Made by a program: the position numbers and the translations under genes
Notes under the pieces: generated by a model
The model's database searches: none
What the model was told of the DNA's origin: nothing
Seen by the model: the letters and a program-made list of their open reading frames with translations, nothing else
Part shown: piece after piece, positions 1-58,120 of the stretch
How positions within the stretch are numbered: the first letter of the stretch is position 1
How the letters are laid out: the number at the start of each line of letters is the position of its first letter
Virus record (IMG/VR): IMGVR_UViG_3300036978_000157
Location: 1 to 58,120 of that record
Reading direction: 5' to 3' (one strand)
Source of the DNA: a virus
DNA length: 58,120 bases

Positions 1-229
1 TGTCGGTGATCGAACGGAAAGGAGTGCAAGGATCGTGGAATCCACGGCCAAAGCGGAATGCTTTTTGTTCGGTTGTGTGGTTAAGAGGCCATGCTTGCTC
101 CTCGAAACGGGTGAAGTATGCAGAGTTTGTGACGAGCTTCTTCACATAGAGGTCGTTGAAATATTCGCGGCCCTCGCGGAAGAAACTGTCAATCTCGGCA
201 CAACTATTGAAGTAGAGTTGATCGCTCAT
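1..229 (-). CDS. major capsid protein, N-terminal part (redundant copy)
   Basis: This is the first 76 codons of the capsid gene that is complete at 53030-54439. The window edge cuts it. Bases 1-229 look identical to 54211-54439, so it is the same gene seen a second time where the assembly overlaps itself, not an extra capsid gene. The start codon (read leftward from 229) is followed by an acidic, aromatic N-terminus. See the complete copy for function. Confidence 0.85.
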   Translation of the reverse strand, partial: MSDQLYFNSCAEIDSFFREGREYFNDLYVKKLVTNSAYFTRFEEQAWPLNHTTEQKAFRFGRGFHDPCTPFRSITD

Positions 230-439
230 TGATTTATTTGATTTTGGTTTAGTTTAGTTTTGCACCGCAAACTACACCATGAGGAATAGCAAGCGAGTGC
301 TTGGTTTCCTCTGCTGGACTCAACCCAGAGTTTCTTTCTGTCCAGAAATCGTTTTTCATGCGAGGTCGAAAACTCGCCAGCCAGAGTGCGGCTGAATCAC
401 TAATTTTATCGTAAACGATAATTTCGTCTTTCTCTTACA
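230..439 (-). promoter_or_regulatory. long structured 5' leader of the capsid gene
   Basis: About 210 nt separate the proposed transcription start near 439 from the capsid start codon at 229. Read leftward the leader contains a TTATCGTTTACGATAA palindrome (421-406) and a GCGAG/CTCGC hairpin. It also has a possible H-type pseudoknot: stem CTGGAC 345-340 with GTCCAG 319-314, and loop CTCTG 330-326 with CAGAG 313-309. A nested ACTC/GAGT hairpin could compete with it. A TTTGC/GCAAA hairpin lies close to the gene. No ORF is supported here. An identical copy lies at 54440-54649. The structures were drawn by eye. Confidence 0.5.
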
Positions 440-445
440 CCGGAC

Positions 446-472
446 ATTGCAACCGACTATTTACCATGTCAA
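446..472 (-). promoter_or_regulatory. candidate capsid-gene promoter
   Basis: Read leftward there is a perfect -35 TTGACA (472-467) and a TGCAAT -10-like hexamer (451-446) with a 15-bp spacer, shorter than the usual 17. It sits directly after the scaffold-operon terminator, so it would restart transcription for the capsid gene. A second copy is at 54656-54682. Confidence 0.45.
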
Positions 473-482
473 GCAACTTTTT

Positions 483-525
483 TAAAAAAAATGAAAAGGG
501 GAGCAAGTTTTACCTTGCTCCCCTT
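483..525 (-). terminator. intrinsic terminator after the scaffold gene
   Basis: Read leftward, AAGGGGAGCAAG (525-514) pairs with CTTGCTCCCCTT (507-496) around a six-base loop. A T-rich run (TTTTCATTTTTTTT) follows. It lies 23 bases past the scaffold stop and would separate portal/scaffold expression from capsid expression. An identical copy is at 54693-54735. Confidence 0.85.
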
Positions 526-547
526 CCAGCTAACAAGAATGATGGGA

Positions 548-1834
548 TTATGCGGTCGCCCTACCCTGTGGAGAGAAACGTGCCAATTTACTGGCAAGTC
601 CTTCGGCAATACTCATTCTTGGTTTCTGGGAATCCGATGCACTTGGCGATGACGAGATGCGTGATGATCCTTTGAGTTGTGCGATATACTCGTCTTTCTC
701 TTTGACCATCTCTTGGTATGCCTTGAGTTGTGCTTGAATCTTCTGATAGGCGCGGCCTTGGTGGATCAGTCGGTTCATGTCTTCAACTGATGCCTGCTCG
801 TTGGTCTGCTGTGTAGCTGCCAGCGCAATAGCCTCGTCGCGGGAGATGTCGAACTTGATTCCCTTTTCCTTCATGTAGTCAGCAACCACATCTGGAATTT
901 CGGTAGCCCTATCAATCTCTTGTTGAGTGTTCTTGTAGCCTTCACGCCACTGGTTCAGATACTTGTTCCTGCCTTCTTGCTCTTTTTGTTTAGCGGTTTG
1001 AATGATATTCTGCTTGGTTTCTTCAAAGTTGACAAGAGCTGCGTGATGTCCTTGAGTTGCTTTGATGAAGCTGTTGACTTGCTCCGCGAATTGATACTGC
1101 TTGAATTGCGAGAGCGAGTTCGTGATTTCCTCGAACGCTTGGTCGCGGTCGGCTTCTGCCGCTCTACGATCCTCTTCGGAGGACGCATTGAAGATGGAGG
1201 CATTTGCATTGACAGCACGGGAGAATGTCGAAAGAAGAGTTGGATCATTCGATAGCAATTGTCGCGCAGTGTCGTAGGTATTCTTGATAGGATCGAGGTA
1301 AGTTTTTTTGAAGTCGGGATTGCTTGTGATGTCGTGGAAGTCAAGCTTACCCCGGAGTTCCTTGATCTGCTCTGATAGTTGTTGCTCAACGTCCAGCTTC
1401 TCTTGGTTGGCTTTGTTGAGTTGTTCTTGGTAGTGGTTGGTTTCTTTAGTCGATGTTGACTCGGCGACCAATCGCTCAAGTTCTTGGATTTTGGTTTCAA
1501 ACTTGGGGATTTCATCTTTCTTGTATTTCTCAAGTTCTTCTTTGAGTTTTCGATTCTCTTCGATTTGCCGCTCAACGAATCCTTTTTTCTTTCCTGTGCG
1601 GTCAGACGTGATTTCAGCTTCGGTAACTCCCGTGTGTTCTTCTGGTGGTTCTTCTTCATTGAATTTTTTAATGCCGAGATTGGGATCACCAACATTGGTA
1701 GCACTGGGCTTGCCTTCGTCGGTTTGTTGCTGACTGAACTTCTTGAGGAAGTCAGATGTGTTACCTTTAATCGGAACTTGAGGTTTAGCCTTCAGTTCTT
1801 TGATTACTTCTGCTGTGTCGTTTGGGTCTGCCAT
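548..1834 (-). CDS. putative capsid scaffolding protein
   Basis: This 428-residue protein is highly charged and rich in Glu, Gln and Lys. A long predicted coiled coil spans roughly residues 80-170 and helical segments continue to about 390. The C-terminal 25 residues are Ser- and basic-rich, and scaffolding proteins often bind the capsid protein through such a basic tail. No enzyme motif is visible. It lies between portal and major capsid genes, the classical scaffold position, and is followed by a strong terminator. The role is inferred from position and composition. It is repeated at 54758-56044. Confidence 0.65.
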   Translation of the reverse strand: MADPNDTAEVIKELKAKPQVPIKGNTSDFLKKFSQQQTDEGKPSATNVGDPNLGIKKFNEEEPPEEHTGVTEAEITSDRTGKKKGFVERQIEENRKLKEELEKYKKDEIPKFETKIQELERLVAESTSTKETNHYQEQLNKANQEKLDVEQQLSEQIKELRGKLDFHDITSNPDFKKTYLDPIKNTYDTARQLLSNDPTLLSTFSRAVNANASIFNASSEEDRRAAEADRDQAFEEITNSLSQFKQYQFAEQVNSFIKATQGHHAALVNFEETKQNIIQTAKQKEQEGRNKYLNQWREGYKNTQQEIDRATEIPDVVADYMKEKGIKFDISRDEAIALAATQQTNEQASVEDMNRLIHQGRAYQKIQAQLKAYQEMVKEKDEYIAQLKGSSRISSSPSASDSQKPRMSIAEGLASKLARFSPQGRATA

Positions 1835-1837
1835 AAA

Positions 1838-2083
1838 TTAGATTTCGTCGAGGTCTGGGTCGATTGTGATGTCCGCTGGTTCTTTATGTTTTCCAGCAAC
1901 TTTTGTTTTTTTGAATGCTCCCTGCTCCTCAGTTCCAATAGCTTCAATAGTTTTGATTGCATGGATAAGCGTGGTTACTCCTTCTGGTGGGTTTACATTA
2001 AGTAGTAAATACGCCTGTAGTTTGTTCCAGTCTTCGTGTGAGGTTATTGCCGCGCATAGGGATTTTACTTTTTCTGTTGTCAT
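1838..2083 (-). CDS. small protein between portal and scaffold
   Basis: The 81-residue product has a helical N-terminal two-thirds and an acidic C-terminus ending DPDLDEI. Its ATG overlaps the portal stop (ATGA), which indicates translational coupling, and the scaffold starts 3 bp after it. It could be a small head-assembly or head-tail accessory protein. I do not recognise a family. Confidence 0.7.
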   Translation of the reverse strand: MTTEKVKSLCAAITSHEDWNKLQAYLLLNVNPPEGVTTLIHAIKTIEAIGTEEQGAFKKTKVAGKHKEPADITIDPDLDEI

Positions 2084-4566
2084 GTTTGTGTTGGTGTTTC
2101 TTCCATCTCAACTTCTTCGGTAGCCTCTGGGGTTTCGACTTCTACTTCTTCAGTCTCTTCTTCCTCTGGCTCTTCTTCTTCCATCTCTGGAGCTTCCATC
2201 TCCGGTTGCTCTGCTTTCGTCTTACCTTTCATCTTTTGAATCTCAGCGCGAGCTTTAGCCTTCTGAAGCGCAAGTTGGGTGATGCCCTGTTCCTTGCGTT
2301 GCTCGGTGCGTTGAGCGTGCGAGATAGAAGCCTTGCCGATTGCGATGTCAGCGAGCTTCTTCTTGGTATCAATCTCAATGCCAGACTTAGCAGTGAGGTA
2401 TTGAAGTTTGATATCTTCCTCAGAGTTAGGTTGACCAGATTTTTGAGCTTCAGCTTCTGCCATCTGAACATACACTTGCTGGAGTTCGTCGGCCATTCCT
2501 TGAGCCTCGTTCATGCCTTGCATGAATTGTTTCAAGAAGTCCTGCTTCGATGGGTCTTTGCTGATATACTCAACGTGCGCCATGATATGACCACCCTTGA
2601 ACTTGATAGCACGGACTGCTTTTGAGATTTCGGCAAACTCTGGATTGCCTTGTTGAACGGATTGCAGGTTCATCTGCAACTGCATAGCCAAGTCTTGGAA
2701 GTGACCTTGAGCGTGTTCAATGTGCGGATCAGTTGGTAGCACAGGGAAGTTTGCAGGGTTGACGAACGCATCAGTCATACCAGCATTCTCAAATCCAATG
2801 ATACGGGCCGTATCATCAATCTTGCTTGGCTTAGTATTCCGATAGCGAGCTACGTTGTCTCGGCCAGATAGTGCGGCGATTGCGTCCTTAACTGCATTCT
2901 CCTGCCCTTCGTTTGCTGGAGTGATTGCTGTAATCTGCAATAGTTTTTCTGCTGTGATGAGCTTGAACGATGGGCTACCTGCACCATTGATGAGGTTGGA
3001 ACGGATGCTTGTGATGTTCTTCCATTGAGCAGCTTCTTTCGGAGTTCCAAGTTCCTCAAGAATCTCATAGAACTTCTTCACATACTCGTATCCATCATCG
3101 CTGGATTTGGAGTTTACGAAGCGTTTGTAGAGTTGTTTGAAGTAAAGAGTTTGGCACTCGTTGAATCGGCGAATCTGAGTTCCAGATAGTTTAGCTGACT
3201 CGGCGGCATCCAATTCTGCTTCGCCTTTTGTCCTCTGCTTTCCACCAGCGGTAGGTGCGTTGATACGATATTGCCCCATGCCCCTATACATATCTCCCAT
3301 GAAGAACTGCATGAAGCTCATGCTTTCTGCTACTGGAAGTTGGAAGCGGTTCTGGATGAACTTTGCTCCATCTGGCATTACACTGATAGGCAACCATTCC
3401 ATCTGCTTCAGCATCTTGGTTGCGTCTGGCCCTTGTCCTTCGATCATCAACATGGAGTTGAGTCGGACGGCATCAACCAGCGAGTTCATCGTGAAGTCAT
3501 ACTGACGGCAAGCAACGAACGCCGATTCTGCTTGGCTCTTGATGTCTTGGAAGAGTCCGCTACCAACAGAGTCGGTCAGCATATACATGATCTCATCCCA
3601 TGAATCAAAGAGTCCAATCTTCAGCATCATAAACCCGTGTTGGGTTCGGATGTCATCTTCGCTAATCTTGCCTGCTCCTTTGATGTTGGAGTTGATGTAG
3701 TCAGAGATTGGTTGGTAGTCTTGAAGGATGATAGCCTTGCTGATCTTGCCGTCGAACTCCCTCCAGTAGACTTCGTAGAGGTCGATCTTTTGGTTGACCG
3801 ATAGTGACCAGTTGAATCCAGATTCGCTGATCGTGCGGAAGAAGTCTTCACGGGTCTTGCGGTGGTTGCTAAATGCACGATGGAATCGAATAGCATCAAT
3901 TGCTGCGTCCACATTCCATCCCATTGCTTCTGCCGCTGCACGATTCTCGATCTTCTTGTAGAGTTCGTATGGAGTCAAACGGACACGGCGAACAAACTCC
4001 TCAAGGTTGCAGAAGTCGATCCTAATGTCGTCTGGAAAGAGAAGGTCGGAGAGGAAGACGTGTTCTGGCATCCATCCCATTGGTGAATCCCACATTCCGA
4101 TGCCTTTTCCATACAGCAACATTTCCTCAAGGTCTTGCTCTGTATTGTAGAGGTATCCGGGCCATTCTCGGATTGCTTGGTCGAATGCTTGGGAAATGTT
4201 TTCGGAGTTAACGAGTCGTTCTTTTTCATTTCCAAATTTGCTTTTGATCGTGCAGCAAGCCTGCCGCTCGGTGATTACATCGTAGTAACTGGACTTCTGG
4301 TTATCAACAATAAATCCAAGTTGTCCGTAGTTTACATCTGATTGCCAAGGTAAACGCTTTTCTGCGAGCTTGCTGTATCCCGTTGGCGGGAACATCTTAT
4401 ACGCCTTATAGATACGGATGCGTTTGTTCTCGCGCCCGATGTTAGCAAGTCGAAGATGATTTGCTATGTTCCAGCAATGCGAGGCATTGGAGATTCGTGT
4501 TTCTGGTGGTTTGCCGTCTTGATCTAAAACAGCAAGTGAGAAGTTGTCGTTACCTACGGATAGCAT
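2080..4566 (-). CDS. portal protein
   Basis: This 828-residue protein is large, as in podovirus-type portals. It would form the dodecameric ring through which DNA is packaged and to which the tail attaches. A mixed alpha/beta N-terminal body (about 1-480) is followed by a helical region and a C-terminal coiled coil with Lys- and Gln-rich repeats. The last ~45 residues are extremely acidic (runs of Glu with Pro and Thr). The segment around residue 425 (MYRGMGQYRINAPTAGG) looks like the conserved stem/wing area of such portals. It is preceded by a small gene and followed, with a 4-base overlap, by the 81-residue gene and the scaffold. A diverged partial copy is at 56290-58120. Confidence 0.75.
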   Translation of the reverse strand: MLSVGNDNFSLAVLDQDGKPPETRISNASHCWNIANHLRLANIGRENKRIRIYKAYKMFPPTGYSKLAEKRLPWQSDVNYGQLGFIVDNQKSSYYDVITERQACCTIKSKFGNEKERLVNSENISQAFDQAIREWPGYLYNTEQDLEEMLLYGKGIGMWDSPMGWMPEHVFLSDLLFPDDIRIDFCNLEEFVRRVRLTPYELYKKIENRAAAEAMGWNVDAAIDAIRFHRAFSNHRKTREDFFRTISESGFNWSLSVNQKIDLYEVYWREFDGKISKAIILQDYQPISDYINSNIKGAGKISEDDIRTQHGFMMLKIGLFDSWDEIMYMLTDSVGSGLFQDIKSQAESAFVACRQYDFTMNSLVDAVRLNSMLMIEGQGPDATKMLKQMEWLPISVMPDGAKFIQNRFQLPVAESMSFMQFFMGDMYRGMGQYRINAPTAGGKQRTKGEAELDAAESAKLSGTQIRRFNECQTLYFKQLYKRFVNSKSSDDGYEYVKKFYEILEELGTPKEAAQWKNITSIRSNLINGAGSPSFKLITAEKLLQITAITPANEGQENAVKDAIAALSGRDNVARYRNTKPSKIDDTARIIGFENAGMTDAFVNPANFPVLPTDPHIEHAQGHFQDLAMQLQMNLQSVQQGNPEFAEISKAVRAIKFKGGHIMAHVEYISKDPSKQDFLKQFMQGMNEAQGMADELQQVYVQMAEAEAQKSGQPNSEEDIKLQYLTAKSGIEIDTKKKLADIAIGKASISHAQRTEQRKEQGITQLALQKAKARAEIQKMKGKTKAEQPEMEAPEMEEEEPEEEETEEVEVETPEATEEVEMEETPTQT

Positions 4567-4579
4567 AATAATTAGACCT

Positions 4580-4595
4580 TTATCGTTTACGATAA
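4580..4595. repeat. dispersed palindrome copy upstream of the portal
   Basis: TTATCGTTTACGATAA is a full-length member of the genome-wide 16-bp family. It lies between the portal start (4566) and the preceding gene and overlaps the 3' end of that gene (stop at 4587-4589). Confidence 0.8.
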
Positions 4596-4964
4596 TTTAT
4601 TCAAGGCATTTCTTCGTTTGTTACACGAAGAACATCCGCGAGCTTTATGCTCAAGTTTAGTTCCTAAAACCTTATCAGTAGCCGCTGCTACAGTGTGGAT
4701 AGCTTGGGCAATACGATCTCCAATCCCATCAGCATACCAGCAACGCTCACTTGGTTGACGCTGGCAGATTTGATCTTCAACCATCTGCTCAATATTGCTT
4801 GGCAGTTCAACTCCGTTTGAGCGATAATCCTTCTGGATATTCTGCATCAAACTACTCCATGTGCTTCCGTAAACAATAGCAGGGAATTTGAGTTTATCGC
4901 GTTTGATCTCATACTTCCAATACCAACCACCGACTGGAGCGAGGTTTTTGTTTTTCAGTTTCAT
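4587..4964 (-). CDS. small Cys-containing protein, first gene of the portal operon
   Basis: The 125-residue protein has an N-terminal basic, aromatic stretch (GGWYWKYEIKRDKLKFPA). At the C-terminus is a C-x2-C motif (CSSCNKRRNALN) followed by basic residues, reminiscent of a half zinc knuckle. The start has an upstream AAGG Shine-Dalgarno-like site. A promoter lies only about 10 bases before the start. I do not recognise the family. Its place ahead of portal suggests a packaging or head-assembly accessory role. Confidence 0.6.
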   Translation of the reverse strand: MKLKNKNLAPVGGWYWKYEIKRDKLKFPAIVYGSTWSSLMQNIQKDYRSNGVELPSNIEQMVEDQICQRQPSERCWYADGIGDRIAQAIHTVAAATDKVLGTKLEHKARGCSSCNKRRNALNKLS

Positions 4965-4979
4965 CTTGCCTTTGCACGG

Positions 4980-5007
4980 AAAATATATTTTCTTATTGAT
5001 ATGTCAA
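4980..5007 (-). promoter_or_regulatory. leftward promoter of the portal operon
   Basis: Read leftward there is TTGACA (5007-5002), a 16-bp spacer and TATTTT (4985-4980). The -35 box overlaps the first codons of the divergent terminase gene, so the two genes are packed head to head with no separate control region. Confidence 0.6.
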
Positions 5008-6851
5008 GAGTTTTTTCTTCCAACAAGGGTATTCAAAAATATGGGATGAAGTTCCCAGAAAACATGGACGAACTTGGAATAGAACTTTTCTGTTACTCAA
5101 TTTCCCGTGGAGAGTATGGAAAAGAATATTGCGTTAAGCACAATATTAACCTAACAGATTTTAAATTACTTTCTCCATCTGAGCATTTTCTTAATGCCGT
5201 GAAACTTCAATGGCCGACTGAGGTTTCTATCTACAACCGAGGATACACCAATACCCAGTTGATTAGGACACTGGATGAGTTGTGTTCTAATACCGACATC
5301 TGCTTGGCAGGAGCAGCTTCGATGGGTAAGTCATTCCCAGTTGCACTTTGGGTTTATCTTGATTGGTGTTCTGCCCCACATTGCACTTCTTCTTGGGTTG
5401 CTACCACCACTCTCGGTGCGTCTGAAGATCGTATCTGGGGTATCATCTCTAAACTTTGGAAGTGCGCCCGTGTTCAGTTTGGTAAGTTGATCGACTATCG
5501 CCACATGATTGTTTGGGGTGGCGCATCAAACGATGAGGATAAAGATTATCGTAATGCGATAAAAGCTCTGGCTTTTCAGTCCGGTAACGAGGGCCAGAAG
5601 GCTATTGATACTACCCGTGGTCGTAAAAATGATCGTGTTCGCTTGGCACTTGATGAGTTGCCCGAAATGGAACTCGGAGCAATCACTGCTCGCGTTAACC
5701 TTTCAGCAAACAACGATGTTACCTTTATCGGTATCGGAAACCCGTCAGCAGGCGACAATCCACACACTCGTTGGGCTATGCCTAAAGGTCATTCTAACTT
5801 CGATTCAGTCAATCCAGACTTAATGAAGTGGGATACGGAGACTGGAGTTTGCTTGTTCTATAACGGCATGAAGTCTCCTAACTTTGATGCTCCTCCAAAT
5901 GAACCATCTCCATTCCCGTTCCTTATGGATCGGAAGAAGCAGGAGATCATGCTCAAACAATGTTATGGAGACGAGAATGCTATCGACTATGTTCGTAATG
6001 CTATTGGTTGGTGGCCGAAAGCTGGATTTGCTCAAACAATTCTTACCGCTGATCTGATCCGTAATGCTGATACCAACGAAGAACCACTTTGGGATTCTGA
6101 AGGATTTACTAAAGTAGCAGGATTCGATACTGCATTTACAGTCGGTGGTGATAGATGCGTTCTGACAATCGCCAAACTTGGGTATGTGCGAGGGACTCGC
6201 AATCGTGTTATGTGGTTAGAAAGTCAGAAGGTAATCCAACTTTCTGCTAACGCCGCTGCTGAGTTTGAAATCCAACTTGCTACTGAAGTTGTTAATTATT
6301 GCCGTGCGGCTGGAGTGCAACCATCTAAATTTGGAATGGACGTGTCCGGTGATGGTGGCCGAGTTGGACAGGCTATCATTCGTGAGTGGCTACGCTTTGA
6401 TTCATCTGGAGCCGCTATCGCTCTTATCTCATCTATGGGTAAACCTACTGACCGAATCGCGGCAGAAGTTGATAAACGCTCGTGTAAGGATGTTTACGAT
6501 AGGTTAGTATCTGAGTATTGGTATTCAGCCTATCATGGATTTAAGAGCCGAGTTATCTTTGGTGTCAGTCCATCCGATGAACTGGCGCGGGAACTTTGCA
6601 TTCGTAGATACACGATTAAGTCTAAGAAGATTTCTGTAGAAACTAAAGATGACTTCAAAGGTAGAACAGGATTCTCACCCGACTTGGCTGACTCGTTCCT
6701 ATACTGCCTTGAAATGGCGCGGCGTAATGGACTCGTATTTATCGGAAACGATAAACCAGTTCCGACTAACAGATTTTGGGCACGGGATGAAAAGCCAGTC
6801 GAATACTCGCAAGATGATGATTACGGATCAGATGATAACGGAGATTGGTGA
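5001..6851 (+). CDS. terL: terminase large subunit
   Basis: The 616-residue DNA-packaging motor has an N-terminal ATPase and a C-terminal RNase-H-fold nuclease. The Walker A-like GAASMGKS is at residues 104-111. The Walker B with catalytic acid LALDE is at 215-219. Candidate nuclease acids are D376 (GFDTAF), D447/D451 (GMDVSGDGG) and an Asp in SPDLADSF near residue 585. The length is normal for the family. It reads rightward, divergent from portal, which is an unusual arrangement because terL and portal are often co-transcribed. The start codon lies in the -35 box of the leftward promoter. A TTATCGGAAACGATAA palindrome lies inside the gene at 6739-6754. Confidence 0.93.
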   Translation: MSRVFSSNKGIQKYGMKFPENMDELGIELFCYSISRGEYGKEYCVKHNINLTDFKLLSPSEHFLNAVKLQWPTEVSIYNRGYTNTQLIRTLDELCSNTDICLAGAASMGKSFPVALWVYLDWCSAPHCTSSWVATTTLGASEDRIWGIISKLWKCARVQFGKLIDYRHMIVWGGASNDEDKDYRNAIKALAFQSGNEGQKAIDTTRGRKNDRVRLALDELPEMELGAITARVNLSANNDVTFIGIGNPSAGDNPHTRWAMPKGHSNFDSVNPDLMKWDTETGVCLFYNGMKSPNFDAPPNEPSPFPFLMDRKKQEIMLKQCYGDENAIDYVRNAIGWWPKAGFAQTILTADLIRNADTNEEPLWDSEGFTKVAGFDTAFTVGGDRCVLTIAKLGYVRGTRNRVMWLESQKVIQLSANAAAEFEIQLATEVVNYCRAAGVQPSKFGMDVSGDGGRVGQAIIREWLRFDSSGAAIALISSMGKPTDRIAAEVDKRSCKDVYDRLVSEYWYSAYHGFKSRVIFGVSPSDELARELCIRRYTIKSKKISVETKDDFKGRTGFSPDLADSFLYCLEMARRNGLVFIGNDKPVPTNRFWARDEKPVEYSQDDDYGSDDNGDW

Positions 6852-6876
6852 TACTGGGCCAAGGCGTTACTCTTGG

Positions 6877-7140
6877 TCATGGTTTTAGTGACGGCCCCAT
6901 GTATTGCCGTTTGGCTCTTTTTGCCACTTTACACAAGACTACTTCAAAGCTCGCAGTTAGCTGCATGACTCCATGCTTCCCAGTAAAGTTATTGTCACGC
7001 CGCACAATTGATGTCCCTTGGTCATCCATGTTGCCATTGTGCGCTTTTCTACATCTACTATCTCGTCGGGAATGCCCAATCTGAATTGGATGAATACGTT
7101 CGTCTGGCAAAAGAACGTGACAAATTATTCCAAAGATCAA
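6877..7140 (-). CDS. small hypothetical protein downstream of the HNH gene
   Basis: The 87-residue, Arg/Lys-rich ORF would start at a TTG (7140) that overlaps the end of the upstream gene. Purine-first codon bias (about 60%) favours coding. No family is recognised. The same bases also hold a rightward frame with a membrane-like segment (6879-6968), so this call is tentative. Confidence 0.4.
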   Translation of the reverse strand: MIFGIICHVLLPDERIHPIQIGHSRRDSRCRKAHNGNMDDQGTSIVRRDNNFTGKHGVMQLTASFEVVLCKVAKRAKRQYMGPSLKP

Positions 7141-7358
7141 TCGAGAATACCTTCAAGTTCCAAGGTATTCGCTACTTCTTCTGGGACTACGATACGGATC
7201 ATCTTCTCCCCGTCAAGGAAACCAAGAGTTTCTTTCACGCGAATATCGCTTTTCTTTACCCAGCATTGGTTAAACTTCTGCCTAAACAGAATCTTCAGTG
7301 GTGTATCGATTACTTCAGTTCCTTCGCAGATGATGCGGGATTCAAACGTTGTATTCAT
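7137..7358 (-). CDS. small hypothetical protein
   Basis: The 73-residue protein is mixed alpha/beta in composition with an acidic, hydrophobic C-terminus (MIRIVVPEEVANTLELEGILD has the look of a folded core). Its ATG (7358) overlaps the last codons of the HNH gene, so it is probably translationally coupled. First-position purine bias of about two thirds supports this strand over the competing rightward frame. The family is unknown. Confidence 0.6.
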   Translation of the reverse strand: MNTTFESRIICEGTEVIDTPLKILFRQKFNQCWVKKSDIRVKETLGFLDGEKMIRIVVPEEVANTLELEGILD

Positions 7359-7662
7359 AAATTAGATAATTGTTCTCTCTGGCCCATGCAGGGTTGTCGT
7401 GAATGTAGGTATGACATTTTCTACAGACTGCCATGAATGATTCTTTTTTACAAAGGTTCTTGCCCCTGCCCTTTTTATGGTGAATGTCAGTTGCATACAT
7501 CCCACAAACTTCACAGGCGTAATCTTTTTCTTCAAGGAATTCTTTCCTAACTTTCCTATAAGACTCATTCCTTTGTTTGCCCCTTTGAGAAAAGGTATTT
7601 AGTTTTCCTCCGCGCTTTTTGAAACCCGTTTTTGCTTTAAGTGGGGTTTTTCTTCGTAGCAT
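7342..7662 (-). CDS. HNH endonuclease-like protein
   Basis: The 106-residue protein has a basic N-terminus (RRKTPLKAKTGFKK), typical of small phage HNH/NinG-like proteins. Zinc-binding pairs C50-x2-C53 and C80-x2-C83 flank the core D59-x-H61-H62, and a later H88 (CHTYIHDNP) completes the HNH fold. The likely role is a metal-dependent DNA nuclease acting in recombination or packaging. The first 64 bases overlap the end of the HTH gene in another frame. The start is kept because the overlapped residues belong to the recognisable basic motif. Confidence 0.8.
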   Translation of the reverse strand: MLRRKTPLKAKTGFKKRGGKLNTFSQRGKQRNESYRKVRKEFLEEKDYACEVCGMYATDIHHKKGRGKNLCKKESFMAVCRKCHTYIHDNPAWARENNYLIYEYNV

Positions 7663-7904
7663 AGTGCGATTACTTTCTCTACTTGTTCTTTCTTTAGGAT
7701 GCTCTTGGAGTTTACTTCGATCTGGTTGATGAGTGATCCAGTCACGCCGATCTTCTCTCCAAGCTCTCGGACAGTCAGCCGCAACATCCTGCGAGTCTCA
7801 CGCAACTGGGTTGCGAAAGTTTTCCTCCCGATAGAACGAACCATGCGTGATTGCTCGTAAGCAGTCATGCAGGACTCGTATGCGTCTTCTAAAGGATGTC
7901 TCAT
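7599..7904 (-). CDS. XRE-family HTH transcriptional regulator
   Basis: This 101-residue, Cro/CI-like protein has a helix-turn-helix at about residues 34-80 (LRETRRMLRLTVRELGEKIG, then VTGSLINQIEVN with the usual S/N-x-I-x-x-I/W-E pattern). No protease or oligomerisation domain is attached. It faces the 7967 gene across 62 bp in which both promoters share a palindromic -35 region, the layout of a lysis/lysogeny or early/late switch. It probably binds there and controls itself and the rightward early operon. Confidence 0.8.
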   Translation of the reverse strand: MRHPLEDAYESCMTAYEQSRMVRSIGRKTFATQLRETRRMLRLTVRELGEKIGVTGSLINQIEVNSKSILKKEQVEKVIALCYEEKPHLKQKRVSKSAEEN

Positions 7905-7912
7905 TTCCAGAA

Positions 7913-7958
7913 AAAATAAACCAAGACTATTGACAAGTCAACACTTTTTTGATACTAT
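7913..7958. promoter_or_regulatory. divergent overlapping promoters with shared palindromic -35/operator
   Basis: Rightward there is TTGACA (7930-7935), a 17-bp spacer and TACTAT (7953-7958). Leftward there is TTGACT (7941-7936), a 17-bp spacer and TATTTT (7918-7913). The two -35 boxes are the arms of TTGACAAGTCAA (7930-7941), so one dimeric regulator could cover both promoters. The rightward start site would fall at about 7964-7966, immediately before the ATG at 7967. Confidence 0.75.
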
Positions 7959-7966
7959 GATTGCTT

Positions 7967-8344
7967 ATGGATAACACAAACCCAATAAATAAATTAAACC
8001 CGAAACTTGAAGAGTTGATAGCCAGCGTAAGGAAGACAGTTTTAGTTACAAATATGTCTCTCGCCACTGCACTTGAAACTTCTTTCATGGCTACCTACGA
8101 AAATAAAAATGGCATCTGCTCTATGGCAATGAGGAAAGATAACACAGCTATCATGCTCGCCAATGGAACTGGAGGAGATGTAGTTTACAAATGTGATTTC
8201 ATCATCAGCGGAGAAGGTATCGGTGAACGCAAATCTGTATACCAATGCGAGGATGTAGAGAGTGCAGAAGAGATTTACGAACTCCTCAACGACAGGATGT
8301 ATGCTTGGTCAAATGGTGAGATCAACGAAGTAGGTGTAGACTAA
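7967..8344 (+). CDS. hypothetical early protein from a (nearly) leaderless mRNA
   Basis: The 125-residue protein is acidic in its C-terminal third (EDVESAEEIYELLNDRMY). It has a central beta-rich stretch with ANGTGGDVVYKCDF and no recognised domain. The ATG at 7967 is preferred over an in-frame TTG at 7961 because the promoter predicts transcription starting within a few bases of it, and no Shine-Dalgarno is present. It is the first rightward gene opposite the HTH regulator, the place of cro-like or anti-repressor genes. It shows no HTH itself. Confidence 0.7.
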   Translation: MDNTNPINKLNPKLEELIASVRKTVLVTNMSLATALETSFMATYENKNGICSMAMRKDNTAIMLANGTGGDVVYKCDFIISGEGIGERKSVYQCEDVESAEEIYELLNDRMYAWSNGEINEVGVD

Positions 8345-8360
8345 TTATCGGAACCGATAA
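8345..8360. repeat. dispersed palindrome copy between gene and promoter
   Basis: TTATCGGAACCGATAA overlaps the stop codon region of the 125-residue gene and ends 9 bp before the -35 box at 8370. A bound protein could influence that promoter. Confidence 0.8.
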
Positions 8361-8369
8361 AAAAGATGC

Positions 8370-8398
8370 TTGACATCGAATACAACCTGTAGTAGTTT
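8370..8398 (+). promoter_or_regulatory. rightward promoter of the replication operon
   Basis: TTGACA (8370-8375), a 17-bp spacer and TAGTTT (8393-8398). It precedes a ~130-nt leader with hairpins and then the initiator and DnaB genes. Confidence 0.7.
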
Positions 8399-8403
8399 TC
8401 TTT

Positions 8404-8529
8404 CGTGCGAGAAATTGCACCTCGGCGTGGAAACCGAGTAATAGAAGATTAAATCGAAATACAAATATCACCTTCCTGCCATAGAGCTTTCCACCCGACA
8501 TTCAATCGGTCTTCTTTCTATGGCAGGGG
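8404..8529 (+). promoter_or_regulatory. structured leader that can sequester the initiator start region
   Basis: Two small hairpins (GTGC/GCAC and CTCGG/CCGAG) are followed by an 11-bp perfect stem, CCTGCCATAGA (8475-8485) with TCTATGGCAGG (8517-8527). That stem encloses a CCGA/TCGG hairpin. Its 3' arm contains the G-rich sequence just before the start codon, so folding could block ribosome access. This resembles a riboregulator in layout. No known riboswitch class was recognised. Confidence 0.5.
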
Positions 8530-9504
8530 GTGGCCCTTCAAAAAATGATACCTGTAAAACAACCTCAACGCCTATTCACGCGAATGAAGAAGGCAGTGTT
8601 GAGAGAAGATATGATGGCACTAACGCAAGAGGTAACTCAAGCGATGGTTCTTGGACAGATGCTGTATTGGACAAAAACCTTGGACAAAGTAAACGATTGG
8701 TTGTTTGAGGAGAATAAGCGGTTGGCAGAAGTTGAGCTTCCACAACACGAATACAACTATGGTTGGATTTACAAATCAGCACGGGAAATGCGTGAAGATT
8801 TGATGAATGCTTTTAGTGAAGACGCAATTCAACGAGCATTCTCAGCACTCGTAACCAAAGGTGTTTTGATGAAAAGACACAACCCGATTGTTCGCTATGA
8901 CAGGAAACTTCAGTATCGAATCGACATCGTTTTTTTGCGCCGATTACTCAAAGATCGTGGTTATGAAATGACAGATTTCCAACTTGCAACCATTCCGCAA
9001 GAAGCGGCGTTCATTCCGCAGGGTGCGGTATCGATGGCGCAATGTGCGGAAACAATAACAGAGACTATAACAAAGATTACAAACAAAGAAAACCTCCTAA
9101 CCTCCTTGAAGGAGGAAGAGGAAAGTTCGGCAATGGCCTCACATTCCTCAGTTGAATTGAATCAACCAAATCTATTCCCGACTAACCCAAGTGAAGCTAA
9201 CGCTTCGGGTTCGGCTAACGCCAAACTGAACTCTGCCGATGGCAATGGAACTACCCCCCCAATTCCGCTCGCCCCCCCACGAACCAGAAAATCGCGGGAA
9301 CCAAAACCAGTTGACGAGAAATTTATCGCTGAACTCCAGCGGCTGAATCCTGACAAGGACGTGGAACGCGAAGTCAAGGCTGCACAGACTTGGTTGCTAT
9401 CACGTCCAGATCGAAAATATACGAGGGGCTTTCTCGCCGCTTGGGTCATCCGCTCAAAAAATATAATCAACCCAGACAAATTCCATAACAACAATTCATT
9501 CTAA
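8530..9504 (+). CDS. putative replication initiator / helicase-loader-like protein
   Basis: In this 324-residue protein the N-terminal ~140 residues are helical with a winged-helix feel (AREMREDLMNAFSEDAIQRAFSALVTKGVLMKR: helix, then recognition helix, then wing). A low-complexity Ser/Asn/Pro linker (about 205-265) and a basic helical C-terminus follow. This resembles phage replication initiators of the DnaD/O-protein type. It lies directly upstream of dnaB, whose ATG overlaps its stop. The start is uncertain: GTG at 8530 or ATG at 8545. The function is inferred. Confidence 0.6.
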   Translation: MALQKMIPVKQPQRLFTRMKKAVLREDMMALTQEVTQAMVLGQMLYWTKTLDKVNDWLFEENKRLAEVELPQHEYNYGWIYKSAREMREDLMNAFSEDAIQRAFSALVTKGVLMKRHNPIVRYDRKLQYRIDIVFLRRLLKDRGYEMTDFQLATIPQEAAFIPQGAVSMAQCAETITETITKITNKENLLTSLKEEEESSAMASHSSVELNQPNLFPTNPSEANASGSANAKLNSADGNGTTPPIPLAPPRTRKSREPKPVDEKFIAELQRLNPDKDVEREVKAAQTWLLSRPDRKYTRGFLAAWVIRSKNIINPDKFHNNNSF

Positions 9505-10736
9505 TGAAAAAAGTCCCAATAGCACGAAAGAGTGAAGCGGCAGCATTGTCGCTGATAGCAATCGACAGAAACATCCTTTCCCAACAAACATGGGATAGTG
9601 GTTATTTCGCCATAAACGCCAACAGAATCGTTTTTGAAGCTCTCCAAGGGGTTCACCAGCGGACAGGCGTTTGCTGCCCGTTTTCTGCCATCGCAGAGTT
9701 GGAAGCTACAGGAAAGTTAGATGCCGCTGGCGGTGAGGATGGAGTTCACCAGATTCTATCCACGATGAATGTAGCTTCGGGTAAGGTTTGCCAAGACATG
9801 GCCGACGATTATCGGAAGCACCTGCACCGCACAAAATCATACCGCGATGTCATTACACTTTTCGAGAAGGAAGAACCAAACCTACGGACAGGTAAGACAA
9901 ATCTGAAGGAATTATCGGAAACGATAATGAACTCTGCCGAGGATCGAACGACAAAAGTAAAGCCAGTCAAAGACCTCATCATCGAAATCATTGATGAGAT
10001 GGAAGGTAAAGCTGTAAAGGAATTCTTTCCTACTGGACTACTCAAAGTAGATCGTGCGTTAAAGGGTGGAATGCACAAAGGAGAGATGATGACAGTAGCA
10101 TCAGAGACGGGTGGTGGTAAATCTATCTACCTCGTCCAAGCGGCACTCGCCAACCTGCAAGAAGGGAAGTCAGTTCTCTTCTTCAGCCTCGAAATGAAAG
10201 CGAAGGACATTCTAACTCGCATGGCTTGTAACTTGGCAGGCTACCCCGTGCGTGAACCAGAAGATTACAAGAACGCCAATCAACACGAACTCACCAAAAT
10301 CAGTGCCGCATTGTTGGAATTACACCAGTTACCCCTCGAAATCGTGGATGGAGTAGCCGAAATTGACGAGATTGAGGCCCAAATCAACCGATACGTTGGA
10401 GAAAAACGGGCAGATGTAATCGTCGTAGATTACCTTCAAATCATCTCATCTGACGGGGAAGAAGGCAGAGAAAGTCAGATTTCGGAGATCGCAAGGAGAT
10501 TAAAACTCGCAGCACTGAAGAATAACTCGATTATGCTCACCGCTTCCCAACTAAACGACGAGGGAAGACTACGCGAATCACGGGCAATCGGAATGCACTC
10601 TGATCAAGTAGTGTATATCGAACATATCAAGGAGAAGAGTAGGCTGACAATCAAGAAGAACCGCCGAGGACAAAGAAACTACATGACAGAAATCATTATG
10701 CGTGGTGACATCTCAAAACTTGAGGAGGTATACTAA
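9504..10736 (+). CDS. dnaB: replicative DNA helicase, DnaB family
   Basis: The 410-residue protein has an N-terminal helical domain (about 1-150) and a RecA-like C-terminal ATPase. Walker A SETGGGKS is at residues 200-207 and Walker B VVDYLQII is at 307-313. Motif H3/H4 features (ASQLNDEGRLRESRAI) and a conserved FSLEM motif (227-231) follow. It unwinds the fork and recruits primase. No primase domain is fused and none was seen elsewhere, so host DnaG is probably used. The ATG overlaps the initiator stop (TAATG). A TTATCGGAAACGATAA palindrome lies in frame at 9912-9927. Confidence 0.92.
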   Translation: MKKVPIARKSEAAALSLIAIDRNILSQQTWDSGYFAINANRIVFEALQGVHQRTGVCCPFSAIAELEATGKLDAAGGEDGVHQILSTMNVASGKVCQDMADDYRKHLHRTKSYRDVITLFEKEEPNLRTGKTNLKELSETIMNSAEDRTTKVKPVKDLIIEIIDEMEGKAVKEFFPTGLLKVDRALKGGMHKGEMMTVASETGGGKSIYLVQAALANLQEGKSVLFFSLEMKAKDILTRMACNLAGYPVREPEDYKNANQHELTKISAALLELHQLPLEIVDGVAEIDEIEAQINRYVGEKRADVIVVDYLQIISSDGEEGRESQISEIARRLKLAALKNNSIMLTASQLNDEGRLRESRAIGMHSDQVVYIEHIKEKSRLTIKKNRRGQRNYMTEIIMRGDISKLEEVY

Positions 10737-10930
10737 TGACAATCGACCAAGCATACGGAAAAGCGTTGAAGTATTTGGAGGCGGCAAACGCAATCTGGGA
10801 AGCTCAAGACAAGGAAAGGTATTGCATTGCAGAGAACTATCACAACGAAGGACTCAAGATAATGAACCAATACTTTTCTGAAACAAAAGTATTGACACAG
10901 ATACAAGATATTGATAGTATGCTCCCATGA
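10736..10930 (+). CDS. small hypothetical protein
   Basis: This 64-residue helical protein starts within the dnaB stop (TAATGA), behind a good GGAGG Shine-Dalgarno inside the dnaB end. It has TPR-like spacing of small and large residues in YGKALKYLEAANAIWEAQDKERY. No family is recognised. It is probably co-expressed with the helicase. Confidence 0.65.
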   Translation: MTIDQAYGKALKYLEAANAIWEAQDKERYCIAENYHNEGLKIMNQYFSETKVLTQIQDIDSMLP

Positions 10931-11211
10931 GTGACACACCAGAGACGGATGCGGCGTGGTCTTGCTTTAAGGGCTACATGGAACCTCTGCAAGATGTTAA
11001 AGATTTAAGCCGCAAACTTGAACGCGAGCGCGACGAGGCGCGGGAGAAAGCCGAACGATATCGGTTAGAGGCGAACGCAATTATGATGCAACGCGATGAG
11101 GTGCAGAAAAAATTGGAATATTATAAGGAAAGATATGAGCAACTCAAGGAAATCCCTAAATGGTATAATGGCAGGGAAATTCCAGCAGAAATTAAGGAGG
11201 AAACAAAATGA
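10927..11211 (+). CDS. R-D-E coiled-coil protein, paralogue 1
   Basis: The 94-residue protein begins MSDTPETDAA and contains the coiled-coil core RERDEAREKAERYRLEANA. That core is shared almost base for base with the gene at 12345. The ATG overlaps the previous stop (ATGA). It is one of five consecutive genes sharing a T-P-x-T-D start and/or an E-R-D-E repeat. Their function is unknown. Coiled-coil oligomers or adaptor roles are possible. Confidence 0.7.
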   Translation: MSDTPETDAAWSCFKGYMEPLQDVKDLSRKLERERDEAREKAERYRLEANAIMMQRDEVQKKLEYYKERYEQLKEIPKWYNGREIPAEIKEETK

Positions 11212-11630
11212 GCGAACGACAAACACCAAGAACAGATTCAGCAATTATGGAAATCCCATCTAAATTTGACTCAATTTGCGTTGTTCCTGCGGAACTTGCG
11301 ATTGATTTAGAGCGTGAACTTGGCGATGCCTTGCGTGAACGCGACGAGGCTCGGGAAAGGGAACGGGTAGCATGGAATGCATTTGACGAAGAACGCCAAC
11401 GAGCATCAAGGGAGGGTGAGCGTGTTTTGGAGGCAATACGCCAGCGCGACGAGACGCGGGATACATTGCGCCTATACAGGCAACAGATCGTGATGGAGTC
11501 AAGTTGGTCTCTTGGAAATTCAGCTGAACAAGAACGCAAGTTAATGGCAGAACTCAATGATTCTATGAAGGAAATCGTCGGTTGGGAGAACAAATTGAAG
11601 GCAGCGCAAAAAAAGGAGGCTGCTAAATGA
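11208..11630 (+). CDS. R-D-E coiled-coil protein, paralogue 2
   Basis: The 140-residue protein begins MSERQTPRTDSA. Two copies of the RERDEARE-type core lie near residues 43-85, and the rest is a long amphipathic helix. AAGGAGG precedes the ATG inside the end of the previous gene, and the two overlap by four bases. Its function is unknown. Confidence 0.7.
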   Translation: MSERQTPRTDSAIMEIPSKFDSICVVPAELAIDLERELGDALRERDEARERERVAWNAFDEERQRASREGERVLEAIRQRDETRDTLRLYRQQIVMESSWSLGNSAEQERKLMAELNDSMKEIVGWENKLKAAQKKEAAK

Positions 11631-12043
11631 GCAAGAGAAAACGCGGAATTATATGCGCTTACTGCGGTATTGCTTGGGGATACGACGATGAATCACCAAC
11701 ACCTGAATTAATTAAAGAAGCGTGCGACCATGAATCAATTTGCGAAAAAAATCCTTACACTGCACAAATACGCAACTTAAAGCGCGAGCGCGACGAGGGG
11801 CGGGAGGATGCAGCTCATTGGAAAATCGAATACGAAATTGTCGTAGCTCGTTTATGCGGAAAGAGGCATCAACGCGACAATGGCATAGTTTCGGACGATG
11901 AGGTTATCCCAAAACTAATTAGAGCATTGAAGTGGATTGCCGAGCGATACGATGATTCCAAGCCCATGCACCAAGTTGCGATGGACGCCTATCAAATGTC
12001 GTGCACCGCTCGCGCAGCTTTAAAAAAGGAGGAAACAAAATGA
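11627..12043 (+). CDS. zinc-knuckle plus R-D-E protein, paralogue 3
   Basis: The 138-residue protein has an N-terminal C-x2-C (IICAYCGIAWG) with later His/Cys (CDHESIC), which could bind zinc. A shortened KRERDEGRED core follows at about 51-60, then a helical C-terminus. AAGGAGG precedes the start, which overlaps the previous stop. The shared DNA core suggests it acquired the same coiled-coil module as its neighbours. Confidence 0.65.
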   Translation: MSKRKRGIICAYCGIAWGYDDESPTPELIKEACDHESICEKNPYTAQIRNLKRERDEGREDAAHWKIEYEIVVARLCGKRHQRDNGIVSDDEVIPKLIRALKWIAERYDDSKPMHQVAMDAYQMSCTARAALKKEETK

Positions 12044-12348
12044 GCGAAGAACAAATTAACATCGCAATCGAAGAAATTATTCGTCCAGCACTTCATGGAA
12101 ATATATATCGTCCACCACGCGACTTCTGCAACGACCTCAACGCTATGCACGAGGAAATCATGTCGCTGGAGGGTCTAATTCGCGACCATTCATATCGGAG
12201 AGCTTTAGCCAAATCTGTCGGAGTGATTGGGTTTGAGGATTGGGAGCATTCGCTGGTCTGCCTAGATAAGCTAACTAACGCCACCGCCCGCCAACGAGCA
12301 GAAGCATTTTTGCGGACGCTTGGCAAGTGGAAGGAGGAAACGAAATGA
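12040..12348 (+). CDS. hypothetical helical protein in the R-D-E cluster
   Basis: The 102-residue protein starts at the ATG overlapping the preceding stop, with GGAGG upstream. It is mostly helical. The C-terminus LGKWKEETK repeats the KKEETK ending of paralogues 1 and 3, because these ends carry the next gene's Shine-Dalgarno. The R-D-E core itself is absent. The family is unknown. Confidence 0.65.
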   Translation: MSEEQINIAIEEIIRPALHGNIYRPPRDFCNDLNAMHEEIMSLEGLIRDHSYRRALAKSVGVIGFEDWEHSLVCLDKLTNATARQRAEAFLRTLGKWKEETK

Positions 12349-12731
12349 GCAGACCAACACCAGAGACGGATGCGGTGTTTATTTGGGAACCTTTTTTAGA
12401 GGTAGATGTTAATAAAGCCCAAAAATTGTGCGAGAAATTAGAACGCGAGCGCGACGAGGCGCGGGAGAAAGCCGAACGATATCGGTTAGAGGCGAACGCA
12501 ATGATGATTCAACGCGATGAGTGGGCAGCGATGTGTGGCAGATACAAGCAAGAGCGCGACGAGGCGCAGGAGGCATTCAAGATAGCTTACAACGAGCGAG
12601 TCCAAATGGAACTTGAGCGTGACGAATGGAAAAACAAAGCATACTCCCATGCTACAGACTACACTCTAATGGAAGCGAAGTGCTTTAGATTAGAACAACA
12701 ACTCAAAGAATATGATCAACTCAAGAGCTAA
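12345..12731 (+). CDS. R-D-E coiled-coil protein, paralogue 4
   Basis: The 128-residue protein begins MSRPTPETDAVF. It contains the same ~60-bp block as the 10927 gene (ERERDEAREKAERYRLEANA), followed by two more degenerate units (QERDEAQEA, LERDEWKNK). AAGGAGG precedes the ATG inside the previous gene. The near-identical DNA block indicates recent duplication or gene conversion within the operon. Confidence 0.7.
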   Translation: MSRPTPETDAVFIWEPFLEVDVNKAQKLCEKLERERDEAREKAERYRLEANAMMIQRDEWAAMCGRYKQERDEAQEAFKIAYNERVQMELERDEWKNKAYSHATDYTLMEAKCFRLEQQLKEYDQLKS

Positions 12732-13041
12732 AGGAGCAAGAGGTGAGAGGCAGTGGAGAGATCAGCTTCGCGCCGAAGGCTACACTGCTAAACGAGGACA
12801 GCAATTCGCAGGAGGACAAGACTCACCAGATGTAGTCTGTGAAGAACTGAAGGGTAAACTCCACTTTGAAGTTAAGTGCGTTCAGAATTTGAATTTAGAT
12901 AAGGCTTGCGAACAGGCCGAGCGAGATGCTAAAGGCATTGCTTGGGCCGTGGCTCACAAAAAAAATAATAAGAACTGGAAGGTAACAATCCCTGCCGACA
13001 CGTTCTTTAAATTACTCAGGGATGGAATGGACGGATTATGA
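12712..13041 (+). CDS. Holliday-junction-resolvase-like PD-(D/E)XK nuclease
   Basis: The 109-residue protein has the Hjc-type layout: GARGERQWRDQLRAEGY with E12, then DSPDVV with D40, then F-E53-V-K55. This matches the E...D...E-x-K active site of small resolvase-like nucleases. A helix with LNLDKACEQAERDA follows. It would cleave branched replication or recombination intermediates before packaging. It overlaps the previous gene by 20 bases in another frame. Confidence 0.75.
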   Translation: MINSRAKGARGERQWRDQLRAEGYTAKRGQQFAGGQDSPDVVCEELKGKLHFEVKCVQNLNLDKACEQAERDAKGIAWAVAHKKNNKNWKVTIPADTFFKLLRDGMDGL

Positions 13042-13208
13042 AACATGAATTCATAATAACAATTGACGACAAATATTGTGTATACAAGTATGTTGTAAAT
13101 CTTACAAACGATGTTGCAATTTACGATATTATTAAAACAATTTGCGATAAATATAAAATAGAAACACCAGAAGCAATTTATGAAAAAACCAACAACAAAA
13201 GCAGGTAA
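13038..13208 (+). CDS. small hypothetical protein
   Basis: The 56-residue protein has alternating beta-like hydrophobic residues (EFIITIDDKYCVYKYVVNL) followed by a helix. Its ATG overlaps the resolvase stop (ATGA) and its 3' end overlaps the next gene by 29 bases. The family is unknown. The tight overlaps support that it is translated. Confidence 0.6.
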   Translation: MKHEFIITIDDKYCVYKYVVNLTNDVAIYDIIKTICDKYKIETPEAIYEKTNNKSR

Positions 13209-13368
13209 AGCCGCGAAGGTGGCAAAAACAATGCGTGAATACAAAGCTGGCAAACTGAAGGCTGGCATCAACCCTAAAGGCCCGAAGAAAGCACCAATGG
13301 CTAAGAGCCGCGCTCAAGCAGTTGCAATCGCACTATCACGCGCAGGAATGACTAAGAAAAGCAAGTAA
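13180..13368 (+). CDS. small basic protein (DUF6496-like)
   Basis: The 62-residue, Lys-rich protein contains KVAKTMREYKAGKLKAG and QAVAIALSRAGMTK. This pattern (V-M-R-E-x-K-x-G-x-L ... Q-A-x-A-I-A-L-x-x-A) resembles the widespread phage DUF6496 family as I remember it. Its function is unknown, and its charge suggests nucleic-acid binding. Confidence 0.75.
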   Translation: MKKPTTKAGKAAKVAKTMREYKAGKLKAGINPKGPKKAPMAKSRAQAVAIALSRAGMTKKSK

Positions 13369-13369
13369 T

Positions 13370-13516
13370 ATGAAAACAGGACTTTACGCCAATATTAACG
13401 CCAAACGCAAACGCATCGCAGCAGGTAGCGGTGAGAAGATGAGGAAGGTTGGTAGCAAAGGCGCACCGACTGCAAAGGCATTTAAACAATCAGCAAAAAC
13501 TGCAAAGAAAAAATGA
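13370..13516 (+). CDS. small basic protein
   Basis: The 48-residue, Lys/Arg/Ala-rich protein (MKTGLYANINAKRKRIAAGSGEK...) starts one base after the previous stop. Similar short basic proteins accompany DUF6496-like genes in other phages, from memory. It is a possible DNA-binding or virion-DNA-associated peptide. Confidence 0.65.
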   Translation: MKTGLYANINAKRKRIAAGSGEKMRKVGSKGAPTAKAFKQSAKTAKKK

Positions 13517-13635
13517 AAAAAGAAAACGGAAAGAAATGTTGCGGAATGAAAAAAGGTTGCAACAAGAAGATGCACGAAAAGATGGAATCAAAAGCCATGA
13601 AGAAAATGGAACGCAAGCGTGGCGGCAAATCTTAG
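13513..13635 (+). CDS. small Lys/Cys/Met-rich protein
   Basis: The 40-residue protein has KKCCGMKKGCNKKMHEKM near the start, a Cys/Met/His cluster that could bind a metal, and a basic tail. The ATG overlaps the previous stop (ATGA). The function is unknown. It is the last gene before the homing endonuclease insertion. Confidence 0.6.
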   Translation: MKKENGKKCCGMKKGCNKKMHEKMESKAMKKMERKRGGKS

Positions 13636-13676
13636 TTATAACAAGTTTAGTGTAGTTTACGATAAACTTACTATAT

Positions 13677-14342
13677 ATGGAAAAGCGAGCGGGTGTATAT
13701 GAAATTGAAATTGCTGGCTATAAATACTATGGCAGCAGCATCAATATTTACGCCCGTAAGCAAAACCATATAACAAAACTACGATCTGGAAAACATCGCA
13801 ATCAACGACTGCAAAGATGTTTTGATAAATATGGAGAAGATGCTATGGCATTCAAGATACTTGTCCTTTGTGACGAAGAATCTGTTCTTGATGAAGAGCA
13901 AAAATATTTGGACGAGAATATCGGTAACGATAATTGTCTGAATTTTTGCAGAAGCGCATCTGCTCCAATGGCTGGAATTAAATTTTCAGATAATCATAAA
14001 AAGAAAATGTCAGAATCGCAGGTAAGAAATAAATACATTTTTTATTATGACTGTGGAAAAATAGAATCATTTGATAGTTTAAAACTTGCTGGTGATAAAT
14101 TCGGAGTCAGAAGCTCAATTGTTTCTCGATGGTTTAAAAGAAAAGACCTTGGAAGAAATCACGGAATACTGCAATCCAGCAATATTATAAAAGCTGAAAA
14201 AATCGGAGATGAACATATTGTTTTATTACCATATAAATACAAACAAAAACCTTGGCAAATAGCTGGAGCATCCAGTCATAGTCAATACTACAGAGAAAAA
14301 AGAAATGAAATCAAAACCCGCAACTGGCAAAGCGTCAGTTAA
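13677..14342 (+). CDS. GIY-YIG homing endonuclease
   Basis: The 221-residue protein has a GIY-YIG catalytic domain at about 1-90 (G-V-Y at 6-8, Y-Y-G at 17-19, a conserved Arg/His helix YARKQNHITKLRSG, and candidate catalytic E74). A NUMOD3-like basic turn (SDNHKKKMSESQ, about 104-116) and a NUMOD1-like helix (SFDSLKLAGDKFGVRSSIVSRWF) follow. It is free-standing, not in an intron, and more AT-rich than its neighbours. It overlaps the DUF6321-like gene by 38 bases. A degenerate palindrome lies just upstream and a good one inside at 13918-13933. It is probably a selfish insertion. Confidence 0.85.
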   Translation: MEKRAGVYEIEIAGYKYYGSSINIYARKQNHITKLRSGKHRNQRLQRCFDKYGEDAMAFKILVLCDEESVLDEEQKYLDENIGNDNCLNFCRSASAPMAGIKFSDNHKKKMSESQVRNKYIFYYDCGKIESFDSLKLAGDKFGVRSSIVSRWFKRKDLGRNHGILQSSNIIKAEKIGDEHIVLLPYKYKQKPWQIAGASSHSQYYREKRNEIKTRNWQSVS

Positions 14343-14547
14343 AATAGTAAAAAACCCAAAAACTGGAAGAACCCGCAAGGTTTCTTACGGCCAAAAAGGA
14401 GCAAATGTTGATCCGGGATCAAAGCGTGGTGATTCCTACTGCGCCCGTTCAGCTAAGATCAAAGGTGATTGGAAATCCGATCCTAACTCCCCAAACAACC
14501 TCTCGCGTAAGAAGTGGCGTTGCCGAGGCAGCAAGTCGATGAAATGA
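14305..14547 (+). CDS. small basic protein (DUF6321-like)
   Basis: The 80-residue protein has VKNPKTGRTRKVSYGQKGANV, SYCARSAKIKG and NNLSRKKWRCRGSKSMK. I recognise this pattern as the phage DUF6321 family (from memory, not searched). It is strongly basic with two Cys residues. Its function is unknown. Its start lies inside the end of the homing endonuclease gene. Confidence 0.75.
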   Translation: MKSKPATGKASVKIVKNPKTGRTRKVSYGQKGANVDPGSKRGDSYCARSAKIKGDWKSDPNSPNNLSRKKWRCRGSKSMK

Positions 14548-14714
14548 AGATCAACGGCAAAAACACGGAAGCTAATGTTGATGCAGACGATGGCAGAGTT
14601 GGATGGAAGTATCCACTCAACTCCAAACAAATTGTAAGAGCCTGCGAAGACTTCTTCAAGAAGCGTGGAATGAAGCAATACGACTGCTGCGGCAGACCCA
14701 AGAAAACAGAATGA
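14544..14714 (+). CDS. small hypothetical protein
   Basis: The 56-residue protein contains WKYPLNSKQIVRACEDFFKKRGMKQYDCCGRPKK, a helix followed by a CC pair. The ATG overlaps the previous stop (ATGA), and its own stop overlaps the next start. The family is unknown. The chain of four-base overlaps supports translation. Confidence 0.65.
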   Translation: MKINGKNTEANVDADDGRVGWKYPLNSKQIVRACEDFFKKRGMKQYDCCGRPKKTE

Positions 14715-14965
14715 CTTGTCCAAAATGTGAATCACCTACTGAAGTCATCAATAGTAGAAAGAGAGATGGCACAGTAGTAAGGAGGAGGCTTTGTGCCTGT
14801 GGGGAAAGGTTTTCTACCAAAGAAGTAATTACTGCTTCAAGGAAAGTTACCTTCAATAAAGTAGTTAAGGCACTATCCATGACTAAAGCAGTCACTGGAG
14901 AGTGGACAGTAAAAGTAGATGAGAATACCCCAGAGTGGGCAAAGAAAATGCTAATTAACCTATGA
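14711..14965 (+). CDS. NrdR-like zinc-ribbon protein
   Basis: The 84-residue protein has an N-terminal zinc ribbon with C3-x2-C6 and a second pair C-A-C-GERF near 29-31, in the order seen in NrdR (MTCPKCES...VINSRKR...RRRLCACGERFST). The NrdR ATP-cone is missing. The remaining ~45 residues are short and basic/helical. It may be a small DNA-binding regulator, possibly of nucleotide-synthesis genes. The similarity could be limited to the ribbon. Confidence 0.65.
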   Translation: MTCPKCESPTEVINSRKRDGTVVRRRLCACGERFSTKEVITASRKVTFNKVVKALSMTKAVTGEWTVKVDENTPEWAKKMLINL

Positions 14966-16095
14966 GTATCGTTAACGATAAATTCACCTTCCATGTCCTT
15001 GGATTACCACACACAGTTTCTTCCAAAGAATTTAATGCCTGCGCTTATACCCAAAAAGTGGTGAAGTTCGGAAAGATGATGACCGAGCGTGGACACACAG
15101 TAATCCACTACGGCCATGAAGACTCTGATCTAATCTGCACAGAACACGTTCCAGTCCTAACTAACCATGACTTCAAGAAGAGTTACGGATCACATGACTG
15201 GCGTAAGACCTTCTTTAAATTCGATACTAACGACCATGCCTATCAAACCTTCTACAAGAATGCTATCAAGGAAATTGAGAAGAGAAAGAACAAGCATGAC
15301 TTTATTCTACCATTCTGGGGTAGTGGAGTTCGTCCTATTTGTGACGCGCATCCAGACCTAATCACAGTAGAACCCGGAATAGGATATGCGGGTGGACATT
15401 GGGCAAGGTGGAAAGTATGGGAATCCTACGCAATCTACCATGCCTACTGCGGACTGAAGAATGTAGGAAACTGCAACCAAGACTGGTATGATGTAATTAT
15501 CCCAAATTATTTCGATGTAGAAGACTTCGATTACAAAACAGACAAAGAAGATTACTTTCTCTACCTTGGGCGAGTATATAGCGGAAAAGGTGTAGATGTA
15601 GCTATCCAAGCCACTGAAAAAGCAGGCGTAAAATTGGTCATAGCAGGGCAAAAAGAGGAAGGTTACAAATTACCAAGTCACGTTGAGTATGTCGGATACG
15701 CTGATGTCCCGACCAGAAAGAAGCTCATGTCTAACGCTAAAGCCAGCTTCCTTCCATCTATGTATGTAGAACCATTCGGTGGCGTTCAGATAGAAAACCT
15801 ACTCTCTGGCACTCCAACTATAACTACAGACTGGGGCAGTTTCGCCGAGAACAACCTACACGGGGTTACAGGCTACCGATGCAGGACGATGGGAGACTTC
15901 GTAGATGCAGTCAAAAATATAGATCAAATCATGCCTTGGGACTGCAAACGATTCGGAATGAACTTCAGCCTAAAGAAGGTAGCACCAATGTATGAGAAAT
16001 ACTTCTCAGATGTCATGGATGTCTACACAGGAGATGGATGGTATTCCGAGGGAAATGGCATTAACGCAATGAAAAGAAGCTACCCTACACTATAA
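14962..16095 (+). CDS. GT-B glycosyltransferase (family 4-like)
   Basis: The 377-residue protein has an N-terminal Rossmann-like acceptor domain and a C-terminal donor domain. That domain carries YFLYLGRVYSGKGVDVAIQA, KLVIAGQKEEG and the E-x7-E motif in EPFGGVQIE (about residues 267-275). These are hallmarks of retaining GT4 enzymes. The target may be host envelope glycans, virion proteins or modified DNA, and the sequence does not say. The start overlaps the zinc-ribbon stop, and a GTATCGTTAACGATAA palindrome encodes residues 3-6. Confidence 0.85.
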   Translation: MSIVNDKFTFHVLGLPHTVSSKEFNACAYTQKVVKFGKMMTERGHTVIHYGHEDSDLICTEHVPVLTNHDFKKSYGSHDWRKTFFKFDTNDHAYQTFYKNAIKEIEKRKNKHDFILPFWGSGVRPICDAHPDLITVEPGIGYAGGHWARWKVWESYAIYHAYCGLKNVGNCNQDWYDVIIPNYFDVEDFDYKTDKEDYFLYLGRVYSGKGVDVAIQATEKAGVKLVIAGQKEEGYKLPSHVEYVGYADVPTRKKLMSNAKASFLPSMYVEPFGGVQIENLLSGTPTITTDWGSFAENNLHGVTGYRCRTMGDFVDAVKNIDQIMPWDCKRFGMNFSLKKVAPMYEKYFSDVMDVYTGDGWYSEGNGINAMKRSYPTL

Positions 16096-16102
16096 TAATC
16101 AC

Positions 16103-16420
16103 ATGAAAACACCAACAATACTAATAGCTGCATCGTTGTGCGCTTGCTCGCCAATGACTAAGGAAACATACACAGAAACCCGTCATTTCCATTATCCTAA
16201 AGGCGCGACACCGCATCTAAAGGAGATGTATATGCACAAGCCACCGACTGAACCAGTCATTCAACAACCAGTAATACCCCAAGAAGTAAATACTCATCCA
16301 GAAGACTATTCTTACATCGCGGAACTACCACAAGAACATAGGACGCTGGCGCAAGTTAGGGAAGAAAACGATCTTCTATCAGCACTGCGGGCAAACAAAA
16401 TCCTACGTCAAATGCAATGA
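16103..16420 (+). CDS. putative lipoprotein
   Basis: The 105-residue protein has a short signal peptide with a lipobox-like L12-C13-A14-C15, so lipidation of C15 is likely. The rest is Pro/Glu/His-rich and unstructured, with a helical C-terminus (HRTLAQVREENDLLSALRANKILRQM). It is a membrane-anchored phage protein of unknown role. Superinfection exclusion or spanin-like functions are possible. A Gram-negative host is implied but not proven. Confidence 0.6.
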   Translation: MKTPTILIAASLCACSPMTKETYTETRHFHYPKGATPHLKEMYMHKPPTEPVIQQPVIPQEVNTHPEDYSYIAELPQEHRTLAQVREENDLLSALRANKILRQMQ

Positions 16421-16806
16421 ACTGGGACGAATACGGCATGAGTATAGCGGAGGTAGTTGCTAAGAAGAGCAAAGACCCGTGGAGGCAGGTAGGGGTAGTA
16501 ATACTCAGAGAAGACAACTCCATAGCCTCAGTAGGGTATAACGGATTCCCTCAAGGTGTAGAAGAAGACTGGTCATCAAGAGAAGAGAGGTCAAAGTTCG
16601 TAATTCACGCAGAACAGAATGCACTCAGATATACCAGTCCGGGCGAGGGAAAGATACTAATCTCAACTACCCTACCATGTAGGGACTGCCTAAAGGCCAT
16701 AGCCGCCTATAAGATAAAGAGAGTCCTCTATAAAGATGTTTACCACACTGATCCAATAGCCTTAGAAATAGCAGAAAAAATGGGAGTCACACTAACACAA
16801 ATATGA
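16417..16806 (+). CDS. deoxycytidylate (dCMP) deaminase
   Basis: The 129-residue zinc-dependent deaminase has H64-A-E66 (HAEQNAL) and P-C88-x2-C91 (LPCRDC), the canonical motifs. N42 (YNGFP) sits in the substrate loop. It converts dCMP to dUMP and so feeds dTTP synthesis. No thymidylate synthase or dUTPase was recognised in the window. The ATG overlaps the lipoprotein stop. Confidence 0.88.
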   Translation: MNWDEYGMSIAEVVAKKSKDPWRQVGVVILREDNSIASVGYNGFPQGVEEDWSSREERSKFVIHAEQNALRYTSPGEGKILISTTLPCRDCLKAIAAYKIKRVLYKDVYHTDPIALEIAEKMGVTLTQI

Positions 16807-16886
16807 ACGACGAGATCATAGCACTAACCATAGCATGGAGCATAGTAGTAGCCTGCTTCATAGTAGAGATACTAACTAAAGAATAA
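16803..16886 (+). CDS. 27-residue single-membrane-span peptide
   Basis: MNDE, then a hydrophobic stretch (IIALTIAWSIVVACFIVEIL), then TKE. The ATG overlaps the deaminase stop (ATGA), which supports translation. It is one of three such miniature membrane peptides at operon ends in this window (see 18881 and 21328). Its role is unknown. Confidence 0.55.
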   Translation: MNDEIIALTIAWSIVVACFIVEILTKE

Positions 16887-16990
16887 TTTGAGAGCAATAA
16901 CGTGGTATTGTGGCGGGGGATAAACCTTGGCGGGTCTACCTCTGGTAAACAAGTAACCATTCCTGTAACCACATAAAACTGGAACTCTCA

Positions 16991-17006
16991 TTATCGTTAA
17001 CGATAA
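16991..17006. repeat. dispersed palindrome just before the start of the 17010 gene
   Basis: TTATCGTTAACGATAA is perfectly palindromic across all 16 bases. It ends 3 bp before the ATG at 17010, where it could also act on translation as a hairpin. Confidence 0.8.
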
Positions 17007-17009
17007 CCA

Positions 17010-17558
17010 ATGAACTACACAAAAATCGGCGCAATGCCAACTCACCGCTATATCTGGGTAGATAGTAAATACACCCACGAAAAACCCGTAGGGCCAGTAG
17101 AAGCTATGTGGGTAGGACTAACCTCCATACCAAGCAGAACATGGGGAATTAACGTCATCCTAAGAGAAGGTGGCGCACTCTACAGAAACATCCCACCAAA
17201 CGCAGTAAGATTCAAAGAAGAAGCACTGGAAAACTGGCGCATAGAAGAGAGCCAACTATGGAACTGCTACTCATATAACTTCAGCATACTACAGAACCCA
17301 ATACTAACAGGACTATCAGTAACAGCCAAAGTCGGCCCAAACATACTAAAGGGAACCTACCTATTCTCGACTACCCACCTATTCGACGGATGGTCAGATA
17401 GCCCAGAACAAGACAAAGAATTCATCTTCATAGAACTCACCAACGGAAGGCTAACAATCCAACCAACCAATAGAGTAGCATTCCAAGATCAATCATACAT
17501 CCTACCAACCTGTATGCCTAAACTAAGACTACAGGATACCATCTACTCATGTGAGTAG
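17010..17558 (+). CDS. hypothetical protein
   Basis: The 182-residue protein is rich in Trp/Tyr and beta-type residues (MWVGLTSIPSRTWGINVILREGG, and ELTNGRLTIQPTNRVAF). It looks like a compact globular beta protein, and no signal peptide or motif is recognised. It follows a 123-base gap containing a palindrome. Codon use is AT-shifted (many ATA/CTA codons) like the deaminase and lipoprotein genes, so this block may share an origin. Confidence 0.65.
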   Translation: MNYTKIGAMPTHRYIWVDSKYTHEKPVGPVEAMWVGLTSIPSRTWGINVILREGGALYRNIPPNAVRFKEEALENWRIEESQLWNCYSYNFSILQNPILTGLSVTAKVGPNILKGTYLFSTTHLFDGWSDSPEQDKEFIFIELTNGRLTIQPTNRVAFQDQSYILPTCMPKLRLQDTIYSCE

Positions 17559-18156
17559 TAGAAAATACAATTCAAGTATTCAGATTTGTATTTCAGCACA
17601 AAAAATACAATTGAGTAGCATAAGACATTAGGCATACGACATAGCACTAAGTCGCAAGCTAACCATACGACATTAGCTTAGATTAGCATGAAACTTAGCT
17701 TGAACTTAGCTTGCTCTGTCAAGAGATTTTTATTGACATAGAAAATACCAGTTTTTATGGGGGGAGGGGTTTCCACGATGGAGCCTTTGACGCTGGGCAT
17801 GGTAGGGGTGAGGGGTGGTGGCCTCTGTCCTCCATAGAAAAAGAGATTCCTTCCATCGCTGCATGACGATAGAAGACTACGCAAGAATTAAATGCGATAT
17901 TCCATGACCAAAAAAATATCGGGCACGATAAAAAATAATCGCTCGAAACTATTGACGATCACCCGTTTCTTTGGTAGTCTTTAAAGAGTGAAAGGCATCG
18001 TGCCTTTTGCAATTTGATCCTTTGACATTTTGATTTTTACTTTTTGCTTTCGGCAATCTGTTCGCAATGCATTCCATCATGGGAAGGAATAAACCTTTTC
18101 TTGAATCATTTGATTCGAGTGATGCGTGGTGAATAGATAAACCGAAAGTAAACAAC
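17559..18156. other. 598-bp non-coding region with direct repeats, G-runs and two promoters
   Basis: No gene is supported here. The left part has short direct repeats: AAAATACAATT (twice), CATACGACAT (twice), AACTTAGCTTG (tandem, 17690-17712). A promoter-like TTGACA..TATGGG at 17733-17761 is followed by a strand with several G-runs (17759-17822) that could form a quadruplex. A variant palindrome is at 17916-17931. A second promoter at 17952 drives the 18157 gene through a ~170-nt leader. It is a candidate origin or non-coding RNA locus. Confidence 0.5.
17952..17980 (+). promoter_or_regulatory. rightward promoter of the 18157 gene
   Basis: TTGACG (17952-17957), a 17-bp spacer and TAGTCT (17975-17980). 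The leader that follows shares a ~40-nt block with the leader of the promoter at 19707. Confidence 0.6.
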
Positions 18157-18879
18157 ATGAAAACAGCAAACAAAAAAACAGCCGTAAACCTTAGCGTAGT
18201 TCGTGAACCAATGGCAATTGACCTAATGTTCAAGAGAAACTCTCTTGGATATCTGGAAAGCGGGAAATCAACAGACATCTCATTGGATGACGCTGTTGGG
18301 TATGTCGTTTCCAAACTGGATGCGGGACAATCTGCAATCCGTGACGCGATTCTCTTTTCCGCTTGGGTTTTCAAGAATAAGCCCGAAGAACAGAGTAAAG
18401 CATATGCTGAACAATTAAAGGCCCGCTGGAGTGGTTCGACTATTCCAAACCTAATCAGCATAAGTAAAGCCCTCCCCTCATTTGAGGATAAAGGGTTGTC
18501 GATTGACAAGGTGAAGGATTTATACGCGCTCCGCGAGGTTTCAAAGCTCTTAAAGGGTGATGAGACGAGCGGGCGGGCGGTTGCGCTTCTTAATGAGGGT
18601 AAATCCCCTCGTGCTGTGAAAGAGTCTCTTTCACCAAAAGCAGAGCGGGAAGAGCGGGAAGAGACAACAGAGTCAAAGCCCGTCAATTTCGCCGATGAAG
18701 CGGATAAACTCGAAACTTTGCTTTTGTCATATACCGATAAATACGCGAAGATTGGAGAACATGAAGCACGCATCAAAATTGCTCGTCAAATAGTGGCAAA
18801 GCTAAACCTCGGTGGATATATTCTAATGCACGCCGATGCCGCTGCCGCTGTGAAAACCCTCAAAGAAGGCAAAAAGTAA
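18157..18879 (+). CDS. hypothetical helical protein
   Basis: The 240-residue, mainly helical protein has a middle region (about 60-150: SAWVFKNKPEEQSKAYAEQLKARWSGSTIPNLISISKALPSFE...). This has the spacing of HTH/ParB-like accessory DNA-binding domains. A charged linker (REEREE) and a C-terminal helical domain follow. It has its own promoter and long leader and is followed by a micro-peptide and a strong terminator, so it forms a separate unit. The DNA-binding role is a guess. Confidence 0.6.
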   Translation: MKTANKKTAVNLSVVREPMAIDLMFKRNSLGYLESGKSTDISLDDAVGYVVSKLDAGQSAIRDAILFSAWVFKNKPEEQSKAYAEQLKARWSGSTIPNLISISKALPSFEDKGLSIDKVKDLYALREVSKLLKGDETSGRAVALLNEGKSPRAVKESLSPKAEREEREETTESKPVNFADEADKLETLLLSYTDKYAKIGEHEARIKIARQIVAKLNLGGYILMHADAAAAVKTLKEGKK

Positions 18880-18880
18880 A

Positions 18881-18961
18881 ATGGACATTAAAGAAAAGGT
18901 TCTTCTAAAGGTTCTACTGTTGGCCGTCATGGCCGCGTTTGTAATCTTTAGACTCTTATAG
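18881..18961 (+). CDS. 26-residue single-membrane-span peptide
   Basis: MDIKEK, then a hydrophobic run (VLLKVLLLAVMAAFVIFRLL), ending just before a strong terminator. It starts one base after the stop of the 240-residue gene. It could be a miniature membrane regulator. Translation is likely from its position but not proven. Confidence 0.5.
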   Translation: MDIKEKVLLKVLLLAVMAAFVIFRLL

Positions 18962-18967
18962 AAAATC

Positions 18968-18998
18968 GGGTGACATCTTCGGGTGTCACCCTTTTTTT
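18968..18998 (+). terminator. intrinsic terminator with UUCG tetraloop
   Basis: GGGTGACATC (18968-18977), loop TTCG, GGTGTCACCC (18982-18991), then seven T. This 10-bp stem has a single G-U pair and is a textbook rho-independent terminator. It ends the 18157 unit and faces the convergent TerS-like gene. Confidence 0.93.
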
Positions 18999-19029
18999 GT
19001 GCCAAAAAATAATCTGCGATTTGCCGGCT

Positions 19030-19629
19030 TCAGACTGCTTGCTCTTCCCCTTCTTCCACTTCCCCTTCGTTATCGTAAACGATAGCCTCTTCCACTTCGT
19101 TCTGTTCCCCTCTTCCCCCTTCTACATATTGCCCGGATATTACTTCCACCTCTTCCGCTTTCTGTGGCCCGGTCATGTGCAGGCTGATCATTGCATTCAC
19201 GCTCATTGCCCGTTTATCACCAATGTTTTGATCATCCAAGCCAAGCGTCCTTCTCGCCGTCTTATCTAATTCTGACAGCACTTCCAAGCGTTCCCGCTGC
19301 TCTTTAATGTTACCCATTTTCTTTCTGGCAACTATCTCGGCTCTCTCTTCACTCACCTGTTTAAGCATAAACCGCAGATGCTCTTCGGTTTGATCCTTCA
19401 TTGCCTCAATGATTGTCTTCTCAATCATGCCCGTGGATTGCACTCGGATGAGCTGTCTTTGCTTTGACCACTGCCCTTTGATCATGACATTCTTCACATA
19501 GAATCTGGAGAGTCCAATGAACTCTGGCATCTTTACTATGTCAGCGATTTCGTTCCCTTGGATGTATAAAGCTCTCACTTTATCCATGTCCCACTTCTTT
19601 CTCGCATCGACTTGCTTCTTTGCTTTCAT
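19030..19629 (-). CDS. terS: putative terminase small subunit
   Basis: In this 199-residue protein the N-terminal ~60 residues have an HTH-like pattern (MDKVRALYIQGNEIADIVKMPEF then FYVKNVMIKGQWSKQR), typical of DNA-recognising TerS proteins. A central coiled coil (about 70-125) would drive ring formation. The C-terminal tail is very acidic (EEVEVISG...EVEEGEEQ). It lies alone on the minus strand, 12 kb from terL, which is unusual. It could also be another HTH regulator. A palindrome lies 15 bp upstream of its start and another inside (19070-19085). Confidence 0.55.
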   Translation of the reverse strand: MKAKKQVDARKKWDMDKVRALYIQGNEIADIVKMPEFIGLSRFYVKNVMIKGQWSKQRQLIRVQSTGMIEKTIIEAMKDQTEEHLRFMLKQVSEERAEIVARKKMGNIKEQRERLEVLSELDKTARRTLGLDDQNIGDKRAMSVNAMISLHMTGPQKAEEVEVISGQYVEGGRGEQNEVEEAIVYDNEGEVEEGEEQAV

Positions 19630-19643
19630 GGCCGAAAAGTAGA

Positions 19644-19659
19644 TTATCGGTTACGATAA
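19644..19659. repeat. dispersed palindrome upstream of the TerS-like gene
   Basis: TTATCGGTTACGATAA is a full 16-bp family member between the divergent TerS-like gene and the 19707 promoter. Confidence 0.8.
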
Positions 19660-19706
19660 ATCAATAAAATTATTTTGACTAAATGTGAAATAAATATATA
19701 AAACTA

Positions 19707-19735
19707 TTGACAAAGTGGGTGACTTGTGCTATACT
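19707..19735 (+). promoter_or_regulatory. strong sigma70-type promoter of the 19961 operon
   Basis: TTGACA (19707-19712), a 17-bp spacer and TATACT (19730-19735), the closest match to consensus in the window, in an AT-rich upstream context. It drives a ~220-nt structured leader and then a long series of small genes. Confidence 0.85.
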
Positions 19736-19742
19736 TATTGAA

Positions 19743-19960
19743 GGTCGGGGAAGAGTAGTCTTCTCACGACAATTGATCATTTAACATTTTAGGTTTTCAG
19801 TTTCGGTTTTTCGTGTGCCGTTGGCATTATCGTAAAAGATAATGTCAGCGGTGTAATGCAGCTTGGTTATCGTGTCCGATAATCATGTGCGAGCAATCTC
19901 GCCAGCGGTGACAAGCCCGTAAAGCATAACGCAAATGCAGAGTCATAACACACGAAACAA
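19743..19960 (+). promoter_or_regulatory. complex structured leader of the 19961 operon
   Basis: In order it holds a GTCG..GAAGA/TCTTC..CGAC hairpin, then a block (ATTGATCATTTAACATTTT...) matching the leader of the 18157 gene. A GGCATTATC/GATAATGTC hairpin follows, then a CTTG/CAAG stem enclosing a GGTTATCG-TGTC-CGATAATC hairpin (19865-19883) and a GCGAG/CTCGC hairpin. It ends with ACACGAAACAA just before the ATG, a tail shared with later leaders. Structures are by eye. Confidence 0.55.
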
Positions 19961-20200
19961 ATGAAAATAACAAAACAGCATATAGTAAACAGGTTAGAAT
20001 ACCTATACAATGTGACAAGCATCCACTTTGATCTATCAATTCAATGTTCTGGTAGGTCGAAAGGATATTCCATCATGATCAATGGCTCTCATGTCATGAC
20101 ATATGGTCATGTTCCAATTGCAGTCCTTGATCAATGCATCACTGCCTTTGCAAAAGGATATAATAGAGGCGCGTGTGATTTTGCTCCTAAAGCATTATGA
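19961..20200 (+). CDS. hypothetical protein
   Basis: This 79-residue protein is the first gene after the strong promoter. It has beta-type residues in the centre (GYSIMINGSHVMTYGHVPIAV) and two or three Cys. The family is unknown. High expression is expected from the promoter. Confidence 0.65.
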   Translation: MKITKQHIVNRLEYLYNVTSIHFDLSIQCSGRSKGYSIMINGSHVMTYGHVPIAVLDQCITAFAKGYNRGACDFAPKAL

Positions 20201-20436
20201 CTACTAAAACTATCGTATCCGATAAAGGTAACAAGTATATCGTTCCTGTCGTTTCCGCCGAAGAGATGGAACAAATCATGTTCGGAATGGATTCGCCCGG
20301 ATGGTGTCTCACTTGTGGTGAGGAAGTCGATGGTGTTGAGCCAGACGCTTCCAAGTATCTTTGCGAATGCTGCGGTCAGCGCAAAGTATACGGCATGGAG
20401 CAACTGCTTATAATGGATTTACTTGTTATAAAATGA
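20197..20436 (+). CDS. small zinc-binding protein
   Basis: The 79-residue protein has C-L-T-C (about residue 37) and C-E-C-C-G (about 55-59), which form a plausible four-Cys zinc site (WCLTCGEEVDG...YLCECCGQRKVYG). The ATG overlaps the previous stop. A CTATCGTATCCGATAA palindrome encodes residues near the start. Its function is unknown. Confidence 0.65.
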   Translation: MTTKTIVSDKGNKYIVPVVSAEEMEQIMFGMDSPGWCLTCGEEVDGVEPDASKYLCECCGQRKVYGMEQLLIMDLLVIK

Positions 20437-20573
20437 ACTACCAAGTCTATTCAACGATCACAGTCTGCCTGCTCACTTCATTCAAAAGATATTGGGCATG
20501 GCGGCATGATCCATATTGGCGCAAAACCCTTCGCGATTATGTCGTAGCATTACGATATATCCGTTCCAAGTAA
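20433..20573 (+). CDS. small aromatic/basic protein
   Basis: The 46-residue protein starts at an ATG overlapping the previous stop (ATGA). It is rich in Tyr/Trp/Arg (RYWAWRHDPYWRKTLRDY) after a short hydrophobic stretch. It could associate with membranes or nucleic acid. The family is unknown. Confidence 0.5.
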   Translation: MNYQVYSTITVCLLTSFKRYWAWRHDPYWRKTLRDYVVALRYIRSK

Positions 20574-20653
20574 TTAGCCACTCTGTTCTGTTATCGTTTA
20601 CGATAGCAGGACAGCAGGCTGACTACAACCAGTCGGCAAAAACACGAAACCAA
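20574..20653 (+). ncRNA. repeated structured leader element, copy A
   Basis: P1 AGCC 20576-20579 pairs with GGCT 20617-20620. P2 TGTTCTG..CAGGACA carries the palindrome TTATCGTTTACGATAG (20591-20606) at its tip. Hairpin GCTGACT/AGTCGGC (around 20619-20636) overlaps and would compete with P1, so two folds are possible. The element ends AACACGAAACCAA just before the ATG at 20654. The family has copies at 21559, 22018 and 22733. Confidence 0.55.
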
Positions 20654-21331
20654 ATGTATATTATACATGAAACCAATGACATTGTAGTAATCGCTACAAG
20701 AAACAGCAAGAACCGCAAGACAGGCAGCAGCGTTCAGATTTGGATTATGGATGCGCGTATGCATCCTACCGAGTCACGCAAAGGCCCGGACGCAGACAAT
20801 CAATGCAATGGCTGTGAGTTTGCATCCAAGCAGGGATGTTATGTGAATGACAATCCTCTCGGTGCAATCTGGCGAGCGTATCAGCGCGGCTCATATGAAT
20901 ATCTTTATATGGGAACACGCGAATGGTATGACTTCTTCTCTGTGCCTTATGTCCGTTTCGGTGCGTATGGTAATCCTTCTCACATTCCATTGGAGATGGT
21001 CTACGATATCGCCAAACTTTCCAAGCGTATCACAGGCTACTTCCATGACTGGCACACTATGCCAGCACCACTTGCCAAAGCGTATGGTAGATACTTTATG
21101 GCTTCTACCAATACAAGCAATGTGGAGTATGCCAAGAACCTCGGCTTGCGGACATTCACAGTCACAAACGAACCTCTCGTTAACGATATCGAATGTCTTG
21201 CAGATGCCAAGGGTCTGTCTTGTTCAGAGTGTGGATTGTGTGATGGTAACTATCGCCGCTCTTCCCTCCCATCTGTGTGGATCAATCCTCATGGATATCA
21301 AGTGCGTAAAGCGGTGGAGGCTATAGCATGA
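20654..21331 (+). CDS. hypothetical protein with N- and C-terminal Cys clusters
   Basis: The 225-residue protein has an N-terminal part with CNGCEFASKQGCYV (C-x2-C-x7-C, about residues 50-61) followed by Trp/Tyr-rich strands (GSYEYLYMGTREWYDF). The middle contains HDWHTMPAPLAKAYGRYFMAST, and a second cluster (LSCSECGLC, about 193-201) is near the end. Three- and four-Cys clusters suggest iron-sulphur or zinc binding. The overall pattern resembles an uncharacterised phage family. The start is set by the conserved leader tail; upstream in-frame sequence belongs to the leader. Confidence 0.65.
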   Translation: MYIIHETNDIVVIATRNSKNRKTGSSVQIWIMDARMHPTESRKGPDADNQCNGCEFASKQGCYVNDNPLGAIWRAYQRGSYEYLYMGTREWYDFFSVPYVRFGAYGNPSHIPLEMVYDIAKLSKRITGYFHDWHTMPAPLAKAYGRYFMASTNTSNVEYAKNLGLRTFTVTNEPLVNDIECLADAKGLSCSECGLCDGNYRRSSLPSVWINPHGYQVRKAVEAIA

Positions 21332-21405
21332 GTGTAAGAAAGTTACTTATCCTTATCATGCTCTTCCAAGTAGTAGTAGCCATTGCAATCCTATGCTCGA
21401 AATAA
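21328..21405 (+). CDS. 25-residue single-membrane-span peptide
   Basis: MSVRK, then a hydrophobic run (LLILIMLFQVVVAIAIL), then CSK. The ATG overlaps the previous stop (ATGA). It is the third micro-membrane peptide of this type in the window. Function unknown. Confidence 0.5.
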   Translation: MSVRKLLILIMLFQVVVAIAILCSK

Positions 21406-21557
21406 CAAAGCTCAAAGCAAAGAAGCTCTTCGATGCGATTCCTATCAAGCAAATCGGCGTTGTCCGCGCCACCACTCCCAAGAAAAAACCTGTCACCATC
21501 ATAACAAAGAAAGACAAGCAAGTCCTTCGCGTATGTGACGGCAAGTATTGGGCGTAG
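21393..21557 (+). CDS. small basic protein
   Basis: The 54-residue, Lys-rich protein (KLKAKKLFDAIPIKQIG...KKKPVTIITKKDKQVLRVCDGKYWA) starts inside the micro-peptide gene. The beta-rich, basic C-terminus ends in a WA motif. The family is unknown. Confidence 0.55.
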   Translation: MLEITKLKAKKLFDAIPIKQIGVVRATTPKKKPVTIITKKDKQVLRVCDGKYWA

Positions 21558-21558
21558 T

Positions 21559-21635
21559 CAGACACTCTGGTGTTATCGGAAACGATAATGCCAGCAGTCT
21601 GCTTACATGGTGTAAGTAGAAAAACACGAAACAAA
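21559..21635 (+). ncRNA. repeated structured leader element, copy B
   Basis: P1 CAGAC 21559-21563 pairs with GTCTG 21597-21601. P2 is GGTGTTATCG-GAAA-CGATAATGCC (21569-21592), a 10-bp stem with a GNRA loop made from the dispersed palindrome. P3 is CTTACA-TGG-TGTAAG (21602-21616). The linker after P1 is ACTCT. The element ends AACACGAAACAAA before the ATG at 21636. Confidence 0.6.
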
Positions 21636-22016
21636 ATGAACACATACTATACAAAACATCCAGTCAACGACATCTATACTCCTGCTACAATTAGCTCGGA
21701 AGATGCAATCGCAATCCTCATCCAGTCGGCAGTCACCAATGCAGTTAACAAGGTAAATGACATCATCATCAATGCTGTCATCGCCCGTGTTAACGATGCG
21801 GTCAGTGATGCTAATATCCAAAACAAAGTAGAAGCACATTTATCTACAATGGATATTGGAGTTATAGTTGAAGAAGCCGCTTCAAATGCCGCCCGTGATT
21901 ACGATTACGATAGTGCAATCGAGAATGCGTTAGATGGTGTAGACATCGATGAGATGGTTACAGAGAAGATCACCGATCACTTAGACTCTTGTTCCATTCA
22001 AGTCCGTATCAACTAA
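21636..22016 (+). CDS. hypothetical acidic helical protein
   Basis: The 126-residue protein is rich in Ile/Val/Asp/Asn with repeated helix patterns (AVTNAVNKVNDIIINAVIARVNDAVSDAN), which could form a coiled coil. The C-terminal part is acidic (DYDYDSAIENALDGVDIDEMV). The start follows the conserved leader tail. The family is unknown. Confidence 0.65.
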   Translation: MNTYYTKHPVNDIYTPATISSEDAIAILIQSAVTNAVNKVNDIIINAVIARVNDAVSDANIQNKVEAHLSTMDIGVIVEEAASNAARDYDYDSAIENALDGVDIDEMVTEKITDHLDSCSIQVRIN

Positions 22017-22017
22017 T

Positions 22018-22103
22018 CAGACACGCTGCTCATCCGCGAGGGTGGGCAGTAGTCTGGTTATCGTTTCCGATAATCAGTAAACACGAAACAACAAACTAAT
22101 AAT
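22018..22103 (+). ncRNA. repeated structured leader element, copy C
   Basis: P1 CAGAC 22018-22022 pairs with GTCTG 22052-22056. P2 CTGCTCATCC-GCGA-GGGTGGGCAG (22026-22049) has a GNRA loop and does not use the palindrome. P3 is GGTTATCG-TTTC-CGATAATC (22056-22074), the palindrome. The stems covary in sequence with copies A, B and D while the layout is kept. It ends AAACACGAAACAAC upstream of the ATG at 22104. Confidence 0.6.
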
Positions 22104-22523
22104 ATGAAAAGAGAACAATACTTAGAATCAAGAGTATATGATGAACATGAGTATATCGAAGTAGAAGAAGCTACTATCGAGATGCTCAATGAAACATACA
22201 GCTTCAAGTCGTTAGGTGGCCCGTTCACCTATATGTCCGCTGGTGATGTTCTGAAAGAATATGACCATGCTGCCTTCCGCGAGACAGTAAATAACTATCA
22301 GGATTCAATGATCCGCGATGGTAACTGGATCGAGTATGACGATGCCTGCTGGTTTCCACCAGTTCAAGAGTTCATCGACAACATCAAAGAAGCTATCAAG
22401 GATGTTGACCCCTTCCATGTGGATGAAGGTGAACATCGTGGTTGGTATTACTATGATGACATGGCTATGTGGTTAGGCCCGTTCAACTCACCAGAAGATT
22501 GTTACAATCACGCTTGCCCATGA
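22104..22523 (+). CDS. hypothetical acidic protein
   Basis: The 139-residue protein is strongly acidic with many Tyr/Trp (RGWYYYDDMAMWLGPFNSPEDCYNH). Low pI and exposed aromatics can indicate DNA mimicry or anti-defence roles, but nothing specific is recognised. It is preceded by a leader element, and the next gene starts within its stop. Confidence 0.65.
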   Translation: MKREQYLESRVYDEHEYIEVEEATIEMLNETYSFKSLGGPFTYMSAGDVLKEYDHAAFRETVNNYQDSMIRDGNWIEYDDACWFPPVQEFIDNIKEAIKDVDPFHVDEGEHRGWYYYDDMAMWLGPFNSPEDCYNHACP

Positions 22524-22732
22524 ACAAAGTATTATTCAACGAAGGCAAACAAGGTTTTGCTCTTCATGGTATAACATCCCCAAAGTTCACAGGCAAATGC
22601 TCCGCTTGGTTTTGGAGCAATGGTAAGATGCATGGGTGCGAGTGGATCCGCCGCGATGGTCAGTCGCGTCTAATCCCTATGTTCACTCCAATGTATAGAT
22701 ACTTGGAATCGCTCGGCCCGATTTGGAAGTAA
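22520..22732 (+). CDS. small hypothetical protein
   Basis: The 70-residue, Trp/Gly-rich beta-type protein (KCSAWFWSNGKMHGCEWIRRDGQSRLIPMF) starts at the ATG overlapping the previous stop. The family is unknown. Confidence 0.6.
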   Translation: MNKVLFNEGKQGFALHGITSPKFTGKCSAWFWSNGKMHGCEWIRRDGQSRLIPMFTPMYRYLESLGPIWK

Positions 22733-22814
22733 CCAGACACTCTCCTCATTATCGTTCACGATAGTGGGGAGCAGTCTGGTAGCATGGTGCTACTGGAAAA
22801 CCAAAACTAATAAC
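22733..22814 (+). ncRNA. repeated structured leader element, copy D
   Basis: P1 CCAGAC 22733-22738 pairs with GTCTGG 22774-22779. P2 is CTCCTCATTATCG-TTCA-CGATAGTGGGGAG (22742-22771), containing the palindrome. P3 is TAGCA-TGG-TGCTA (22780-22792). The tail differs from the others (AAAACCAAAACTAATAAC before ATG 22815). Confidence 0.6.
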
Positions 22815-22970
22815 ATGACAACAAATACATTAATACGAAAACTAATAAATCTTGCTGGCGAAGCAATACATCTTGCTGACCAATACGCAGGAGGTCAGTC
22901 TGAAACTGTAACTGAACTATCTAATCAATTAAATGAATTGATGGAACACGCAGCAGAGGAAAATGAGTGA
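22815..22970 (+). CDS. small helical protein
   Basis: The 51-residue protein is acidic and amphipathic (LIRKLINLAGEAIHLADQYAGG...LSNQLNELMEHAAEENE). Its start is set by the leader element. The family is unknown. Two short helices could form a dimer. Confidence 0.6.
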   Translation: MTTNTLIRKLINLAGEAIHLADQYAGGQSETVTELSNQLNELMEHAAEENE

Positions 22971-22999
22971 GAACACATAACCTATACAAACAGAAACCT

Positions 23000-23203
23000 A
23001 TGTATACTATAATCGAACCACAAGAGTTTGAGCTTTATGCTCTTCTCCGACTCAAGTCAGCACTTAAATTAGAAGTTGCTGGCATGAAGCACAGCAGAGG
23101 ATCAGTCTACGCCAAGGTCAAGAAAGACTTTGGTTTCAAAGGAAACAAAGAGTCCGTTCTTAATCAACTCATCAACCACATCAGCAACAAATACAACCAA
23201 TGA
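23000..23203 (+). CDS. small hypothetical protein
   Basis: The 67-residue protein starts at ATG 23000, preferred over the GTG at 22967. It has a helical, basic middle (LLRLKSALKLEVAGMKHSRGSVYAKVKKDFGFKGNKESVLNQL). It is probably a small HTH-like or RNA/DNA-associated protein, but no motif is certain. The next gene's ATG overlaps its stop. Confidence 0.6.
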   Translation: MYTIIEPQEFELYALLRLKSALKLEVAGMKHSRGSVYAKVKKDFGFKGNKESVLNQLINHISNKYNQ

Positions 23204-23430
23204 AAAACACAAAACAAAAACCAATTGGCGATGAAATCATGGAACAAATCCATATGACTGGCACAACCTTCACTATTAAAATGGTTGAAGATTGCGAAGG
23301 TCAACCAACTGTTATCCTTAAAGATAACGATTGTGGTGACATGACAATCATCCAAACAATCGCCAATGAAATCAAGGTGACTCATCTTGATAACGACGAA
23401 ATCGAAGCAATTAAAGATGTTCTTCTATGA
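23200..23430 (+). CDS. small acidic protein
   Basis: The 76-residue protein has a beta-rich centre (TFTIKMVEDCEGQPTVILKDNDCGDMTIIQTI) and an acidic C-terminus. The ATG overlaps the preceding stop and its stop overlaps the next start. The family is unknown. Confidence 0.6.
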   Translation: MKNTKQKPIGDEIMEQIHMTGTTFTIKMVEDCEGQPTVILKDNDCGDMTIIQTIANEIKVTHLDNDEIEAIKDVLL

Positions 23431-23567
23431 GTGCTACAGAAAAAAACCAACCAACCTGCCTACCACCAGAGGCATACATCCGCATCATTCGCCACTGCGA
23501 AAACAATGTTCCGAAGTTCCGCTCTTCGGTCTATCCTAAACCGCAACCTGTTAAGTCTAAAAAATGA
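23427..23567 (+). CDS. small hypothetical protein upstream of the helicase
   Basis: The 46-residue protein (MSATEKNQPTCLPPEAYIRI...PVKSKK) is linked by four-base overlaps to both neighbours. The C-terminus is basic. The family is unknown. Confidence 0.5.
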   Translation: MSATEKNQPTCLPPEAYIRIIRHCENNVPKFRSSVYPKPQPVKSKK

Positions 23568-25198
23568 ACATTCAAGCATTACTCGATACAGTTGAGTTCT
23601 CTCAACCCATGTCCACTACAACCAAGCGTGGCCCTCGTCTTCTTCGGAAGGCGAGCGTCACCTCGGAGTTCTGGAATTTATACAGGGCAGATAAGGATGA
23701 CTACAAACAAGTCATGGGTGACCTTGGCTTCCAACTCTCCAAGTTCAGAGAGGAGTGGGAACTTGCTTGGTGGTCGAGGGCCGACTTATCGTTTCCGACA
23801 ATACCTTCCTCCTCACCAGAGAAGGTTGAGCCAGAGGTTAAATATGACCTTCCTCCACTCATCTATCCCGAAAAGTTGTTTGAGTATCAACTAACTTCAG
23901 TTCAACTCGCACTTCGTTCCATGTCTAAATACAATCGTGCATTGCTTGGACATGGCACTGGCATGGGCAAGACTGCTATTGCCCTTGCTGTAGCCCGTGA
24001 ACGTGGCAGGCGCGTTGCTGTCATCTGCCCCAAACCCATCACCACCGACTGGCATAGGCTTGCCAAATACCTCGGCGTTGAAACCTACGAAGTTTGTGGG
24101 TGGGAATGGGTCAAGACCGGCAAGAGTAAGATTGGTAGGTGGACAGATGATAAGAAGAAGGAATTCCAATTCATGCTGCCTCCAGATACCGATCTTATAT
24201 TCGATGAGGTTCACCGCGCCAAGGCTCAAGGCAATACACAGAATGCCTTCCTGCTCCGCGATGCTGTAGTCCAGAATGTGCCAACAATAGCATTATCGGC
24301 TACGATAGCTGATGATCCTACAAAGATGTGGGCAATCGGCCAGTTCCTCGGACTCCATCAAGGTGGTAAGGACTTCTTCCGCTTCCTCAACGCCAATGGA
24401 TGCTACAATACCAACTTCGGTATGCAGTTCAAGGGTAACAACAAAATACTCAAGAACCTTCATGGCCGTATCTTTCCAGATCGTGGCAATCGTCTCAAAC
24501 CATCTGATGTTGGTAGTGCCTTTCCAGAGACACTCATCCAAGCCAGAGCGTTTGATATGGATACTGCCCGTGATATCGCCAAGGAATACGATGAACTACT
24601 TATGAGGGTAGAGCAGATCAAGATGCAGGAGAATGCCGCTTCATCGATGGGTGCAGTCCTTGCTGAGATGACCCGCGCCCGTCAGAAGATCGAACTCTTC
24701 AAAGCACCAGCAGTCTGTGCTATGGTCAAGGATTTGATCGAGGAAGGTAACTCGGTCTTTATTGCAGTCAACTTCACCGAGACTCTCAAGTTCATGGAAG
24801 AAGAACTCAAGACTACCTGCTCCATTCGCGGTGGTCAGAGTGATATGGTTAGGAGAGGTAACATCGACTCATTCCAGAATGACAAGTCCAGAGTTATAAT
24901 CGGCATCATCCAAGCCTGTCGAGAAGGTCTGAACCTGCACGATCTAAACGGCAAATACTCAAGGGTTGCCCTCATCATGCCGACCTACTCAGTCTTCGAT
25001 CTCAAGCAGGTATTGGGTCGAGTCCATCGAGCAGGAGGTAAGTCTAAGTCCATTCAGTATCTCATCTACGCCGCTGGTGTAGACATCGAGGAGTCAGTAT
25101 GCAGTTCGCTGGATGCTAAACTCAAGCGCATGGATACCCTCATGGATGGTGAGGTGGATGGGACGATATCAGTAGCACCGAAAGAAGTGAATGCCTAA
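23564..25198 (+). CDS. SNF2/DEAD-type superfamily 2 helicase
   Basis: The 544-residue protein has two RecA-like lobes. A Q-like entry LFEYQLTSVQLA is near 105-116, Walker A GTGMGKT at 131-137 and motif II DEVH at 214-217. Motif III SAT is at 245-247 and motif VI QVLGRVHRAGG near 486-496. It is most like small phage SNF2-family translocases acting on branched or protein-bound DNA during replication or recombination. An N-terminal ~95-residue extension has no known domain. It is the last gene of the operon and is followed by a terminator. Two palindrome copies lie inside (23786, 24293). Confidence 0.87.
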   Translation: MNIQALLDTVEFSQPMSTTTKRGPRLLRKASVTSEFWNLYRADKDDYKQVMGDLGFQLSKFREEWELAWWSRADLSFPTIPSSSPEKVEPEVKYDLPPLIYPEKLFEYQLTSVQLALRSMSKYNRALLGHGTGMGKTAIALAVARERGRRVAVICPKPITTDWHRLAKYLGVETYEVCGWEWVKTGKSKIGRWTDDKKKEFQFMLPPDTDLIFDEVHRAKAQGNTQNAFLLRDAVVQNVPTIALSATIADDPTKMWAIGQFLGLHQGGKDFFRFLNANGCYNTNFGMQFKGNNKILKNLHGRIFPDRGNRLKPSDVGSAFPETLIQARAFDMDTARDIAKEYDELLMRVEQIKMQENAASSMGAVLAEMTRARQKIELFKAPAVCAMVKDLIEEGNSVFIAVNFTETLKFMEEELKTTCSIRGGQSDMVRRGNIDSFQNDKSRVIIGIIQACREGLNLHDLNGKYSRVALIMPTYSVFDLKQVLGRVHRAGGKSKSIQYLIYAAGVDIEESVCSSLDAKLKRMDTLMDGEVDGTISVAPKEVNA

Positions 25199-25207
25199 AA
25201 AACAAAT

Positions 25208-25242
25208 AGCCCACAGGGAATAAAATCCTTGTGGGCTTTTTT
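25208..25242 (+). terminator. intrinsic terminator between convergent operons
   Basis: AGCCCACAGG pairs with CCTTGTGGGCT, then TTTTTTGTTG. The other strand also has a T-rich tail, so it probably works in both directions for the helicase gene and the leftward 25263 gene. A palindrome copy follows at 25247-25262. Confidence 0.9.
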
Positions 25243-25262
25243 GTTGTTATCGTTTCCGATAT

Positions 25263-25550
25263 TTACGGAGTAAACAGAAGTGGTTGGTTATCCTTCTCCT
25301 TCTCTGGTTCATCGAAGCGTTTGCGGAACTGAGCATTCTGATAATACATGAATGCAAGTTCCAGATACTTGATACACTCAAACCCTTCACCCTTGCGGGA
25401 TTCTGATTTGATGACCATCATGCTTGCTGTATGCAACAGGCTTGCCATTGCATGGACTCGTTCGTTTAGTGTCTCGTCGCCGCTCTTAATGAAGGTAAAC
25501 GCTTCAAGGACAGCTTTCGAGGTTTCGTTTTGTTGTGTTGGTTCTGACAT
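25263..25550 (-). CDS. small protein resembling the Acb2/Tad1 hairpin family
   Basis: The 95-residue, all-helical protein has a C-terminal helix CIKYLELAFMYYQNAQFRK. This fits the L-E-x-A-x-M-W/Y-x-N-x-A signature I associate with the Acb2/Tad1 hairpin fold (proteins that sequester cyclic-nucleotide signals of CBASS/Thoeris defence). A helix with LNERVHAMASLLHTASMMV precedes it, matching the two-helix layout. The length is near Acb2-like proteins with a short N-terminal extension. The similarity is from memory of the pattern only. It could be an unrelated helical hairpin. It is the last gene of the leftward operon. Confidence 0.5.
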   Translation of the reverse strand: MSEPTQQNETSKAVLEAFTFIKSGDETLNERVHAMASLLHTASMMVIKSESRKGEGFECIKYLELAFMYYQNAQFRKRFDEPEKEKDNQPLLFTP

Positions 25551-25552
25551 AA

Positions 25553-25807
25553 TTATTTGTTTTCTGTGTTTTGTTTTCTTGCTATTTCCAAGTTGGTTAA
25601 TCTTTCTGCTTCAGCTTTCCAATCATTGCGTTCTCTTTCAATCATTGCTAATCTTACTAACAAGCGAGAGTTGATAATCTGGAGTCTTGATTTTTCTTTC
25701 TCTGATCTTTCCAAGATTTCCTGCCTATCATTCAACGCTTTATTTGCAATGCCTATAAGTTGCTCTGATGAAAACACGCATAGCTTAACCAGTATTTTTT
25801 CAATCAT
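25553..25807 (-). CDS. small coiled-coil protein
   Basis: The 84-residue protein starts at the ATG at 25807, which overlaps the previous gene's stop (ATGA); an upstream in-frame start (25831) is less likely. It has a heptad-rich helix (NDRQEILERSEKEKSRLQIINSRLLVRLAMIERERNDWKAEAERL). Its function is unknown. Confidence 0.6.
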   Translation of the reverse strand: MIEKILVKLCVFSSEQLIGIANKALNDRQEILERSEKEKSRLQIINSRLLVRLAMIERERNDWKAEAERLTNLEIARKQNTENK

Positions 25808-26775
25808 GCTTCCTTTCCGAATTTCAGCCATTCATTTTCTGCTGGATCGAACCATGACTTGTCGGACAGGTCGATCAAGAGTTGGTGTTCCTGCACTTCC
25901 TCTGGCATATTGCGAAGGACTTCTGAGTTGGAGAAGTTGCCGACATTGAGGAGCAGGAAGCGATGACCCGCTGGCTTGTCGTCTTTACCTTGCTCGCTAC
26001 GCACTCGGTTGCGAACCTCAGTCGAGGATAGCTTCTCGGTCTTCGCGGCCTCAAGAAGTTCCTTCTGTTTATTGGTGCTGTTATCCCCGAAGTTGGCGTT
26101 ACCGATCTCTCGGTAGACAGTGAATGGTAGGGTAGCGTCACGCATCTCTGCTGTGAATACACGGCAAGCACGGGCGTATCCAGAGACTGTGCTGTAGCTC
26201 TTCTTGAAGTTAGCACAGAGTTGGTTCACTACATCCTCATGCCCTGCGTTCTCCAAGGCTACCACCGAATCACCGATGATCCATTGCGCTCCGCTTTCGA
26301 GAGTCAGACCGAAGGCGAATGCTGCCACCCAGTCTTTCATCTCTACCTCGCCGCGAGGAACGCACTGCGTCATGCCTGCACCGATGTCGAACTTCTTGGT
26401 GAACGAGGAGAGTTCAAGCCCGTCCTTCACGCTCTCCACAAGGGCAAGCGATTGGTTCTTGGGTTGCTCGACTGGTTCATCTTCTTCTACCTCTACTACT
26501 GGATTGGCAAGGCGTTCTTCTGCCATCTCCTCGGCCATGTCGAGGTCGGCACTCATCTTCTCAAACATCTCCAGCATTTCATCTGGTGCATCGTCTTCAA
26601 GATATTCGTTCTTCGTTACTTTTGACCATGCCTTCTTGATATGGGTTTCGGTGATGTTGATACCCGGCCATTCGGTCTTAACGAACTCGCCCATTTGGCG
26701 AAGGTATGTGGACAGAGGGACAATGATTCCCTCTTGAGTTGGGCTGAACAATTCTAATTCTGGTTTCTTTTTCAT
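25804..26775 (-). CDS. putative DNA-binding protein
   Basis: The 323-residue protein has an acidic linker (about 75-105, VVEVEEDEPVEQP). The region from about 145 to 260 (GAQWIIGDSVVALENAGHEDVVNQLCANFKKSYSTVSGYARACRVF ... LPFTVYREI) has the W-x-I/L-G-D ... S-x-x-T-V ... R-x-x-L-x-F pattern of the helix-turn-helix domains seen in LmbU/ParB-like accessory proteins. It may organise or mark phage DNA. Function uncertain. It is co-transcribed with SSB-like and nuclease genes. Confidence 0.5.
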   Translation of the reverse strand: MKKKPELELFSPTQEGIIVPLSTYLRQMGEFVKTEWPGINITETHIKKAWSKVTKNEYLEDDAPDEMLEMFEKMSADLDMAEEMAEERLANPVVEVEEDEPVEQPKNQSLALVESVKDGLELSSFTKKFDIGAGMTQCVPRGEVEMKDWVAAFAFGLTLESGAQWIIGDSVVALENAGHEDVVNQLCANFKKSYSTVSGYARACRVFTAEMRDATLPFTVYREIGNANFGDNSTNKQKELLEAAKTEKLSSTEVRNRVRSEQGKDDKPAGHRFLLLNVGNFSNSEVLRNMPEEVQEHQLLIDLSDKSWFDPAENEWLKFGKEA

Positions 26776-26820
26776 TTTGTTGTTGGTGTTATTAGGTTGG
26801 GTGTTCTGGGGAGAACAGAA

Positions 26821-27636
26821 TCAATATGGAATCTCGTCTGCTTCCTCTTCAATAGGAGCATCGAGGTTGAAGTCTATTGCTGCTTGCTCTACGCACTTAG
26901 CGAATGGAGTTGTGAACCCCTTCTCCAAGTAGAATTGGTAGAGTTTGGTTAGGTCTTTCTTGCCAATCTCGGCGAGCTTCTCACCCTTGTGTGATCCACT
27001 TGGGACGATAGCAGATGCCCAATCTTTAGGATCGAGTTCTGCTGGTTCCTCCGCTTTAGGTTGAGACTTTGGTTCTGACTTACCAATGGAGATACCTTTG
27101 CGGTTAGCTTCGATGAAGACCGACGAGACATACGCCCGAAGAGTCTCTTCATCTGTGACTTTGCCGAGATAGGCCATGCGAACCAAGGAGTCGATGTAAA
27201 GGTGGGTCTCTACGATCTTATCCAACTCCTGCTCTGGATTATCGGAAACGATACTCTTGGGTGTTGATGCTACACGGGGCGGCTCCTCGTTTTGATTTTG
27301 GAACTCCACTTTACCCGTGGCAGTTACCTTGATGATGTCACGATCCACTTTCCCGTTCTTACCATCGTAGGTTTCATGCTCAAGTGATACACCCGTTAGT
27401 CCATGCTTACCTCGGACTGAAGAAAGCGTAACTACATTTCCTTTCAATGATTGCTCTTGATTATTGTTGAAGAACTTGAGTCCGTAGGTTTGCCCGTCGA
27501 TCTCAATGTCTCCACCTTGGATCACGAACTCACCTTTCGGGCCGTTGAATGTCTTCGGTTCCCACAATTTAGTGACCTTGCCAGTCACTCGCTTGATGAT
27601 GTCTTTCTGTTCGATTCCTTCTAATTGGTTACTCAT
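26821..27636 (-). CDS. OB-fold / single-stranded-DNA-binding-like protein
   Basis: In this 271-residue protein the N-terminal ~110 residues are beta-rich (ITGKVTKLWEPKTF... GEFVIQGGDIEIDGQTYGLKFFN... NVVTLSSVRGKHG), as expected for an OB fold. A long linker follows. The C-terminal part (about 205-250) has SGSHKGEKLAEIGKKDLTKLYQFYLEKG, similar to a small domain in exonuclease-associated phage proteins. The very end is acidic (DAPIEEEADEIPY), like the protein-interaction tails of SSBs. Its neighbour is a PD-(D/E)XK nuclease, which fits a replication/recombination role. Confidence 0.55.
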   Translation of the reverse strand: MSNQLEGIEQKDIIKRVTGKVTKLWEPKTFNGPKGEFVIQGGDIEIDGQTYGLKFFNNNQEQSLKGNVVTLSSVRGKHGLTGVSLEHETYDGKNGKVDRDIIKVTATGKVEFQNQNEEPPRVASTPKSIVSDNPEQELDKIVETHLYIDSLVRMAYLGKVTDEETLRAYVSSVFIEANRKGISIGKSEPKSQPKAEEPAELDPKDWASAIVPSGSHKGEKLAEIGKKDLTKLYQFYLEKGFTTPFAKCVEQAAIDFNLDAPIEEEADEIPY

Positions 27637-28498
27637 TTGATTTGTATGTTGCTTTGTAGTAGTGGCAGAAGGGTGCTACGGAGCAGTAACGCTCGCATCG
27701 CATATCTCCGCCGCTTCGTTTTTCGATTGAGTGTTTCGCGCCATAGGTAGGAAGGAGTTGTTGTGCTTCCTCAAATGTCTCGCACACTTTAGCTGCTCGT
27801 TTGTTCCCGTCCTTCTTGATGGCAAAGGTATCTGGTTTAGCCCAGCGTTCCTTTGGATCACAGCACGGAATGGTATCGTCTGGCATGGTAGCCGCTGCTT
27901 GGTGAAGTTTAACTCTCTCCGTAGCGTAGCGGACTACCTCTTCGTTATCCCACAATGGTATGTCTACGATGTGGACTGCACACTGGGGATACTCTTTGTC
28001 AAACTCGGCCTTGCTCGCCTGCCAGTCCCGAAGGATGGCGACGATCTGACCTTTCTTGACTTCGTATCCATACTCCCTCCAGAGCATGGCGTTCAGATTG
28101 ATCTGCGCTTCCCACTCTGTCTTTCCTCCGAGAAGGAAGGAGAATACCGATGTGACTTTGAAGTCGGAGATTACTTGGTTGCCTGTCTCATACAAGTCAG
28201 TTTGACCCGTGAGTGTCCAACCATTGATCTCTTTGTAGAGACGCTTCTCAGTCATCTCTTCTTCACCGCCTGCCAATTCAAGAACCTTGTGAACCGATTG
28301 ACCGAGCAATGCCCACACCCTGTCGGATGCGTCTTCTACGATCTGGTCGGAATACCTTTTCTTGAGTTGGTTGATCTTCGGTGGCCCGATAAGGGTAGTC
28401 ACCGAGATGTCTGCCTTCTTAGTTCCTGCCATATACCCGTCATGGGATAGTGCGCGGAACATAGGCGCAGGAAGATCAAAGTTATTTGTGATCTTCAT
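27629..28498 (-). CDS. PD-(D/E)XK nuclease, RecB/Cas4-like
   Basis: The 289-residue protein has H70, then TGQTD101LYE, then SD112-F-K114 and Q132-x-N, the H...D...D-x-K...Q order of RecB/Cas4-family exonucleases. A C-terminal Cys set (IPCCDP near 210 and RCERYCSVAPFC near 268-279) could hold an iron-sulphur cluster, as in Cas4/AddB. It is probably a recombination or end-processing exonuclease working with the SSB-like neighbour, with which it overlaps by 8 bases. No cas1/cas2 or CRISPR is nearby. Confidence 0.82.
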   Translation of the reverse strand: MKITNNFDLPAPMFRALSHDGYMAGTKKADISVTTLIGPPKINQLKKRYSDQIVEDASDRVWALLGQSVHKVLELAGGEEEMTEKRLYKEINGWTLTGQTDLYETGNQVISDFKVTSVFSFLLGGKTEWEAQINLNAMLWREYGYEVKKGQIVAILRDWQASKAEFDKEYPQCAVHIVDIPLWDNEEVVRYATERVKLHQAAATMPDDTIPCCDPKERWAKPDTFAIKKDGNKRAAKVCETFEEAQQLLPTYGAKHSIEKRSGGDMRCERYCSVAPFCHYYKATYKSNE

Positions 28499-28716
28499 TA
28501 TTCGGTAACTGCTGGGAGTTTGCCTTCAAAGCAGACCGCGAGGATTTCCGACACGCCCTTGAGGTGGTCGCCAGTTTTGATGACTGCTGATGCACTTGCC
28601 AGATTGCCGAGATCGAACTTGCCATCCGCTGCTGTTGCAGAAACGAGGCGAAGGTAGATTTCTTTTTGAAGCTCACTTGGAGCAGTTGTTTTTGTAGGTG
28701 TAGGTTTGTCTTTCAT
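28498..28716 (-). CDS. small hypothetical protein, first gene of the leftward operon
   Basis: The 72-residue protein starts at ATG 28716, about 33 bases after the predicted transcription start. A GTG at 28749 would be too close to the promoter. It has a Lys/Thr/Pro-rich N-terminus and a helical remainder (ELQKEIYLRLVSATAADGKFDLGNLASASAVIKTG). Its stop overlaps the nuclease start. The family is unknown. Confidence 0.6.
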   Translation of the reverse strand: MKDKPTPTKTTAPSELQKEIYLRLVSATAADGKFDLGNLASASAVIKTGDHLKGVSEILAVCFEGKLPAVTE

Positions 28717-28756
28717 TAGTTTTTTGTGGACGGAGGTTGTGCCGTTCACAAGATAG

Positions 28757-28784
28757 ATACTACAGAAGTTCCGATAATCGTCAA
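28757..28784 (-). promoter_or_regulatory. leftward promoter of the nuclease/SSB-like operon
   Basis: Read leftward there is TTGACG (28784-28779), a 16-bp spacer and TAGTAT (28762-28757). A palindrome half-site (CCGATAATCG, 28771-28780) overlaps the -35 region. Confidence 0.6.
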
Positions 28785-28814
28785 TAGATTTTTATTATTT
28801 TTATGAAAATAATT

Positions 28815-28830
28815 TTATCGGTAACGATAA
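28815..28830. repeat. dispersed palindrome in the 28.8 kb intergenic region
   Basis: TTATCGGTAACGATAA lies between the late-operon terminator and the leftward early promoter. Confidence 0.8.
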
Positions 28831-28864
28831 TAGAAAACGCACCCCAGATTTCTCCGAGGTGCGT
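28830..28864 (-). terminator. terminator at the end of the late operon
   Basis: Read leftward, ACGCACC (28864-28858) and GGTGCGT (28843-28837) form the stem around a 14-base loop with partial inner pairing. TTTTCTATT follows. It lies 56 bases beyond the stop of the giant gene. Confidence 0.7.
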
Positions 28865-28919
28865 CCCCTAATGAATAACACGAAACAGCAACAAGCTGCG
28901 GAGGTAGATTACATCAGCC

Positions 28920-31900
28920 TCACTCAATGTCAAGAGGGATTTCCAACCTATCTTGCAGGTCTTCTTTCACCTCTCTACGGATGATACGAATCTCTGTGCT
29001 GAGTAGGTCTTGAGCTTCATCAAGTGGTAGCTCATCCAAGTCATCTGATATCTCAACAATCTTATCCCGCATCATTGGCCCTGCTTCTCGGACGAACTGC
29101 AACTCCTGCTCCTTGGTCATCCTTTTCCCATTGTCCCATGAAAGGCTTGAATCCCATGCTGGAGGTGTAAGGTTGTTCCTATACATAATCTCCCATGCAG
29201 GGTCTGGCTTCTCAGTAGAAACGATACGGCCAAACACGCTTGCCAAACGCTTTCCAAATCCTTCCTCTTGTATAGCAGATGGGAACTTGGCATCTTCACC
29301 AAAGTAGTTCACATCCTTGTTCAAGAAGTTAACTGAGCCGGGCATATCCTTGAAGAAGTTTGAAAGGTAATCTCCACCTACTGCTTTGTCTTCGGTGTAA
29401 AGTTTGTTGATGTCGCGGAATGCGCCCGGAACTAACATACGGGATATGATTCCTCCGACAAACTGAGTTCCCTTCTCAACTGGATTCTGAGATTCTTTGA
29501 ACTCCAGCAAGTCGGCAAGACCAGTAAGGAATGATTGGTTCAGAACGGCAACGAATCCAATGGAGAATGGTGCTGTGATTGCGGAAGCCGCAAGTTTACC
29601 GATGTCTTCTGCTTGAAGTTTCTCACCCTTCTTCCTCATTGATTTTATTTCCTCTTGCAACATAGCTCCACTTGCCAACGGAATAACAAGGGGAGTGTAG
29701 AGGTATGAGAAGTATGTATCCCCAACTCTGACCGAATACTTCTGACCTCCACGCTGCTGCCAGATTTTCTTTTGGCGCGGGTCTTTCGGCCCTTCGGCAT
29801 AGAACTGTATGTATGGACGCTTCTCTTGATCCTCTTCATCTCCACCAGTGAGTGCTTGGATAATGAATGGAACCATCGCAAGTATACCGAGTATACCCTT
29901 CATTTGTATTTCATATTCCTTATCTGCTCGACCTTGCGTGAATGGGTCTTTCATCCCGCTCTTCTTCGCTCTAATTAATCTGTATTGAGAAAAGATTGGA
30001 GTGTAGTTCAGAAACTCATTGGTCACATTCGCCACAACATTCGTGAATGGGATTACGAACTTAGTTGCTGGATACTTTGCAAGAAGTCCGTTTACGAAGT
30101 TGGCAAGCATTCCGAATAACCCTTGTGGGTCTTGGTTGAACGCCGTCTCAAGTGATGCTTGTTCAGCTATAGCTCTCTGCTCTTCATCAGCCAACCTTTG
30201 CTCACGATAGATTTCGTTTGCTCGGATTATAATCTCTTGGTCTTTCTGTTTACCTGTAGCTTGGGATGATGCAAGTTCCAGTTCGGCTTGCCTCTTCGCC
30301 ATGTCAAACCCTTCTCTGGTATATGCTGCCGCGCCAAGCTGTGCTGCCTTAGCCTCGTATGCTACCTCTCGCAAGAACATATCAGTTGCTCGGAGTAGTC
30401 GCATCAACTGCCTTGGGTTCACATTCTTCAATGCTGTATTCATCCAATCGGGGAGGAAGTTAATCTTCCCGTCACCGAAGTTCGTAAGGTAGTAAACAAT
30501 CTTGGGAGTGTTATCTGGAGTAGCCCCCTCAAGAACATTGGTCTTGGGATACTTTGCCCTCTTCTCGTCCTGCATACCAGATGGGTTTAACCCATTACGC
30601 ATGACATAGAGGAATGAATTCACCGCCGCTGATTGCTTGCCAGATACAGCAGAATACAAAGCCCTCATCATTGGGAAGAATGATTTAGGATTATACATTG
30701 ACCATACTGCCACATTGGAAATGAGATTGCTTGCACCAGACAAGGCGTTAATAGCCGAGGTGGATGCCTGTGAGATGAGTGCAAAATACCAGTAGCTTGA
30801 TAGAACATCTCCAGTAGTGAACTTGGATTTGTTCATCAACGCCCGACCCATCTTCTCTTCCTCGATGCTACGGATCACACCCGCTGGTAGCTTGGATATC
30901 CTGTCTCCCCACTCGCGGAGTGTATTTGTGAACTCAGCATCGTATGGCATGAAACCTTTAGGGAAGTCATGTGTTTTACGGAATGCCTCGTATACTCCTT
31001 CAGCATCCAACACACCCATGTTTGCCATCTCAACCAACTTCTGGAGGATGGTGCGCTGGTTGGAGGTTGGTTTGATCTTGTTATCTGCTAATATCTTTTG
31101 AGCTTTCTTGATGGCACTATCAACAATTTGACTTCTTTCAGCCAAAATTATTTTGGTCATTTGCTTGGATAGTATATCGGCTAACTCTGTAGCCTGCTCT
31201 TTATCCATTCCAACCTCAGTGATGATCCTGCTGATCAGTCCATCCTTGAAGTTACCTTCGTCGCTCGTTGAGAGTCTTGTAATATCTTTGAGGTTCTTGA
31301 TTGCTTTGAATTGTGCTTCAGCTTCCTCTTGGATTTTCTGTGAGAGAAGTGGTTTAGGTATGACCTTGCCTGTCTTCTCATCGATACGGAATCCAAGTTT
31401 GTCTTTTAGAACTTTGTTCGTTTCTTCGTTCAGATACTTGTCTGTGTCTTGGATGAACTTCTCGATCAGTTCGTTTGATGCGCCAGTTCCTTGAAGCTCA
31501 GTGCGGATGTGCTGCTTGACTGCTTCTTGGTTTACATTCCTCTGTGATCCAAGGTAGGTGAATAGATCAGCAAACTTGTAGTTCAAGAACTCTGCTGAGT
31601 CTTTGATTGCTTGTTCTCTTAGGCTATCTGCCCATTGATTTGAGCGGAGTGCCTTAAAGAGTTCTGCGTAGTCGGCGTTGAAGGCATCCCGACTCTGATA
31701 CTTCTCTGCCATTCGGTTTGCCAAATCGTTCACGAAGGATTTGTAAGCATTATCGTTTCCGATAACTGCCTTCACCATCTCCAAATATTTACCACTACGC
31801 TTACCTTTCTTCTGCTTTTCAATGCCAGCCTGCTGGATACCCAACTGCTTCGCGGCAGTAGCAAAGGATTGATACATGAACTTGCTGACATTATCGATGG

Positions 31901-34900
31901 AGAATTCCTTCTTGTTCATCCCAATCGACAGGATGCTTTGCACAGCTTGGTCTACTACCATGTTGGCATACTTATCTTCTTTTGTATCGAAGAGTCCTGC
32001 TGCGAAGTCCAAGAGAATTGTGCGAGTAGATTGATTCTGCTTCTTGGAAACCTCGGCGCGGATAGATTGACGCACCTTCTCTGGATTCTTCTGTGCCATC
32101 TTCAACATGGACACTGCTTTTCTAAATACTTCTTTAGTATTGAAAACCTTATCCATCGACTTGCGCCGATCACCTCGGATAACATTAGCCACCTCATTGA
32201 ATGAGGTTTTAGTTGCTGTTGATAGATTACCCATCGAAGCAATGATGTTTCTCTTGTAGGTATCAATAGCCATTCCTGCACCGACAAGTTTACGAAGTGC
32301 AGCGGCGGCTTGAACCATTCGCCCACTGTCACGCAAAGTTAGTGCTATATTGCGAGCTAATCCTGCTTCCACATCGATAGATTCCAAAGCAAATGATTCA
32401 CGGGCAGTTGCCTTCATGTTGGAGTCCATCACTTCTTTTCTGTATACAGAAGAGAGTTCATACATCATCTCCATCAATACCAACCTCTCGTATGGAGAAA
32501 TGTTATATGCCCTTTGTGCGGTAGCCTCATCCATGCTCGACAAGTTCTGAGCAACACTAAAGAAGTCAGCATCTGGATTGTTTCTGAAAATCTTATCCAA
32601 GGCATTGTTTGCTGCCGTGAACGAGTTCGATGTAAATAGATTTGCTGCCAGCGAGAATGGAGACAGGAGTGCTTTATTCCACTTCCTATCCTTCTGAGCA
32701 GCGCGGGACTGATACTCTTTATATGCCTTGTTATCCTTTGGCTTGAGCATTTCAACTTGAGCTTCCAAGTCAGAGATCATCCTTGTTGTGATCTTCTGCA
32801 TGATGCTCTGCCCCCTCTTTGACATTGGTTCACCTTCTGGCGTTACACCTGCCTTCGCTTCGATTGCTGGAGTTATCGTTTCCGATACTGCCCCTGCTTC
32901 AACTTGTCCACCAGCTTCTGTGAGTGCGACATCTTGGTCAGTAGGGAAAACTTCCCTGCGTTTTGAGTCTTTGATCCGTTTGTATTCTGGATTGTTTTCA
33001 TAGGATGTTATGTCTTGATCTATCAATAGATAGGGTTCTGCTAAAGATTGTTTCTGTTCATCAGATATTGGTAGCCCATCAATGATCCTCAATGCCGTAT
33101 CGATTTGGCGATTTGCCAATTCAATTTGCCTTGGAGTAATCTGAGAATAAAACTCTGGAGTTTGAGAAACTTTCTGTTTCCTCTTCCCGTCTTTGACTAT
33201 CTTTGACTCACCAGTATTGAGAACTTCAGCGATATAATTAAGGACTTGGGATTTCTCAATCTCAACTAATGACTGTGGAACTTGGAAGTCATCTTGTTCT
33301 GCGTTGACTTCTTCTTCTGAAATTTGTGGATCAGATTCAATTATTGCTGAAACTTCTGTGGCAGTTGGTTCTGCTGCAATCTTTTTGGTTTGGCCTTTGC
33401 GAACCCATTCGATACCACTGATCTCAGATATGTCTTGGTTTGGATTTACAGGAACTTCATACTTATTATTTGTTCCAAACTCACGGAAAATAACAGTTCC
33501 ATCTTCAAGCGAGATTGCTCCACGCATCCCCTCAAAGATAAAAGTATCCTTGTCTTTAATCGCATCCGATATTGTTCTTTGCGGCAATGGTGGTTGAACT
33601 GCTAAAGATTCTTTAACAGTTGGTTCTGCTTTAGAGTAATCTTTAAACTCGTAGTTAGCCTCGCCCTTTACGATACCATACCCATCAAGGATGTTGTTGA
33701 TGGTATCTTCCATCCGCTTAACTTCCTTAGTCGAGGTTCCTTTGCCAAGATAGCGAGCGATACTGTTACGAACAAACTGAAGTGCGTTGAGGATAGAGTT
33801 CTTCCATGCTATGATATTACCCTTGTCTTGGTCTGAGAATGCTTCCTGCTCTGCTTTCCTAATGGCATTCAAGTCCTCGGTGATCTGCCCCGTCCTTACA
33901 CGTTGGATGACCATTCGCATGAACTCTTGTGAGAATGTCATGTCATCGAGGAGTTTTGTTTTATCGTTTAAGTATGCGTTGGAAACACCCGGCAGTGCGT
34001 TTGGATTCGTTTGCCTAACCTCTTTTGCTACGTCAGAGATTCGCTTTACTATGTATTGTTCCTCTGAAAGTTTTGGTTTCTTGAGAGCCTTGTATTCGTC
34101 TTGGATGCCTTGATACATGGAGAGGTGGATAACTTCCTCTTCTATTTTCTTTGCTGCCGCCCGTGACTCTTGATCCAATGCAGCATCCCTACTCGCTGCT
34201 CGTTGCTCACCTTGGATTGATATTCCTGCCAATTGATTTACATCTGGAACTACTAAATACTTTTTACCATTGAAGAATGTCGCTCGGTATGTGCCAGTAT
34301 CGGCAGCTACTTGCTTGCCTCCAGTTAGCTTGCCGTATTCTTCGCTTGAGATGACCTCTGTGTTCGTTCCAGCTAAGAACCCTGCATTGGCAGCAATCCC
34401 CGTTCTGATTGCATTCTTGAGCTTCTGGGCGCGTTTGCTGGTGGTCTTGATGCCACCGAGAACTTTGTCTGTAGCCTTAACGAATGCTTGAAGGACTGGT
34501 CGGTCTGGGAAGAAGGTTCCGAATTCTGATCTCCGTCCAGATGGTGGTAGCCCCATCTCGCGGGTTGGAGTTGTTCCCTGTGGTTCTACTCCCTGCTCAA
34601 TAGCGGTAAGTTCAGCGAGTTTGTTTTGCTCAACTGCGATAGCTTTATTCACCCTATCGATACCTACTTGATCGTTCTCATCCAAAGCGTCGAACTCTTT
34701 GTTCAGTTCATTGATCTTTGCTATCGTTGTTTCTTTCGTAGCGGTGGGTGTTGCAGGTGCTGCGGCAGGTGCTTCTGTTTTAGCTTCTGCTGGGCCTGCG
34801 GAGAGCTTATCAAATTGGGCCTGTAATGCTGCGAGGTTGGCCTTCTTCTCGTTCAATGCCAGTTCAGCGGTTTGGTATGCTGGCGCGGTCTTCTCAATCG

Positions 34901-36758
34901 CTTGCAGTCCCATCTCATCATTCGCAATCTCTTCTTTGAGGTTGTTGATATCTGTGCTGACAGACATCATCTGTTGAGCGAGTTCTTGTGCTGGATCAGT
35001 ATCAAGACCCGCTGCCATTTCGTCAGCTTTAGACTCGATATCAGTCTGCTCACTACCTTCTTGATCTCCTTGCTTTGCTTGCTTCTTAGCTCTCTTACCA
35101 GCAATCATCTGAGTGAAGATGGATGTTAAAATACCAGATGCTCCACCTACCCCGCCAGCGTATTGAACGCCTTCAAAGATGTCTTGGTTAGGATCGTAGA
35201 CAAACTTCTTAACAAGATTGCCAGCTATCTCTTGTGGCATCTCGTTAAACAATGCTTCTTCAGCACCTTCAGCAACAGCAACAGCAGCTTTATTTAAGCC
35301 TTTGTATATTGATTTTTGTTGAGCATCATCAAATCGGCTTATCCATTTTTGAAGTGGAGAATAAAGTTCAAGTGGTGCTTGAGTCAACGCAGAGAACAAT
35401 GCCGCTTGGTTTGCTTGCTCGTCCGTAGCACCATCAGACTTAGCTTCTGAGTATCCTCCCCATGCAGAGTTAAGACCACCAAATGTGAGTGTGTTTGCTT
35501 TCTGAAAAAGATTGATTACTCGTTCTGAATTGTATCCAAGCGATGCCCGTGCAGTATTTCCCAATGCAGCAGTAACAATTGCCGCGCCAGTAAAACCAAG
35601 TCCACTGGATACATCCCTACCAAACTGAGCCAATGGGCCAACCTTCCTTGGGTCTTGTCCTTGTTGCCTTTGTTCATCAGCATACTCTGCTGCATCGATA
35701 AATGACTGACCTGTTTGTTCAAGTCCTACGCCTTTCAGTAGCAGTCCAATCGGCCCAACAGTTCCAGAACCAATAGCTCCACCATATCCATCCCATGCTC
35801 GCTTGAAGATATCTGTAGCGACATCCATAAACTCTGGGGATGTCATTGCCCACTCTTCAGCTAACTTCCTTATTTGTGGATTCTTCTTTAGTTCTTCTAA
35901 TTGATCTGGTGCTTGACCAACATTCAGATACTGCCCCGCCATTCTTGAGATCAGACCCGGAGCGTCGATTCCCTTAGTCTTTGCGTAGTCCAAGAATTTA
36001 TCGTTTACGATAATGTTATCGATGAACTGACGCTGATCTCCGATTTGTTTGATAGCAGCACTTGCTCTTGTCTCAATAGGTATTGAGGTTATTTTACCTT
36101 CTCCTCCACCAAAACCTTTTTCTTCACCAAGTCCAGTCTCCAATTCAACTGAAACCCCCGGTTTACGAGTAATCAATTTACTCAAAAATCCAAGTTGATT
36201 TGCTTCGTGCAGTTGTTGGTTTTTTTGTAATTTAGATAATTCAGCACGAAGATCGCTTGGTTGTCCGATGTATTCAGAAACCGATCTAATAGCGAGGGGA
36301 GTATAACCAAAGCCCGATGAAGACTGAAGTTCTTTAGTCTTTTCTTTGATCAGATTCCCTCGAAAGTCCAATGACATTCCATCTGGGCTGATTGGTTCTT
36401 CGATTGTCCTTCCCTTAATATCGATTGCTTGGGCGCGGCGAACCTCTACTGGTTTACCTTCCACCAAAGAAGAAATTTTTCCACGCCCACTTTCGCTTTC
36501 CACCTTAATAGGTTCACCCGCCATGAAGGTCTTCGTTTGACCTTCCTCTTGATCCAAGATATCTGGCCCAGTAACCATTGGTTCTCCACCAATAGGAAGA
36601 CCACCAGCGCGATTGATAGCCTCTGGAATTTGACGCAACTGCTGAACTTGAGATTGTTCTTGTAATGATTGTTGTTTCTCTTCGTCAAAAACAAGATCAT
36701 TGATTGATACGCTTTTACCACCTCCATCAAAAACGAGGTCTTCAATACGAATGCTCAT
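28920..36758 (-). CDS. giant polyvalent virion-associated protein
   Basis: This 2,612-residue protein, the largest gene here, starts with two copies of a D-L-V-F-D motif (residues 7-11 and 21-25). Gly/Ala-rich hydrophobic segments follow near 400 and 540, then Ala/Gln/Glu coiled coil with linkers. A degenerate metallopeptidase-like motif EEVIH lies near 880. The C-terminal third (1800-2600) is helical with several hydrophobic segments, including GILGILAMVPFIIQAL and a KFVIPFTNVVANVTNEF motif. I associate these with large polyvalent proteins carried in virions and injected with DNA. It lies with tail/neck genes. The role (ejection or host-takeover protein) is inferred. Confidence 0.6.
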   Translation of the reverse strand: MSIRIEDLVFDGGGKSVSINDLVFDEEKQQSLQEQSQVQQLRQIPEAINRAGGLPIGGEPMVTGPDILDQEEGQTKTFMAGEPIKVESESGRGKISSLVEGKPVEVRRAQAIDIKGRTIEEPISPDGMSLDFRGNLIKEKTKELQSSSGFGYTPLAIRSVSEYIGQPSDLRAELSKLQKNQQLHEANQLGFLSKLITRKPGVSVELETGLGEEKGFGGGEGKITSIPIETRASAAIKQIGDQRQFIDNIIVNDKFLDYAKTKGIDAPGLISRMAGQYLNVGQAPDQLEELKKNPQIRKLAEEWAMTSPEFMDVATDIFKRAWDGYGGAIGSGTVGPIGLLLKGVGLEQTGQSFIDAAEYADEQRQQGQDPRKVGPLAQFGRDVSSGLGFTGAAIVTAALGNTARASLGYNSERVINLFQKANTLTFGGLNSAWGGYSEAKSDGATDEQANQAALFSALTQAPLELYSPLQKWISRFDDAQQKSIYKGLNKAAVAVAEGAEEALFNEMPQEIAGNLVKKFVYDPNQDIFEGVQYAGGVGGASGILTSIFTQMIAGKRAKKQAKQGDQEGSEQTDIESKADEMAAGLDTDPAQELAQQMMSVSTDINNLKEEIANDEMGLQAIEKTAPAYQTAELALNEKKANLAALQAQFDKLSAGPAEAKTEAPAAAPATPTATKETTIAKINELNKEFDALDENDQVGIDRVNKAIAVEQNKLAELTAIEQGVEPQGTTPTREMGLPPSGRRSEFGTFFPDRPVLQAFVKATDKVLGGIKTTSKRAQKLKNAIRTGIAANAGFLAGTNTEVISSEEYGKLTGGKQVAADTGTYRATFFNGKKYLVVPDVNQLAGISIQGEQRAASRDAALDQESRAAAKKIEEEVIHLSMYQGIQDEYKALKKPKLSEEQYIVKRISDVAKEVRQTNPNALPGVSNAYLNDKTKLLDDMTFSQEFMRMVIQRVRTGQITEDLNAIRKAEQEAFSDQDKGNIIAWKNSILNALQFVRNSIARYLGKGTSTKEVKRMEDTINNILDGYGIVKGEANYEFKDYSKAEPTVKESLAVQPPLPQRTISDAIKDKDTFIFEGMRGAISLEDGTVIFREFGTNNKYEVPVNPNQDISEISGIEWVRKGQTKKIAAEPTATEVSAIIESDPQISEEEVNAEQDDFQVPQSLVEIEKSQVLNYIAEVLNTGESKIVKDGKRKQKVSQTPEFYSQITPRQIELANRQIDTALRIIDGLPISDEQKQSLAEPYLLIDQDITSYENNPEYKRIKDSKRREVFPTDQDVALTEAGGQVEAGAVSETITPAIEAKAGVTPEGEPMSKRGQSIMQKITTRMISDLEAQVEMLKPKDNKAYKEYQSRAAQKDRKWNKALLSPFSLAANLFTSNSFTAANNALDKIFRNNPDADFFSVAQNLSSMDEATAQRAYNISPYERLVLMEMMYELSSVYRKEVMDSNMKATARESFALESIDVEAGLARNIALTLRDSGRMVQAAAALRKLVGAGMAIDTYKRNIIASMGNLSTATKTSFNEVANVIRGDRRKSMDKVFNTKEVFRKAVSMLKMAQKNPEKVRQSIRAEVSKKQNQSTRTILLDFAAGLFDTKEDKYANMVVDQAVQSILSIGMNKKEFSIDNVSKFMYQSFATAAKQLGIQQAGIEKQKKGKRSGKYLEMVKAVIGNDNAYKSFVNDLANRMAEKYQSRDAFNADYAELFKALRSNQWADSLREQAIKDSAEFLNYKFADLFTYLGSQRNVNQEAVKQHIRTELQGTGASNELIEKFIQDTDKYLNEETNKVLKDKLGFRIDEKTGKVIPKPLLSQKIQEEAEAQFKAIKNLKDITRLSTSDEGNFKDGLISRIITEVGMDKEQATELADILSKQMTKIILAERSQIVDSAIKKAQKILADNKIKPTSNQRTILQKLVEMANMGVLDAEGVYEAFRKTHDFPKGFMPYDAEFTNTLREWGDRISKLPAGVIRSIEEEKMGRALMNKSKFTTGDVLSSYWYFALISQASTSAINALSGASNLISNVAVWSMYNPKSFFPMMRALYSAVSGKQSAAVNSFLYVMRNGLNPSGMQDEKRAKYPKTNVLEGATPDNTPKIVYYLTNFGDGKINFLPDWMNTALKNVNPRQLMRLLRATDMFLREVAYEAKAAQLGAAAYTREGFDMAKRQAELELASSQATGKQKDQEIIIRANEIYREQRLADEEQRAIAEQASLETAFNQDPQGLFGMLANFVNGLLAKYPATKFVIPFTNVVANVTNEFLNYTPIFSQYRLIRAKKSGMKDPFTQGRADKEYEIQMKGILGILAMVPFIIQALTGGDEEDQEKRPYIQFYAEGPKDPRQKKIWQQRGGQKYSVRVGDTYFSYLYTPLVIPLASGAMLQEEIKSMRKKGEKLQAEDIGKLAASAITAPFSIGFVAVLNQSFLTGLADLLEFKESQNPVEKGTQFVGGIISRMLVPGAFRDINKLYTEDKAVGGDYLSNFFKDMPGSVNFLNKDVNYFGEDAKFPSAIQEEGFGKRLASVFGRIVSTEKPDPAWEIMYRNNLTPPAWDSSLSWDNGKRMTKEQELQFVREAGPMMRDKIVEISDDLDELPLDEAQDLLSTEIRIIRREVKEDLQDRLEIPLDIE

Positions 36759-36766
36759 ATTGTGTA

Positions 36767-38119
36767 TTATAGCGGAACTGGCTGACCATTTACAATCCTA
36801 AATTGTTTACCAGTTTTTGGATCAGTTCCTATTTTACCTTCTAAGGATTTAATATCTCTACCACCACCAACGGCAGGCATATCAATTTCTGTTCCATACA
36901 ATGGCATCATTGCATTTTTTGCTGCCTGTGGAACTCCAGCGATAAACGCTATTTGTTCGCGAGTTTGATCTTTAATACGAAGTTTTTTTATTACATCACC
37001 TTCTTTTACTGGAATGAAATAACCTTTAGCATCTGTTTCAATAGATATATTTTCAAATCCTCCAAGTGCTTTTATAGCTTTTTGCAAGTTACCATCTGAA
37101 TCCAAAGTTGAAATAGCGTTATTTACTTGTGCGCTAAATGGTTCTTTTGCTTTTTGGTAATCGTAAAGTGGATCGATGTTTTCATAACTTAATGACATTC
37201 CACTTCTTGAAGAAATGTTCATTCCCTTCTGCCTCAAAACATCTGGACTATCAAGTTCTGTAATTCCTTCAGCACCCGGAATATACTTTTCAAGTTTTGG
37301 AATTGATATAATTCTTTTTGCAAAAGGCTTAACAGTATCTGCTGGGAAAATCATTTTAGTTGACTCAGACATAACAGAACTAAACGGAGTTCCAGAATCT
37401 ATCTGTTGTTTAATGTTTTGGAATCCTTGTGCTACATTTGCCTGTGTAGGTGATGGTGCTTGCGGTTGTCCAGCACCTTGATCTGTTGGCATTGGCCCTT
37501 CAATTTTTGGCCTTGCATATTTAGTTCCTTCATTAGTTTGAACAGGAACACTAAACTCACTTGATCTTGTAGCAGATAAAGAACTTAAATCAACATCTTC
37601 ATATCCAGATAAATTACTTACCTTAGATGGAGCTGGTTGTGGTGTTGTAGGTTGATTACCTGCTCCAGCTTGATTACCTGTGCCAGTTTGAGTTCTTGCA
37701 GCAGCAAGTTGACTTGCAAGTTGTGGATTAGTTAAAGCCAAGATTGGAAGGATAGAATCCATTCCAGATGTTGATTGAGATACCTTTTGACTAAGCAAAT
37801 AATCGTCAGTAGATTTTCCAATAGCATCAAGTCCCAACTTAACAAGTGTCATCGACTGTGGGTTGTTTAGAGTTTCTGGAGTCAACATACCAAGCATCTT
37901 ACTATACGCCGCTCCAGATTGTCCTTGTCCTGCAAGTGTCATCGACTCCTGCATACCCTGTTGAAGCATAGGCAGCATCTCTTGAGCTTGCTTCTGCTGC
38001 TCTCTCTGTGCCAACGCTGCACCTACATTCTGACCAAGTTTAGCCAAAGAATCTCCAACCCATGCCGTTGATTGCGACGAGCGGTTGGTTCCCTGCATTA
38101 TGAGTTCTGCGATAGACAT
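36767..38119 (-). CDS. virion structural protein (internal/ejection protein candidate)
   Basis: The 450-residue protein has a Gln/Ala/Met-rich helical N-terminus (about 1-110), a Pro/Thr/Gly/Gln linker (145-215) and a mixed C-terminus. It lies between the giant protein and a hydrophobic Gly/Ala-rich protein, the place of internal core proteins in podoviruses. No enzyme motif is seen. The assignment rests on position and composition. Confidence 0.55.
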   Translation of the reverse strand: MSIAELIMQGTNRSSQSTAWVGDSLAKLGQNVGAALAQREQQKQAQEMLPMLQQGMQESMTLAGQGQSGAAYSKMLGMLTPETLNNPQSMTLVKLGLDAIGKSTDDYLLSQKVSQSTSGMDSILPILALTNPQLASQLAAARTQTGTGNQAGAGNQPTTPQPAPSKVSNLSGYEDVDLSSLSATRSSEFSVPVQTNEGTKYARPKIEGPMPTDQGAGQPQAPSPTQANVAQGFQNIKQQIDSGTPFSSVMSESTKMIFPADTVKPFAKRIISIPKLEKYIPGAEGITELDSPDVLRQKGMNISSRSGMSLSYENIDPLYDYQKAKEPFSAQVNNAISTLDSDGNLQKAIKALGGFENISIETDAKGYFIPVKEGDVIKKLRIKDQTREQIAFIAGVPQAAKNAMMPLYGTEIDMPAVGGGRDIKSLEGKIGTDPKTGKQFRIVNGQPVPL

Positions 38120-38124
38120 GGTAT

Positions 38125-39207
38125 TTAGTAAGGTGATTTAAATTGAGATTGTGGAATTGCAACTGGTCTGTCGCTCATTGATTGAGGTTCTGTCATCTGC
38201 CCTCCTTGGTATAATCTGCTTGGTGCAACTCGACCATATTGATCTGCTCTTGTGGTGAATGTGTATGGTGTATTGTAAAGCGGTGTTGCTCCCAATCCTG
38301 TTCCCGATCCTCCCATTCCACCACCCATGCCTCCCAAATTGAGTCCTTGCTGTGCAGCACTGATGTTCATTCCCATCATCAACGCGCCAGAAGTAGCTTG
38401 TCCAATGTCAGAGACACCTTGGCCGACTGCTTGCTGTGCGGCGTAGCTTGCGGCGATGTTTTCTTTGTTTGCTCCGTAGATGTTTTCGTAAACGCCAGCA
38501 GTCATTCTTGCTTTCTGCAATCCTACTTCTGCTGCTGCTGTTTGGAATCCAAGCTGAACCCTGCCTACATCCAATGGGTCTGCTGTAAACGCTCGCGCCA
38601 ATTGCTGCCAGTTTTGTGCTGTGCCTTGGATTTGAGAAATTGCTGGGAATGCTCCTCTTTGAATATCAAGAGATGTTATACCAAATTGTCTTGGAACTAA
38701 TGCTTGTGCAGCTTGGAATCCACCAGTCCTTCCTGCAACTGCTGGATTGAATCCTGCCCCGCCAAACTCAGCAACGTTTCGCATGGTTTGCTCTCTGACA
38801 TCTTGAGGGATTTCACCTCTCAAGTATTGGTCAGTCACATCCATTGCCTTATTGATTTGACCTACTGATCTTGCTCTTAATGCGGCGGCTCCGGGTTGGA
38901 ACGCTTCAACTTGCTGTCTATTGTATTCTGAAATTTGTGCAGCATCACCAATCATTGCTCCAAGATTATACTCTGGAGCTTTGACTTCGTTAATCATTTG
39001 TTGGACTTTTTGTTGTCCTTTTTTGTATGATTTTGCCGCTTTACCTTGAGCTTTCTTAGCCCTATCTGCCGCTGACATAGAGATAGCCGCTGACCCTGCC
39101 GCCGCACCTACAGCAACTACACCAGCAGCAATAGCAAATCCGCTGGTATGAAACATCATTGGATGTTTATTGCGAATCAAGTTTTCTGGATGGTCAAAAA
39201 ATCTCAT
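38125..39207 (-). CDS. virion internal protein with membrane-like N-terminus
   Basis: The 360-residue protein starts at ATG 39207, which overlaps the upstream stop (ATGA); a start at 39237 would overlap by 34 bases. A hydrophobic Ala/Gly/Val segment (residues 24-45) is followed by a basic coiled coil (AKKAQGKAAKSYKKGQQKVQQ), long Ala/Gln helices and a Gly/Met-rich region (about 290-305). This composition resembles T7 gp14-like internal proteins that form the trans-envelope channel. Inferred. Confidence 0.55.
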   Translation of the reverse strand: MRFFDHPENLIRNKHPMMFHTSGFAIAAGVVAVGAAAGSAAISMSAADRAKKAQGKAAKSYKKGQQKVQQMINEVKAPEYNLGAMIGDAAQISEYNRQQVEAFQPGAAALRARSVGQINKAMDVTDQYLRGEIPQDVREQTMRNVAEFGGAGFNPAVAGRTGGFQAAQALVPRQFGITSLDIQRGAFPAISQIQGTAQNWQQLARAFTADPLDVGRVQLGFQTAAAEVGLQKARMTAGVYENIYGANKENIAASYAAQQAVGQGVSDIGQATSGALMMGMNISAAQQGLNLGGMGGGMGGSGTGLGATPLYNTPYTFTTRADQYGRVAPSRLYQGGQMTEPQSMSDRPVAIPQSQFKSPY

Positions 39208-39692
39208 TTGATTAAGTCGGTTCGGTTGTGCCGCCACTTCTGCACCCTTGGGTCTTCCTTGGCGATGTGAGGATTAAAGTCTCTTGAAGTGATGCTGTCA
39301 ATAATTTCGTCTGGATCAGTCAAGTCTGTGACATGGCAGGTAGTCCAGATTGTATCTTTGTGTGTGGCAAGTAAACGCCTTGTTCCTGCTTCTGTAATGC
39401 CACTGTAGCCTGTTTTGTATCGTTGAGCAGGGATGCCATGATACCAGACAGTCACATCGCCTTTCATCACAAAGAATGGATGCGTAGTGAGGTGCAGCAT
39501 AGTTGTGAGAATCGTATCCTTCGGCATATAGATTTCCCGAATATACATACCCGGCGTGAACCTATGAATCAACGGACATTCCCGTGGAGGTAACTTCAGA
39601 ATCTCAAGATCAATCAAGTTGAGTTCGTAGTTTGGATCACCATATCCAACTACATTCCTTGCATCAATCTTATCTGGAATTGTCAGTGTCAT
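39204..39692 (-). CDS. cupin-like structural protein
   Basis: The 162-residue protein has an upstream half with beta-barrel spacing (GMYIREIYMPKDTILTTMLHLTTHPFFVMKGDVTVWYHG ... TEAGTRRLLATHKDTIWTTCHVTD), typical of a cupin fold with G-D-V and two His clusters. Similar small cupin-like proteins occur in phage neck/tail modules. No substrate is inferred. Confidence 0.55.
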   Translation of the reverse strand: MTLTIPDKIDARNVVGYGDPNYELNLIDLEILKLPPRECPLIHRFTPGMYIREIYMPKDTILTTMLHLTTHPFFVMKGDVTVWYHGIPAQRYKTGYSGITEAGTRRLLATHKDTIWTTCHVTDLTDPDEIIDSITSRDFNPHIAKEDPRVQKWRHNRTDLIK

Positions 39693-40651
39693 CGATAGAG
39701 AAAGTAGTCGTTCGGTGATGGTGACAATAGATCAGACCCGATTAGGTTCTCTGCCCGACTATAGTTTGCTATCCTAAGTGGAGCGCAAGTAGGAATCTCT
39801 ACATTCTCCATCTCCTTCTCTTGCTCTTGCACGGCCAATGACAGATTGCTCAAGAACTCTTGCGCCTTACGATTCTCACGCGAGTTTAATGCAAGAATCG
39901 CATAGATCATTGCATCTGGAATGAACTCTACCAGTTCTTTTGGATCGGTTAGGTCGAAGTATTTCTTCGATGCGTAGAGTGTAATGCACTCGCAAGTCCT
40001 CGGTGCTTTGAACCTACGGAATGTAGGATGAGCATCGTTAGGTTGGTAGATGGCAATCAGAGTCTTTGCTTCCAATTCTGTATCGTAAGCATACACCCGA
40101 ATCCTGCCTTTGGTTACTGGCTTGGTTACTGACCGAATACCTTTCACAAGGAGATCGGATTTTGCCAGCGTTGGTGGATTGGCAGTAGTGACCTTGACCT
40201 TATGATAGGTGTCGTATTGGTCTTGTGCTTCAAACATCAGCTCTATGCCAATGTCTTCAGCCTCCTCTGCCATCACGCCGATTTGGTATGGATGAGTAGT
40301 ATAGTCTCGGAATAGGACATGGAGTCCACCTACTTCAATGATTCCTCTATGGCATGAGTGGTCGGCATGGAGAGCAAACGCATTTGTAGCATTGAACCAT
40401 TCATCTGCAAGAGATGCAGAATGATCTCCAATCCACGCGAGTTTGATTTGCTCATAGCGAGATGGAAGCGTGAAGCAATCGTTCACACAGCAAATCTGGA
40501 CATACTCTTCTTGGCTACTCCATGCCCTTTTATTCCACAACAATCTACGCGCTTGATTAACAGCCTTAACTCCACGCTCATACGAACAGGTTCCGGAATC
40601 ACCCACGAAACCCTTCACAAGCTCAACCATCTCTTCGAGGGTATCAGCCAT
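39689..40651 (-). CDS. tail/neck adaptor protein (podovirus-like)
   Basis: In this 320-residue protein the N-terminus (EEMVELVKGFVGDSGTCSYERGVKAVNQARRLLWNKRAW) has the helical pattern of head-tail adaptors/tail tubular protein A, followed by beta-rich segments. A C-terminal helical bundle (about 255-295) follows. It lies directly downstream of the nozzle-like gene, the usual podovirus order reversed. Assigned by position and N-terminal pattern. Confidence 0.5.
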   Translation of the reverse strand: MADTLEEMVELVKGFVGDSGTCSYERGVKAVNQARRLLWNKRAWSSQEEYVQICCVNDCFTLPSRYEQIKLAWIGDHSASLADEWFNATNAFALHADHSCHRGIIEVGGLHVLFRDYTTHPYQIGVMAEEAEDIGIELMFEAQDQYDTYHKVKVTTANPPTLAKSDLLVKGIRSVTKPVTKGRIRVYAYDTELEAKTLIAIYQPNDAHPTFRRFKAPRTCECITLYASKKYFDLTDPKELVEFIPDAMIYAILALNSRENRKAQEFLSNLSLAVQEQEKEMENVEIPTCAPLRIANYSRAENLIGSDLLSPSPNDYFLYR

Positions 40652-40656
40652 AGGGA

Positions 40657-40672
40657 TTATCGTTACCGATAA
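40657..40672. repeat. dispersed palindrome before the adaptor gene
   Basis: TTATCGTTACCGATAA lies 5 bp upstream of the adaptor start (40651) and immediately after the stop of the preceding small gene, so it occupies the whole intergenic gap. Confidence 0.8.
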
Positions 40673-40837
40673 TTATTTTCCGCCAACGGGCTTGCCAGAT
40701 TTTGGCATAGGTGCGCTGGAGTATGGATTCTTGCCAGTGTTAGGCGGGTTCATATTGCCCATACCTTCACGGATCATGCCGCGAGTTGGTGATCCGCCAG
40801 AGACGAGTTTAGGATCGGTTCCTTTTAGTGGTGTCAT
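40673..40837 (-). CDS. small Pro/Gly/Lys-rich protein
   Basis: The 54-residue protein starts at ATG 40837. It is low-complexity (MTPLKGTDPKLVSGGSPTRG ... APMPKSGKPVGGK) and probably unstructured. It sits between tail genes, so a small virion or assembly peptide is possible. Family unknown. Confidence 0.5.
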   Translation of the reverse strand: MTPLKGTDPKLVSGGSPTRGMIREGMGNMNPPNTGKNPYSSAPMPKSGKPVGGK

Positions 40838-40863
40838 ATTTTTATTATGGTTGGTTGTTTTGT

Positions 40864-41343
40864 TTATACAGAATAGATTGCAACCCAATCTATCTGCGTG
40901 ATCTGCGAAATGTTGTTTTCAACTCGGATAGAGAATCCAGTTGTTGTTTTGCTTCCATCAACGATAGCAAACAAAGGTGTAGCTGCTGTTCCAATCGTAG
41001 CATTGCAGTATGGAGTAACGCCAGCATAGAATACATTTGTTGCAAATGCTGCAAATGAAACTGTCTGAATAGAGTCGCCAGCAGGAACTGAAGTAATTGT
41101 TCCCTTCCTTACAAGGAAGTTATCTTCAATAGCGTCAATTTGGTTTTGAAGATCAGTAAGAGTTGCGTTGATGGTAGCAATTTCTTCTGGAGTAACATCG
41201 CCAAGACCCGGAACATTGATTGTTCCATTTGAAAGAACTTGGTCAATAAATACCTGCAAAATATCAGCCCAGTTTCCAGTTGGACAAAAGTCGTCTGGAA
41301 CATTTGGAAAAATAATTGAAGGCGAGCTGTCTTGATTGTCCAT
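40864..41343 (-). CDS. putative tail appendage protein
   Basis: The 159-residue protein has an N-terminal helical part with coiled coil (TPEEIATINATLTDLQNQIDAIED) followed by a beta-rich domain (GTITSVPAGDSIQTVSFAAFATNVFYAGVTPYCN ... FSIRVENNISQITQIDWVAIYS). This looks like a small trimeric fibre or tip domain. It lies with tail genes. Confidence 0.55.
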   Translation of the reverse strand: MDNQDSSPSIIFPNVPDDFCPTGNWADILQVFIDQVLSNGTINVPGLGDVTPEEIATINATLTDLQNQIDAIEDNFLVRKGTITSVPAGDSIQTVSFAAFATNVFYAGVTPYCNATIGTAATPLFAIVDGSKTTTGFSIRVENNISQITQIDWVAIYSV

Positions 41344-41347
41344 GACT

Positions 41348-43192
41348 TTAATTTATGATACTATATTCCCAGTATTTTTCTTGGCAACACAAAAATGGTT
41401 CACATTCTTGATTTTCTTCTGGGCAGTCACCGATTGGGGAATCATCGTTATTCTTGATGTTTGCCATTAACCTTACTCGGTCAATCGTAGCCGCGCCAGT
41501 TAGGTTGACTTTGATTTGGAACTCGCTTCCTTCTACCGATGGGATGCCTGCCAAATCATTACACTCGCTTGGGTCGGGCGTGTTAAACTTGTAGCGTTTG
41601 TAGCGATTACCACCTTTTTGTGGGACGCATTCAGTTACTTGTGGAGAGCATGGATCACACCCATAGGTTGTAGGAACTTTGAGTTCTGACCAACATGGAT
41701 TAGAATCGGATCGAAAATCAACAGAGCTATCTACTATCCCATTGATTTCACTCATCCACATTTCTCCACCCGTAATCTTTTTGCGGAGGAACTTATTCGT
41801 AGCCCCGCTTCGGTTGAAGTCATACCTGCCAGTGGTGAAGAAGGATTCAATCTGCCTTGTTCCATTTGGGCCGTAATCGTCGCCTTGAGAGGTAGTGAAT
41901 TCGTATAGTCGGTTCTTGTTATCTTTATCAAACGAGAATCCAAATCCTCGCTTCTGACCATCAATCAATGCCGTGAGTAGCTGAGTTGGTCTAAAGCCCG
42001 TCCAGATGCCATTCCAGCGAAAAGAAAGCTGTGCGTCTGGTGATGGTGAAGATGATTGGTCAAGGTCAAGAACTACCATTCCACGATGATAACGATTCAA
42101 TCCTTCTACACCTTCTGATCGAAGTGTCTGTGGTGCTACTGTGCTGATGAGGTAGTTGTTGAAGAACATCGTAGAAGCGAACTGCTTCAGCCAAGGCGTA
42201 TCGTTCTGCACCCATTTATTTACTTCCCTCGAAAGTTTACGAAGCGAGAAGTATCGAGCGAATTCAGATTGGCTATTGGAGTAGAATGCCCAACCATCAT
42301 GTGATCTAAACCAAAGTTCAGAGTTTGCTAATCCAACATACGGACTTGTGCATCCTCGTCCAAGCAATGAGATGCGTTGGATGTTTGATGTGTTCCATTG
42401 ATCTCTTGGAATAGAGACATCCATGATGAACGCTCCGTTACCAGTAAGAATAACAAGTTCACCTTGGCCGCGAAGGTTAGTTCCAATCTGTGGCATTACC
42501 TTCATTGCAGTAATATTTCCAATCATTGCTGGAGTAGAAAACGCGCCACCTTCTGCCCAGTATCCTATCTCTGTGAAGTTCTCGGTATTCTTGGTGTCTG
42601 TAAATCCGTTTCCGTAAATGATGTCAGATGCGTAGATTTGGTTGAACCTATCCGATACGAAAACTCGGCCAAAGGCATATTCCATCACTGTTCCAATCGG
42701 CATCTTTTGGTTGTATGGATTCAAACGATAAGCTGGTATCGTTAAGTCGCCATCCCATGCGATTGCGTTTTGGTATCCGTTCTGGATATACACCCTATCT
42801 TCGGCTTGCACAAACCAAGTGTGCATCATGCCCGGATCGTTGCCATCAATGATCTTGTAGGCAGTAGCAAGATTATTGCTGATCTTTAAAAAGTAGATAA
42901 CTCCAGATACTGAAATCAGTATTCCATCAGCAGAGTTGTATTTTACAGACCTGTATGGATACGCCCCTTGAAAGTTTCCATTCTGAATATCGTTAACGAT
43001 ACTCGCCGATTGCTCTGCCCCTGCAACTATTTGAATATTCCGAATACTTGGTCGGGTTCGGTTAACGCCTCCTCGGAATGTTCTGTTTACCGATTCTGAT
43101 ACTATAGACTCTGGTAAATACGATGGATGAGTATCAGCGTCTTGAGCGATAATACTTGTGAATCCATCAAAGACTGATCCTTCTGTTGGCAT
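41348..43192 (-). CDS. tail nozzle / tubular protein B-like
   Basis: The 614-residue protein has many Trp/Gly/Asp beta repeats over residues 60-450, consistent with a beta-propeller (e.g. DGILISVSGVIYFLKI, EDRVYIQNGYQNAIAWDGD, GRVFVSDRFNQIYASDI, RSHDGWAFYSNS). A Cys-rich C-terminal region (NPCW, CDPCSPQVTEC, CPEENQECEPFLCCQ) follows. It resembles podovirus nozzle proteins in length and composition. The Cys-rich tail is unusual for that family and may bind metal or form disulphides. Confidence 0.6.
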   Translation of the reverse strand: MPTEGSVFDGFTSIIAQDADTHPSYLPESIVSESVNRTFRGGVNRTRPSIRNIQIVAGAEQSASIVNDIQNGNFQGAYPYRSVKYNSADGILISVSGVIYFLKISNNLATAYKIIDGNDPGMMHTWFVQAEDRVYIQNGYQNAIAWDGDLTIPAYRLNPYNQKMPIGTVMEYAFGRVFVSDRFNQIYASDIIYGNGFTDTKNTENFTEIGYWAEGGAFSTPAMIGNITAMKVMPQIGTNLRGQGELVILTGNGAFIMDVSIPRDQWNTSNIQRISLLGRGCTSPYVGLANSELWFRSHDGWAFYSNSQSEFARYFSLRKLSREVNKWVQNDTPWLKQFASTMFFNNYLISTVAPQTLRSEGVEGLNRYHRGMVVLDLDQSSSPSPDAQLSFRWNGIWTGFRPTQLLTALIDGQKRGFGFSFDKDNKNRLYEFTTSQGDDYGPNGTRQIESFFTTGRYDFNRSGATNKFLRKKITGGEMWMSEINGIVDSSVDFRSDSNPCWSELKVPTTYGCDPCSPQVTECVPQKGGNRYKRYKFNTPDPSECNDLAGIPSVEGSEFQIKVNLTGAATIDRVRLMANIKNNDDSPIGDCPEENQECEPFLCCQEKYWEYSIIN

Positions 43193-43965
43193 TATGCGTT
43201 GATGCTCTTGATTACGATAAAACGCAATGTCAGTGATTCAGACAAACTTCCTGCGGTGATATTTCGGATAACGATATTGGCATTGCCTGCCGCTGGAGCC
43301 ACCGCGAAGTTGTATGAACCAAGCGTTCCTCCAGATATGTGACTAACCAATACAATGTCTGTGCCATCGATAACCGAATTGCTCAAGTTAAAAGTAACGG
43401 CAGTATCAGCAGCAAGAGCGGAACTATCGGTAACGATAATTCCAGTAGGACGATTCAGAGTAACAGAGTTCGTCTTTGCTCCTGCACCTTGTGTAATCGC
43501 TCCACCAGCACCAGTATTGTATCCAATCTTGGATGAGTTGCCATTAGCAAGAATAGTGCTACTTGAAGTAATATCGGCAGTTGATGTCATTCCAGATACA
43601 CTCAATGATGCTGTTGTAACTGCTCCGCCTGATGTAAGTGATCCAACGCTAACTGCTCCAGTAGTAGTCAATGATTGGCTACCAAGATCAACTGGTGCAG
43701 ATTGGAGAAGACTATTCAGAGTAGTGAACTCTACACTTCCAGTAGAAGTTTTGCGAAGGACAGTATTATTCGCTCCATTAGTCCATGATACAGTTCCGTT
43801 TGTGTTAGACACAAGAACTTGACCAGATGGTGGAGTCTGAAGAGTCTTATCGCAAGCGGAAGAATCTTCTACAACCAACCTTTTAGCGATTGCTGTGATC
43901 TCGCGGGGTTCGCAGAACAATGGATATTCCAAGTTGCATGGAGGTGCTGGAGTGCAAGGAGTCAT
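43192..43965 (-). CDS. tail-fibre-like protein
   Basis: The 257-residue protein has a Cys/Pro-rich N-terminus (MTPCTPAPPCN), then Thr/Ser/Gly repeats (TTTGAVSVGSLTSGGAVTTASLSVSG) typical of a trimeric beta-helical shaft. The C-terminal beta domain (TNSVTLNRPTGIIVTDSSALAADTAVTFNLSN) resembles phage fibre tips. Its ATG overlaps the stop of the next gene. It may act in host attachment. Confidence 0.6.
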   Translation of the reverse strand: MTPCTPAPPCNLEYPLFCEPREITAIAKRLVVEDSSACDKTLQTPPSGQVLVSNTNGTVSWTNGANNTVLRKTSTGSVEFTTLNSLLQSAPVDLGSQSLTTTGAVSVGSLTSGGAVTTASLSVSGMTSTADITSSSTILANGNSSKIGYNTGAGGAITQGAGAKTNSVTLNRPTGIIVTDSSALAADTAVTFNLSNSVIDGTDIVLVSHISGGTLGSYNFAVAPAAGNANIVIRNITAGSLSESLTLRFIVIKSINA

Positions 43966-43970
43966 AATAT

Positions 43971-44480
43971 TTAATTCAGAGTATCAGACGGAGTTTCTTC
44001 AGTTGATGTGGGTTCAACCGATGGTTCTGTAACCTGCTCTTGATTCTCTTCTGTGGTTGGTTGTGAGACTTGAACGTCATTCAGAATATCGGGCCAAGTT
44101 GCTTTGATGCCAGCGAGATCATCTGGAAGTTGAGTCAAAGTAACATCTCGGAGTGCTTGTTTTGCGGCAATGATTTCAGCTTTCTTTTCTTCGTCATTAG
44201 CCTCAACTGCCTTCATAAAGTCAATGTCGAGCTTTTGCAACTTTGGTGAACGAGCAGCACGGAACTTATCGAGGTGGATAGCTTTGGCTTTATCAATGTT
44301 TACCTTTGCTCCGAGTTCAGCGTCAAATTCGTATGCGTTGAAGTAATCGTTATCAATCTCAACTGAATCAACAATCTTGTATTCTACTCCTTCTGGAACA
44401 TCTTTGATTGCGTCATTAACATCTCCGCATGGGATGACTACTGCTACTTGTCCGTTTGGTTGTGGATAGGTGATAAACAT
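43971..44480 (-). CDS. tail-fibre accessory / assembly protein
   Basis: The 169-residue protein has a central helix AKAIHLDKFRAARSPKLQKLDIDFMKAVEANDEEKKAEIIAAKQALRDV. This follows the pattern (R-x-x-R-x-x-x-L-x-x-L-D-x-x-x-M-x-A) of small proteins adjacent to tail fibres, including fibre chaperones. The C-terminus is a Thr/Glu/Pro-rich tail. It probably helps fold or attach fibres. Confidence 0.6.
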   Translation of the reverse strand: MFITYPQPNGQVAVVIPCGDVNDAIKDVPEGVEYKIVDSVEIDNDYFNAYEFDAELGAKVNIDKAKAIHLDKFRAARSPKLQKLDIDFMKAVEANDEEKKAEIIAAKQALRDVTLTQLPDDLAGIKATWPDILNDVQVSQPTTEENQEQVTEPSVEPTSTEETPSDTLN

Positions 44481-44484
44481 AAGA

Positions 44485-44934
44485 TTAGTTTCCGAAGACT
44501 GTAAATAATATCAAAGTGGAATCATTTGCTACACCAGCCTGTCTTCCAGCAACAGTAACATTTGCAGATGATGTCGAAATAGATTGAATGGCTACAATTG
44601 GCCCATCTGGGACTGTTGTATTAGCCGAGGAGATATTTGCACTATAATTCGCATCTGCCATAGGAGTAGAAAAATTCACAGTATAATCACCAACTGCATT
44701 CTTCGTAACGCTGGAGACATTGTAGCTGGAGCGGATGGTTCCCGGCGATGTAGTTCCATTAAAATTAACCCATGCTTTGGCAATGCGAGTTTGCTCTGTA
44801 GTGCCAAGTTTTGCTGCGGTGACAGAACCATTGACGAGTTGCGTTGCTCCTACTGCGTTGGCTGGAATAATAGCACTCGTCAGCGAAGTTGCATCGTTAA
44901 AAGTAATACCTGCGGATGTAATTGTTGTTGGCAT
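44485..44934 (-). CDS. tail-fibre tip protein, paralogue 1
   Basis: The 149-residue protein starts at ATG 44934. Residues 50-110 (AKAWVNFNGTTSPGTIRSSYNVSSVTKNAVGDYTVNFSTPMADANYS) match those of the neighbour at 44939 closely in protein and DNA. The module A-W-V-N-F-x-G-T...V-G-D-Y-T-V-N-F-x-T-x-M-x-D-A-N-Y recurs in phage tail-fibre tips. The two genes arose by local duplication. Confidence 0.65.
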   Translation of the reverse strand: MPTTITSAGITFNDATSLTSAIIPANAVGATQLVNGSVTAAKLGTTEQTRIAKAWVNFNGTTSPGTIRSSYNVSSVTKNAVGDYTVNFSTPMADANYSANISSANTTVPDGPIVAIQSISTSSANVTVAGRQAGVANDSTLILFTVFGN

Positions 44935-44938
44935 AAGA

Positions 44939-45448
44939 TTAATTTCCGAAGATTTGGATACTTGCTTCATCAGAATCCACTAAAAATCTGTTTGTTGACC
45001 AAGAAGAAGTTTGAAATCGAAATTGTGATGTTGTTTTTGTAAGATATGGAGAACCCCAACATCCAAAATTAGAATTTAACAAACCTCCGCCCATAAATGA
45101 TGCACTATAATTAGCATCACTCATTGCTGTAGTAAAATTCACAGTATAATCACCAGTTCCATTGCGAAGAACACTTGTGACATTTCCACTTGAGCGAATG
45201 AAACGATTTGTATTCGCCGAGCTAACTGCACCAGAAGAGTCACGGGTTCCATCGAAGTTCACCCATGCGCGGCAAGCGTAGGCAGGAGCAGAACCAGTCG
45301 TAGTGGAGAACTTGGTAGCAGTATCTGCGTTACCAGTTAGATTTCCAGTAATGCCAGAGGTAGTCAGCGTAGCGGCAGTTGAGCCATTGACTTTAAGATA
45401 CCCTTGCGCGAGGGAACTATCGTTTTCGAGTGAGAGTGAGGTTGCCAT
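44939..45448 (-). CDS. tail-fibre tip protein, paralogue 2
   Basis: The 169-residue protein carries the same A-W-V-N-F-x-G-T...G-T-G-D-Y-T-V-N-F module as its neighbour, preceded by a Thr/Gly shaft-like segment (ITGNLTGNADTATKFS). The C-terminal ~45 residues differ (SSWSTNRFLVDSDEASIQIFGN), which could change receptor specificity. It probably forms a fibre tip. Confidence 0.65.
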   Translation of the reverse strand: MATSLSLENDSSLAQGYLKVNGSTAATLTTSGITGNLTGNADTATKFSTTTGSAPAYACRAWVNFDGTRDSSGAVSSANTNRFIRSSGNVTSVLRNGTGDYTVNFTTAMSDANYSASFMGGGLLNSNFGCWGSPYLTKTTSQFRFQTSSWSTNRFLVDSDEASIQIFGN

Positions 45449-45451
45449 ATG

Positions 45452-45979
45452 TTAGTATTTAATGCAGGGAAGAAGTGCGATGTTAGCTGGACGAGTTTCT
45501 GCTGCGGTGCGTGGAGTGCCGTTGACTGTATCGGTAATTGGTGATCCTATCGGATTTGTTGCTCCTGTGGAAACAGGCCCAGCCCCTCCATTTGCATTTG
45601 TTCCTGAAAACCAAGGGATTCCATTAAAAGAATGAAAGTGACCCTGCATAGCATCTCCTTGTTTAGTTCCAAGAGTTCCAGAATAAGTGATTCCAGAGAT
45701 TGTTTGTGATCCAGTTCCGCGAATGAAAACACCTTCCAAATCTGGTAATGTTCCAGCAGCACCATAGGTAGTTCCAAGGATAGCGTAGAGTGCAGAAAAG
45801 TCAGTCGTTACTCCTTGAACAGTTCCAGCTCCATTTGGGACAGCATCACCATTGCAAAACAAAAACCCGGTCGGTGCAGTTGAAGTTGCAAAGTGATATA
45901 CACTTCCAGTTGGAACTGATCCATTTCCAATGTAGTTTGGGCTTACGATTCCTGTTGTTCCATTTAATGTGATTGGCAT
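45452..45979 (-). CDS. tail fibre with phage tail-collar domain
   Basis: The 175-residue protein contains PTGFLFCNGDAVPNG ... YAILGTTYG ... LPDLEGVFIRG, the signature of the phage tail collar domain (PF07484-type). A Q-G-H-F-H motif follows, often seen in trimeric metal-binding fibre tips. The start is preceded by the stop of the next gene. It recognises host surface structures, inferred from the family. Confidence 0.8.
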   Translation of the reverse strand: MPITLNGTTGIVSPNYIGNGSVPTGSVYHFATSTAPTGFLFCNGDAVPNGAGTVQGVTTDFSALYAILGTTYGAAGTLPDLEGVFIRGTGSQTISGITYSGTLGTKQGDAMQGHFHSFNGIPWFSGTNANGGAGPVSTGATNPIGSPITDTVNGTPRTAAETRPANIALLPCIKY

Positions 45980-45991
45980 AATTTTTATCCT

Positions 45992-46630
45992 TTATACTAC
46001 AGTCCAAACTGATCCACTTGGAATGGTTACTACTACTCCTGCATTGACTGTGATTGGCCCAGCAGTCATTGCGTTTTTAGTTGATGGAATTGAATAACTG
46101 GCAGTCACAGCTTGGTCATTCAAGAAGAATACTTCATTTGTTCCCGATCCTCCAATAGCTCCAATGCCCGTAGCTCCTGTTACACCAGTTGCTCCAGTTG
46201 CGCCTGTCGGCCCTCCAGCAGGGCCAGTTGCACCAGATGGGCCTGTAGCACCAGTTGGGCCGCCAGCGGGGCCAGTTGCACCTGTCTTACCATTCAGTGA
46301 GACGATGACAATTTCATCCCCAGATGGGACTGGATTGTTCATCGTAATGGTATATGGGTATCCAAATGTGATTGTGTAGTCCAATGGGTCTTGGACAACT
46401 CCATCAATCGTTACAAGGAATGATGCGCTATTTGTTGAGGTAGCTCCATCAATATTGAATGTGGTTGCAACTCCATCACCGATATATCCCCAGCGAATTC
46501 CTCCACCAGTTTCTGAAGCAACAATTGCTATGCGAGCATAGTAAGCTGCACGATCTGCAATCGCATTCATTGCCGCCTCACTTGGGCCGCATGGATTGCA
46601 TTTTGAACTTCTGGAATTTCCGCAACTCAT
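45992..46630 (-). CDS. collagen-like tail-fibre protein
   Basis: The 212-residue protein has a Cys-rich N-terminus (MSCGNSRSSKCNPCG), a beta domain, then about 15 G-x-x collagen-like triplets ([14 protein letters not shown]...) at about 114-150 and a short beta tip. The triplets can form a collagen-type triple helix. It lies in the fibre locus beside another collagen-like gene. Confidence 0.7.
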   Translation of the reverse strand: MSCGNSRSSKCNPCGPSEAAMNAIADRAAYYARIAIVASETGGGIRWGYIGDGVATTFNIDGATSTNSASFLVTIDGVVQDPLDYTITFGYPYTITMNNPVPSGDEIVIVSLNGKTGATGPAGGPTGATGPSGATGPAGGPTGATGATGVTGATGIGAIGGSGTNEVFFLNDQAVTASYSIPSTKNAMTAGPITVNAGVVVTIPSGSVWTVV

Positions 46631-46634
46631 ATTT

Positions 46635-46650
46635 TTATCGTTAACGATAG
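46635..46650. repeat. dispersed palindrome before the 46630 gene
   Basis: TTATCGTTAACGATAG lies 5 bp upstream of the collagen-like gene start, between the lysis cassette and the fibre genes. Confidence 0.75.
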
Positions 46651-46661
46651 TTTAGGTTAAG

Positions 46662-47204
46662 TCAAGATGTTTGTTCCACTAAAAGATAGGGAATTGTCTT
46701 TTGGTTGTATCTATTCATTTCCGAATAGACGAGGTTGATGAATCCGTCCCATTGTGAAGGATAGATCGTTTGACATCCTTCGCTTGAAGTCGATTTGTAA
46801 CTGCCCTTATGGATGTTGATAGCGATGCCCATATCGTCTCCAGTAATGTCTCGCGTAACAGGCAACTCCTCTTTGGCGTTAGCAGGTCGTAACGCTGGGT
46901 AGCCACCTCCGGGTTTAGAGATACCATGATTCCCTTTGCGATACCTATGAACGCCCGTCTTGAGAACCGCAATGCCTTTTTTAAATACTGAAGGATCAGT
47001 ATTAGCGTTGAAAGTAGCATGAACAGAAGGGGATAATAAAATAATCGCATCGTCATAAATGCCTCTTTGATTGCCTGATGGAGCGAATGTTTCAGAGTAA
47101 TACCCTCTAATCCCGACCAGCGCAACACGATCTTCAATCCCTGCACGGATAACCATTGCGAGGGTCTTTTCTTTTGCTTGCTGCGGTCTGGAGTTCGGAA
47201 CCAT
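46662..47204 (-). CDS. L,D-transpeptidase-like lysis enzyme
   Basis: The 180-residue protein has catalytic-site candidates H132 in INIHKG and C144 in SSEGCQT, spaced as in YkuD-type L,D-transpeptidases (H-x-G, then about 10-17 residues, S-x-G-C). An upstream D-D-A-I/F segment and TGVHRYRKG follow that fold's pattern. Such enzymes act on peptidoglycan cross-links. Here it would be the cell-wall-cleaving or modifying lysis protein. It is preceded by holin-like and lipoprotein genes with overlapping starts. Confidence 0.72.
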   Translation of the reverse strand: MVPNSRPQQAKEKTLAMVIRAGIEDRVALVGIRGYYSETFAPSGNQRGIYDDAIILLSPSVHATFNANTDPSVFKKGIAVLKTGVHRYRKGNHGISKPGGGYPALRPANAKEELPVTRDITGDDMGIAINIHKGSYKSTSSEGCQTIYPSQWDGFINLVYSEMNRYNQKTIPYLLVEQTS

Positions 47205-47374
47205 TAGCCTTTACGGATTACATTGATGAGTCCAACAAGTCCGAGTCCTGCGACAAGGATTGCCTCTTGGAGTTCTGGTTCGATCTTCACTCCGACTGCC
47301 GTAGCAATCAGAATCAATCCGCGCCATGTGCTATTCTCTGATAGCCGCTGAAGTAGTATATTTACGATTTTCAT
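47204..47374 (-). CDS. small membrane protein in the lysis cassette
   Basis: The 56-residue protein starts at ATG 47374, inside the stop of the lipoprotein gene (ATGA). It has hydrophobic segments near residues 18-30 (WRGLILIATAVGV) and 38-53 (EAILVAGLGLVGLINVI), giving one or two spans. It could be a holin or antiholin. Its stop overlaps the transpeptidase ATG (TAATG). Confidence 0.6.
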   Translation of the reverse strand: MKIVNILLQRLSENSTWRGLILIATAVGVKIEPELQEAILVAGLGLVGLINVIRKG

Positions 47375-47529
47375 TTCTTTGTTCCTTTTGGTTCGGGCAG
47401 TTCGTATGTCAGCCGCCCGTAGTCTGTCTGTAGGGAAATTCCAAGTGTTGTGCAACCAGTCAAGAATGCCATTGCAAGAAAAGCGAATGATATAATAATC
47501 ATTCCGAGTGCGATTTTTTTAGCGTTCAT
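47371..47529 (-). CDS. lysis-cassette lipoprotein (spanin-like candidate)
   Basis: The 52-residue protein has a signal peptide with lipobox L-T-G-C26, then TTLGISLQTDYGRLTYELPEPKGTKK. Small lipoproteins beside holins are typical of outer-membrane spanin subunits (Rz1-like), implying an outer membrane in the host. A partner inner-membrane spanin was not found. It starts within the end of the holin-like gene. Confidence 0.6.
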   Translation of the reverse strand: MNAKKIALGMIIISFAFLAMAFLTGCTTLGISLQTDYGRLTYELPEPKGTKK

Positions 47530-47701
47530 TGTTACGAATTTTTTTAAACATATACACTATAGTCAAAACGCCTGCAACAAGCGAAACAAGCAAGCCCCCG
47601 ACACGCAAGCCAGTTTCGATGTGCGGCATCAGACCAACCATGAACCCTGTAAAGCTCGTTGTCGTTCCCAAAATTCCTGTGAGTGTAGCGTTATCGTTCA
47701 T
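47519..47701 (-). CDS. holin-like membrane protein
   Basis: The 60-residue protein has two hydrophobic segments (about 9-25, ILGTTTSFTGFMVGLMP, and 32-51, RVGGLLVSLVAGVLTIVYMF) followed by a basic tail KKIRNNER. This is the shape of a small class-II-type holin. It would permeabilise the inner membrane to let lysis enzymes act. It is flanked by overlapping lysis genes. Confidence 0.65.
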   Translation of the reverse strand: MNDNATLTGILGTTTSFTGFMVGLMPHIETGLRVGGLLVSLVAGVLTIVYMFKKIRNNER

Positions 47702-47864
47702 TTTCTTGTTCTTTGTATTTAATCTTTGAAAAGTCTGCTTCGTTTCGTTTCACAGCATATGTTCCTTCTGGCAACGGCCAAGTTGTTGTATTGCCATCCC
47801 AACGGATTCCCATTTCAACTTCATGCGTTTCAGAATTAACAATAAGCCAGTCGTCGATGTCCAT
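47691..47864 (-). CDS. small hypothetical protein at the head of the lysis cassette
   Basis: The 57-residue, Trp/Asp/Glu-rich protein (MDIDDWLIVNSETHEVEMGIRWDGN) starts at ATG 47864, one base after the fibre gene's stop region. Its 3' end overlaps the holin start. The family is unknown. It could be a short regulator of the cassette or a fibre-locus remnant. Confidence 0.5.
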   Translation of the reverse strand: MDIDDWLIVNSETHEVEMGIRWDGNTTTWPLPEGTYAVKRNEADFSKIKYKEQENER

Positions 47865-47865
47865 A

Positions 47866-49452
<1,587 letters not shown>

Positions 49453-49458
49453 GGTGTT

Positions 49459-49474
49459 TTATCGTTTACGATAA
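49459..49474. repeat. dispersed palindrome between tail genes
   Basis: TTATCGTTTACGATAA lies 6 bp upstream of the fibre-adhesin start and overlaps the stop of the 49466 gene. Confidence 0.8.
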
Positions 49475-49708
49475 TGGTTCCCACTTTACTTCTACTCGAT
49501 CAGTAAACCACTCAAGGTGACTTACCCATTCTGTCTCTGGCCCCGGAGGATCAGCTTTTACAAGCTCAACAAGAGTAGGATCAACCCAATCTTCGGGAAC
49601 TGGGTATGGACGAATCGTGTCGATGCGTGGATTACCTTCATCATCCAAGCAAACGCTGGAGAGGTATTTAGTTCCATCTGGAAATATGAGTCCGTATGTT
49701 TTAAGCAT
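49466..49708 (-). CDS. small tail-locus protein
   Basis: The 80-residue protein has beta-type and acidic residues (DGTKYLSSVCLDDEGNPRI ... VELVKADPPGPETEWVSHLEWFTDRVEV). It is flanked by fibre genes and could be a chaperone or connector. Family unknown. Confidence 0.5.
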   Translation of the reverse strand: MLKTYGLIFPDGTKYLSSVCLDDEGNPRIDTIRPYPVPEDWVDPTLVELVKADPPGPETEWVSHLEWFTDRVEVKWEPLS

Positions 49709-49712
49709 AATC

Positions 49713-51746
49713 TTATGTTCCGTATCCGATTTCTACTGCATCAACCGAAGCTACCCACCGCCATGTTTCTGCGGCGATGCCAGTCACAGCGATTCGCAGA
49801 GTGTCGTCTCCATTGTTTGCAGAGAGCGCGATGACTGTTCCTGCGGCGTTATCGGTTCCGATAGTCACAGGTGCATAGACTTCGCTGGATGTGCCGCCGA
49901 CATTCTTGACTGCGTATTGGCGAACATAGTGGGCGACTGCGCTTCCATCCGATTTCACTCCAGAGATGTTGATCGTGCAGGCAATGACTTTCCCAGATGG
50001 GATGCCGAGATATGTCGTTGCTCCATCCAGTGCCATTTCCACGGCGGCGTTGGTAGTTGTTTTGCAGCGAAGGACGAAACGGGCGCGTTGGGCATCGCCG
50101 CTTGAAATAAATAATCCTGTAGCGTGTGCAAACATTGGTCTATCTGCTAAAGAATTCCATCCAATAGCAGTTCCGGCTAAAGATGATGTGACCCTACTTC
50201 CTCTTCCAAGCGCAACTCCTTGCGCTGCTTCGCATTGATAACCGATTGCTACAGATCCAAATAAATTTGTTGACGCTGTATTTTGAGCGCCAATTACAAC
50301 TGCGTTTGTTCCTGATGCTACTTGACTGGCTGATAATCGACTCGTTTGAAGGTCAATAGCATTCGCACCCCTTGCATTCCCGCCAGTTGCCGTGCCATCT
50401 GGCTTCGGCCCCGCGATCAGCGCACCCGTGCCTTTCGGTGTGAGGACAAGATCAGAATTTGTCGCGGTTGTATTCTCGGAAAGAGTTACATTTGTGCTGA
50501 CACTATGACCATTTACAAGCGTTCCCGCAGTAATGTCCGTTGTGAAAAGTGAAGCTCCACCACCAACGCTTGTGCTTACTTGGAATGAAGTTCCGCTGAC
50601 ATTGATAACATAGTAGTTTGTCGTTGTAACAAGACCCGCTCCACCAGTAAGTGCCGTAAATCGAACTGGCTGACCATTTGCAAATGTAGAACCAGTTGCC
50701 GTGATAATGTCAGTTGCTGCAACTCCAGTTACTGCAAACGAGACAATCGCATCGTCAATGATGATTCCGCTATTCTGAACAATGCCAGTTCCGACATCTG
50801 CACGAAGGACTGCGTTGTCTACTGCACCAACTGATCCACCGACTTTTGCAGCAAGATCAGTCGTTAGGTTTGCAATCTTACTTTGGTCAATAGCGGCAGA
50901 TGCCGATACATCAGCGTTTACAATGGTAGTTGCGGGACTTTGGAATACTCCGTTGACTACTTTGACTACACCAGTTCCTGTGACGCTGGGCATCGTGCTG
51001 CGCGTGTGAGATGGGTAACTACCACCGAAGTGGAATGTAAGACGATTGTTGTTCTGGTGCGCCCGTCCGTATAGGTATACAACGATTCGATCAGTCGAAA
51101 GAATCGTTGTTTGAGGCATCACTACAGATGCAACGTATTGGTTAATCTCTGCTGGATCGTAGATGTAAGTATCGTTCGATGTTGCAAGTAATACTGGTGC
51201 ATTCGTTCCGTCATACTTCCGAATTTCAACTTTAAAATAAATCTGGTTTGCAGAATTTGTAGTAGTGGACTCTATGAATAAATTGAAATCCCAAATACCA
51301 GCAGGGATTGCCGTAGCAGAAGGAGTGCTGACATCTGTTACAAACGATGCGAGGAAATCGTAACTTGCAGTTGAAAGAATTGGGGAAAGATACGAGGTTG
51401 CAGTTGTATCACCAACAAGACCAAGTTCTTTAGATGCATTCGGAGTTTGCGGGATGTTTGTTAGCGGCGTATCTGCCGCCGTATTGAAATTCAGATAATA
51501 GACTACTCCACCGCCACCAGAACCTCCAGATGGGATTGATCCGGGAACCCAGTTTGCTCCATCATATTGGAGGACTTGACCATTGACTGGCGTTGCATTG
51601 CTGACTGGTCTGCCTTGCAAGCCATCTACTGTAGGATTAGGATATGTTCCAGCAAGATCGCCGCCAGCAGCACCAGTTGGACTACCTCCTCCTGCTGATC
51701 CAGTAAAATCAAGTTTGCCAGTAAATGGATTAAATTTTAGTGCCAT
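49713..51746 (-). CDS. large tail-fibre protein
   Basis: In this 677-residue protein the N-terminal peptide MALKFNPFTGKLDFTG is a recurrent tail-fibre attachment motif. A Gly/Thr/Pro shaft (AGGGSPTGAAGGDLAGTYPNPTVDGLQG) follows, then a beta sandwich (about 80-265) and a repeated V-T-G-V-A-A-T-D-x-I-T-A-T-G-S-T-F-A-N-G module (about 330-410). The C-terminal beta domain lacks a clear peptidase. It is probably the main receptor-binding fibre. Confidence 0.75.
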   Translation of the reverse strand: MALKFNPFTGKLDFTGSAGGGSPTGAAGGDLAGTYPNPTVDGLQGRPVSNATPVNGQVLQYDGANWVPGSIPSGGSGGGGVVYYLNFNTAADTPLTNIPQTPNASKELGLVGDTTATSYLSPILSTASYDFLASFVTDVSTPSATAIPAGIWDFNLFIESTTTNSANQIYFKVEIRKYDGTNAPVLLATSNDTYIYDPAEINQYVASVVMPQTTILSTDRIVVYLYGRAHQNNNRLTFHFGGSYPSHTRSTMPSVTGTGVVKVVNGVFQSPATTIVNADVSASAAIDQSKIANLTTDLAAKVGGSVGAVDNAVLRADVGTGIVQNSGIIIDDAIVSFAVTGVAATDIITATGSTFANGQPVRFTALTGGAGLVTTTNYYVINVSGTSFQVSTSVGGGASLFTTDITAGTLVNGHSVSTNVTLSENTTATNSDLVLTPKGTGALIAGPKPDGTATGGNARGANAIDLQTSRLSASQVASGTNAVVIGAQNTASTNLFGSVAIGYQCEAAQGVALGRGSRVTSSLAGTAIGWNSLADRPMFAHATGLFISSGDAQRARFVLRCKTTTNAAVEMALDGATTYLGIPSGKVIACTINISGVKSDGSAVAHYVRQYAVKNVGGTSSEVYAPVTIGTDNAAGTVIALSANNGDDTLRIAVTGIAAETWRWVASVDAVEIGYGT

Positions 51747-51747
51747 A

Positions 51748-52014
51748 TTATGGGTAAGCTATTGTTATATTTACCAAGTTAGCATCATTTGTTGTAGGAG
51801 GTTGCACTGCATAAACAAGAGTCAATGTAGCAACCACATTACCACCATTCAAATATTGAACAGTTGCAATGTTGTTTGTTGCTCCGTAATACGAAATATC
51901 AATTTGGTCATATGCAGGAATCTCAAACCCTGCAATTTCCTTCAAAGATTCGTATAGATTGAAATTTTGCTGATCTGGAGTTAGATTGATAAAGCAGGGT
52001 TGAGTGAGTGCCAT
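51748..52014 (-). CDS. small tail-locus protein
   Basis: The 88-residue protein has alternating beta strands (ATVQYLNGGNVVATLTLVYAV ... NLVNITIAY). It precedes the large fibre gene by one base and could be a fibre-associated subunit. Family unknown. Confidence 0.5.
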   Translation of the reverse strand: MALTQPCFINLTPDQQNFNLYESLKEIAGFEIPAYDQIDISYYGATNNIATVQYLNGGNVVATLTLVYAVQPPTTNDANLVNITIAYP

Positions 52015-52020
52015 AATATT

Positions 52021-52036
52021 TTATCGGTTACGATAA
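52021..52036. repeat. dispersed palindrome between small tail genes
   Basis: TTATCGGTTACGATAA lies exactly between the stop of the 52037 gene and the start at 52014, filling the intergenic gap. Confidence 0.8.
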
Positions 52037-52303
52037 TTAGCCAACTGGTGGGAGAGCAGCGGCAAGAGCTTCGTTAGTGAGGAAGTATTGCTGGTCTTCA
52101 GTTTTTTGCACAAAGCAATTCTCGGTAACTGGGGTGAGTTCACCAATGGTTGCGAGTCCAACGTAAAATTGATAGAGCTTAGAAGCATCACTTGCTGCGT
52201 CATAGCAACCATAAGAGATTGGATCAATGCCAGCAGCGGCGGCGATTGTTTGAACGAAAGGGTAGGATTTATTGCGGTAGTCGAGAGCGGTGAAACAAGC
52301 CAT
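52037..52303 (-). CDS. small hypothetical protein
   Basis: The 88-residue protein has a Tyr/Ala-rich helical N-terminus (MACFTALDYRNKSYPFVQTIAAAAG) and a C-terminal helix. Family unknown. It lies between head-decoration-like and fibre genes. Confidence 0.5.
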   Translation of the reverse strand: MACFTALDYRNKSYPFVQTIAAAAGIDPISYGCYDAASDASKLYQFYVGLATIGELTPVTENCFVQKTEDQQYFLTNEALAAALPPVG

Positions 52304-52359
52304 AATTAGAAAAGGGGTTAGGGTGAGGAAGTATTTACTTCCCCACCCAAGGTTGAGGT

Positions 52360-52974
52360 TTAGTAGTAGATGCCAACAACGTAGGCATTCACATAGAGTG
52401 CGCCGACACGTCCAGCGGTATCAGCACCAGAAGCGACATCAGCACCAGCGTTTGCGTAGGTGAAGGTGGTCGAGTTAACGACAGTAACTTCAGCCTGCAC
52501 ATCGTTGAACGAACTATCGGTCATGCTGGCAATCGTGATCGTGTCACCCGTGGCAAAACCATGAGCAGCACCAGTAACGATTGTAGCAACGCCCGAAGTG
52601 CGGGAACGAGTTGCGGTAGCTTGACCAGCACCAACAGTTGATTTCAACAAACGGAGTTTGCGAGAACCAGTGATAACAAAAGGATTGGCAACAAACGCGA
52701 GAGGATTGTAGCGTCCTTGGTTATCAAGAGCGTCGGTGATGGTGAGCGAAGAGGTGATGTTTTCGCCAGTGGTTCCGTTGTCAACGATCACAATTGGATC
52801 GGTGGCAGTGGTTCCGCGAGCGTAGGCAGTCTCCAGCACGATGCTTGTTGGAAAGAACTTGGTGTCCTCGTCGTTAAGAACGAGAAGATCAGTATCTCCA
52901 GCAGCGAGAAGGTTAACAGCAATCGGGCCAAACAGATTGACACGATCATAAGCGAGTGGTCGTTTATTAGACAT
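52360..52974 (-). CDS. head decoration or structural protein with Ig-like module
   Basis: The 204-residue protein has an N-terminal beta domain and a segment around 120-185 (SGVATIVTGAAHGFATGDTITIASMTDSSFNDVQAEVTVVNSTTFTYANAGADVASG). This matches the recurrent phage module V-A-T-V-x-T-x-x-x-H-G-F-x-T-G-D...F-x-Y. It lies immediately downstream of the major capsid gene, the usual place for decoration or cement proteins. Confidence 0.6.
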   Translation of the reverse strand: MSNKRPLAYDRVNLFGPIAVNLLAAGDTDLLVLNDEDTKFFPTSIVLETAYARGTTATDPIVIVDNGTTGENITSSLTITDALDNQGRYNPLAFVANPFVITGSRKLRLLKSTVGAGQATATRSRTSGVATIVTGAAHGFATGDTITIASMTDSSFNDVQAEVTVVNSTTFTYANAGADVASGADTAGRVGALYVNAYVVGIYY

Positions 52975-53029
52975 AATTTTTATTTAAGGTTGTGGGGAGA
53001 GGCTTGAATAAGCCTCCCCCCTGTTTAAC

Positions 53030-54439
53030 TTAGGAAGGCACAACGATGTCACCCACACCAGCGCAGCTATAGCAGTCCTGAGTGTTGTCAGGAATGATGT
53101 AGCTCTGAACTGGGCAGCAGGAACCATAGAGGCTCTTGCTTTGTGGCAGGCGATGTAGGAACGAGTGCATGATGGTTGGGTCTTTGACCTGTGCGGCCAG
53201 ACGGAACTGAGCTTGATAGAAGCCAGATTTGCGCCAGCGGTTGCACTCCCAATCTGGGTTTTTCCATTCCCAATCACCAGCGTAGTTCTGGGTCATTTGT
53301 TGGGCTTGGCCGTATCCAGTCGAGGATGGCATTGTCCATTTAACCATTGCCTTGTTCACCATAGCAACAGAGATACCGAAGTCGGCATTGCGGTAGGCTT
53401 TGTTAGGAACATAGGAACATCCGTTTTCTTGGACAACTTTGATGTAACGAGGCACACGAACGAGACGCGCCCATGTCGCAGGATCAGCTTCATTGAATGG
53501 AGCGAGCGATGCGTTGAAGGCAGTGTCAGCGTTGAAGCGAGCAGCGTTGATGTCGTAGCCGAAGGCGTAGTCACCGATGATGCGGTTGATGCCGAGTTTC
53601 AGACGGGTCAAACGCTCGTCGAAGTCGGTGTTAGCATCCCAGTAACCATTGTTGCGCTTGGCTTGGAAGTAAAGCGCACGGCCAACTTGAGGATCGGGGA
53701 TAACGATGTCGAGCAAAGGCTGACCAGTCGCATCTTGGAGATCAAGACGGAAAGCGTCATCTTCGTCTTGGAGGTCAACGAGAGCGTCGTCGAGCATATC
53801 AAGCGAGAGATAAGCAATCTTGTTGAGGTCGGCGGGAGCCATCTTAACGCGAAGAGCGCAGAGATCGTAGCCAGCTTCGTTGTTGAGCGTATGCTCTGGA
53901 ACGAACCATGCTTGATCGTCAACGAGGCCGCAGTAAGTGCCGTCATCCGTAGTGATGCCCATCCACTTGTGGCCGGAACCACCGATGTAGTTGGAACGAA
54001 GGAACTCTTCGTGGACATTCTTGGTGATACGGGCATTCGACTCTTCAAACTGGAGAATCTCTTCAGCAGGGAAGAGGCGATAGAGAAGGCTCTCAACGCA
54101 AATCCAGTCAGTGGTCATCTCTTTACGGAGAAGCTCGAAAGTGTAGCTCTCAGTGCCGGGGCGTTGGATAACTTCGGGTTTGCTATCGCAAGAATCAGTC
54201 TCGCAGTAGGTGTCGGTGATCGAACGGAAAGGAGTGCAAGGATCGTGGAATCCACGGCCAAAGCGGAATGCTTTTTGTTCGGTTGTGTGGTTAAGAGGCC
54301 ATGCTTGCTCCTCGAAACGGGTGAAGTATGCAGAGTTTGTGACGAGCTTCTTCACATAGAGGTCGTTGAAATATTCGCGGCCCTCGCGGAAGAAACTGTC
54401 AATCTCGGCACAACTATTGAAGTAGAGTTGATCGCTCAT
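53030..54439 (-). CDS. major capsid protein
   Basis: The 469-residue protein has the size and secondary-structure content expected for an HK97-fold capsid protein, although the fold cannot be confirmed by eye. Features include an acidic N-terminal arm (about 1-60), a Cys pair region (CETDSC, about 79-84) and a C-terminal Cys cluster (SCCPVQSY..., DCYSCAGVGD). It follows a scaffold gene, a terminator and a dedicated promoter and long leader, implying strong separate expression. The position (portal, scaffold, capsid) supports it. Part of it is repeated at 1-229. Confidence 0.75.
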   Translation of the reverse strand: MSDQLYFNSCAEIDSFFREGREYFNDLYVKKLVTNSAYFTRFEEQAWPLNHTTEQKAFRFGRGFHDPCTPFRSITDTYCETDSCDSKPEVIQRPGTESYTFELLRKEMTTDWICVESLLYRLFPAEEILQFEESNARITKNVHEEFLRSNYIGGSGHKWMGITTDDGTYCGLVDDQAWFVPEHTLNNEAGYDLCALRVKMAPADLNKIAYLSLDMLDDALVDLQDEDDAFRLDLQDATGQPLLDIVIPDPQVGRALYFQAKRNNGYWDANTDFDERLTRLKLGINRIIGDYAFGYDINAARFNADTAFNASLAPFNEADPATWARLVRVPRYIKVVQENGCSYVPNKAYRNADFGISVAMVNKAMVKWTMPSSTGYGQAQQMTQNYAGDWEWKNPDWECNRWRKSGFYQAQFRLAAQVKDPTIMHSFLHRLPQSKSLYGSCCPVQSYIIPDNTQDCYSCAGVGDIVVPS

Positions 54440-54649
54440 TGATTTATTTGATTTTGGTTTAGTTTAGTTTTGCACCGCAAACTACACCATGAGGAATAGC
54501 AAGCGAGTGCTTGGTTTCCTCTGCTGGACTCAACCCAGAGTTTCTTTCTGTCCAGAAATCGTTTTTCATGCGAGGTCGAAAACTCGCCAGCCAGAGTGCG
54601 GCTGAATCACTAATTTTATCGTAAACGATAATTTCGTCTTTCTCTTACA
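54440..54649 (-). promoter_or_regulatory. capsid-gene leader, second copy
   Basis: Identical to 230-439 and containing the palindrome at 54616-54631, the pseudoknot-capable region around 54519-54555 and the gene-proximal hairpin. It is the context of the complete capsid gene. Confidence 0.5.
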
Positions 54650-54655
54650 CCGGAC

Positions 54656-54735
54656 ATTGCAACCGACTATTTACCATGTCAAGCAACTTTTTTAAAAAAA
54701 ATGAAAAGGGGAGCAAGTTTTACCTTGCTCCCCTT
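54656..54735 (-). promoter_or_regulatory. capsid promoter and upstream terminator, second copy
   Basis: TTGACA..TGCAAT at 54682-54656 and the hairpin with T-run at 54735-54693, the same as 446-525. It is listed once here because it repeats the first copy. Confidence 0.6.
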
Positions 54736-54757
54736 CCAGCTAACAAGAATGATGGGA

Positions 54758-56044
54758 TTATGCGGTCGCCCTACCCTGTGGAGAGAAACGTGCCAATTTA
54801 CTGGCAAGTCCTTCGGCAATACTCATTCTTGGTTTCTGGGAATCCGATGCACTTGGCGATGACGAGATGCGTGATGATCCTTTGAGTTGTGCGATATACT
54901 CGTCTTTCTCTTTGACCATCTCTTGGTATGCCTTGAGTTGTGCTTGAATCTTCTGATAGGCGCGGCCTTGGTGGATCAGTCGGTTCATGTCTTCAACTGA
55001 TGCCTGCTCGTTGGTCTGCTGTGTAGCTGCCAGCGCAATAGCCTCGTCGCGGGAGATGTCGAACTTGATTCCCTTTTCCTTCATGTAGTCAGCAACCACA
55101 TCTGGAATTTCGGTAGCCCTATCAATCTCTTGTTGAGTGTTCTTGTAGCCTTCACGCCACTGGTTCAGATACTTGTTCCTGCCTTCTTGCTCTTTTTGTT
55201 TAGCGGTTTGAATGATATTCTGCTTGGTTTCTTCAAAGTTGACAAGAGCTGCGTGATGTCCTTGAGTTGCTTTGATGAAGCTGTTGACTTGCTCCGCGAA
55301 TTGATACTGCTTGAATTGCGAGAGCGAGTTCGTGATTTCCTCGAACGCTTGGTCGCGGTCGGCTTCTGCCGCTCTACGATCCTCTTCGGAGGACGCATTG
55401 AAGATGGAGGCATTTGCATTGACAGCACGGGAGAATGTCGAAAGAAGAGTTGGATCATTCGATAGCAATTGTCGCGCAGTGTCGTAGGTATTCTTGATAG
55501 GATCGAGGTAAGTTTTTTTGAAGTCGGGATTGCTTGTGATGTCGTGGAAGTCAAGCTTACCCCGGAGTTCCTTGATCTGCTCTGATAGTTGTTGCTCAAC
55601 GTCCAGCTTCTCTTGGTTGGCTTTGTTGAGTTGTTCTTGGTAGTGGTTGGTTTCTTTAGTCGATGTTGACTCGGCGACCAATCGCTCAAGTTCTTGGATT
55701 TTGGTTTCAAACTTGGGGATTTCATCTTTCTTGTATTTCTCAAGTTCTTCTTTGAGTTTTCGATTCTCTTCGATTTGCCGCTCAACGAATCCTTTTTTCT
55801 TTCCTGTGCGGTCAGACGTGATTTCAGCTTCGGTAACTCCCGTGTGTTCTTCTGGTGGTTCTTCTTCATTGAATTTTTTAATGCCGAGATTGGGATCACC
55901 AACATTGGTAGCACTGGGCTTGCCTTCGTCGGTTTGTTGCTGACTGAACTTCTTGAGGAAGTCAGATGTGTTACCTTTAATCGGAACTTGAGGTTTAGCC
56001 TTCAGTTCTTTGATTACTTCTGCTGTGTCGTTTGGGTCTGCCAT
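54758..56044 (-). CDS. scaffolding protein, second copy
   Basis: The predicted protein is identical to that of 548-1834 over all 428 residues. It belongs to the assembly overlap, not to a tandem duplication. Confidence 0.65.
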   Translation of the reverse strand: MADPNDTAEVIKELKAKPQVPIKGNTSDFLKKFSQQQTDEGKPSATNVGDPNLGIKKFNEEEPPEEHTGVTEAEITSDRTGKKKGFVERQIEENRKLKEELEKYKKDEIPKFETKIQELERLVAESTSTKETNHYQEQLNKANQEKLDVEQQLSEQIKELRGKLDFHDITSNPDFKKTYLDPIKNTYDTARQLLSNDPTLLSTFSRAVNANASIFNASSEEDRRAAEADRDQAFEEITNSLSQFKQYQFAEQVNSFIKATQGHHAALVNFEETKQNIIQTAKQKEQEGRNKYLNQWREGYKNTQQEIDRATEIPDVVADYMKEKGIKFDISRDEAIALAATQQTNEQASVEDMNRLIHQGRAYQKIQAQLKAYQEMVKEKDEYIAQLKGSSRISSSPSASDSQKPRMSIAEGLASKLARFSPQGRATA

Positions 56045-56047
56045 AAA

Positions 56048-56293
56048 TTAGATTTCGTCGAGGTCTGGGTCGATTGTGATGTCCGCTGGTTCTTTATGTT
56101 TTCCAGCAACTTTTGTTTTTTTGAATGCTCCCTGCTCCTCAGTTCCAATAGCTTCAATAGTTTTGATTGCATGGATAAGCGTGGTTACTCCTTCTGGTGG
56201 GTTTACATTAAGTAGTAAATACGCCTGTAGTTTGTTCCAGTCTTCGTGTGAGGTTATTGCCGCGCATAGGGATTTTACTTTTTCTGTTGTCAT
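56048..56293 (-). CDS. small protein between portal and scaffold, second copy
   Basis: Identical in protein to 1838-2083, with the same ATGA overlap with the portal stop. Confidence 0.65.
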   Translation of the reverse strand: MTTEKVKSLCAAITSHEDWNKLQAYLLLNVNPPEGVTTLIHAIKTIEAIGTEEQGAFKKTKVAGKHKEPADITIDPDLDEI

Positions 56294-58120
56294 GTTTGTG
56301 TTGGTGTTTCTTCCATCTCAACTTCTTCGGTAGCTTCTGGAGTTTCGACTTCTACTTCTTCAGTCTCTTCTTCCTCTGGTTCTTCTTCCATCTCTGGAGC
56401 TTCCATCTCTGGTTGCTCTGCCTTCGTCTTACCTTTCATCTTCTGAATCTCAGCGCGAGCTTTAGCCTTCTGAAGTGCGAGTTGGGTGATACCCTGTTCC
56501 TTGCGCTGCTCGGTGCGTTGAGCGTGCGAGATAGAAGCCTTGCCGATTGCGATGTCAGCGAGCTTCTTCTTGGTATCAATCTCAATGCCAGACTTAGCAG
56601 CGAGGTATTGGAGTTTGATGTCTTCCTCGGAGTTTGGCTGACCAGATTTTTGAGCTTCAGCTTCTGCCATCTGAACATACACTTGCTGGAGTTCGTCGGC
56701 CATTCCTTGAGCCTCGTTCATGCCTTGCATGAATTGTTTCAAGAAGTCCTGCTTCGATGGGTCTTTGCTGATATACTCAACGTGCGCCATGATGTGACCA
56801 CCCTTGAACTTGATAGCACGGACTGCTTTAGAGATTTCGGCGAACTCTGGATTACCTTGTTGAACAGATTGCAGGTTCATTTGCAACTGCATAGCCAAGT
56901 CTTGGAAGTGACCTTGAGCGTGTTCGATGTGCGGATCAGTTGGTAGCACAGGGAAGTTTGCAGGGTTGACGAACGCATCAGTCATACCAGCATTTTCAAA
57001 TCCAATGATACGGGCAGTATCGTCGATCTTGCTTGGCTTAGTATTGCGGTAGCGAGCTACGTTGTCTCGGCCAGATAGTGCGGCGATTGCATCCTTAACT
57101 GCATTCTCCTGCCCTTCGTTTGCTGGAGTGATTGCTGTAATCTGCAATAGCTTCTCTGCTGTGATCAACTTGAACGATGGGCTACCTGCACCATTGATGA
57201 GGTTGGAACGGATGCTTGTGATGTTCTTCCATTGTGCGGCTTCTTTAGGAGTGCCGAGTTCTTCAAGGATTTCATAGAACTTCTTCACATACTCGTATCC
57301 ATCATCGCTGGATTTTGAGCTTACGAAGCGTTTGTAGAGTTGTTTGAAGTAAAGAGTTTGGCACTCGTTGAATCGGCGAATCTGAGTTCCAGATAGTTTA
57401 GCTGACTCGGCGGCATCCAGTTCTGCTTCGCCTTTTGTCCTCTGCTTTCCTCCAGCGGTAGGTGCGTTGATACGATACTGCCCCATGCCCCTATACATAT
57501 CTCCCATGAAGAACTGCATGAAGCTCATGCTTTCTGCTACTGGAAGTTGGAAGCGGTTCTGGATGAACTTTGCTCCATCTGGCATTACGCTGATAGGCAA
57601 CCATTCCATCTGCTTCAGCATCTTGGTTGCGTCTGGCCCTTGTCCTTCGATCATCAACATGGAGTTGAGTCGGACGGCATCTACCAGCGAGTTCATCGTG
57701 AAGTCATACTGACGGCAGGCGACGAACGCCGATTCTGCTTGGCTCTTGATGTCTTGGAAAAGTCCGCTACCAACTGAGTCGGTAAGCATATACATGATCT
57801 CATCCCATGAGTCGAAAAGTCCAATCTTGAGCATCATAAACCCGTGTTGGGTTCGGATGTCATCTTCGCTGATCTTGCCAGCACCCTTGATGTTGGAGTT
57901 GATGTAGTCGGAGATTGGTTGGTAGTCTTGAAGGATGATAGCCTTACTGATCTTGCCATCAAACTCCCTCCAGTAGACTTCGTAGAGGTCGATCTTTTGG
58001 TTTACCGATAGTGACCAGTTGAATCCAGATTCGCTGATCGTGCGGAAGAAGTCTTCACGGGTCTTGCGATGGTTGCTGAAGGCGCGGTGGAATCGGATAG
58101 CGTCAATTGCCGCATCTACA
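56290..58120 (-). CDS. portal protein, diverged second copy (cut by window end)
   Basis: About 610 C-terminal residues of portal are present. It is very similar to 2080-4566 but not identical: for example N to S in KRFVSSKSS, T to A in LQYLAAKSG, and one Glu fewer in the acidic tail (3-base in-frame deletion). Most DNA differences are synonymous, so both versions encode working proteins. The upstream part lies beyond the window edge. It is best read as a strain variant captured at the assembly junction. Confidence 0.75.
   Translation of the reverse strand, partial: VDAAIDAIRFHRAFSNHRKTREDFFRTISESGFNWSLSVNQKIDLYEVYWREFDGKISKAIILQDYQPISDYINSNIKGAGKISEDDIRTQHGFMMLKIGLFDSWDEIMYMLTDSVGSGLFQDIKSQAESAFVACRQYDFTMNSLVDAVRLNSMLMIEGQGPDATKMLKQMEWLPISVMPDGAKFIQNRFQLPVAESMSFMQFFMGDMYRGMGQYRINAPTAGGKQRTKGEAELDAAESAKLSGTQIRRFNECQTLYFKQLYKRFVSSKSSDDGYEYVKKFYEILEELGTPKEAAQWKNITSIRSNLINGAGSPSFKLITAEKLLQITAITPANEGQENAVKDAIAALSGRDNVARYRNTKPSKIDDTARIIGFENAGMTDAFVNPANFPVLPTDPHIEHAQGHFQDLAMQLQMNLQSVQQGNPEFAEISKAVRAIKFKGGHIMAHVEYISKDPSKQDFLKQFMQGMNEAQGMADELQQVYVQMAEAEAQKSGQPNSEEDIKLQYLAAKSGIEIDTKKKLADIAIGKASISHAQRTEQRKEQGITQLALQKAKARAEIQKMKGKTKAEQPEMEAPEMEEEPEEEETEEVEVETPEATEEVEMEETPTQT

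Follow-up and report, generated by a model that had tools for sequence, protein, structure and literature searches.

The window, by which we mean the whole stretch of DNA analysed, is a contig of viral DNA, 58,120 bases long, whose ends are repeated. An operon of small genes occupies its plus strand between 19.7 and 25.2 kb, closing with a helicase gene (23564-25198, plus strand; Pfam Helicase_C). A sigma70-like promoter with an extended -10 (TTGACA-17-TATACT; 19707..19735, plus strand), recognised by consensus match only, lies upstream of the whole operon; with 11 of 12 consensus bases it is the best of six hits in 19600-25300, the other five having 9/12. Behind the helicase gene, a terminator-like hairpin with a T run (25208..25237, plus strand; 12 pairs, 7 of them GC, and TTTTT), likewise a consensus match only, probably marks the end of the operon. 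An SD-like motif is absent from 43 of the 44 genes checked. No DNA similarity to known phages was found for positions 19700-23600, and the terminase and capsid protein of the window had no match among INPHARED phage records.

A family of intercistronic RNA elements

Four structured elements, A to D, lie on the plus strand within this operon, each beginning at the base directly 3' of the upstream stop codon. They share an order that holds across the 72 distinct copies we parsed in the window lineage and in distant phages: stop codon, strand a (YYAGAC), AC-N, hairpin P2, Y-A, strand b (GUCUGR), hairpin P3, strand c (YRG), an A-rich tail and AUG. Strands a and b pair as P1, which closes an internal loop (AC/A) beneath P2, and strands b and c can pair as P3*. 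The elements measure approximately 61-65 nt before the tail.

Element A (20574..20637) follows the TAA at 20571-20573 and precedes the ATG at 20654, the start of a gene for a DUF7227-like protein of 225 aa (phrog_2554); it consists of a (20574-20579), AC-U (20580-20582), P2 (20583-20614), CA (20615-20616), b (20617-20622), P3 (20623-20633) and c (20634-20637). Element B (21558..21619), between a TAG at 21555-21557 and the ATG at 21636, is divided into a (21558-21563), AC-U (21564-21566), P2 (21567-21594), CA (21595-21596), b (21597-21602), P3 (21603-21616) and c (21617-21619). Element C (22017..22077; TAA at 22014-22016, next ATG at 22104) has a at 22017-22022, AC-G at 22023-22025, P2 at 22026-22049, UA at 22050-22051, b at 22052-22057, P3, here containing a palindrome, at 22058-22074 and c at 22075-22077. 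Element D (22733..22796; TAA at 22730-22732, next ATG at 22815) comprises a (22733-22738), AC-U (22739-22741), P2 (22742-22771), CA (22772-22773), b (22774-22779), P3 (22780-22793) and c (22794-22796). The original prediction had named all four elements, and all four are present; it placed the starts of B and C one base too far downstream (at 21559 and 22018), and AGCC/GGCT, which it listed as one form of P1, is in A the longer TTAGCC/GGCTGA of 6 bp.

All four elements fold more stably than shuffled sequence (z of -7.1, -5.3, -5.6 and -5.5 for A to D, with none of 200 shuffles equalling each). The CAGAC...GTCTG pattern by itself is not above chance, occurring three times in the window against 1.5 expected. 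No terminator-like site was called within A-D, and the start codon, at least 16 bases 3' of c in all four, is hidden in neither fold and unpaired in the predicted folds.

A search with the 225-aa DUF7227-like protein recovered 17 related viral loci, the majority rich in these elements, and a covariance model, R1, was built from 42 copies. R1 scores A-D at 57-82 bits (E of 1e-12 to 3e-19), but because A-D were part of its training set, the independent test is provided by distant phages outside that set. These score 28-57 bits (E of 3e-5 to 2e-13). Copies outside training occur in contigs L025, L128, L030/L115/L117/L397, L036, L093, L044/L136, L080, L082 and L090. Where the distant contigs tested had a terminase, its identity to that of the window is 29-33%, so the family spans a wide phage lineage. 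The distant copy in L082 (G021) runs into the 3' end of a reverse-strand gene and is not directly followed by a gene.

The sampling behind these copies bears on how they are read. Window-lineage copies go back to a small number of independent lineages. Most distant contigs first came up through patterns in which AGACACTC and GCAGTCTG were fixed, and ascertainment therefore explains part of the invariance of those two strands; the bias does not touch strand c, P2 or the model-found variants L025:192, L036:4223 and L093:6122. None of 37 records of sister phages (terminases mostly 72-97% identical), many of which are fragments, contained an element. When bacterial genomes were scanned by pattern, those of the loci that were run through the covariance model yielded no accepted element, and a scan with the tail pattern returned mostly chance contigs.

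Rfam 15 has no match at gathering score in the window or in seven distant loci, and relaxing the threshold to E of 5 over 19600-23700 adds one weak twister at 19850, outside A-D. On this evidence, which is that of sequence comparison, we consider A-D to be members of a real RNA family absent from Rfam 15, with a well-supported structure.

Two competing pairings of strand b

The pairings were evaluated on an ungapped alignment, A4, of 53 distinct rows, in which five P2 pairs and a few P3 bases were retained per row; L080 and L082, where c is unclear, were left out, and c was reassigned by hand in five rows, of which L036:1678, L093:3773, L025:239 and L101:2138 were the ones where this had an effect. 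With P1, P2 and a short P3, 96.5% of positions are paired, as against 78% when the 3' letters are shuffled, and controls with slid strands reach at most 50%. The covariation score for P1, P2 and P3 is 0.592 versus 0.224 in shuffled alignments, none of 500 shuffles reaching the observed value, and there are 122 double-change cells versus 35 in shuffles, although the rows are related, so that these counts, and those given below for strands b and c, are not independent events. The pairs of P1 change type at several positions: the outer pair 1-27 is UA, CG, AU or GC, pair 4-24 is GC or AU, pair 5-23 is AU, CG or GC and pair 6-22 is CG or UA. The prediction that stem sequences vary while pairing is kept is thus borne out, as is the view of the elements as an RNA under covariation distinct from known riboswitches.

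The alternative pairing is kept as well. P3* together with P2 is 97.3% paired, with a score of 0.713 versus 0.284 shuffled, and c is YRG, the complement of CUG in b, in 71 of 72 parsed copies. The exception, L025:192, has all three strands altered (b GCUUGC, a GCAAGC and a 3' strand GCAAG). With the base that follows c, the second base of b forms U-A 44 times, G-C nine times, G-U three times and C-G once, and as it pairs also with a5, the three strands change jointly (A-U-A, C-G-C, G-C-G). A CUG:c hairpin can form in 66 of 72 real flanks compared with 12% of shuffled flanks. As c repeats a, P1 and the extended P3* are mutually exclusive in nearly every copy, and the two folds are near-isoenergetic, with a mean gap of 0.7 kcal and 65 of 72 copies within 4 kcal. 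Comparison of the copies thus shows that b can pair with a or with c, not with both, and that both pairings are kept by coordinated changes. The original prediction had noticed an overlap of P1' and P3 in copy A and guessed at mutually exclusive folds there; the overlap is general, since almost every copy lets the CUG of P1' pair with the 3' side of P3, and the guess was right for the whole family.

Few unpaired bases are constrained. Approximately three are invariant or nearly so (A7, C8 and A21 of A4), and the loop letters are ACU with CA in 55 copies, ACA with UA in six and ACG or AAG with UA in five. P2 varies from 9 to 25 pairs (median 13 in the 72 copies), and the loops of P2 and P3 are variable in sequence.

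With up to two mismatches allowed, the window contains 38 sites of a 16-base palindrome, TTATCGNNNNCGATAA, versus 2.1 expected, both within and between genes. Its spacer is four bases in 33 of 34 window sites; spacers of three and five bases are mostly found inside the elements of relatives. In the elements the palindrome sits in P2 or P3, never in both, and its predicted position at the tip of P2 in A, B and D and in P3 in C is correct. As a family feature it was rejected, being present in 51 of 52 window-lineage copies and in 5 of 20 elsewhere. We regard it, from its distribution, as a separate, lineage-specific DNA-level feature that is lodged at a hairpin tip. The tail ACACGAAAC was predicted for A, B and C and not for D, and this holds; it is found also in the leader of the operon (19950..19958, plus strand) before the first start codon (ATG at 19961), while tails elsewhere are more variable and A-rich.

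Gene junctions, cassettes and ribozymes

The end of the upstream stop codon abuts the first base of a (offset 0) in 49 of 72 copies. In 11 others the offset is +4, placing TAG inside a, in three it is +1, and most of the remainder lie at -9 to -1. The region following c is an A-rich, SD-free start region.

Genes and element types are reshuffled among relatives, the DUF7227-like gene being preceded by three different types and one type being found before several unrelated genes. In L010, two tandem elements flank a remnant, ATGAACATATAGAATAG, made up of ten bases from the start and seven from the end of a lost gene; L008 and L012 still have this gene between the two elements. The reshuffling and the remnant together indicate that the elements mark the ends of exchangeable cassettes. 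Cassette exchange explains the spread of the elements, not their structure.

Known ribozymes, or sequences resembling them, occupy comparable positions in the window and in related phages. The leader of the first gene (leader E; 19850..19948, plus strand) is a twister-P1-like sequence, related as a leader and differing in family from A-D. It scores 20.2 bits, and ten other carriers have twister-like leaders too, with 22-35 bits in relatives of the window lineage (approximately 30-35 in six) and 45.4 in the distant G021, all below the Rfam cut-off of 67.2. The T1 pseudoknot, CCC/GGG in twister, is GAC/GUC in the window lineage, a compensatory change, and the operon leader probably holds a twister. 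Some sister phages carry Hammerhead_II above the Rfam cut-off (G051 at 44.4 bits, G068 and G040 both at 39.7), L535 has a hammerhead of 33.6 bits and L536 has a hammerhead core. In the window, RF02276 has no match and the core pattern CUGANGA...GAAA...UH, present in L032, L533, L535 and L536, does not occur.

Hammerheads and elements agree in layout, with a stop codon, the RNA, some 30-45 nt and AUG in succession. For the hammerheads, the stop codon lies at 0 to -3 and the AUG 30-39 nt past the core (46 in L032). In L032 (G017), an element, a gene of 67 aa and a hammerhead follow one another, the hammerhead beginning at a stop codon and the element lying near one.

Candidate functions and relatives among known systems

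We tentatively propose, at close to an even chance, that A-D are intercistronic cis-acting RNAs that segment a polycistronic mRNA with a single promoter, or re-set its 5' end. In some related phages ribozymes take up the position that the element has here, directly after the upstream stop codon, so the element may well divide or reset the long message; hammerheads and twisters seem to have this task at other junctions in these phages. P1 with its AC-N/Y-A loop would be the recognised form, and a host RNase, a phage RNase or the RNA itself would cut it, most likely immediately before b. After the cut, b would leave a and fold with c; the downstream message would then carry a hairpin at its 5' end and an accessible start region, and P2 would form the end of the upstream message. 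A ribosome terminating at the stop codon, with which a is in contact, should open P1, and upstream translation may thereby gate the event. Segmentation would account for the conservation of both pairings, the hammerhead-like layout and the open tail with almost no SD sites, and the single upstream promoter, the twister-like leaders and the hammerheads in the same layout count in its favour. Against it, genes after hammerheads and genes after elements showed no homology in the loci compared, the L082 copy has no gene directly behind it, and the contact with the stop codon, which hammerheads share, could be a matter of compaction. The stems, P1 and P2 together, are long enough in many copies for canonical RNase III, which acts on about two helical turns, but short in others, the minimum being 6+9 pairs. 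Plain RNase III cleavage is disfavoured by these shortest stems, and self-cleavage by the small number of invariant unpaired bases.

Among the alternatives, a translation-gated switch without cleavage is unlikely, though still a serious contender. A ribosome at the stop codon would cover a, allowing b to pair with c and changing access to the downstream start, for re-initiation or insulation in a phage without SD sites. A terminating ribosome would cover about a and AC-N (9 nt), in keeping with the stop codon at the first base of a in most copies, and the near-isoenergetic folds, the A-rich tail and the scarcity of SD-like motifs fit as well; the start codon, however, is free in both folds and well beyond c in A-D. 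The hammerheads share the stop contact, so contact alone is no argument for ribosome sensing and could be mere compaction. A combined scheme, in which a new class of bistable RNA would couple ribosome termination to cleavage (by the RNA or by a factor reading the AC/A loop) through three-strand exchange, each cassette carrying a portable processing and start signal, seems to us improbable.

We give a still smaller chance to the elements being primarily exchange junctions, that is, repeated sequences through which small genes swap by homologous recombination, with the hairpin as a transcriptional or translational insulator. The reshuffling of the DUF7227-like gene and of element types, and the tandem elements of L010, are what such junctions would produce, but recombination leaves unexplained the compensatory changes on three strands across phages with 30%-identical terminases. 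An antiterminator like HK022 put, with the nascent element binding RNA polymerase and suppressing termination or polarity along the operon, is very unlikely: size and two-hairpin layout resemble putRNA and the operon is long with internal untranslated gaps, yet each phage here has several copies, placed at gene junctions, compared with two sites in HK022, no known family is matched, and the stop contact and the competition of a and c would have no role. Least probable of all is a new class of self-cleaving ribozyme, found beside known ribozymes as pistol and other recent classes were. The elements do share operons with twister-like RNA (window lineage) and a hammerhead (G017), and hammerheads in sister phages have the same layout; the element's handful of conserved unpaired bases nevertheless contrasts with the ten highly conserved nucleotides of pistol (PMC4604425), and the freely varying loops of P2 and P3 have no evident pseudoknot partner.

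Other readings were rejected. Intrinsic terminators were not called within A-D; integron attC sites do not fit in core-site order, as judged by eye; and a metabolite riboswitch is disfavoured by the lack of a known aptamer family in Rfam, of a terminator-like site within A-D and of a paired start codon. Promoters, or cassettes of the promoter early stem-loop type (PeSL, a term of PMC4503421 and others), were dismissed since no site inside A-D exceeds 9/12 and the only hit touching them (20633-20662) has 9/12. Similarly, the sequence speaks against transcripts that start downstream of the elements, the sole near-consensus promoter (19707-19735) being upstream of A-D.

The family matters in that it is missing from Rfam, covaries on three strands, is kept between phages with approximately 30%-identical terminases and occupies sites where some related phages put self-cleaving ribozymes. 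If segmentation is true, each cassette of an SD-less phage would receive a message end and a start of its own from a portable RNA module. The rule of pairing is so clear-cut that a handful of mutants could test it.

Several known systems offer partial parallels. In the PeSL cassettes of T4-type phages, a repeated structured element stands at the boundaries of small exchangeable genes; A-D differ in having no good promoter and in covarying at the RNA level on three strands. In attenuator-type hairpins, a middle strand pairs with a 5' or a 3' strand in mutually exclusive folds, whereas A-D fold without a terminator and without a buried start site. The early mRNA of T7 carries intercistronic RNase III sites, with several hairpins at gene boundaries that share an asymmetric internal loop; in A-D and their family the small conserved loop is only six pairs away from where the helix ends, the shortest stems have 15 pairs and an alternative fold is conserved. 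The putL and putR RNAs of HK022 are approximately 70 nt with two stem-loops, at two put sites near the early promoters (PMC9378689). They are, like A-D, cis RNAs of about that size and form in a phage early transcript, and differ in sequence, loop, copy number and position, A-D lying after stop codons. Clustered hammerheads of prophages flank genes or short gene blocks, and a role in cutting long phage transcripts down to mRNAs of gene length has been proposed for them (Perreault et al. 2011, PMC3088659). Like A-D, the hammerheads of the phages compared here are intergenic in an operon and follow a stop codon, with AUG 30-46 nt on; A-D, whose cleavage is putative, lack the hammerhead core, have another secondary structure and let three strands compete for pairing.

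Probable self-cleaving ribozymes and structured leaders

The RNA ahead of the operon's first gene (19740-19963) holds a candidate ribozyme at 19850-19948 that, judged from its sequence, is probably a twister-P1, with a T1 pseudoknot altered on both strands by compensatory change. In the corresponding leaders of two other viral contigs (L010 and L017), AAUCCCG replaces the conserved twister sequence AAGCCCG, and these copies are possibly inactive.

Stop codons directly precede type II hammerhead ribozymes in the related phages L533 (3420-3511), L535 (4738-4800, reverse strand), L536 (reverse strand), L539, L540 and L032 (2541-2600). L535 and L536 also carry, on the reverse strand, a conserved, promoter-proximal structured leader (GUGGCAGUCGYYAGAACC...GGUUGGCGAGUGAAUCCRCAA) with no match in Rfam and a TTGACA-TATAAT-like promoter immediately upstream. 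An element-like hairpin in viral record L425 (G021; 32682-32728) overlaps the 3' end of a reverse-strand gene, an odd setting for an element family that mostly abuts stop codons; a twister-like RNA lies ∼0.9 kb downstream of this hairpin, just after a stop codon.

Genome form and expression signals

The window ends repeat each other with a few mismatches (548-4566 vs 54758-57837), suggesting a ∼54.2-kb genome, either circular or with terminal redundancy, and variants within the population. A reverse-strand gene (28920-36758) encodes a 2612-aa protein, very large for a 54-kb phage and possibly injected or virion-associated. The window promoter is sigma70-like in appearance despite the near-absence of Shine-Dalgarno motifs ahead of 44 window genes.

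A dispersed palindrome

The 16-base palindrome TTATCGKWWMCGATAA occupies 34 window sites from 406 to 54616 (∼1 per 1.5 kb), both within and between genes, and recurs in the sister phages, relatives with similar terminases. It looks like a dimer-binding DNA site, resembling an operator or stoperator.
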